Assembly (NCBI GenBank): GCA_011052015.1
Contig: DRJZ01000130.1
Location: 1-36,509, forward strand
DNA from: Acidiferrobacteraceae bacterium
Lineage (GTDB): Bacteria; Pseudomonadota; Gammaproteobacteria; HyVt-429
Length of the DNA stretch: 36,509 bases
Reading direction: 5' to 3'
In this document: positions 1 through 36,509 of the stretch, piece by piece
How positions within the stretch are numbered: the first letter of the stretch is position 1
Layout of the letters: every line of letters starts with the position of its first letter
Notes under the pieces: model-generated
The model's input: the letters and a program-made list of their open reading frames with translations, nothing else
The model's database searches: none
Told to the model about the DNA's origin: nothing
Made by a program: the position numbers and the translations under genes

Positions 1-75
1 CCGACACAGGTGGACAAGGATTTGGAGGCGGTAATGAAGAAGTTACCGAAGAAAGGAGAAGGGAATGACCCCTGA
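1..75 (+). CDS. C-terminal tail of a CDS entering from the left (…PTQVDKDLEAVMKKLPKKGEGNDP*), family unknown
   Basis: Frame 1 is open from base 1 to TGA at 73-75; charged tail. No family recognisable. Confidence 0.35.
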   Translation, partial: PTQVDKDLEAVMKKLPKKGEGNDP

Positions 76-133
76 TTTAATTTCGGATGCGTCGCTGAAG
101 GAAATTTTGACCATAATTATGTGAAATGAATTC

Positions 134-237
134 TAGCTATGTGTCCATCTATAAACACCTTTAGCCCCCTCTCCCTCCGGGAGAGGGTGGGGGTGAGGGG
201 ATATAAAACAGGTGTTTATGTGGACGGACACTAGCTA
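134..237. repeat. MITE/REP-like element with imperfect terminal inverted repeats and an internal CCCTCTCCC…GGGAGAGGG REP hairpin
   Basis: Left end tagctatgtgtccatctataaacacct versus reverse complement of right end tagctagtgtccgtccacataaacacct; core ccccctctccctccgggagagggtgggggtgagggg. Confidence 0.6.
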
Positions 238-248
238 TTTATAGCCAT

Positions 249-270
249 GTATAGCCCCTTGAGGCTATAC
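249..270. repeat. Hairpin GTATAGCC-CCTTGA-GGCTATAC nested in a larger tagctattt/aaatagcta inverted repeat
   Basis: Perfect 8-bp stem read directly; outer arms at about 232-240 and 279-288. Confidence 0.5.
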
Positions 271-505
271 GCAGCTAGAAATAGCTATAAATCACGTACC
301 AGAGATGCAGCTGGGCTAAGTTGGTGAAGATTAGATGCCGACGCCATAAGTAATAAATCCAGGGAAGTGTAATACCTCCCCCCCTGGAATATTTAGACGA
401 ACAAAGAGGTGGACCTGTTTGGCTGCTTAGTAGTATATATCAGGCGTAGAAGTTCAGCTAAAATGCGAATTACAGCGCATGGAATATAGTTTTTATGCGA
501 TTTTT

Positions 506-564
506 AGTATATTCTGAGTGTATTAATTCGTGTAATTAACGAACTATTACGCTCAGGATATACT
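506..564. promoter_or_regulatory. Putative AbiEi operator: 25-bp imperfect inverted repeat (21/25) with 9-nt spacer
   Basis: agtatattctgagtgtattaattcg (506-530) versus reverse complement of 540-564 agtatatcctgagcgtaatagttcg; ends 9 bp before the ATG at 574. Confidence 0.6.
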
Positions 565-573
565 TTAAAGCCG

Positions 574-1368
574 ATGAATGGACTAGGAAAAGCCGACCGA
601 GAACGCCTATCAGCGGTGTTGCGGGGGACCAAGGGCGCGATTTCAGTTGCGGAGGCCGCTGATATTCTGGAAATGCCTGGTACCAGCACGGCTAAGTTGT
701 TGTCACGCTGGGCAAAAAAGGGCTGGCTGTCTCGGGTTCGCCGGGGATTATATATTTCTGTTCCATTGGAGTCGCGGACAGCAGATATCCCTCTGGAGGA
801 TGCCTGGGTGATAGCGGACAAGCTTTATAGCCCTTGTTATATCGGTGGTTGGAGTGCTGCTGAGTATTGGGATTTAACCGAGCAGATATTTCGCACCGTG
901 ATAGTCCTAACAACGCAACGACCCAGAGAACGTAAACCGATAATAAAAGGAACTGAGTTTTTATTTAGGACAGTGCCGGATAAAGCCATGTTTGGTTTGA
1001 AGCCGGTCTGGCGAGGGCAGGTAAAAGTCAATGTATCCGATCCCACTCGAACGGTACTCGACATGCTAAGTGATCCACAGTTGGGGGGTGGGCTGCGTTC
1101 AACCATAGATATGATTAGAAATTACATGAGTTCAGAAAAGAAGGATTTAGGCTTACTCATTAAATATGCAGATCAATTAGGTAATGGTGCGGTTTTTAAG
1201 CGTCTTGGTTTTTTATTAGAAAAATATGCTGAAAATGAACAGGATTTTATTGGGCAATGTCGAGATAGGTTAACAACAGGTAACGCAAAGCTTGATCCTG
1301 CATTAAAGGCAAAAAAATTAATAACGCGATGGCGGTTATGGGTGCCTGAGCGATGGGCAAAGGGGTAA
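574..1368 (+). CDS. abiEi: AbiEi-family antitoxin / wHTH transcriptional regulator (type IV TA)
   Basis: N-terminal wHTH (ISVAEAADILEM…AKLLSRWAKKGWLSRVRRGLY) and the AbiEi hallmark DPTRTVLDMLSDPQLGGG…LGNGAVFKRLGFLLE. Confidence 0.85.
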   Translation: MNGLGKADRERLSAVLRGTKGAISVAEAADILEMPGTSTAKLLSRWAKKGWLSRVRRGLYISVPLESRTADIPLEDAWVIADKLYSPCYIGGWSAAEYWDLTEQIFRTVIVLTTQRPRERKPIIKGTEFLFRTVPDKAMFGLKPVWRGQVKVNVSDPTRTVLDMLSDPQLGGGLRSTIDMIRNYMSSEKKDLGLLIKYADQLGNGAVFKRLGFLLEKYAENEQDFIGQCRDRLTTGNAKLDPALKAKKLITRWRLWVPERWAKG

Positions 1369-1372
1369 CGTT

Positions 1373-1576
1373 TTGATCGATAGACAGGAAGTCATGGAAT
1401 TAGCGCGTGAGTTTGGACTCGCAGCACAGGTTATTGAAAAGGATTACACCTTAGGGTGGTTGCTTGCTGGTATTGCAGCACATCCTGAAATTGGACAAAG
1501 CTGGGTATTTAAAGGCGGAACATGTCTAAAAAAGATAAAGATGGATATCCATGTTCAGGAAGGGATGGATATTTAA
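1373..1576 (+). pseudogene. Truncated AbiEii nucleotidyltransferase toxin (67 aa)
   Basis: Begins like AbiEii (IEKDYTLGWLLAGI…WVFKGGTCLKK) then stops right after the FKGG-x-LKK region, before the catalytic D-x-D segment. Confidence 0.75.
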
Positions 1577-1700
1577 TTAATCCAATATACTAGGATAGTT
1601 ATGAGCGTAGCCGAAATTGGAAACGAAAATGGCAACACGGCCTTCACCGTCCCACTGTTTGACGAATTCATGTGACGTGCCATGCCGGAGTTTAAATTGA

Positions 1701-1811
1701 ATGATTAGAACAAGCGCGACAGAGATAGTCGAAGAGCTGGAAGCGATTGAGACCGAGTCCAAGGAGGCGGATAAGGCGTTGAAGGGAATTCTGGAGCAGA
1801 TTGCAAAATGA
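1701..1811 (+). pseudogene. C-terminal remnant of a type I methyltransferase (HsdM) overlapping the hsdS start
   Basis: MIRTSATEIVEELEAIETESKEADKALKGILEQIAK* resembles HsdM C-terminal coiled tails; TGA overlaps the hsdS ATG (ATGA). Confidence 0.5.
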
Positions 1812-3124
1812 TGGATGGAAACCCATACGCCTTGCCTGAATCGTGGAGTGATTCCTCGATTGGCGATGTAGTCCTGAAAGCAAAACAACGCGATCCGAGG
1901 AAGATACAGGATGATAAGTTTCTATATGTTGATGTTTCCAGCGTTTCCAACCAGCTATTCAGAATCACCGGCGCAACACAAACACTCGGAAGTGAAGCAC
2001 CAAGCCGGGCACGGAAGGAGATTCAAACGAACGATGTTCTCTTCGCGACTGTAAGGCCAACCCTGAAACGTATCGCCGTCGTTCCTGATTGGCTCAATGG
2101 ACAAATCGCCAGTACTGGGTACTGTGTTCTCCGAAGCGATATCGTGAAAGTTGATCCGCGCTATCTCTATTACTATCTGATTACAGACGGCTTTAACGCA
2201 AGAATGGCTGGTCTTGAGCGCGGGGCCAATTATCCAGCGGTACGTGATTCAGATGTAAAGAATTCCTGGCTACCACTCCCTCCGCTCCCCGAGCAGAAGA
2301 AGATCGCGCATATCCTTTCGACGGTACAACGTGCGATCGAAGCACAGGAGCGGATCATCCAGACCACCACCGAGCTGAAAAAGGCCCTCATGCAAAAACT
2401 CTTCACCGAAGGCCTCCGTAACGAACGACAAAAACAAACCGAAATCGGCCCCGTTCCAGAAAGCTGTGAGGTGGTGGAGTTGGGGATCCTGTTGCGTGAG
2501 CCTTTGCGCAACGGCCATTCTGCGAAGGCAACTACTGACAAGAACGGAATCCGAACGCTAACCCTCACGGCAGTTACACAACGGGACTTCTGCATAGAAA
2601 ACACCAAGGTTACCTGCGCCGATCCAAAGCGTGTAAAAAACATGTGGCTGAAGCCGGGAGACATCTTCGTTGAAAGAGCGAATACTGCTGATTACGTGGG
2701 ATTGGCCGCGCTGTATGAGGGAGAGGAAAATTTCGCGATCTTCTCAGACTTGCTTGTGCGGGTTCGAGTGGACGAATCGAGACTCGCTCCAAAGGTACTG
2801 ATCGAATGGCTCCTTGCAGAGCCTTGCCGCCGATACTACAAGAAGAACGCACGCTCTACCGCAGGCAACTTTCCGAAGATCGACCAAGGAACAATCGAAA
2901 AAACCTTAATTCCCGTGCCTCAACCAGAAGAGCAGGAGGAACTGGAGAGAATTTTTCGAACGCTGGATACCAAGATCGCTCAGCAAACTCAGAAATGGGC
3001 ATCCCATCAAGACCTCTTCCGCACGCTCCTTCACGAACTGATGACTGCGAAAATTCGTGTGGACGACATTGACATTCCAAAAGGTTCTAGCATCATGTTA
3101 GCAGAGCCCTTGTTCCAGGATTGA
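1808..3124 (+). CDS. hsdS: Type I restriction-modification specificity subunit HsdS
   Basis: Two TRD-like halves and conserved linkers: LPLPPLPEQKKIAHILSTVQRAIEAQERIIQTTTELKKALMQKLFTEGL… and IPVPQPEEQEELERIFRTLDTKI. Confidence 0.92.
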   Translation: MMDGNPYALPESWSDSSIGDVVLKAKQRDPRKIQDDKFLYVDVSSVSNQLFRITGATQTLGSEAPSRARKEIQTNDVLFATVRPTLKRIAVVPDWLNGQIASTGYCVLRSDIVKVDPRYLYYYLITDGFNARMAGLERGANYPAVRDSDVKNSWLPLPPLPEQKKIAHILSTVQRAIEAQERIIQTTTELKKALMQKLFTEGLRNERQKQTEIGPVPESCEVVELGILLREPLRNGHSAKATTDKNGIRTLTLTAVTQRDFCIENTKVTCADPKRVKNMWLKPGDIFVERANTADYVGLAALYEGEENFAIFSDLLVRVRVDESRLAPKVLIEWLLAEPCRRYYKKNARSTAGNFPKIDQGTIEKTLIPVPQPEEQEELERIFRTLDTKIAQQTQKWASHQDLFRTLLHELMTAKIRVDDIDIPKGSSIMLAEPLFQD

Positions 3125-3134
3125 AGAGAAAACA

Positions 3135-4085
3135 ATGTCACAATACCTATTACATCTTCTCGACGACACAGAATTCGAGGATCTCGTTACCTTGATTTGT
3201 CGGCGAATTCTTGGTGCTGGTACTACATCGTTTTCTCCAGGCCCAGATGGAGGGAAGGACGCTAAATTTGAGGGAACTGCAAACTGCTTCCCAAGTAATT
3301 CCGCTCCTGCAACGGGAAAGTTCATCATTCAGGCTAAACACACGACAAATCCCGTTGCGTCTTGCTCAGATAACAATTTCGAATCAAACAAGACCTCAGT
3401 CGTCAACGAGGAGATTCCGAAGATCAAACGTCAGTTCGTGAACGGTGATTTGACACATTACCTATTGTTCACGAATCGCCGTAAAACTGGTGGAGCAGAG
3501 GATCGCATTCCCAAACATATCAAAAATGAAACCGGAGTCGAAAACGTTTGGTTGTTCGGTTTGAAAGATATCGGAGATCACCTGCTCAATTACCCTGACA
3601 TCATCAAACAAGCAGGGCTCGATAAGCTGCGATCACCTATTCGATTCACTCCAGACGATATTCGTGACGTAATTGTGGCATTTCACACTCACCGAGAAGA
3701 AATATCAACCGCTTTCGATAGCCAGCACGATTTTAAGGATTACCCTGGAATCAAGAAGAAAAACGAAATTAACGGCCTAACTGACGGCTACTACAGGTAT
3801 ATACAGGAGGACTCAGTTCCACGGTTTTCCGAAATTCAACACTTTCTGAAGAACCCCCGTAACTGGAAATTTGCTGACCAGTATCATGCCGTCGCCGATG
3901 AACTCAAAGGGCAGATCATTACTCATCGCGACAAGTTCGTGACTTTTGATGAGGCTTTGGAGCATGTGTTTCAATTGATGCATGGGCGTAGTCTAGAATT
4001 GCAGTCAGCAGCGCATCGACGGCTGACCAAAATTTTTGTGCATTACATGTATTGGGACTGCGATATTGGAGAAAAAGAAACGTGA
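3135..4085 (+). CDS. ABC-three-component-like effector: N-terminal REase-like (PD-(D/E)xK) domain plus ABC-3C C-terminal domain
   Basis: FEDLVTLICRRILGAGTTSFSPGPDGGKDA…KFIIQAKHT resembles Mrr/REase-fold motifs; followed by a small gene and a DUF2326-like ATPase, the ABC-3C order. Confidence 0.65.
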   Translation: MSQYLLHLLDDTEFEDLVTLICRRILGAGTTSFSPGPDGGKDAKFEGTANCFPSNSAPATGKFIIQAKHTTNPVASCSDNNFESNKTSVVNEEIPKIKRQFVNGDLTHYLLFTNRRKTGGAEDRIPKHIKNETGVENVWLFGLKDIGDHLLNYPDIIKQAGLDKLRSPIRFTPDDIRDVIVAFHTHREEISTAFDSQHDFKDYPGIKKKNEINGLTDGYYRYIQEDSVPRFSEIQHFLKNPRNWKFADQYHAVADELKGQIITHRDKFVTFDEALEHVFQLMHGRSLELQSAAHRRLTKIFVHYMYWDCDIGEKET

Positions 4086-4330
4086 TTCGCCCGGCAAAGC
4101 ATCTTAATCTCAACATGTGTGTCCTGAGGGCTGCAAGTCGTCTTCTCGCAAAGTTGCAAGTCGATCGTATCTGCGGTTATGAGGATCTCCGACAGAATTT
4201 GAGCAACCTAGGAGAAGATGCTGATGTCCTTTTCCTTCCCACAGTTCACTTCCTCTACTTGCTCGGGCTCGTCGAGTATCACACACAGACCGATTCATTC
4301 GAATACATCCAGCCTGGAAGTGGATCGTGA
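4082..4330 (+). CDS. Small ABC-3C middle component-like protein (winged-helix type)
   Basis: GTGA overlap with the upstream stop; MIRPAKHLNLNMCVLRAASRLLAKL…FLPTVHFLYLLGLVEYHTQTDSFEYI resembles ABC-3C MC proteins. Confidence 0.6.
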   Translation: MIRPAKHLNLNMCVLRAASRLLAKLQVDRICGYEDLRQNLSNLGEDADVLFLPTVHFLYLLGLVEYHTQTDSFEYIQPGSGS

Positions 4331-6120
4331 AGCTTAGTCGTCTCTACACCAACGACACTTTGGTTTTCACCCCTATCGACTTCCGAGAGGGATTCAATGT
4401 CGTTTTGGCTCGCATCCGGCACCCAAAGGACGATGAAAAGAGTAGTCACTGTCTCGGAAAGACTCTCCTGGTTGATGTTATTGATTTTTGTCTCTTGAAA
4501 TCCGTTGGGACGAAGAACCATTTCCTAAAATCCCGAGATGATCTTTTCGGCGACCTTGTCTTTTTCCTGGAATTAGAATTATCTGAAGGCGGGTACGTGA
4601 CAGTTCGCCGACCAGTTCACGAGGCCACGAGAATATCTTTCAAACGGCACGAGGAACGTCACCAAGACTATATTAATTCTGCAGACGAAACATGGGATCA
4701 TCTCAATATCTCCCTAGCTGCAGGTGTGAGGATGCTCGATGGCTACCTTGCGCTCTCCATGATCAAACCCTGGAACTATCGGAAAGGCGTCAGCTACTTC
4801 ATGCGTCGTCAGGAAGATTATTCAAACGAATTCCAGCTACGTAAGTTTTCGAGCGGAAGCCACAAGGATTGGAAGCCTTATGTGGCTCGTGTATTGGGTT
4901 TTCATGACGCCCCGATAACTCAGAAATATGAGGCCGATGCTGCGCATGCAAAGATCAAGGAACGCCGCACCGAATTACAAGGTGAAGTCATGGTTAAACT
5001 TTCTGACTACGAGAAGCTTCGCGCTAGCATTACGGTCAAAAGGGACGAGGTTGAACAGAAAGTATCAGCTCTTGATGAATTTGATTTCAAGGCACAGGAA
5101 TTGGGCCTGAGCGAAGAACTCGCTGATGAGATTGAAAAGAAGGTCGCCGACATCAATGAGGCGCTTTACAACGCTCGATTCGATTTAAACCAAACGAAGC
5201 AAGGGCTTGAGGATGAAGTTCACTTTGATCTGAAAGATGTGCAGCGGGTATTCTCTGAGTCAAAAATTACTTTTCCTGATCAGTTGGCCCGGGACTATAC
5301 AGACCTCGTTGATTTCAACAGGAGGATCCTCAGTGAGCGCCGAACATCACTTAAGAATCGGGCCGAAGAGCTTGAGCGTGAGATTAAGTCTTTAGAAAAT
5401 ACCAACATAGAGCTTGCGGAGAAGAGAAAGAGTATCCTGCAAGTCTTGGGTGGTACAGACAGCCTCAAGAAGTATAAAAGTCTGCAGAAGGAGCTCGACC
5501 ATGACCGGGCGAGCGTGGCTCTAATGGAAGAGAAAGCCGAAAAACTGGATGCTATTCGAGAACTCAATGATGAACTTCGCAAAACAAAAGCCAAATGCGA
5601 TGAACTGACTGTTACGCTCGAGGAGCTTGTTACCAATGGTTCAGACCGCTATCGGCAAATACAGAAGACTTTCAGTAGAATCATCAAAGAGGTTCTGCAC
5701 AGAACCGCTGTCCTTTACGTTCAACAGAACGATAGTGGCAATCTGGATTTTCATGCAGAATTCACTGACGCCGACAGTGACGCTCATACACAGGAAAGGC
5801 GAGGAACCTCTTTCCGGAAAATCCTTTGTATAGCGTTCGACCTCGCAGTGCTGACAAGCTATGCAAAGAAACCATTTTTCCATTTTGTTTATCACGACGG
5901 AGCACTGGAGCAGTTGGAGAGCAAGCGGAAACTCGCCCTTCTGTCCGTGGTTCGGCAGGCCTGCGCTGACTACGGCATCCAGTATATCCTTAGTGCCTTA
6001 GATGAGGAGCTTCCAGAGGATGAGGATACGGCTCACCTCTGTCCGCGACCGGAAGAGGTGATTGTCGAACTGCATGACGGAGGCGATAACGGACGCCTAT
6101 TCAAACTAGAGCGTTTCTAA
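4327..6120 (+). CDS. DUF2326-family Rad50/SMC-like ATPase (ABC-3C ATPase component)
   Basis: N-terminal P-loop variant SHCLGKTLLVDVIDFCLL, long central coiled coil, C-terminal FRKILCIAFDLAVL…FHFVYHDGALEQLE (ABC signature/Walker B region); GTGA overlap with previous CDS. Confidence 0.82.
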   Translation: MKLSRLYTNDTLVFTPIDFREGFNVVLARIRHPKDDEKSSHCLGKTLLVDVIDFCLLKSVGTKNHFLKSRDDLFGDLVFFLELELSEGGYVTVRRPVHEATRISFKRHEERHQDYINSADETWDHLNISLAAGVRMLDGYLALSMIKPWNYRKGVSYFMRRQEDYSNEFQLRKFSSGSHKDWKPYVARVLGFHDAPITQKYEADAAHAKIKERRTELQGEVMVKLSDYEKLRASITVKRDEVEQKVSALDEFDFKAQELGLSEELADEIEKKVADINEALYNARFDLNQTKQGLEDEVHFDLKDVQRVFSESKITFPDQLARDYTDLVDFNRRILSERRTSLKNRAEELEREIKSLENTNIELAEKRKSILQVLGGTDSLKKYKSLQKELDHDRASVALMEEKAEKLDAIRELNDELRKTKAKCDELTVTLEELVTNGSDRYRQIQKTFSRIIKEVLHRTAVLYVQQNDSGNLDFHAEFTDADSDAHTQERRGTSFRKILCIAFDLAVLTSYAKKPFFHFVYHDGALEQLESKRKLALLSVVRQACADYGIQYILSALDEELPEDEDTAHLCPRPEEVIVELHDGGDNGRLFKLERF

Positions 6121-6151
6121 TTCATATGCCAAAATTCAGAGAACACAAAAT

Positions 6152-6172
6152 CGTTCAACCCGCATAGGACGC
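6152..6172. repeat. Direct repeat copy 1 CGTTCAACCCGCATAGGACGC flanking the RNase HI gene
   Basis: 18/21 identical to 7032-7052. Confidence 0.6.
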
Positions 6173-6205
6173 GCCTACCATACTCTGTGCACGGTGGCCA
6201 ACGAA

Positions 6206-7045
6206 TCACACCAGCTTCGAGCACTCAATCTCGTCCAGCATCCGAGCAATCCTCGGGTTCGCGGTATCTTTGTTTAGAACTACCACGTAGCAATGCCCGT
6301 CTCTTAGCGGCTCAGTAGAGAAAATAATGTCAACGTTGCCTAGATATTTGCTCTTCTTGGAAATGACTTCAAACTTGTATTTCCAGAGCTTATGAGTTTC
6401 TAGATATTCCGTCGTGAATACTCGGATTGATAATCTCTGACCGCGCATCTCGACACTACCGATTTCGACAGACTTTGAGGTTTTCTTCCTTCTCACCGAC
6501 ACGGTAGATAACGGTTTGTGCAGCGGGTTCTTGGCAGATTTCCTTGCGAGCTTATCAGCCGCTTTGTTGTACTTGTCCTTTGAGTGACCTTTGACCCATT
6601 TAATGCTGACGTTGCGCCGACTTTGATACGCGCGTTTGAGAAGCCTTACCAACCGTTTCCACTGGGCCACATGGAGGATCGGTCGCCCGGTTTGTCGGTT
6701 TGTCCACTTTGTAGTGGGCCATACAAACTTCGCGGTCTGATAGTTATCAACTATGTATCGTGAATCCGTGTGGACAACGATTTTCTCAAATTGCTTGAGG
6801 GCTTCTTGATCGAGAGCTTCCTCCAGTCCTTTGATGCATGCCTCAAGTTCCATTTCGTTGTTCGTCGCCTGTTTGTAGCCTGGATAGTCGAACTCGTTGA
6901 TAACCTCCTCATCCCCTGCGTCATTGACAATGACGAATACAATACCAATCCCGCCGACCCTTGGTCCGGAGAAGGAAGATCCATCGGTATAGATGTTCAA
7001 AGCATCGTCATCTAGCATTTCAGGATTATAGCGTTCAGCCCGCAT
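6206..7045 (-). CDS. RNase HI-family protein with about 100-aa C-terminal extension (true start may be the internal MLDDDALN at about 7018)
   Basis: All RNase HI catalytic motifs: NIYTDGSS, NNEMELEAC, VVHTDSRYIVDN, KWVKGHSKDKYNKAADKLA. Confidence 0.85.
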   Translation of the reverse strand: MRAERYNPEMLDDDALNIYTDGSSFSGPRVGGIGIVFVIVNDAGDEEVINEFDYPGYKQATNNEMELEACIKGLEEALDQEALKQFEKIVVHTDSRYIVDNYQTAKFVWPTTKWTNRQTGRPILHVAQWKRLVRLLKRAYQSRRNVSIKWVKGHSKDKYNKAADKLARKSAKNPLHKPLSTVSVRRKKTSKSVEIGSVEMRGQRLSIRVFTTEYLETHKLWKYKFEVISKKSKYLGNVDIIFSTEPLRDGHCYVVVLNKDTANPRIARMLDEIECSKLV

Positions 7046-7052
7046 AAGATGC
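7032..7052. repeat. Direct repeat copy 2 CGTTCAGCCCGCATAAGATGC flanking the RNase HI gene
   Basis: 18/21 identical to 6152-6172. Confidence 0.6.
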
Positions 7053-7080
7053 GGTTCGCAAGCTCACCTCATCCTGCGTG

Positions 7081-7314
7081 CTATGGAATGTGGCTTGGAG
7101 TATCGGACGCAGTAGAGGAGGTAACCATGGTTGGCCCGGCGTACACAGGTAGATTTGGGGTGCGTTGCCCACCGGGTAACCGAGATTCACATTGCTTGGC
7201 GTAGGGCTCTGAGCAATACGATATATTGTCAAGAACTTGAAAAATCATTCCGCCAATTGGTATTGTGATAATGCCTGTTACCACAGAAGATTTATAAATC
7301 TTTTCCCAGTCCAT
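7081..7314 (-). CDS. Small hypothetical protein with one possible TM segment, immediately downstream of HigA
   Basis: ATG directly follows the HigA stop (TAAATG); SSVVTGIITIPIGGMIFQVL is hydrophobic. C-terminal half overlaps repeat-like sequence. Confidence 0.35.
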   Translation of the reverse strand: MDWEKIYKSSVVTGIITIPIGGMIFQVLDNISYCSEPYAKQCESRLPGGQRTPNLPVYAGPTMVTSSTASDTPSHIP

Positions 7315-8406
7315 TTAAGAATTATCCTTCCAAACAAACCTTGTTTTCAATTTATTGTAATGGCTATAAGGAATTAACCCATCATGTTGTAATCTCCCAA
7401 CAACAATGCCCGGTGCGATTCCAAGTTGTTCTGCAAATGTAGCAATGGTTGCTGTGCTCCACCGGCCAAGCTGCTGGAAGACCCGATATTCTTTTAGAGG
7501 TATCAGAGTATTTCTGGCAAAGCGGTCTGCTTCCTGCTCTTTGTCGTTGTCTTCAATTTCCTCCTCATCTATGAATACATCCTTCTTCCCGTGCAGCAAT
7601 ATATGACCTGCCTCGTGGAAGAATGTGAACCAGAGATGATCATCGGATTTATGCCGCAGGCTGAACATAATTAAGGCCTTGTCTTTTGTAAGCCAACGTG
7701 CGGCACCGCTTAAGTGGGTTTTAGGTAGTTCCGGTACAAGTGCCACAGCGACGCCTGCATCGGCACACAAGCTTTGCATCTCCGGGACAAAAACATCCGG
7801 GGGTTGGCGTGTCAGTCCACGAATACTGGACAAGGCCTCAATAAAACGCTCCCGGTTATAGGCTGCGCAATCAATATCTTCGGCGTGTAATTCACCCATG
7901 CGTAGCCAGGCCGCGACGGATTCGGGGGCACTCTTGTAGGACGGCGATTTCCGGTATGCGATACATACACGCGCACAGCGCTCCTCCCAGGCCGCTGCGC
8001 TACCGACGCCGAAAAAATCCAGCAGTTTTTCAACCCGGTCGGTTGGTGATTCCGGCTTGGGAATAAACCCCAGCTTAACCATCTTGTTGATGGGAAAGCG
8101 TTTGGCCCAGTCTTTTTGAGCCAGAAGCGCTTTTTGCTGTTCGGACTTTGCGACCGCCAGCCGGTAATTGGCCTCCAGGTTGTTCCACACGCTGGCGTTG
8201 ACACCCAGCACGCGCTCAAACTGGATGGCGGTCTCGGCGGTAATGGGCGCCTGGCCGCTGATGATCTGGCTGACCATTTTTTCGGAGCGCCCGCAACGCT
8301 CGGCGAACTCGGCCTTTTTCATGCCACGGGTAGCCAACGTTTCCTCCAGGATCTCACCCGGCGGGATCGCATAATCCGGCTCGAATTGATTAGCTACAGT
8401 GCTCAT
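7315..8406 (-). CDS. higA: HigA-type XRE antitoxin fused to ImmA/IrrE (DUF955) metallopeptidase domain
   Basis: PPGEILEETLATRGMKKAEFAERCGRSEKMVSQIISGQAPITAETA (HigA HTH) plus FTFFHEAGHILLHGKK (HExxH). Confidence 0.9.
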   Translation of the reverse strand: MSTVANQFEPDYAIPPGEILEETLATRGMKKAEFAERCGRSEKMVSQIISGQAPITAETAIQFERVLGVNASVWNNLEANYRLAVAKSEQQKALLAQKDWAKRFPINKMVKLGFIPKPESPTDRVEKLLDFFGVGSAAAWEERCARVCIAYRKSPSYKSAPESVAAWLRMGELHAEDIDCAAYNRERFIEALSSIRGLTRQPPDVFVPEMQSLCADAGVAVALVPELPKTHLSGAARWLTKDKALIMFSLRHKSDDHLWFTFFHEAGHILLHGKKDVFIDEEEIEDNDKEQEADRFARNTLIPLKEYRVFQQLGRWSTATIATFAEQLGIAPGIVVGRLQHDGLIPYSHYNKLKTRFVWKDNS

Positions 8407-8741
8407 TAGTGATAATCCTCTATGCCCAGTATTTCGATTGCTGTCACTCGTGTTAAATCAACGCCACCATCCCTGGTTTTCGGTATCGGGTTGTGGCCCG
8501 GTTTGAACACAATCCTGAAAGGGTGCTCGACATCTACTGCATATTCGCCCTGTCTTTTGCCCTCCAACTGGTGGCGGCGTTCCGGTCGCCGGTGGGGCAC
8601 ATCGGCCAGGGTCGGAGCCGCCTGTAAGACCGCCATCCTTCTCTGGATAATCCGCGCATTTCTCACACCGTACTTTTTTGTAAGTTCGGTACTGGAATTA
8701 AACACCTTTTGTGTCTTTTTGTTCTTGAAGGAGATATCCAC
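8406..8741 (-). CDS. higB: HigB/RelE-like toxin
   Basis: Directly upstream of and overlapping higA; YGVRNARIIQRRMAVLQAAPTLADVP…LEGKRQGEYAVDVEHPFRIVFKP…VTAIEILGIEDYH. Confidence 0.85.
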   Translation of the reverse strand: MDISFKNKKTQKVFNSSTELTKKYGVRNARIIQRRMAVLQAAPTLADVPHRRPERRHQLEGKRQGEYAVDVEHPFRIVFKPGHNPIPKTRDGGVDLTRVTAIEILGIEDYH

Positions 8742-8761
8742 TTATTATCCCTAATATCCAT

Positions 8762-8774
8762 TACCTATAAGGTA
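8762..8774. promoter_or_regulatory. Putative HigBA operator TACCTATAAGGTA
   Basis: Inverted repeat TACC-TATAA-GGTA upstream of higB (ends 8741), with a further AAGGTATA direct copy at about 8785. Confidence 0.4.
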
Positions 8775-8858
8775 TAGGGAAATTAAGGTATAAGTCAAGC
8801 CCGCAAGAGGGAGAATGAGGAATTAACAATTAGGAATTTGGAATGAGGTCCGTCCACG

Positions 8859-9080
8859 TAGGATGCCCCTATCACGCTCTGTGCATAGTGGCCAACGAAT
8901 CACGCTAGTTTCGGGCACTCGATCTCGTCTACGACTACAAGGATGTAGTCGGTAGAGTGACGCACGACTGCATGGACGCAGGAGGTACGACCCCATGGAT
9001 GGGGGAGGTAGAGCGACGCTTGGAGCCAAAGCCGAGCATCCGAGTAATCCTCGGGTTCGCGGTATCTTTGTTTAGAAATA
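8859..9080 (-). pseudogene. 3' end remnant of a second RNase HI-type gene, interrupted by an insertion (8931-9034)
   Basis: Minus strand reads FLNKDTANPRITRML [insert] DEIECPKLA*, matching the intact gene's VLNKDTANPRIARMLDEIECSKLV*; downstream flank also matches 6160-6200. Confidence 0.75.
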
Positions 9081-9147
9081 CTTTGAACTGCTGGATTTCC
9101 GTTAAAGGCACGACGGGGCCTATTTTTTGCCGTTACCGTTTTTCATA

Positions 9148-9438
9148 TCACAGCCGTTCTCTCCAATACCCCGGCCTGCGCGCCAGAGGGGTCACGGCCA
9201 GGATATGGATGTCCTCAATTTCTGACTGGTAAATCACCCCATAGGGGAACCGCCGGGTCAGGGTACGGCGGGTATTGGGTGACAGCCGGCTGCCGGACTT
9301 CGGAAAGGCGATGATGCGGTCGATGGCCGCGAAGACTTCTTCGGCAAATTGCTTACCGAGGTTGGGTTGTTGTTCCTCATACCATTCGATAGCTGCAAGG
9401 AATTCGGTGCGGGCTTCGGGATGAAATCGCCAGGTCAT
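9148..9438 (-). CDS. ParE/RelE superfamily toxin
   Basis: MTWRFHPEARTEFLAAIEWYEEQQPNLGKQFAEEVFAAIDRI…PYGVIYQSEIEDIHILAVTPLARRPGYWRERL. Confidence 0.88.
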   Translation of the reverse strand: MTWRFHPEARTEFLAAIEWYEEQQPNLGKQFAEEVFAAIDRIIAFPKSGSRLSPNTRRTLTRRFPYGVIYQSEIEDIHILAVTPLARRPGYWRERL

Positions 9439-9671
9439 GCACCTTTAAACCGTTTTCGGACTTCTTCCCTGACCTGTTCTCCAGACACGGGCTCCACCTC
9501 ACCGGCACGGATTTCACGCAGACGACGCTCCGCCTCCTCGGCCCAAAGCCTGTCCAAATCTTCACCAGTAGGCAGGTTGAGGCTGCGTAACAGTTGATCC
9601 ACCAATGCCGCACGCCGGTCGTTAGGCAGCAAAAGCGCCTCATCCAGAACCTTTTCTTCCAAAGTTGCCAT
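9435..9671 (-). CDS. Addiction module antitoxin (Unstab_antitox family)
   Basis: ALLLPNDRRAALVDQLLRSLNLPTGEDLDRLWAEEAERRLREIRAGEVEPVSGEQVREEVR; overlaps the ParE start. Confidence 0.88.
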   Translation of the reverse strand: MATLEEKVLDEALLLPNDRRAALVDQLLRSLNLPTGEDLDRLWAEEAERRLREIRAGEVEPVSGEQVREEVRKRFKGA

Positions 9672-9877
9672 GGCGTTACTCCCAAGAGCTTGATGCTTAA
9701 CCCTAATTTTACTCTGTTTCCCGCTTTATTTCAGTCGATCATCGCATCCTGCGTGCTCACATACCTCTATCACACGCTCTTTGCAGGATGACCAACAAAT
9801 CACGGTGACCTGATCGATACGGTTCGCAGGCTTTTATGCCCCTTTAGGATGCACCACATCCTACGTGCTATTTAGAC

Positions 9878-10312
9878 TCACGGTTTTGCAGTTCCGGGTA
9901 TTGCTTGCGCCGCAAGATCAAAGGTATAAACTCCATCGAGCGCTTCACCGTTTTCTACGGCGTAAAATTTCGCCTTGTTGACAATCAAAGCGTCGGAAAA
10001 ATCAGCCTCTTTCTTTTTACCGCCAACCTTAACAGGCTCGGCCTGCCGATAGTCGTTCAATGCCCGCCATACAGTTTGGCCGTCTTCAAAGCGAATGTTG
10101 GCCTCTTCAAATAGAGAATTAACCACATCAATTATTGCCGCTTTATCCAGTTTGTATTTTTTTCCTTTGAGAGTCCATAGAGTCTCGGAGAGTACCACAT
10201 CTGTTATGAGGACGGGCACTGAGCCGTTGATCAATCTGTCAGCTTTAACCGATTGTTCTTTGTTATCCCATAACAGGTAACGAAGCAATACGTTGGTGTC
10301 GATGGCGATCAA
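9878..10312 (-). CDS. PIN-domain (VapC-like) toxin
   Basis: MIAIDTNVLLRYLLWD…ITDVVLSETLWTL…KKEADFSDALIVNKAK…VYTFDLAAQ: PIN acidic residues present. Confidence 0.9.
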   Translation of the reverse strand: MIAIDTNVLLRYLLWDNKEQSVKADRLINGSVPVLITDVVLSETLWTLKGKKYKLDKAAIIDVVNSLFEEANIRFEDGQTVWRALNDYRQAEPVKVGGKKKEADFSDALIVNKAKFYAVENGEALDGVYTFDLAAQAIPGTAKP

Positions 10313-10320
10313 GTGGTGCT

Positions 10321-10536
10321 CTAATCCAGGACGCTTTGTAGAGATATCTCGTCAGTTATTGAGTCATCGCCCTTAACATGCTTGAGAATCCCCTTGGCCG
10401 CGCCAGGGGCTTTCTTGATGATGGTGATGTGACCTTCAACAACAAAACTTTGATATTCGTCGCCGGGTTCTATACCGACTTGCTGGCATTGATCAACAGG
10501 CAATGTGATTTGTCTTTTAGAGCTGACTTTTGGCAT
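10321..10536 (-). CDS. AbrB/SpoVT-type antitoxin
   Basis: MPKVSSKRQITLPVDQCQQVGIEPGDEYQSFVVEGHITIIKK. Confidence 0.88.
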   Translation of the reverse strand: MPKVSSKRQITLPVDQCQQVGIEPGDEYQSFVVEGHITIIKKAPGAAKGILKHVKGDDSITDEISLQSVLD

Positions 10537-10565
10537 CTCTCTGCCCTCTTTACTATTGATGATAT

Positions 10566-10609
10566 GTAAAGAATAACAAGTTCTTTACTATATAGCAATA
10601 TGTAAAGAA
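10566..10609. promoter_or_regulatory. Putative AbrB operator: three GTAAAGAA boxes (two direct, one inverted)
   Basis: GTAAAGAA 10566-10573, TTCTTTAC 10581-10588, GTAAAGAA 10602-10609 just upstream of the antitoxin gene. Confidence 0.55.
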
Positions 10610-11007
10610 TCTGCGGCAGGCATTCCGCAAGGTGAAGAATAAAAATGTGACATACTCAAGGCGAGAGCAAACCGGGTTGGACCTACACAACCAATTGAAA
10701 ACAAGAGTCAACCAGGGAAATGGGCCGTAAATCGTGGCTTAGACGATGCATTTCATGGGTGAAATGCATGCTTTAAATCAGTGCATACATTTGATGGTCT
10801 TGGTACGGGAAAGGAGCGATATTTCACCTTCAAGGGAGACGCAACTTGTTCAGCAGTGAGATTGGGGAATACTTGATCGTGGAGGCTGCGCGGGAGAGCG
10901 CTTAGGACCTTTATAGCCGCGATACTCAAGGTAGGGTAGGCGTCGACGAACTTGTGGCTAATAAGCTAAGATACGTTTTAAATGCTACCCGGGCAGGAGT
11001 TGGCGCC

Positions 11008-11259
11008 ATGGCTGTGACAGATCGGATCGAGATCAATCCTAAGGTAATGTTGGGGAAGCCGGTAATCCGAGGAACGAGGATTACCGTTGAGCTCATACTA
11101 AGAAAGATGAGCGAAGGGGCGACAAAAGCGGACCTCCTTGATGCTTATCCTGGTCTTAAACCCGAGGATACAAATGCGGCCATTGCGTTCGCGGCGGATA
11201 CGCTGGCGCATGAAGAAACGATTCTACTGGAGCCGAGGGACAAAACCGCAGAAGGGTGA
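11008..11259 (+). CDS. DUF433 antitoxin-like protein
   Basis: IEINPKVMLGKPVIRGTRITVELILRKMSEGATKADLLDAYPGLKPEDTNAAIAFAADTL is the classic DUF433 motif. Confidence 0.88.
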   Translation: MAVTDRIEINPKVMLGKPVIRGTRITVELILRKMSEGATKADLLDAYPGLKPEDTNAAIAFAADTLAHEETILLEPRDKTAEG

Positions 11260-11262
11260 TCA

Positions 11263-11612
11263 ATGCGGTTCTTGGCAGATGAGTGCTGCGACTTTGCGGT
11301 GGTTCGTGCACTGCGTAAGGCCGGTTATGATGTTAAAACGTAAAGGACGTACTTCCTGGGGCGTCAGATGAAGCAGTGATCGATCTAGCCTGTCAAGAAG
11401 CGCGAGTTTTGCTGACTGAGGACAAGGACTTCGGGCAGCTCATTTTTTCCAGTGCCGTGAGCTCGCCAGGTGTGGTATTCATCCGCTTTCCCGGAAACGC
11501 CCGACGGGTGATGGCAGACACTGTAGTGGAGTTCGTGAGTAAGAACCCGGACAAAATTGAAGGCCGTTTTGTTGTTGTGCAACCTGGCCGCATTCGTATC
11601 TCCGAGCATTAG
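11263..11612 (+). pseudogene. DUF5615 PIN-like toxin, frameshifted near 11337-11343
   Basis: MRFLADECCDFAVVRALRKAGYDVKT* then in another frame KDVLPGASDEAVIDLACQEARVLLTEDKDFGQLIFSS…GRIRISEH*. Confidence 0.8.
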
Positions 11613-11627
11613 AACGATAGTACGCTG

Positions 11628-11647
11628 ACATGGGATTAAGCCCATGT
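11628..11647 (+). terminator. Hairpin ACATGGG-ATTAAG-CCCATGT after the DUF433/DUF5615 pair
   Basis: Perfect 7-bp stem; no clear T-tract so terminator function is uncertain. Confidence 0.3.
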
Positions 11648-11827
11648 AGGGCGCGGTCGGTATGCGAGCTGCACCCTAACGTGCTGGGTTTGCGATGTTT
11701 AAATCCCTTTTTCACGACAAATACGAAGCATTAGCGGCAAATAAAGTGTTTATATGTCGCGAAAATGCTTATTACGACCTGATTTCAACCGGGTGGTTGC
11801 AGGGCAATTTATCATTGCGGGCTTGAA

Positions 11828-11867
11828 CATACCCATATTGGGCATTAATATGCCCAATATGGGTATG
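11828..11867. promoter_or_regulatory. 40-nt perfect inverted repeat (18-bp arms, 4-nt loop) overlapping the probable MNT start codon
   Basis: catacccatattgggcat-taat-atgcccaatatgggtatg. Confidence 0.7.
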
Positions 11868-12485
11868 AGAGTGAATCCCCGGGTTGCCGGGGGCGAGAAG
11901 CGCGCCAGTCTGGCCGATGCATTATTTACGACCACCCAGCAACGGGTGCTGGGGTACTTGTTCGGCCAGCCGGAGCGTAGTTTCTTCGCCACCGAGTTGA
12001 TCAAGCTTGCCGGTGGTGGTTCCGGCGGGGTCCAGCGTGAGCTGGCGCGGCTGGCCGGCAGCGGTTTGGTGACGGTTACCCGTGTGGGGACACAGAAGCA
12101 CTACCAGGCCAACCCAAAGGCGCCGATCTTTGGCGAGCTCTGCGCCATTGCGCAGAAGACGGTGGGTCTGGCCGAACCATTACGGGAGGCACTTGCGCCG
12201 TTGGCGGAGCGCATCAAGGCGGCCTTTGTGTTTGGCTCGGTGGCCAAGCGCAAGGACACCGCCACAAGCGATGTCGATGTGCTCGTGCTCTCCGACAGCG
12301 TGGATTACGCAGACGTGTTCGACGCCTTGCAACCAGCGGAGGTGAAACTGGGGCGGACGGTAAACCCGACGGTCTACACCCCCGTGAACTGGCGTAAGAA
12401 GCAGAAGGAAGGCAATGCCTTTGTGGTGAAGGTGGCCGCGCAACCCAAGGTATTTCTCATTGGAACGGAAGACGACCTTGCCTGA
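11865..12485 (+). CDS. HTH plus MNT-type nucleotidyltransferase protein (antitoxin-like); longer ORF opens at 11754
   Basis: Winged HTH (QQRVLGYLFGQPERSFFATELIKLAGGGSGGVQRELARLAGSGLV) plus FVFGSVAKRKDTATSDVDVLVL (GSxAxG…SDxD). Confidence 0.85.
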   Translation: MRVNPRVAGGEKRASLADALFTTTQQRVLGYLFGQPERSFFATELIKLAGGGSGGVQRELARLAGSGLVTVTRVGTQKHYQANPKAPIFGELCAIAQKTVGLAEPLREALAPLAERIKAAFVFGSVAKRKDTATSDVDVLVLSDSVDYADVFDALQPAEVKLGRTVNPTVYTPVNWRKKQKEGNAFVVKVAAQPKVFLIGTEDDLA

Positions 12486-12905
12486 AAAACCCAAGGAACT
12501 CGAAAACCTTGTCCGCATTGGCAAGCTGGCGGTTGAGCCTGCTACCCCCGGTGAGATTGAAGGCTTGTTGAAGTCAGGACGCGAACGGCTGGCGGATGCC
12601 CGTAATGAGGTGCTCGCCCTGTCGAGCCGATTCGATCTGGCGTACAACGCGGCACACGCGTTTTCGCTGGCGGCGCTGCGTTGGCGAGGCTACCGCTCGG
12701 ATAGCCGCTACCTGGTCTTTCAGGCCTTGCCCCATAGTCTTGGGCTGCCGGTTGCCGGGTGCTGGCCAAGGCCCACGAACTGCGTAATGTTGCAGAGTAC
12801 GAGGGTCATTTCGATGCCGATACCACGATTTTAAAAAATCTCATTGAGGCTGCCGAAGCCGTTCAGGTGGCGGTTGCGGCATTACCTACCCTGCCTGAAG
12901 GCTGA
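12460..12905 (+). pseudogene. HEPN-like partner of MNT, frameshifted at about 12755
   Basis: SRFDLAYNAAHAFSLAALRWRGYRSDSRYLVFQALPHSLGLP then in another frame RVLAKAHELRNVAEYEGHFDADTTILKNLIEAAEAVQVAVAALPTLPEG*. Confidence 0.7.
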
Positions 12906-13028
12906 ATGATATCCCGAGACGTTCCCGGCGAGCATAAAACCGTACAGGCCCGTATCCTGAAATATGCCAGGGAAATCGGCTGGACGATGGTGCCCCGAGA
13001 GGAAGCAAACTCGGTAAAATGTCATTAA
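12906..13028 (+). pseudogene. Truncated hsdR 5' end (duplicate of 14922-15005)
   Basis: MISRDVPGEHKTVQARILKYAREIGWTMVPREEA… matches intact HsdR MKPGEHKTVQARILKYAGEIGWAVVPRKEA. Confidence 0.85.
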
Positions 13029-13099
13029 TGATATTTTCAAATGAAGTCGTGCCCCGCGATGAGACAGAGCCCCCTAGAAACGCATTATAAACTTATAAT

Positions 13100-13200
13100 T
13101 CGTCATTATTAACGATATATAGTTATTATTGGCATATTATCGTCATAATAGGCGACTTGATTAATTCAAGTGCGTAGGCTATATATCGTCATATATGACG
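13100..13200. promoter_or_regulatory. Putative HipB operator region: three TCGTCAT boxes and the palindrome CGTCATATATGACG
   Basis: TCGTCAT at 13100, 13140 and 13186; palindrome 13187-13200; ACTTGA-TTAAT-TCAAGT at 13155-13171. Confidence 0.55.
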
Positions 13201-13234
13201 GAATTATATGTATTAAGCATATAAATCGTTAAAC

Positions 13235-13603
13235 TTGGCGACTATGAAGATATCAAAACCCCTCGCAGACGATGCTATTCTTGCCGAAATTGGTGAACGC
13301 GTTGCGCGTTATCGGCTCGATCTTCAATTGACCCAGGCGGAGGTGGCCGAGCAGGCGGGCGTCGCCAAGCGGACGGTAGAGCGCATTGAAGCCGGGGCCT
13401 CGGCGCAGATGTCGAACATGATCCGCATTTTCCGGGTGCTGGATTTGCTGTCGGGTCTGGATCGTATGATCCCCGAGGCCGGGCCAAGACCGATGGATTT
13501 GTTAAGGCACAAGGGAAAGGTACGGCAACGTGCCTCAAAGCGCCGCCGGTCAGATCGAACAGACCGGCCCGACAAGCCGTGGTCCTGGAATGACGACACA
13601 TGA
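13235..13603 (+). CDS. hipB: HipB-like XRE-family antitoxin
   Basis: IGERVARYRLDLQLTQAEVAEQAGVAKRTVERIEAGASAQMSNMIRIFRVLDLL; overlaps hipA. Confidence 0.88.
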   Translation: MATMKISKPLADDAILAEIGERVARYRLDLQLTQAEVAEQAGVAKRTVERIEAGASAQMSNMIRIFRVLDLLSGLDRMIPEAGPRPMDLLRHKGKVRQRASKRRRSDRTDRPDKPWSWNDDT

Positions 13604-14919
13604 GCAGCATTGCCGAGGTCCGACTTTGGGGGCGCACGATTGGTGCGGTGTCGCTGGACGAGGGCAAGGATGTGGTTGCCTTCGAGTACGACCCGGCGTT
13701 TGTCGGAAGTGACATCGAAATTGCGCCGCTCACCATGCCCCTTTCTAACCGCGTCTATACCTTCCCCGAATTATCCAGAAAAACTTTTTACGGACTGCCC
13801 GGACTACTGGCTGACTCGTTGCCGGACAAGTTCGGTCGTGTACTGATTGATGCCTGGTTGGCCACACAGGGAAGGCAGCCAGATTCGTTCAATGCCGTCG
13901 AGCGGCTTTGCTATACGGGTGAGCGCGGTATGGGTGCTTTGGAATTTGCACCGGCGATTGGACCGAAAGTCCGGCAGGCCAGCCGGATACAAATCGACAA
14001 GCTGGTTGAACTCGCATCGGAAATACTCACCCATCGTAATGACCTTCGGGTTTCCTTTGTTGATGAAAGCGCCGATGAAATTAAGGCGCAGGCGTTGACC
14101 GACATCCTGCGGGTCGGCACCTCGGCCGGTGGCGCCAGGGCCAAGGCGGTGATAGCCTGGAATCCGTCAACCAACGAAGTTCGTTCCGGCCAGATTCCGG
14201 CGGGTGAGGGTTTTGAATACTGGCTGCTAAAATTTGACGGCGTCGGCGGCAACCGGGACAAAGAACTCGAGGACCCGCAAGGTTACGGCGTGATTGAATA
14301 CGCCTATTACAAAATGGCGCGCGACTGCGGTATCGATATCAGCGAATGCCGTTTATTCGAGGAAAATGGCAGGCGTCATTTTATGACTCGGCGCTTTGAC
14401 CGTCTTGCGGGTGGTGAAAAGCTTCACATGCTATCGCTTTGCGCATTGGCGCATTACGATTTTAATATGGCGGGTGCCTACGCCTATGAACAGGCGTTGC
14501 TGGTGATCCGGCAGATGGGATTGCCCATGGCTGCAATCGAGGAGCAGTTCCGCCGCATGGTGTTTAACATCGTCGCCCGCAATCAGGACGATCATGTCAA
14601 GAATATTGCCTTCTTGATGGATAAATCCGGCAACTGGTCACTGTCGCCCGCCTTTGATGTGATCTACAGTTACAACCCTACAGGTGAATGGACGGCCAGC
14701 CATCAGATGACCCTCAACGGCAAGCGTGATGACTTCACCATGGATGATTTCAATGCCTGCGCGAAGGCCGCCTCCCTGAAACGTGGGCGCGCCAAGGCCA
14801 TTGTCAATGAGGTGTGCGAAGCGGTCGCCCGCTGGCGGGAGTATGCCGATGAAGCGGATGTGCCTGTGGCAACGAGTGATCAGATCCAGCGCACGCTTCG
14901 GTTGAAGGAATTTAGATGA
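13600..14919 (+). CDS. hipA: HipA-family serine/threonine kinase toxin
   Basis: FYGLPGLLADSLPDKFGRVLIDAWLA…GTSAGGARAKAVIAWN…WLLKFDGV…HFMTRRFDR…NIVARNQDDHVKNIAFLMD…SPAFDVIYSYNP. Confidence 0.95.
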   Translation: MSSIAEVRLWGRTIGAVSLDEGKDVVAFEYDPAFVGSDIEIAPLTMPLSNRVYTFPELSRKTFYGLPGLLADSLPDKFGRVLIDAWLATQGRQPDSFNAVERLCYTGERGMGALEFAPAIGPKVRQASRIQIDKLVELASEILTHRNDLRVSFVDESADEIKAQALTDILRVGTSAGGARAKAVIAWNPSTNEVRSGQIPAGEGFEYWLLKFDGVGGNRDKELEDPQGYGVIEYAYYKMARDCGIDISECRLFEENGRRHFMTRRFDRLAGGEKLHMLSLCALAHYDFNMAGAYAYEQALLVIRQMGLPMAAIEEQFRRMVFNIVARNQDDHVKNIAFLMDKSGNWSLSPAFDVIYSYNPTGEWTASHQMTLNGKRDDFTMDDFNACAKAASLKRGRAKAIVNEVCEAVARWREYADEADVPVATSDQIQRTLRLKEFR

Positions 14920-17834
14920 AACCCGGAGAACATAAAACCGTACAGGCCCGTATCCTGAAATATGCCGGGGAAATCGGCTGGGCGGTGGTGCCTCGTAAAG
15001 AAGCGGAAGTGCGTCGCGGTTTTGATCCAGATACGGCGCCCAGGGATCGGGCAAAAGGTGTGTCTCTGTTTTTCGATGACCTGCTTGATACCAAGGTGCG
15101 GGAATTTAATTCATGTTACAGCGAAGCCGAGGGGGCGCTGCTTGGCACGTTTCGTCATTTCCATCCCGATATCTATGGTAACCGGGAATTCGTCGATCAC
15201 CTGCGCAACCGGGGCAAGTTTTTTGATCATGAGGAGAAACGCGAACGCGATTTGATCCTGATCGACTACGACACGCCTGCGAATAACGTTTTTGAAGTCA
15301 CCGAGGAATTCGCCTACCACAACGGTCACTATGGTATACGGGAAGACGTGGTGTTTCTGGTCAACGGTATACCGGTGCTGGTGATTGAGTGCAAGAACGC
15401 CAACAAGGACGAGGCGATTGCCTTGGGGGTGGATCAGATCCGCCGCTACCACCGCGAAACTCCGGAACTGTTCGTCCCCGAGCAGGTATTTACCGCCACC
15501 GATGCCATTGGTTTTTCCTATGGGGTGACCTGGAACCTGGTGCGCCGGAATATCTTCAATTGGAAAGACGAGGAGGTCGGCAAGCTGGAGGCTAAGATAA
15601 AAAGTTTTTGCGCTATTTCGCAGGTGCTTGGCTTTTTGAAGGACTACATCGTCTTTGCCGAGAAGGACGAGGAGCTGAACAAATATATCCTGCGCCAGCA
15701 TCAAACGGGCGCGGTGGAGCGGGTCGTCAGCCGGGCTCTCGAACCGGAGCGCAAGCGTGGCTTGGTGTGGCATACCCAGGGCAGTGGCAAGACCTTTACC
15801 ATGATCAAGGCGGCGGAGTTGTTGTTCAAGGCTCCCGAAGCGGATAAGCCCACAGTGCTGCTGATGATCGACCGCAACGAGTTGGAAGATCAGATGTTGA
15901 AAAATCTGGCCGCGCTGGGGCTGGGCAACCTGGAACACGCCACCAGTATTTCACGCCTTAACAAGCTGTTGCGCGACGATTACCGGGGCATTATCGTGAC
16001 CATGATCCACAAATTCCGCGATATGCCGGCGGATATCAACAGGCGCGCGAATATCTATATCTTGATCGATGAGGCCCACCGCACTACGGGGGGCGACCTG
16101 GGCAACTTCCTGATGGCTGGGTTGCCCAATGCCAGTTACATCGGCTTTACCGGCACCCCGGTAGATAAAACAGCCTATGGGCGCGGAACCTTCAAGACCT
16201 TTGGCTGTGAGGATGACAAAGGTTACCTGCATAAGTATTCCATCGCCGACAGTATCGAGGACGGCACGACCCTGCCGCTTTACTACAACCTTGCTCCTAA
16301 CGAGATGCTGGTGCCGCACGAAACCCTGGATAAGGAATTTCTGTCGCTGGCCGAGGCGGAGGGTGTGGCCGATATTGAGGAGTTGAACAAGATTCTCGAA
16401 AGGGCGGTGAACCTGAAGAATTTTCTCAAGGGCAAGGACCGTATTCGCAAGGTGGCGCAATATGTGGCTGAGCACTACCGTGAGAATGTCGAACCGCTTG
16501 GCTACAAGGCATTTCTGGTCGGCGTGGATCGTGAGGCCTGCGCCCATTACAAGCATGCGCTGGATGAGTGCCTGCCGCCGGAATATTCCGAAGTGGTTTA
16601 CACGGGTAACAATAACGATTCAAAATTGTTAAAAGAGTTTCATCTTGATCCGAAGAAGGAACGAGAAATCCGTAAGAGCTTTAACAAGCTCGAAAAGCAG
16701 CCGAAGATTCTTATTGTCACCGAAAAGCTGCTGACCGGTTTTGATGCGCCTGTGCTGTATGCGATGTATCTGGACAAACCTATGCGTGATCACACCTTGT
16801 TACAGGCCATTGCGCGGGTGAACCGCCCATACGAAAATGAACAGGAGGGCATGGTCAAAGCCCACGGCTTCGTCCTCGATTTCGTCGGCATCTTCGATAA
16901 ATTGGAAAAAGCGCTGGCCTTCGACAGCGATGAAGTCAATGCTGTAGTGAAGGACTTGAAGCTGCTCAAGGTACTATTCCAGAACAAGATGGAGCAGAAG
17001 GCCCCGGAATACCTGGGGCTGATCGAGCGGCATTTTGATGACAAGGATATTGACGCCCTGATCGAACATTTCCGTGACCCGGAAAGACGTAAGGAGTTCT
17101 TCAAGGAATATAAAGAAATCGAAATGCTTTACGAGATCATATCGCCCGACGCTTTTCTGCGCCCGTTTATCGATAATTACGGTACGCTCTCCGCGATCTA
17201 CGATATTGTGCGCAAGGCTTACGCAAAACAAGTGCAAGTCGACCGGGCTTTTCAAAAGAAGACTAACGAACTGGTGCAGAAGTACGTTGGCACGGATTAC
17301 ATTAAAACCGTTACCGAAGTGCTGGAGATCAATGAGGATACAGCAAGATATATCGCTTCCAGGAAGGGTGGCGATGGCAACAAGGTAATCAATCTCGTTA
17401 AAGGCATTGAGAAGATCGCGAAAGATGAAAGTGAAGATCCCTATCTGATTGCCATGGCCGAGCGTGCACGGGCGGTGCAAGAGAATTTTGAGAGTCGCCA
17501 GACCAGCACCGCCGAAGCGCTGGCAGCTCTGCTAAAGGAAGTCGATGAGAATGAGGAGCGAAAGAAGGAGCAGGCGGAGAAAGGCTTCGATGGGCTGACC
17601 TTCTTTGTCTATCGGACGCTGCTTGATGCAAAAATAGAAAATGCTGAAGACGTGAGCTGCAAGATCAAAGCGGCCTTTGTTGAATTTCCCAACTGGAAGA
17701 AGAGCGAGAGCGCATTGCGCGAACTGCGCAAGAAAGTGACCTTTGCGATTTACGCGGTAAGCGATGACTTGGACAGGGTCACGACCCTTGTGGATGAACT
17801 GTTCAATCTACTGGAGAAGGCAGATCGAATCTAA
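14916..17834 (+). CDS. hsdR: Type I restriction endonuclease subunit HsdR
   Basis: PD-(D/E)xK region (VLVIECKNANKDEA), helicase motifs HTQGSGKTFTMIKAAE, DEAHRTTGG, FTGTP, LLQAIARVNRPY. Confidence 0.95.
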   Translation: MKPGEHKTVQARILKYAGEIGWAVVPRKEAEVRRGFDPDTAPRDRAKGVSLFFDDLLDTKVREFNSCYSEAEGALLGTFRHFHPDIYGNREFVDHLRNRGKFFDHEEKRERDLILIDYDTPANNVFEVTEEFAYHNGHYGIREDVVFLVNGIPVLVIECKNANKDEAIALGVDQIRRYHRETPELFVPEQVFTATDAIGFSYGVTWNLVRRNIFNWKDEEVGKLEAKIKSFCAISQVLGFLKDYIVFAEKDEELNKYILRQHQTGAVERVVSRALEPERKRGLVWHTQGSGKTFTMIKAAELLFKAPEADKPTVLLMIDRNELEDQMLKNLAALGLGNLEHATSISRLNKLLRDDYRGIIVTMIHKFRDMPADINRRANIYILIDEAHRTTGGDLGNFLMAGLPNASYIGFTGTPVDKTAYGRGTFKTFGCEDDKGYLHKYSIADSIEDGTTLPLYYNLAPNEMLVPHETLDKEFLSLAEAEGVADIEELNKILERAVNLKNFLKGKDRIRKVAQYVAEHYRENVEPLGYKAFLVGVDREACAHYKHALDECLPPEYSEVVYTGNNNDSKLLKEFHLDPKKEREIRKSFNKLEKQPKILIVTEKLLTGFDAPVLYAMYLDKPMRDHTLLQAIARVNRPYENEQEGMVKAHGFVLDFVGIFDKLEKALAFDSDEVNAVVKDLKLLKVLFQNKMEQKAPEYLGLIERHFDDKDIDALIEHFRDPERRKEFFKEYKEIEMLYEIISPDAFLRPFIDNYGTLSAIYDIVRKAYAKQVQVDRAFQKKTNELVQKYVGTDYIKTVTEVLEINEDTARYIASRKGGDGNKVINLVKGIEKIAKDESEDPYLIAMAERARAVQENFESRQTSTAEALAALLKEVDENEERKKEQAEKGFDGLTFFVYRTLLDAKIENAEDVSCKIKAAFVEFPNWKKSESALRELRKKVTFAIYAVSDDLDRVTTLVDELFNLLEKADRI

Positions 17835-17838
17835 CGCC

Positions 17839-18150
17839 ATGAAGTCTGCCAATCAAAAGCAGGATTTTAAAAGCCGGGTTCGCTATTGGGCGGAAAACCT
17901 TGAGGTAGAGGTGGCCTGGCTCGGCGTGCGCTCAATGCGTAATAAATGGGCTTCCTGTTCCACCAACGGCCACCTGAATTTCAATAGCGAGTTATTGAAT
18001 TTTGATCAAGATATCTGGGACTACGTCATTGTTCATGAGTTGCTCCATTTCTTTGTTCCCAACCACGGCAAGCTATGGAAGAGTTTGATGCGCGCCCGTC
18101 TGGGGGACTATGAAAAGATGGAGGCAAGGCTTCGAAAGATGTCGATGTAA
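17839..18150 (+). CDS. YgjP/WLM-like metallopeptidase (DUF45)
   Basis: VRSMRNKWASCSTNGHLNFNSELL…DYVIVHELLHFFVPNHGKLWKSLM: HExxH variant typical of the family. Confidence 0.88.
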   Translation: MKSANQKQDFKSRVRYWAENLEVEVAWLGVRSMRNKWASCSTNGHLNFNSELLNFDQDIWDYVIVHELLHFFVPNHGKLWKSLMRARLGDYEKMEARLRKMSM

Positions 18151-18318
18151 TTTTTATCCAAAATTTCTATAAGAAACCTATAGTTCCTCCTGTACCTGCC
18201 GACTAACCTAGTGTAAGAGGGGGCCGACAGCCGTAAACGGACTTAGCTCCGGATGTCGCTTGTCTAGTGGGTCATATTCCTGGAATCCCCCGTGGTCATC
18301 AATATTAGGGGTAAGGCC

Positions 18319-19554
18319 ATGAAAGTCGACAGTGCCCAAATCGATCTATTCAGCCAGCGTAGCCTGGAAAAAACCCAACGTATTAGCGAATCCCTGGTCG
18401 AAGGCATTATCCGGCCGGGTAGCGCTTGGTCTCCAGACAATCTCAGCGAGGGGGTCATCTATAGTCGTGAGCAGATTTCGCGATCTGCGGCCCAGGACAT
18501 AGAAATCAACCTGACACGCCTGGCCAAAGACGCAGCCGGGGGCGGCATGCCGGCGGTGGATCGATTGAGACAGTTGGCCCGTGACATCGGTGGCCGCGCC
18601 CCTGACCCACAACAATCTGCGCTCGATCTTTCCGCCCGTCAGCAACCGATGATGCCCCAGCTGGGCCTGGGTCAGAACCAGGGTGCCGAGCCCAGTGCCT
18701 TGAACGACATTGATGAGACCCTGTCCCTGGGTGACGCCAAGCTGCTTTTATTGAAGGCCATGATCGAAGCCTTGTCCGGTAACGAGATCAAAATCTTCAT
18801 GCCTTCAGACATGCAACCCGATGGGGTGACCCCCATGGAACCCCCCGTAGCTGAAGACGCAACGACAACCGCCGACGGAGCCAATCCAGAGTGGGGTATG
18901 CGCTACCGCTATTCTGAGACCTACATAGAGACCGAACGCACACAGTTTAGCGCGACGGGCAGCATTAAGACTGCCGATGGCAGGGAGATATCAATAGACC
19001 TCGAGCTCACCATGTCCCGTCGCTTTGCCAGCCAAATGAGTATCAATATTGATGCCGGTGCGGCATTAAAGGATCCACTGGTAATCAATTTCAATGGCAC
19101 TGCGGCCCAACTCACGCAAACGAAATTCAGTTTCGACATCGACGCCGATGGCAGTGACGATCAGATAGCCTTCGTGGGACCCAACAGTGGTTTGCTGGCC
19201 CTGGATCGAAATGGTGATGGCACAGTCAATGACGGACGCGAACTGTTTGGCGCCCTGAGCGGTGATGGATTCGCTGACCTTGCCGCCTATGACGACGATG
19301 GCAATGGCTTTATAGACGAAGCTGATGGGATCTACCAGCAATTGCGCGTATGGACTAAGGATGCCGAGGGCCACGATCAGTTGCTGACACTGGGTGAGGC
19401 CAACGTGGGTGCCATCTATCTGCAATCCACAGCCACACCCTTCGATATACGTAACAGTGACAATGAGCTGCTGGCCGTCATCCGCGCCAGCGGCATCTAC
19501 CTCGGTGAAGATGGCAGGGTGGGTAGTGTGCAGCAACTGGACCTGGCTGTGTGA
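18319..19554 (+). CDS. Secreted/surface-type protein with Ca-binding DxDGDGxxDxxxE repeats (ORF also open from GTG 18292)
   Basis: DIDADGSDDQIAF…LDRNGDGTVNDGRELFG…DDDGNGFIDEADGIYQQLRVWTKD…GIYLGEDGRVGSVQQLDLAV. Confidence 0.7.
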   Translation: MKVDSAQIDLFSQRSLEKTQRISESLVEGIIRPGSAWSPDNLSEGVIYSREQISRSAAQDIEINLTRLAKDAAGGGMPAVDRLRQLARDIGGRAPDPQQSALDLSARQQPMMPQLGLGQNQGAEPSALNDIDETLSLGDAKLLLLKAMIEALSGNEIKIFMPSDMQPDGVTPMEPPVAEDATTTADGANPEWGMRYRYSETYIETERTQFSATGSIKTADGREISIDLELTMSRRFASQMSINIDAGAALKDPLVINFNGTAAQLTQTKFSFDIDADGSDDQIAFVGPNSGLLALDRNGDGTVNDGRELFGALSGDGFADLAAYDDDGNGFIDEADGIYQQLRVWTKDAEGHDQLLTLGEANVGAIYLQSTATPFDIRNSDNELLAVIRASGIYLGEDGRVGSVQQLDLAV

Positions 19555-19716
19555 TTTAAAAACTGGAATATCAACAAAAAAATGATCTAAATAAACGAGG
19601 ATTGGAAGCGCGACGGGGGTCCGAAAGTCCCCATCCTTACTTTCTACCCGTTTTTCAATTGATTTAACGAGATAAGAGTTAAGGAAAGCCAGATCAAATC
19701 TGGGGGAATTAGGGAG

Positions 19717-19730
19717 TTGATCTAGATCAA
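19717..19730. promoter_or_regulatory. FNR box TTGATCTAGATCAA (exact consensus) upstream of narG
   Basis: TTGAT-N4-ATCAA; possible -10 TATACT at 19748-19753. Confidence 0.8.
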
Positions 19731-20047
19731 GCATTAGAAATTAATGATATACTAATATACCTACCGCTTGGAGAAGCCCTCCAATGCCGGAAAAAGGCAA
19801 AGGACGACTTGTGTAGACAAGCACTTGAATAATCAAAGTTCTCGCATTGGAAAAACACTAAAGCTGGCGCTTGATACCTGTGACGCTATGGTTGACGCAA
19901 CAGGGCTCCGTACTGCGGTTTGTCCAAGCGAATAGGAATTACCAAATAGCGTAGTAAACGGCAGGCATACCTATAAGGTAACGGGCTCCCAATCCTGTGA
20001 ATACGGCTGGCAATCGGCATGAAGTTTATAGTTGACGAGGAATTATT

Positions 20048-23000
20048 ATGAGCCATTTTTTAGATCGATTACGTTTTTTTGGTCGCGTTGAAGAGTCATT
20101 TTCGGATGGCCACGGTGCGCTCACCTACGATAATCGACAGTGGGAGGACGGTTATCGCAGACGTTGGCAATTTGACAAGGTGGTGCGTTCCACCCACGGC
20201 GTCAATTGCACCGGCGGTTGTTCCTGGAATATTCATGTCAAGAATGGTCTTGTTGCGTTTGAAATGCAGGCCACCGATTACCCGGAAACAAGGCCGGACC
20301 TGCCCAACCATGAACCACGAGGTTGCCAGCGCGGAGCGAGTTACTCCTGGTATTTATATAGTCCGCACCGGGTTAAACACCCGTTAGTCAGGGGAAGATT
20401 GCTGGAATTGTATCGGCAAGAGAAAGCCACAGGCAAAGACCCTGTCGAAGCCTGGGAAGCCATACAAAACGATACGGAAAAACGTCAACGCTACATAGCG
20501 GTCAGGGGGCTGGGAGGATTTGTTCGGAGTAACTGGGATGAAGTCACCGAGTTAGTTGCTGCCGCAAATATTTATACTATAAAAAAATACGGCCCGGATC
20601 GCGTTTACGGTTTTTCTCCAATCCCGGCGATGTCCATGATCAGTTATGCTGCAGGTTCCCGTTACCTGTCTTTGATCGGCGGGGTGCCGCTGAGTTTTTA
20701 CGATTGGTATTGCGACTTGCCACCGTCGTCACCGCAAACCTGGGGGGAACAAACCGACGTGCCGGAATCGGCAGATTGGTTTAACTCTACCTATTTGATT
20801 GTGTGTGGCGCGAATTTGCCTATGACCAGAACACCGGATGCACATTTTTTCTCCGAAGTGCGTTACAAGGGTGCAAAAGTTGTTTCGATGGCGCCGGACT
20901 ATGCCGAGTACGTTAAATTCGCCGACTTGTGGATGCCGGTGCGTCAAGGTACAGATTCCGCCGCTTTTCTGGCGATGACTCATGTCGCGCTAAAGGAATT
21001 TATCTTAGAAAAGCCAGTGCCCTATTTTCTGGACTACATGCGTACAAATACGGATATGCCGATGTTGGTAAAACTGCGCAAACAAGGCGATGCCTATGTG
21101 ACAGACCAATTATTGCGTGCTTCAGATCTTGAAAACAACGCCGACGAATCCAATAACCCTGAATGGAAAACCATCCTCATCGACGAAAACACCAATGATT
21201 TGGTGGTGCCTAACGGCTCGATCGGCTTTCGCTGGGGTGAAAAAGGCAAGTGGAACATACAAGAAAAGAATGCAAAAAATCAGCAGGACATAAAAGCACG
21301 TCTAAGCCTGATCGAGAGTTCCGACATCATTACTGATGTCGCCTTCCCGCATTTTGACTCGAACTCCAAACGAACTTTGGTTCGTAAAATACCGGTTCGC
21401 AAGTTAACCATTGATGGCGAAGAAACCCTGGTGGCGACTGTTTTTGATTTGCAATTGGCGCAATACGGTTTGGATCGTGGTTTGGGCGGTGACAATATTG
21501 CTACTAGCTATGACGATGACGACGCTGCCTATACGCCGGCATGGGCGGAAAAAGTTACCGGCGTTAAATGCGCCGACCTGATTCGTACCGGGCGGGAATT
21601 TGCCGAAAACGCCGCCAAGACTCAGGGCAAATCAATGGTAATTCTCGGCGCGGGTATCAATCATTGGTATCACAACGACATGGCCTATCGCGCAATCATG
21701 AATTTATTACATATTTGTGGTTGTGTCGGTCAATCCGGCGGCGGTTGGGCCCATTATGTCGGCCAGGAAAAACTCAGGCCACAAGCTGGTTGGGCACCCA
21801 TTGCGTTTGCACTTGATTGGCATCGTCCCCCACGGCAAATGAATGGTACCAGTTTCTTCTATTTTCATACCGATCAATGGCGCTATGAAAAACTCAATGC
21901 GGATGAATTGCTCGCCGAAACTGCCAAAGGCAGCTACAGAGGCTATACCCTGGCAGACTACAATGTCGCCTCACAGCGTATGGGTTGGTTGCCATCCGCG
22001 CCGCACTTCAATAAGAACCCATTAAAGCTATGCGATGAGGCAAAAGCCGCTGGCGCCAAAGACGATCAAGGCATTATTGATTACGCAGTAGGTCAATTAA
22101 AACAGGGTGAGATGGCATTCGCCTATGAGGATATTGATGCGCCGGAAAACTACCCGCGCAATCTGTTTGTTTGGCGTGCCAATCTATTGGGTTCCAGCGC
22201 CAAAGGACATGAATATTTTCTAAAGCATTTGCTTGGAGCGCAAAACGGTGTGATGGAGGCGGGTACCGAAGGTGCCGCATCACGTGAAATAAAGTGGCAC
22301 GAACAGGCGCCGACCGGCAAACTGGATCTGTTGGTGGATATTAATTTCCGCCTTAATTCCACCGGGGCTTATTCCGACATCGTGTTGCCTACTGCCACCT
22401 GGTATGAAAAGAACGATCTCAATACCACCGATATGCATCCGTTCATTCATCCGCTGACGGCTGCAGTTAATCCCGGTTGGGAAAGCCGCAGTGACTGGCA
22501 GATATTCAAATCAATTGCCAAAGCATTTGAGACGCTGGCGGAAAAACACCTGGGCACGCGCAAGGATCTGGTGTCGTTCCCTTTGATGCACGATAGTCCG
22601 ACGGAGTTGGGACAGGCGTTGTCGGTTAAGGACTGGAAGCGCGGCGAATGCGAACCGGTTCCTGGGAAGACCATGCCGTCTTTTAAAGTGGTTGAGCGCG
22701 ATTATGGCGCCACCTATAAAAAATTTACGGCGCTTGGTCCCCTAATGGAGTCGCTTGGTAATAACGTTAAAGGGCTCGACTGGAACACAGAGGAAGAATA
22801 TAAACGCCTGAAAACGGTGATTCGCACCGTACGCGAGCCCGGTTTGACGCAAGGTATGCCATCGCTGGAAGAAGATAAAAGCGTATGCGAGGCAATCTTG
22901 GTTATGGCCCCTGAGACCAATGGTGAAGTGGCGCAAAAATCATGGCAAGCCCTTAATAAAAAAACCGGGCTTGATCACACACATTTAAGCGCTTCCCGGC

Positions 23001-23791
23001 GCGACGAAAAAATCACCTTTACCGATATCAAGAATCAACCGCGTAAAATTATCACAGCCCCTACGTGGAGCGGTATCGAATCGGAAGAGGTCAGTTACAC
23101 CGCAGGCTATACCAACATACATGAACGTATTCCGTTTCGCACCTTAACCGGACGTGCGCAATTCTATCAGGATCACGAGTGGATGCTGGATTTCGGTGAA
23201 GGGTTTTGTGTCTATCGTCCGCCAGTGGATCTGCAAGCTACTGCCGCAGTGGAGTCTCGATTAAATGGCAAGCAGCATTTAACGCTTAACTGGATTACGC
23301 CGCATAGTAAATGGGGGATTCATAGTACCTACAATGACAATCTGCGCATGCTGAACCTATTTCGTGGTGGTCCGGGGGTTTGGATTTCCGAGAAGGACGC
23401 TGAAAAGATCGGGCTTGAGGATAATGATTGGGTTGAGGCGCTAAACGGCAATGGCGCCACTGTCGCGCGCGTAATTGTTAGCCAGCGTGTACCCGAGGGC
23501 ATGGCAATGATGTACCACGCACAGGAAAAAACCATCAATGTACCGGGCTCGCCGACTACCGGTAAACGTGGCGGTATTTTAAATAGTGTGACTCGCACCA
23601 CAGTCAAACCGACACATATGATTGGTGGTTATGCTCAACTTTCTTATGGATTTAATTACTATGGCACCGTGGGTTCTCAGCGAGATGAATTTGTCATCGT
23701 GCATAAAATTGAAGATCAGGACGTTGATTGGCTGGAGCGTGAGCTCACCCCTGAGCGGGAAGCGAATCCAAATCCTCCGGGTATGGTTTAA
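20048..23791 (+). CDS. narG: Respiratory nitrate reductase alpha subunit
   Basis: MSHFLDRLRFFGRVEESFSDGHGALTYDNRQWEDGYRRRWQFDKVVRSTHGVNCTGGCSWNIHVKNG…. Confidence 0.98.
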   Translation: MSHFLDRLRFFGRVEESFSDGHGALTYDNRQWEDGYRRRWQFDKVVRSTHGVNCTGGCSWNIHVKNGLVAFEMQATDYPETRPDLPNHEPRGCQRGASYSWYLYSPHRVKHPLVRGRLLELYRQEKATGKDPVEAWEAIQNDTEKRQRYIAVRGLGGFVRSNWDEVTELVAAANIYTIKKYGPDRVYGFSPIPAMSMISYAAGSRYLSLIGGVPLSFYDWYCDLPPSSPQTWGEQTDVPESADWFNSTYLIVCGANLPMTRTPDAHFFSEVRYKGAKVVSMAPDYAEYVKFADLWMPVRQGTDSAAFLAMTHVALKEFILEKPVPYFLDYMRTNTDMPMLVKLRKQGDAYVTDQLLRASDLENNADESNNPEWKTILIDENTNDLVVPNGSIGFRWGEKGKWNIQEKNAKNQQDIKARLSLIESSDIITDVAFPHFDSNSKRTLVRKIPVRKLTIDGEETLVATVFDLQLAQYGLDRGLGGDNIATSYDDDDAAYTPAWAEKVTGVKCADLIRTGREFAENAAKTQGKSMVILGAGINHWYHNDMAYRAIMNLLHICGCVGQSGGGWAHYVGQEKLRPQAGWAPIAFALDWHRPPRQMNGTSFFYFHTDQWRYEKLNADELLAETAKGSYRGYTLADYNVASQRMGWLPSAPHFNKNPLKLCDEAKAAGAKDDQGIIDYAVGQLKQGEMAFAYEDIDAPENYPRNLFVWRANLLGSSAKGHEYFLKHLLGAQNGVMEAGTEGAASREIKWHEQAPTGKLDLLVDINFRLNSTGAYSDIVLPTATWYEKNDLNTTDMHPFIHPLTAAVNPGWESRSDWQIFKSIAKAFETLAEKHLGTRKDLVSFPLMHDSPTELGQALSVKDWKRGECEPVPGKTMPSFKVVERDYGATYKKFTALGPLMESLGNNVKGLDWNTEEEYKRLKTVIRTVREPGLTQGMPSLEEDKSVCEAILVMAPETNGEVAQKSWQALNKKTGLDHTHLSASRRDEKITFTDIKNQPRKIITAPTWSGIESEEVSYTAGYTNIHERIPFRTLTGRAQFYQDHEWMLDFGEGFCVYRPPVDLQATAAVESRLNGKQHLTLNWITPHSKWGIHSTYNDNLRMLNLFRGGPGVWISEKDAEKIGLEDNDWVEALNGNGATVARVIVSQRVPEGMAMMYHAQEKTINVPGSPTTGKRGGILNSVTRTTVKPTHMIGGYAQLSYGFNYYGTVGSQRDEFVIVHKIEDQDVDWLERELTPEREANPNPPGMV

Positions 23792-23820
23792 AAAGGTCAG
23801 CCTTAAAACGAAAGTGTTAT

Positions 23821-23960
23821 GGGCGCTTCTATTAATCCCCTCTCCCTTCGGGAGAGGGCTAGGGTGAGGGGGCAAATAAAGCTAAGGTACTGATTTTATT
23901 ATCCCCTCATCCCAACCTTCTCCCGGAAGGAGAAGGAGTTATCAATTAATAGAAGTGCCC
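23821..23960. repeat. Composite REP element between narG and narH with 15-bp terminal inverted repeats
   Basis: GGGCGCTTCTATTAA … TTAATAGAAGTGCCC ends; internal REP 23837-23871 and inverted REP 23903-23938. Confidence 0.7.
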
Positions 23961-23991
23961 TTATGTTAATAATTTTTAAGTGGAGTATTGA

Positions 23992-25566
23992 ATGAAAATC
24001 CGCGCACAGTTTTCCCTGGTATTTAACCTGGACAAATGTATAGGCTGTCACACTTGTTCGGTCACGTGTAAAAATGTCTGGACCAATCGCAAAGGTGTAG
24101 AGTATGCGTGGTTTAACAACGTCGAGAGCAAACCCGGCATTGGATACCCGAAAAACTGGGAAGACCAGGATGTTTGGCACGGTGGTTGGGAATTGTTTAA
24201 TAATAAATTACGGCTTAAATCAGGCAGTCGTCTCAAACGCTTGATGAATATTTTCGCCAATCCAGATCTGCCGGTAATCGACGATTACTACGAACCCTAC
24301 ACCTACAATTACGGTCATTTGCAAACCTCACCGCTATCGGAAGCCGCGCCCACAGCGCGGCCGATGTCGCAACTCGATGGCGGCCAAATGGAAAAGGTCT
24401 CCTGGGGGCCGAATTGGGAAGACGATCTTGCCGGCGAATTTAAGAAGCGCAGTCAGGATAAAAACTTCGCTAATATTGAAAAGCAAATATATTCTGAATT
24501 TGAACACACATTTCAGATGTATCTGCCAAGGATGTGTAACCACTGTCTGAATCCATCGTGCGTCGCATCTTGTCCGGCCGGATCAATGTATAAGCGCGAA
24601 GAAGATGGCATTGTGCTGGTCGATCAGAACAAATGCCGCGGTTGGCGTATGTGCGTCAGCAATTGTCCATACAAAAAGGTATTTTATAACTGGGAATCCG
24701 GCAAGGCGGAAAAATGTATAGCCTGTTATCCACGTGTTGAGGCAGGGCTACCCACAGTGTGTTCCGAATCATGCGTTGGCCGTATTCGTTACAACGGAAT
24801 AATGCTTTATGACGCGGATAAAATAAAGGAGGCTGCATCAACGGAAAATGAACAAGGTCTGTATGAGGCACAACTTGATATTTTTGTTGATCCCAATGAC
24901 CCAGAGGTGATCGCAAATGCACGTGAAAACGGCGTGTCTTGCTCCTGGATAGAGGCCGCGCAGAAATCACCGATTTATAAAATGGCTGTTGAATGGCGCG
25001 TGGCTTTCCCGTTGCATCCGGAATTTCGCACCTTGCCCATGGTTTGGTATGTGCCGCCGTTGGCACCGGTACAGTCGCAAATTGATCAAGGCAACCTGCC
25101 GACTGAAGAAGATGGCATGATCCCAAAAGCCGAGGCATTACGCATGCCTGTTCAATACTTGGCCAATTTATTTACCGCCGGTGATGAAAAGCCGATATTG
25201 AAAAGTATTAACCGCTTGATCGCCATGCGATCTTATCAACGCACAGTACATGTAGATAAACAGCCGAACCAGGCCATTCTGGATAAGGTGGGTCTCAGCG
25301 TTGAGCAGGTTGAAGATATGTACCGGTATATGGCCATCGCCAACTATGAAGATCGGTTTGTTGTTCCAACCAGTCAGGAAGAATTACGACAGGATGATTT
25401 TCACGCGTTTCAGGGCACCAATGGTATTGATTTCGGAAACACGAGTCCCAACAGTGGAGGTAAAATATCGTTGTTCCCAACACGCCGCCAGGGAAGCATG
25501 GAATCCCTGGTTTATGTGGCGCCGCCTGAAAAGTTCAAAAAGGAGAAAGAAACCGTCGATAGTTAG
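23992..25566 (+). CDS. narH: Respiratory nitrate reductase beta subunit
   Basis: LDKCIGCHTCSVTCKNVWTNRKGVEYAWFNNVESKPGIGYP, CNHCLNPSCVASCPAGSMYKREEDGIVLVDQNKCRGWRMCVSNCPYKK. Confidence 0.98.
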   Translation: MKIRAQFSLVFNLDKCIGCHTCSVTCKNVWTNRKGVEYAWFNNVESKPGIGYPKNWEDQDVWHGGWELFNNKLRLKSGSRLKRLMNIFANPDLPVIDDYYEPYTYNYGHLQTSPLSEAAPTARPMSQLDGGQMEKVSWGPNWEDDLAGEFKKRSQDKNFANIEKQIYSEFEHTFQMYLPRMCNHCLNPSCVASCPAGSMYKREEDGIVLVDQNKCRGWRMCVSNCPYKKVFYNWESGKAEKCIACYPRVEAGLPTVCSESCVGRIRYNGIMLYDADKIKEAASTENEQGLYEAQLDIFVDPNDPEVIANARENGVSCSWIEAAQKSPIYKMAVEWRVAFPLHPEFRTLPMVWYVPPLAPVQSQIDQGNLPTEEDGMIPKAEALRMPVQYLANLFTAGDEKPILKSINRLIAMRSYQRTVHVDKQPNQAILDKVGLSVEQVEDMYRYMAIANYEDRFVVPTSQEELRQDDFHAFQGTNGIDFGNTSPNSGGKISLFPTRRQGSMESLVYVAPPEKFKKEKETVDS

Positions 25567-25589
25567 CCCATCTATTTACGATAATAGTT

Positions 25590-26117
25590 ATGCTAAAAAT
25601 ATATAAAATTCTTTCTGTATTGATTGATTATCCAAACGATGAGTTGTTGCTAAATCTGGAACAAGTTAAATCCGCCCTTGATGAACCCCAGTGTGTGAAT
25701 AATCAGGAACGCAAGATTTTGCGCGAACATATCGAATGGATGCAAAACCAGCAAGCACTGGAATTGCAGGGGCTATACATACAAACGTTTGACATGGCTG
25801 CCGAACACGCTTTGTATTTAACTCACCATTTGTTAGGTGATGATCGTGAGAGGGGTCCTGCGCTTGTCGATTTACAGGAGTTCTATAAGAACACAGGCTG
25901 GCAAGCTGTTGATAACGAATTGCCTGATTATTTACCAATGATATTGGAGTATGCGTCTAATTTGGATGAAATGGGCGCACGCATGTTTCTGCGCGAGGCG
26001 GTCGGTGCGATCAGCATTTTGGCCGCTAATCTGGAAAAAACCGGCAGTCCTTATGCAAAACTTATGCGTTTGTTAGAAAATCGCGCCAGCATTTTGGATG
26101 CCGCAGCTAACAGTTAA
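25590..26117 (+). CDS. narJ: Nitrate reductase molybdenum cofactor assembly chaperone
   Basis: YIQTFDMAAEHALYLTHHLLGDDRERGPALVDLQEFYKNTGW…ELPDYLPMILEYAS; position in operon. Confidence 0.95.
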   Translation: MLKIYKILSVLIDYPNDELLLNLEQVKSALDEPQCVNNQERKILREHIEWMQNQQALELQGLYIQTFDMAAEHALYLTHHLLGDDRERGPALVDLQEFYKNTGWQAVDNELPDYLPMILEYASNLDEMGARMFLREAVGAISILAANLEKTGSPYAKLMRLLENRASILDAAANS

Positions 26118-26134
26118 ACAATAGTGAGACTAAT

Positions 26135-26869
26135 ATGAATATTGAATCTTTTATTTTTGGTACCTATCCTTATATCGTGCTCACCATCTTTTTGCTTGGC
26201 AGTTGGGTGCGGTTTGACCGTGAGCAATACACATGGAAGAGTGATTCCAGTCAATTGTTGTCAAATAAGTGCTTACGACGTGCGAGTAATTTGTTTCATG
26301 TCGGCATCCTCGCCATTTTCTTCGGCCACCTGTTTGGGCTCTTATCCCCGCCCGCCCTGTTTCATGCCATCGGCATCTCTGACGTGGGTCATCAATATGT
26401 TGCCATTATCCTGGGTCTGATTTTCGGAACTTTGTGTCTGATTGGCGCGGTCATGTTGTTGTTACGCCGCTTGTTAATTAAACGCATCTACGTTAACAGT
26501 CGATTAATGGATATTTTTATTCTGGTATGGTTGTTGGTGACCCTGTTGCTGGGTCTAAGCACCTTACCTTCATCATGGCACCATGCAACGAATGGTGACG
26601 CTAGCATCATGTTGGCATTATCGGAATGGGTGCGCGGTGCACTAATCTTTCAGGCAGATCCCGGATTATTAGCGGATGTGGGCACCGTATTCAAAATTCA
26701 TTTGTTTTTTGGCATGACAGTGTTTCTATTGTTTCCATTCACTCGCCTGGTGCATATCTGGAGTTTCCCGGTTGGGTATTTATCGCGTGCTTGTTTGTTT
26801 GTGCGCACCAAGAGGAAACTTGAACGATCCAGCACGAGAAGATTGATTCGTTCCAGGCAGAACGTTTAA
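26135..26869 (+). CDS. narI: Respiratory nitrate reductase gamma subunit
   Basis: YPYIVLTIFLLGSWVRFDREQYTWKSDSSQLL…FHVGILAIFFGHLFGLL; five TM pattern with His ligands. Confidence 0.97.
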   Translation: MNIESFIFGTYPYIVLTIFLLGSWVRFDREQYTWKSDSSQLLSNKCLRRASNLFHVGILAIFFGHLFGLLSPPALFHAIGISDVGHQYVAIILGLIFGTLCLIGAVMLLLRRLLIKRIYVNSRLMDIFILVWLLVTLLLGLSTLPSSWHHATNGDASIMLALSEWVRGALIFQADPGLLADVGTVFKIHLFFGMTVFLLFPFTRLVHIWSFPVGYLSRACLFVRTKRKLERSSTRRLIRSRQNV

Positions 26870-26923
26870 AAGCAAAACATGTGAGCACTTCTTATGCAAT
26901 CAGATCATCACATGGCGCAAAGA

Positions 26924-27418
26924 TTAATTGGGCCGACAGACCAGGCGGGCGGCCAGTTCAAGGCCTTTTCGTAAGGGCAAAGGGAGGGTGTCGAGGTCCA
27001 GGGTGTCGAGCAGGTTTTTGACTTGCAGGCCGATCTCAGTATCACCCTCAATCATCAGACGGCGCTGGAAAAAGAGTGTATCCGGGTCTTCACAACGGGT
27101 GGCCAGTTGCATAAACTCACGCAGATTGCCGCGAATTGAGGCGGACTCCTGCGCTCGTTGTTTCAAAACAATCCGCTGTCCCTGTATGCCGAAGTACCAG
27201 CATAGGTGGGCATCCTCAAGGGTGATTTTTATGTATTGTCCCTGTAAAAAATCCAGCTCCCCGTCACGCAATGCTTCCTTAAGGACATAGTGCAGCACCT
27301 TCTCCAGCACGCCACGCTGCAATGCAAAGGGCGCACGCGCAATATTCCTGGCCAGCAGCAAGGGGAGTTTTTCGCCTAATGCTGTTTTAAGGGGTACGGG
27401 GATTGAGGCGAGGTTCAT
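26924..27418 (-). CDS. ubiT: SCP2-domain protein, UbiT-like (anaerobic ubiquinone biosynthesis)
   Basis: VLHYVLKEALRDGELDFLQGQYIKITLEDAHLCWYFG…DPDTLFFQRRLMIEGDTEIGLQVKNLLDTLDLDTLP; adjacent to ubiUV. Confidence 0.9.
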   Translation of the reverse strand: MNLASIPVPLKTALGEKLPLLLARNIARAPFALQRGVLEKVLHYVLKEALRDGELDFLQGQYIKITLEDAHLCWYFGIQGQRIVLKQRAQESASIRGNLREFMQLATRCEDPDTLFFQRRLMIEGDTEIGLQVKNLLDTLDLDTLPLPLRKGLELAARLVCRPN

Positions 27419-27476
27419 CTGTGATCATGCCTGTCTTGGTGGTAAACTGAGTATAAATGGGCCGCCTAGCTGTGTC

Positions 27477-27490
27477 TTGACCTAAATCAA
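27477..27490. promoter_or_regulatory. Near-consensus FNR box TTGACCTAAATCAA in the divergent ubiT / radical SAM-ubiUV intergenic region
   Basis: One mismatch to TTGAT-N4-ATCAA. Confidence 0.65.
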
Positions 27491-27579
27491 GTTGCGTCAA
27501 ATCTGTCTTTGCTAGGCTGTCCGCCAGCACTATTCTGGCAACTTAGGCCTAGAAGTCAACTACAGGTGTAGCGTATTTA

Positions 27580-28515
27580 ATGTATCTGCCCGGGGTCATC
27601 CACTCATTCGGCAGCGCCATGCAACGCAAGTATGGCGAAAAAGTGCACAAGCTGGCGATTAATGCAGCATTTACTTGCCCAAATCGAGATGGCAGCAGGG
27701 GCACAGGTGGCTGCACCTTTTGTAATAATGTTTCGTTCAGTCCTCATGCACGGCAGCCGGTCAGTGTCATGGAACAGATCGAGCAGGGCAAAAAGGTTGT
27801 GCGCAAAAGGACCGGGGCAAAAAAATATATCGCCTATTTTCAGGCCTATACAAACACCTATGCGGATATTGCGCGACTGAAGGAACTTTATGATCAGGCC
27901 CTGGAAGATGATGATGTGGTGGGCCTATCCATAGGGACACGCCCGGATTGCGTTCCCGACCCGGTGTTGGTGTTGTTGGCGGAGTATCAACAACAAGGTT
28001 ACGAGGTCTGGCTCGAACTGGGCCTGCAATCGGCGTTTGACTCGACCCTGGCGCGAGTGAATCGTGGCCATGGTTTTGCGGAGTATGTGCAGGCCATAAA
28101 ACGTGCGTACCGATACAAGGTGCAGGTTTGCACACATCTGATTGTTGGCTTGCCTGGTGAGGATGCCGGGCACAACCTGTCTTCACTTCAACAGGTCCTG
28201 CAAGTGGGGACACAGGGTCTTAAGTTGCATCCATTGCATGTGGTCAAGGGCACGCAGTTGGCGAATCAATGGCGCAGGGGGGAATACAAGGCCATGGCAT
28301 TTAATGACTATATTGATCTGGCGACAGAGATGGTGGCGCGAACACCACCGGACGTGATTTTCCATCGCCTTACGGCGACTGCCGCGCCGCGTTTGTTACT
28401 GGCCCCTCAATGGTGTGCCTATAAGTGGCGGGTGCTCAACGCCATACATGACCAACTGATACTGCAAACCCGTAGTCAAGGTAGCAGCCTCGACTACAAA
28501 CTGAAGATAGGGTGA
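27580..28515 (+). CDS. YhcC-like radical SAM protein (TIGR01212 type)
   Basis: HSFGSAMQRKYGEKVHKLAINAAFTCPNRDGSRGTGGCTFCNNVSFSP…VWLELGLQSAFDSTLARVNRGH…VCTHLIVGLPGED. Confidence 0.92.
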   Translation: MYLPGVIHSFGSAMQRKYGEKVHKLAINAAFTCPNRDGSRGTGGCTFCNNVSFSPHARQPVSVMEQIEQGKKVVRKRTGAKKYIAYFQAYTNTYADIARLKELYDQALEDDDVVGLSIGTRPDCVPDPVLVLLAEYQQQGYEVWLELGLQSAFDSTLARVNRGHGFAEYVQAIKRAYRYKVQVCTHLIVGLPGEDAGHNLSSLQQVLQVGTQGLKLHPLHVVKGTQLANQWRRGEYKAMAFNDYIDLATEMVARTPPDVIFHRLTATAAPRLLLAPQWCAYKWRVLNAIHDQLILQTRSQGSSLDYKLKIG

Positions 28516-28519
28516 GTTG

Positions 28520-29515
28520 ATGGATCTGGTGTGTCCTGCGGGTAATTATCCGTCGCTCAAGGCAGCCGTGAATCAAGGCGCGAATGCGGTCTATATCGGA
28601 TTTAAGGACGACACCAATGCGCGTCATTTTGCCGGTCTGAATTTCAATGATAAAAAAATCGATCAGGCCTTAGATTATGCAAAGTCAAAGGGCGTCAAGA
28701 TATTTATTGCCATCAATACTTATTCGCAATCCCAGGGTTGGCCGCGCTGGAAGCAGGCCATCGACAGAGCGGCGCAGTTAGAAGTTGATGCCGTTATTGC
28801 CGCCGATATTGCAGTGCTCGATTATGCCGTTTCAACTTATCCGGAATTAAACCTGCACCTATCAGTACAGGGTTCGGCGACGAACTATGAGGCCTTACGT
28901 TTTTACCAACAGCGATTCAATATACGCCGTGCTGTGCTGCCCAGGGTCCTGTCGCTGGCACAGGTACAGGCCCTGGCCAAGAATAGCCCGGTGGATCTGG
29001 AGGTATTTGCCTTTGGTAGCCTGTGCATTATGGCCGAAGGGCGCTGCCATCTTTCTTCTTATGTCACGGGTGAGTCACCCAATATGTGCGGTGTCTGTTC
29101 ACCCGCCAAGGCCGTTAACTGGGAGCAGCGCGGCGATGTTCTTGAGTCGCGTCTCAATGGGGTCCTGATCGACCGCTACCAGAAAGATGTAAATGCCAGT
29201 TATCCCACGCTTTGCAAGGGCCGCTTCCGGGTGAACGGTGAGGTTGTTCATGCCCTGGAAGAGCCGACCAGTCTCAATACCATCGGCCTCATTCCCGAAT
29301 TGTCAAAGATCGGCATCAAGGCGGTGAAGATCGAAGGGCGTCAGCGCAGCCCCGCCTACGTACAACAGGTGACACAGGTGTGGCGGCAGGCGTTGGATCA
29401 CTACGCCCGGGCGGGAGACAAGTTTGCAGCCAAAAAGGAATGGACAGATGTATTGGCCAAGGTCTCCGAAGGTGCGCAGACGACACTGGGGGCCTATTTA
29501 CGGCCATGGCAGTAA
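28520..29515 (+). CDS. ubiU: Peptidase U32-family UbiU (O2-independent ubiquinone hydroxylation)
   Basis: MDLVCPAGNYPSLKAAVNQGANAVYIGFKDDTNARHFAGLNF…FAFGSLCIMAEGRCHLSSYVTGESPNMCGVCSPA…VKIEGRQRSPAYV. Confidence 0.95.
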   Translation: MDLVCPAGNYPSLKAAVNQGANAVYIGFKDDTNARHFAGLNFNDKKIDQALDYAKSKGVKIFIAINTYSQSQGWPRWKQAIDRAAQLEVDAVIAADIAVLDYAVSTYPELNLHLSVQGSATNYEALRFYQQRFNIRRAVLPRVLSLAQVQALAKNSPVDLEVFAFGSLCIMAEGRCHLSSYVTGESPNMCGVCSPAKAVNWEQRGDVLESRLNGVLIDRYQKDVNASYPTLCKGRFRVNGEVVHALEEPTSLNTIGLIPELSKIGIKAVKIEGRQRSPAYVQQVTQVWRQALDHYARAGDKFAAKKEWTDVLAKVSEGAQTTLGAYLRPWQ

Positions 29516-29520
29516 GAAAA

Positions 29521-30408
29521 ATGAAGCTATCACTTGGGCCTCTGCAATATCTTTGGTCACGGCAAGATACCTTTGATTTCTATGATTTAATGACATCATT
29601 GCCCGTCGACATCATCTATCTTGGTGAGACGGTGTGCTCCAAACGCCGCAACCTAAAAACCGGCGACTGGCTGGACTTGGCACGTCATTTGACGGAGCAG
29701 GGTAAACAAGTGGTTCTCTCCACGCTGACTCTGATCGAGGCCGAGTCCGAACTCAAGACCATGCGGCGTCTTTGCAGCCAGGATGATTTTCTTGTCGAGG
29801 CCAATGATATGGCCGCAGTGCAGTTGTTGTCCGAGCGGGGCGTCCCGTTCGTGGCCGGTCCTTTCATTAATATTTACAATGCCCGCAGCCTGGCATTCCT
29901 CAGCCGCCTGGGGTTGCGGCGCTGGGTAATGCCGGTGGAACTCTCCAGGGCGTCACTCAAGGGTATCTTTGATGCACCGGAGGCCAAGACCCTGGAGCAA
30001 TCATTGGAGACCGAGATTTTCAGTTATGGCCGCCTGCCCCTGGCCTTCTCGGCGCGCTGTTTTACCGCCAGGGCGCACAAGCTCTCGAAAGATAATTGCG
30101 AATTTGTCTGTGGCGATTATCCGCAAGGCCTGCAACTGGACAGCCAGGAGGAACAGACGGTATTTACCATCAATGGCATCCAAACACAGTCGGGTGATGT
30201 CTATAACCTCTTGCCCGAAGTGGCGGATATGAAGAAGCTGTCTGTCGACATTCTTCGGCTGAGCCCGCAACGTGAAGGCATGAGGGATGTCATTCATCAC
30301 TTCAGAGATGCCATTGAGGGACGGCACATTGCGGCATTATCTAGTGATGCATATTGTAATGGCTATTGGCATGATGAAGCCGGAATCTTTGAAATCAAGC
30401 CATTATAA
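29521..30408 (+). CDS. ubiV: Peptidase U32-family UbiV (O2-independent ubiquinone hydroxylation)
   Basis: MKLSLGPLQYLWSRQDTFDFYDLMTSLPVDIIYLGETVCSKRR…FSYGRLPLAFSARCFTARAHKLSKDNCEFVCGDYPQG. Confidence 0.95.
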   Translation: MKLSLGPLQYLWSRQDTFDFYDLMTSLPVDIIYLGETVCSKRRNLKTGDWLDLARHLTEQGKQVVLSTLTLIEAESELKTMRRLCSQDDFLVEANDMAAVQLLSERGVPFVAGPFINIYNARSLAFLSRLGLRRWVMPVELSRASLKGIFDAPEAKTLEQSLETEIFSYGRLPLAFSARCFTARAHKLSKDNCEFVCGDYPQGLQLDSQEEQTVFTINGIQTQSGDVYNLLPEVADMKKLSVDILRLSPQREGMRDVIHHFRDAIEGRHIAALSSDAYCNGYWHDEAGIFEIKPL

Positions 30409-30618
30409 TAATCTTTCAAGATTGCAGAGAAGTAATCCAAAATTACTGTGTGATCTGACTGCTTTCAAACAGCCGAACCCGAAGCCTTTATTTGGACGAC
30501 TAAATTGAGGCTGGTGAAGGTGGCCGGAATACCAAAGCAGGTATTGGACGGGTGACAGGGTTTTGCCGCCAGCTATATTAACTAAGTCTAGCTAAACTAA
30601 ACTCTGGAGATTGCTGAA

Positions 30619-30986
30619 ATGAAGGTCAATATGCATGAAGCCAAATCCCAGCTTTCCAAACTGGGCGAACAGGCACGCAAGGCGATAGCGGATGACCGCA
30701 ACGAGGTTTATGTCAGCGCCGCGAGCGGTTGGGAGATCGCCATCAAACGCGAGACCGGGAAACTCAGTGCGCCGCCACCTGGACGCCATCATGAGTGAGG
30801 TCGGTTTTCTTCATCTGCCTATTACTTTCCACCACGGGGGGGCAGGCCGGGCGTCTGCCTGCCCATCACCGCGACCCATTTGACCGGATGCTGATCCCCC
30901 AAGCGATGGCGGAAGGACTCACTATCGTGACCAAAGACACGACCATTCCACAATACGGGGTTGCGACGGTACCGGCCAGTCAATGA
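30619..30986 (+). pseudogene. Phd antitoxin N-terminus fused to an internally deleted VapC/PIN toxin, with a second frameshift
   Basis: MKVNMHEAKSQLSKLGEQA (Phd) runs directly into RKAIADDRNEVYVSAASGWEIAIKRETGKLSAP (PIN), then GRLPAHHRDPFDRMLIPQAMAEGLTIVTKDTTIPQYGV in another frame. Confidence 0.8.
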
Positions 30987-31117
30987 CTCCTCCTGCCTGC
31001 ACCGAAGACACCCTGGTTCAACAAACCACGGCCGAGCACCTGGAAAAGGCCACGAACCGGGAAAAATATGCACTGATCAGAGACGGCGTGCAGGTTACGT
31101 TTCGCAATGAGGTATGA
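30983..31117 (+). pseudogene. hsdR N-terminal stub with internal deletion
   Basis: MTPPACTEDTLVQQTTAEHLEKATNREKYALIRDGVQVTFRNEV* joins two known HsdR N-terminal motifs. Confidence 0.65.
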
Positions 31118-31191
31118 GTGCGCATAACACAAAAAAAGAGGCCTTCTCCCGCGTCGTGATTGACGCGCAGCTTAATGATGCCGGCTGGTAA
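31114..31191 (+). pseudogene. Second hsdR/DEAD-type restriction helicase N-terminal stub
   Basis: MSAHNTKKEAFSRVVIDAQLNDAGW* resembles the start of another type I R subfamily. Confidence 0.5.
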
Positions 31192-31199
31192 CTTTCTTG

Positions 31200-34115
31200 A
31201 TGAGTACTCCATATCACGCCAAATATCTTGCCCACGAACTGACCAAACGTTGTTCGTCAGAAAAGTTGGGAAAACTGTCACAATCTCTATTCAATGCCAC
31301 GGTTGACCTGAACCCACATCAGATTGAGGCGGCGCTGTTTGCCTTTCGTTCGCCATTGTCACGGGGCGCCATTCTTGCGGATGAGGTCGGTCTAGGCAAG
31401 ACTATTGAAGCAGGTCTTGTTCTCAGTCAGCTATGGGCCGAGCGAAAGCGTCGTATACTCATTATTTTGCCCGCCGCCTTACGGGAACAATGGAAGACAG
31501 AATTGGCGGAGAAGTTTTTTATTAATTCCGTCATTCTGGAATCGAAGAATTTCAATCAACTCGCCAATGATGGTGCCGCCAATCCCTTCGAGCAATCGGA
31601 CAGAATCATTCTGTGTTCCTACCATTTCGCGAAGAGTAAGAGTAATGAGATACAGCGTGTCCCCTGGGACTTGGTGGTGTTCGATGAAGCCCACCGGCTT
31701 CGCAATGTCTACAAAAAAGGCAACAAGATAGCCCGTGTTATTCGTGATGCAGTTGAGGGTCTACCAAAGATTCTGCTGACGGCGACACCACTACAAAATT
31801 CACTATTGGAGCTCTTCGGCCTGGTTAGTTTTATCGACCCTCATGTGTTCGGCAGTGAGGCCTATTTCCGTACAGAATTCTCCCGCCGTGCTGGTGATGT
31901 CGGTGCGGCTGAGTTTATGCGACTACGGGAGCGAATCCAGCCAATATGTCAGCGTACATTGCGTCGTCAGGTGCTGGAATACGTCCGTTACACCAACCGC
32001 ATCTCCATCACCCAGGACTTTACGCCCAGTGATGATGAGCTGCGTTTATATGATGCGGTATCCGCCTACCTGCAACGGCGTGATTCTCACGCCCTACCAT
32101 CCGGGCAGCGTACTTTGATGACACTTGTTTTGCGAAAAATATTAGCGTCGTCTTCTTTTGCGATTGCCAATACGCTTGATCGGTTGGCAAAAAGGCTGGA
32201 ACACCAGCTTGCACAAGCGGAACAGGAGGCGGAACAGCAAACCGACATCGCGGATGACTATGACGTGCTGAACGAAACTCGCGATGAATGGAACACAGAT
32301 AATGGTGACAGAAAAACAGCAGAACCTGCAGCAGTCGATGCGAAGGATGCAAAAGCACAAGCCAGGTTTCGCAGAGAAATTCAGGAGGAAACCGCAGAAC
32401 TTACGAACTATAGGGAGCTGGCAAAGTCGATCACGCACAATGCCAAGGGTGAAGCATTGTTGGTTGCCCTCAGTTCCGGATTTGAAAAACTCGATGAGTT
32501 GGGCGCAGTACGCAAAGCACTCATTTTCACCGAATCACGCCGCACCCAGCAGTACCTCAAGGAACTACTGGAAGCGAACGGTTATCAGGGCCAGGTAGTG
32601 ACTCTGAGCGGGACGAATACTGACCCGGATACAGTGTCTCTCTATCGAAACTGGACCAAAAGACACCAGGGCGAGGACGTCATTACCGGTTCTCGCAGCG
32701 TGGATATACGTACTGCCATCGTCGAGGAGTTTCGGGACCACGTCGCAATCATGATCTCTACCGAGTCCGGGGCGGAGGGTATTAACCTTCAATTCTGCAG
32801 TCTATTAGTTAACTATGATCTACCCTGGAATCCGCAACGCATCGAACAGCGTATAGGCCGTTGCCACCGTTATGGCCAGAAGTATGACGTGGTGGTGATC
32901 AATTTTCTCAATCGCAAAAATGCCGCCGACCGACGCGTATTCGAATTGCTGTCGGAAAAATTTCACCTGTTCAATGGCGTCTTCGGTGCATCGGATGAAG
33001 TGCTCGGGGCGCTGGAGTCCGGTGTCGATTTCGAAAAACGTATCAACGAGATCTATCAATCCTGCCGATCACCGGATGATATCGACGCAGCGTTCGATGA
33101 GTTGCAACAAGAACTGGACGTGCAGATTCGCGCGCAAATGGAAGATACCCGCGCCAAACTACTGGAAAACTTTGATGAAGAGGTGCACACACGTCTGCGC
33201 ATGAACCACGATGAAACGCTACTCCAGGTCAACCAATTCGAGGAATGGCTATGGCGCTTCACGGAATATGAGCTGGCCGACTGTGCCGAGTTTGGCCCGA
33301 CGCCATACACATTCATACTCCACCGTCACCCACAAACAATAGACCCCGTGGATATCCCCCTGGGTCAATACCGTCTCGTCACTCATCATAATGGCGAAAC
33401 CCAGCATCATTTCCGGCTGGGCCACCCATTGGCCGAGCGACTCCTGACAGCAGCCAAGAGCCGTGAACTCCCCGTACGGGAAATCCACTTTCGTTATGAC
33501 CAGCACGGCGGCAAGGTCAGTTTGGTGGAGCAACTGCAGGGCCGCAGCGGTTGGTTGCACCTCGACCTGTTGACCATCAAGGCCCTTGAGAAGGAAGAGC
33601 ACTTGGTTTTCAGTGGGGTGACCGATGAGGGCGACATCATGGATAGCGACACTTGCGCCAAGCTGTTTGGTGTGGCCGCCGAGTTGGGTTTAGAGACAGT
33701 TATGCCAGAAGACATCGCTGCAAGCCTAAAAAAGGGTATCGCCACCTCAACAGACCAGATTATCCATGATGTGACTACCCGCAATCACCAATATTTTGAG
33801 ATCGAGATGGACAAGCTGGAAATCTGGGCCGACGACCTCAAGCACGGCCTGGAGCGGGAGCTGAAGGAACTGGACCGCGAGATCAAGGCGGTAAAAAAAG
33901 AGGCCCGTCAGGTCGCGGACCTGGAGGCCAAGGTCGCTCTGCACAAAAAGACCAAGGAACTGGAGCGCAAGCGCAACGACAAGCGCCGCAAGCTATTCGA
34001 TGCCCAGGACGAGATTGACGAGCGCAAGGACGGACTGATCAGCCAGATAGAGGCCCGCCTGAAACAGTCGGTCACGGCCCGCCCACTGTTCGCCATTCGC
34101 TGGCGCGTAGTCTGA
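31200..34115 (+). CDS. SNF2/RapA-like DEAD/DEAH helicase, likely defence-associated
   Basis: NPHQIEAALFAFRSPLSRGAILADEVGLGKTIEAGLVL, VVFDEAHRLRN, LLTATPLQNS, STESGAEGINLQFCSLLVNYDLPWNPQRIEQRIGRCHRYGQ. Confidence 0.92.
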   Translation: MSTPYHAKYLAHELTKRCSSEKLGKLSQSLFNATVDLNPHQIEAALFAFRSPLSRGAILADEVGLGKTIEAGLVLSQLWAERKRRILIILPAALREQWKTELAEKFFINSVILESKNFNQLANDGAANPFEQSDRIILCSYHFAKSKSNEIQRVPWDLVVFDEAHRLRNVYKKGNKIARVIRDAVEGLPKILLTATPLQNSLLELFGLVSFIDPHVFGSEAYFRTEFSRRAGDVGAAEFMRLRERIQPICQRTLRRQVLEYVRYTNRISITQDFTPSDDELRLYDAVSAYLQRRDSHALPSGQRTLMTLVLRKILASSSFAIANTLDRLAKRLEHQLAQAEQEAEQQTDIADDYDVLNETRDEWNTDNGDRKTAEPAAVDAKDAKAQARFRREIQEETAELTNYRELAKSITHNAKGEALLVALSSGFEKLDELGAVRKALIFTESRRTQQYLKELLEANGYQGQVVTLSGTNTDPDTVSLYRNWTKRHQGEDVITGSRSVDIRTAIVEEFRDHVAIMISTESGAEGINLQFCSLLVNYDLPWNPQRIEQRIGRCHRYGQKYDVVVINFLNRKNAADRRVFELLSEKFHLFNGVFGASDEVLGALESGVDFEKRINEIYQSCRSPDDIDAAFDELQQELDVQIRAQMEDTRAKLLENFDEEVHTRLRMNHDETLLQVNQFEEWLWRFTEYELADCAEFGPTPYTFILHRHPQTIDPVDIPLGQYRLVTHHNGETQHHFRLGHPLAERLLTAAKSRELPVREIHFRYDQHGGKVSLVEQLQGRSGWLHLDLLTIKALEKEEHLVFSGVTDEGDIMDSDTCAKLFGVAAELGLETVMPEDIAASLKKGIATSTDQIIHDVTTRNHQYFEIEMDKLEIWADDLKHGLERELKELDREIKAVKKEARQVADLEAKVALHKKTKELERKRNDKRRKLFDAQDEIDERKDGLISQIEARLKQSVTARPLFAIRWRVV

Positions 34116-34273
34116 TTTTCCTGGATTTTATAGGGCCTTTAACCGCCCATATTGGCCAGTACTGCTGCCAGCGTTAGTAAGCCCCACAATACCACCAGTA
34201 TAATTGTAATATACGAGATATGTGACTATAGTAACGGCCCATGTGATACGATTTAATAATATAGCGCACCAGG

Positions 34274-35470
34274 ATGATGCCCACACATAAAGTAGAAGAC
34301 ATGGCAGTCCAGTCTCACCGCAGCGGTGTCTATCGCAAGACACCGACGGGTTATACCGCCTTCTTCCCCAGGACCCTGCCACCGCAGCCGCCGGTTGATC
34401 TCAGTGGCGGCGGCCTGCAACTCCTGCTTTCCGAGGCCGATCGCGCGCTGGGCGCGGTCAACACGATTACCAGCATACTTCCCAACCCGGATCTGTTCGT
34501 GGGCATGTTCATCCAGAAGGAGGCCCTGCTCAGTTCCCAGATCGAAGGCACTCAGTCTTCCCTGGTCGATGTCCTCGGCATCGATGAAGAGACCGAGCCG
34601 ACAGTGGATGTGGGCGAAGTGGTCAACTACGTCAAGGCCATGCGTTATGGGCTGGACCGTATACAGAAGGATGACTTCCCTATGTCGCTACGCCTGCTGC
34701 GCGAGATCCATGCCGTACTGATGAAACAGGTCCGTGGCGGCAAGCCCGCGCTCACGCCGGGCGACTTTCGCACCGGTCAAAACTGGATCGGCGGCAGCAA
34801 TCTCCAGACCGCCCGCTTTATCCCGCCGCCGTCCGACGTCATGCAAGAGGCCCTGCATGAGTTCGAGAAATATCTGCATGTCAAAGATGACCTGCCACCG
34901 TTAGTGCGCTGCGCGTTGATCCATTATCAGTTCGAGACCATCCATCCTTTTAATGACGGCAATGGGCGTGTGGGCCGCCTGTTGATTACCTTCTATCTGG
35001 TCTGGAAGAAGATTCTGGAACAACCCATGCTGTATCTGAGCGCCTACCTCAAGGCCCACCAGCAGGAATACTACGACCGCCTCATGCAGGTCCGTAACAG
35101 CGGCAACTATGAGGCCTGGACGCGTTTCTTTCTGGAGGGGATCATCACTGTATCTGGTCTGGTAGTGCAAACCACCCGGCGTATTCAGTCGCTGGAGAGC
35201 ACTGATACGGAACGGCTGCTGAAAGCCGGTGTCGGCCACTCCGGTTTATTGCTTATGCGCCTGCTTTTGAAGCAGCCTGTATTGCGGGTGAAAGATGTGG
35301 AAAAATCTGTGGGCGTAAGTTACACCAAGGCCAACAACATCGTTGCCATCGCCGAGCGCCTCGGTATGCTGAAACAGATCAGCAAAGGCAGGCGGAACCG
35401 GAAATATGCCTATCAAGCGTATATCGATATCTTGTCGGAAGGTACGGAACTGCCGGGGGCTGTAGAGTAA
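34274..35470 (+). CDS. Fic/DOC-family protein with N-terminal inhibitory motif
   Basis: HPFNDGNGRVGRLL (Fic core) and SSQIEGTQSSL ([S/T]xxxE[G/N] inhibitory helix). Confidence 0.95.
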   Translation: MMPTHKVEDMAVQSHRSGVYRKTPTGYTAFFPRTLPPQPPVDLSGGGLQLLLSEADRALGAVNTITSILPNPDLFVGMFIQKEALLSSQIEGTQSSLVDVLGIDEETEPTVDVGEVVNYVKAMRYGLDRIQKDDFPMSLRLLREIHAVLMKQVRGGKPALTPGDFRTGQNWIGGSNLQTARFIPPPSDVMQEALHEFEKYLHVKDDLPPLVRCALIHYQFETIHPFNDGNGRVGRLLITFYLVWKKILEQPMLYLSAYLKAHQQEYYDRLMQVRNSGNYEAWTRFFLEGIITVSGLVVQTTRRIQSLESTDTERLLKAGVGHSGLLLMRLLLKQPVLRVKDVEKSVGVSYTKANNIVAIAERLGMLKQISKGRRNRKYAYQAYIDILSEGTELPGAVE

Positions 35471-35479
35471 TGAAAATAA

Positions 35480-35640
35480 TGAAAAAACAGCTGCTTGTAG
35501 AGGTTTACCCTTCCAGGAGCAGTTCTCGACTACGGATTAATGGGCAAAAAATATTGCATTTTCTGCAGTATAGGCCGATACTTATACATAACACACCCAC
35601 CATGCCTCTCGTAGAAGCACACTTTGGTGGGTTTTTTTAT
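35480..35640 (+). ncRNA. Candidate abiF-type ncRNA / attenuator upstream of the Abi_2 gene
   Basis: Structured interval (AGTAT-AGGCCG-ATACT hairpin, terminator at 3' end) between fic and Abi_2; boundaries estimated. Confidence 0.4.
35596..35638 (+). terminator. Rho-independent terminator-like hairpin CCCACCA…TGGTGGG-TTTTTTT directly upstream of Abi_2
   Basis: 7-bp stem (35596-35602 / 35625-35631), inner TGC…GCA, T7 tract 35632-35638. Confidence 0.75.
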
Positions 35641-35657
35641 GCCCGGAGAAAACGGGC

Positions 35658-36467
35658 GTGACAACCTACAATAAACCCGTTTTAACCACCGCTCAGCATA
35701 TTGCACAGTGGAAAAAGCGGGGCTTGGCTGTACCTGATATGGCCAGAGCAGAACACTACCTCAACGTTGTCAGCTACTACCGGCTTAGCGCCTACACGTT
35801 CCCCTTCCAAAAAGGCAATCCTGATCATCAGTTTAATCAGGGTGCTTGTTTCGACGATATTCTTGATCTCTACGTATTCGATCGGGAACTGCGACTGCTT
35901 ATCCTGGACGCTATAGAGAGAATTGAAGTCGCGTTCCGCGCCGGTATGACCAACGTAATGGCGCAGCATCATGGAACGCATGCATATATCGACAAAGCTA
36001 TCTTCGATACACGCTATAACCACAATTGGCTAATCAATCAGCTTAAGCAAAAGTGTGCGGAACAGAATTCAGAGGTCTTTATCGCCCACTATCGCAATAA
36101 ATATAAGAACCCCAAATTACCGCCGATCTGGATGGTGATGGAGATCCTTACCTTCAGGGAGGTATCGGTACTCTTTACTAACCTGAGATTGAAAGAAGAC
36201 AAACAGGCAATCGCTCAATATTGGGGCATGCCTGATACTGTTCTAAAATCATGGTTCCGTGCGCTGTCTGATCTCCGAAACGTCTGCGCCCATCACGCAC
36301 GTACCTGGAATCGTGAAATCGGCAGCCGTCCTCGGTTGCCAAAGAAGCCACCTGCCCGCTGGCCGGATTTGACCAAGGCACTTGCTGATCCCAAGATCGA
36401 TATGAAACGACGACTTTATTGTCTCAGTACGCTAGTCAAAACTATGCACTTTAGTGCAAGGCTTTAG
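35658..36467 (+). CDS. Abi_2 (AbiD/AbiF-type) HEPN abortive infection protein, GTG start
   Basis: HIAQWKKRGLAVPDMARAEHYLNVVSYYRLSAYTFPF…LYVFDRELRLLILDAIERIEVAFRA…LSDLRNVCAHHARTWNRE (RN-x4-H). Confidence 0.93.
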   Translation: MTTYNKPVLTTAQHIAQWKKRGLAVPDMARAEHYLNVVSYYRLSAYTFPFQKGNPDHQFNQGACFDDILDLYVFDRELRLLILDAIERIEVAFRAGMTNVMAQHHGTHAYIDKAIFDTRYNHNWLINQLKQKCAEQNSEVFIAHYRNKYKNPKLPPIWMVMEILTFREVSVLFTNLRLKEDKQAIAQYWGMPDTVLKSWFRALSDLRNVCAHHARTWNREIGSRPRLPKKPPARWPDLTKALADPKIDMKRRLYCLSTLVKTMHFSARL

Positions 36468-36509
36468 CTGCTACACACCTATGGTACGCTGGCGTTATGA
36501 AAGATCAGC

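Follow-up and report, generated by a model that had tools for sequence, protein, structure and literature searches.

The window analysed here, a stretch of 36,509 nucleotides from an Acidiferrobacteraceae bacterium, contains a three-gene operon immediately downstream of an intact hsdS gene and on the same strand (Table 1). The ATG of the first gene (position 3135) follows the hsdS stop codon (3124) after a gap of 10 bases, and the genes of the trio are joined to each other by GTGA overlaps. The TGA of gene 1 (4083-4085) is located inside a GTGA whose GTG at 4082 is the start of gene 2, and the TGA of gene 2 (4328-4330) is located inside a second GTGA whose GTG at 4327 is the start of gene 3. 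This arrangement had been described in an earlier note on the locus, whose coordinates are exact to the base; the motifs it quoted, GPDGGKDA and IIQAKH in the nuclease protein and SHCLGKT in the ATPase, are all present in the translations. Promoter and terminator patterns occur in the window at the level of chance in pattern scans. No RNA family or tRNA was found in the window, and therefore it offers no tRNA-borne integration site.

Table 1. Genes, remnants and nucleotide-binding motifs at the trio locus (window coordinates).
Feature	Coordinates	Strand	Evidence
hsdM 3' end remnant (probable), 36 codons + stop, ATGA overlap with the hsdS start	1701..1811	+	alignment, HsdM C-terminus
hsdS, type I specificity subunit, 438 codons, intact	1808..3124	+	Methylase_S 73.5 bits (cutoff 22); PADLOC Specificity_I E 1e-75
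Component A, LmuA-like effector, 316 aa	3135..4085	+	Pfam CTD12
Component B, middle component MC8 (LmuC-like position), 82 aa, GTG start	4082..4330	+	Pfam MC8; GTGA overlap
Component C, DUF2326 Rad50/SMC-like ATPase (LmuB-like), 597 aa, GTG start	4327..6120	+	Pfam DUF2326; PADLOC; Foldseek; GTGA overlap
Walker A region KSSHCLGKT, ATPase residues 38-46	4438..4464	+	alignment, n=64
Walker B / D-loop region HDGALEQLE, ATPase residues 523-531	5893..5919	+	alignment, n=64

ABC-three-component (ABC-3C) systems are defined by the order of a CTD-type protein, a middle component and an ATPase. All three trio proteins match Pfam families far above chance: CTD12 on component A (114.2 bits, cutoff 25, E = 9e-33), MC8 on component B (67.8 bits, cutoff 25, E = 8.8e-19) and DUF2326 on component C (75.5 bits, cutoff 28.7, E = 4.2e-21). 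The order CTD12-MC8-DUF2326 is the canonical ABC-3C order, and plasmid records label relatives of the trio as ABC-three component system protein, middle component 8 and DUF2326 protein. In PADLOC, the ATPase matches the candidate model PDC-M68B over nearly its whole length (E 7e-52) and LmuB models far more weakly (E 9.8e-10), and the N-terminus of the nuclease protein matches PDC-S73 (E 4.2e-8); both PDC models are themselves candidates only. The locus thus has a CTD protein with a catalytic N-terminus, a small middle gene, a coiled-coil Rad50/SMC-like ATPase and a conserved operon, and the trio is a complete, further member of an already known class of predicted anti-virus systems that occurs widely. 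The earlier note had proposed this identity from family and order; it holds through the curated profiles for three of three proteins, which link the first two to ABC-3C families, through the conservation of the trio in other genomes and through the ATPase fold. A PDB sequence search returned no credible relative for any component and no detectable solved relative of MC8, matches being obtained by the fold search alone.

Component A comprises an N-terminal PD-(D/E)xK / Mrr-like nuclease domain (residues ~1-165), on which the Pfam Mrr_cat profile scores a sub-threshold 13.7 bits, and a C-terminal CTD12 docking domain (167-312). E15, G36, D38, G40, D42, Q66 and K68 are invariant in the 69 aligned nuclease proteins (69/69), and E15, D38 and Q66-x-K68 form, as read from this alignment, the pattern of a PD-(D/E)xK enzyme. 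The AlphaFold model is confident (pLDDT 92.6). Foldseek gave no significant match to it in the PDB; the best, though weak, was Bacillus subtilis YydB (E 7.7e-3), with EcoT38I, Can2 and Avs4 chains among the weaker ones. No PADLOC LmuA model matched component A, and no Lamassu chain was found among the fold matches listed. The effector module appears to be replaceable, because one plasmid member (L009, Alteromonas, 4963-9755) keeps a CTD12 protein that lacks the nuclease domain. The CTD12 gene of this member is preceded by an 89-aa open reading frame with two apparent membrane segments (judged by eye), and its trio adjoins Tn7-like tnsD/tnsE.

The P-loop of component C had been called unusual in the earlier note. 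The motif HxLGK[TS] is family-wide, with H41, L43, G44 and K45 invariant in 64 of 64 ATPases, which rules out a P-loop peculiar to the window gene; what is rare is only the Cys at position 42, where Asn is usual (Cys in 3/64). Q162 is likewise invariant (64/64), and E528 is present in 60/64. In SMC and Rad50 proteins, a catalytic glutamate directly follows the Walker B aspartate. In the aligned family, the Walker B aspartate (D524) is kept in 64/64 and is followed by Gly (G525 in the window) in 62/64 and by Asp in the other two. Given a Walker B motif that lacks the catalytic glutamate, the ATPase is probably able to bind ATP but poor at hydrolysing it, as far as the aligned residues can indicate. 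A Glu-to-Gln change with the same expected effect on hydrolysis has been described for LmuB (PMC10586767), and the family-wide loss of this glutamate may be a parallel case by our own comparison. Since almost all ATPases of the subtype lack it, a one-shot, ATP-bound sensor is directly testable in them.

The AlphaFold model of the ATPase (pLDDT 86.6; like that of component A, made without the plasmid-record rows) exhibits long helices between two head halves. Its best Foldseek match is YydD (9a6c, E 2.2e-22); the LmuB of a type II Lamassu with DNA (9uxh, E 2.4e-16), Salmonella LmuB (9hqu and 9hqx, E ~1e-12), LmuB 9nyg and the heads of Rad50 and SMC proteins are also among the matches. The rigid-body TM-scores of 0.35-0.6 are modest, which probably reflects the different courses of the coiled coils.

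Relatives of the trio were located in 51 plasmid records, at 62 loci of species genomes and at 17 loci of viral contigs, and 75 loci of the fetched set, besides the window, carry the three genes in order. These loci are spread over many phyla, plasmids and viral contigs, and gene overlaps are possible at 71/75 and 65/75 of them for the two junctions, counts that are upper limits since the first possible start codon was used. Prophage structural genes, integrases and conjugative plasmids form the mobile settings of the relatives. A search for ATPase relatives among 50,697 annotated phage records gave no match. In the tree, the window ATPase and two Verrucomicrobiota sequences form one group with full support. 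The ATPase is 66% identical to that of L010 and 59% to that of L057 (both Verrucomicrobiota); for the nuclease protein, identity is 61-67% to three Verrucomicrobiota proteins and mostly 32-44% to the others. CTD12 was found in 3/274 genomes of the host class and was absent from the sampled genomes of the same genus and the same family. UbiT, UbiU and UbiV serve oxygen-independent ubiquinone synthesis, and in the region 20048-30408 of the window narGHJI-like genes adjoin an SCP2 gene and two U32-peptidase genes that resemble them. We read these Ubi-like and Nar genes as those of a proteobacterial host, and the trio was therefore probably acquired horizontally, with its nearest relatives, at 59-67% identity, in Verrucomicrobiota. 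This distribution also bears on a housekeeping DNA-repair function, in which the trio would be an SbcCD-like nuclease with a Rad50-like ATPase and not a defence system. Although the Rad50 and SMC heads among the fold matches would suit such a function, it is highly improbable in view of the sporadic occurrence, the mobile settings, the absence of an Mre11-like nuclease from the trio and the Walker B motif without a catalytic glutamate.

We consider it very probable that the trio is a defence operon of the type II Lamassu-like (ABC-3C) kind, in the CTD12/MC8/DUF2326 subtype and with a PD-(D/E)xK nuclease as effector, because of the Pfam trio order, the 75 loci, the invariant motif, the ATPase fold, the mobile contexts and the YydD/YydB matches. 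Other ABC-3C systems with CTD12, MC8 and DUF2326 (Pfam PF20279, PF20295 and PF10088) share the domains, order, overlaps and nuclease N-terminus, and the window operon differs from them in nothing essential; identity is 59-67% to the nearest and mostly 30-44% to the others, and hsdS lies upstream. With type II Lamassu (LmuACB) and DdmABC it has in common an effector, a small middle protein, a short Rad50-like ATPase that is homologous to LmuB, the fold of this ATPase and an altered Walker B motif. In contrast, its nuclease is Mrr-like where theirs is Cap4, CTD12 and MC8 stand against a DUF6521 domain on DdmB, and the Walker B glutamate position holds Gly compared with the Gln reported in LmuB. 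B. subtilis YydD-YydB (9a6c, an integrative crosslinking model) provides the best fold match for the ATPase and, weakly, for the nuclease-CTD protein, at 12-14% identity.

In the relatives that have been studied, release of the LmuA effector and formation of a homotetramer have been reported (PMC12409362). Reviews of DdmABC and Lamassu describe an ATPase that senses DNA ends, hairpins and stalled replication, and a freed nuclease that cuts DNA indiscriminately, leading to abortive infection and plasmid loss (PMC12409362, PMC10586767, PMC12904381). By analogy, two copies of the window ATPase would bind ATP and form a complex with the other two trio proteins, in which CTD12 would dock the nuclease and keep it silent. 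Once the ATPase heads and coiled coils meet phage or plasmid DNA in the form of ends, hairpins or replication intermediates, the complex would change shape, and the freed nuclease would oligomerise and cut DNA without strict discrimination, so that the infected cell is killed or the invader destroyed. In this scheme, assembly of the complex, its trigger, the release of the nuclease and the abortive outcome are drawn from these relatives; what is observed directly is gene content and order, family membership, the conservation of the catalytic residues and the fold class of the ATPase. The earlier description of ABC-3C systems as poorly characterised does not apply to the ABC-3C/type II Lamassu class, for which solved structures and tested members exist (PMC12409362, PMC12904381). 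It seemingly does apply to the CTD12/MC8/DUF2326 subtype, for which a literature search found no experimental paper or defence test and which is apparently experimentally untested to date. With the window, this large class of SMC-like immunity gains a further member and an example of adjacency to a type I restriction-modification (R-M) system, together with a probable case of horizontal transfer.

The earlier note had suggested that the linkage to hsdS reflects coregulation or shared mobility. As a general feature this is unsupported: iterative HsdS, HsdM and HsdR profiles, run over all loci, placed hsdS directly upstream of the trio in no relative, including the nearest, L010 and L057. Together with Pfam neighbour tallies, which cover the top 25 families and are less firm than these profiles, they rule out a recurring association with hsdS. 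In the tallied families, the gene most often found directly upstream encodes an HTH_37 regulator (10/61), often 26-35 bases from the trio and in some loci preceded by a RelE/Gp49-like gene. A gene for a small HTH_37-type regulator lies just upstream in L005, L017, L018, L025, L034, L037 and L050, as if the operon were under toxin-antitoxin control. Type I genes occur elsewhere in the flanks (hsdM and hsdS in L026 and L040, hsdM in L046, hsdR in L036), and in L047 and L072 the trio borders on a methylase of another kind. One independent embedding was observed in a Bacteroidales locus (L063, 6612-16064), where hsdR (two open reading frames), CTD12, MC8, DUF2326, hsdS, an additional open reading frame and hsdM follow each other on one strand. 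Adjacency to type I R-M genes hence arose at least twice among about 76 loci, a lower limit since flank lengths differ between loci, yet it is not typical.

The type I system of the window itself seems to be broken. Upstream of hsdS, only the probable 3' end of hsdM was found; in its alignment to the HsdM C-terminus of L093, 0/500 shuffles scored as well, and alignments to other HsdMs are weaker. HsdM_N and N6_Mtase gave no match in the genome, which is 94% complete, so that a missing contig could hide an hsdM. The gene hsdR lies at 14916-17834, ~12 kb downstream, and nowhere in the window do hsdM, hsdS and hsdR stand together as an operon. With ~36 codons of hsdM and no detectable HsdM in the genome, the R-M partner is probably a relic. 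The trio and hsdS might nevertheless cooperate as a co-transcribed, R-M-embedded guard that, like anticodon nucleases, steps in once type I restriction has failed or been inhibited. The 10-base spacing on one strand, the Bacteroidales embedding and the type I-embedded defence genes known in Vibrio cholerae (PMC12409362) agree with this arrangement, which is unlikely given the relatives without hsdS directly upstream, L010 and L057 included, the hsdM remnant and the genome without a detectable HsdM or N6 methylase. TgvAB of V. cholerae resembles the window in that defence genes lie beside a type I R-M system, whereas the proteins are unrelated and the window lacks hsdM. Had the orphan HsdS, deprived of its methylase, been recruited into the ABC-3C complex as a subunit for DNA recognition or regulation, a sequence-specific Lamassu-like system would result, a scenario that we regard as extremely doubtful. 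The adjacency is probably incidental and mostly due to chance; hsdS most likely supplies the trio with a transcript or an insertion site and is probably no functional part of it.

Damage to the neighbouring genes (an AbiEii gene cut at about codon 57, the hsdM remnant and a duplicated 83-base hsdR start) would suit a trio that has decayed or fallen silent as cargo of a disintegrating defence island and has no present function. Such decay is quite improbable, as all three trio reading frames have their full length, both GTGA overlaps persist, no invariant catalytic residue has been lost and the end branch of the window ATPase is short (0.18 compared with a median of 0.47), and the Lamassu-like defence operon remains the preferred reading.

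Several further rearrangements were observed in the window. At 574-1576, an intact AbiEi antitoxin gene is followed by an AbiEii toxin gene that is cut after ~57 codons, and the hsdM remnant comes soon after; a deletion seems to have taken most of abiEii and hsdM. The initial 83 bases of hsdR occur twice, at 12924-13006 and 14922-15004, with 89% identity, a short truncated hsdR copy preceding a hipBA pair and the full hsdR following it, which suggests that the start of hsdR was partly duplicated when hipBA entered. Right behind the trio, direct repeats at 6165-6283 and 8859-9081 (83% over 71 bases and 96% over 47 bases) enclose an RNase HI-like gene and a HigBA-like pair, and the block between them is possibly an insertion unit. 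A short repeat near the start of the window (166-200) recurs behind the narG-like gene (23818-23963), there in the form of an imperfect inverted repeat.
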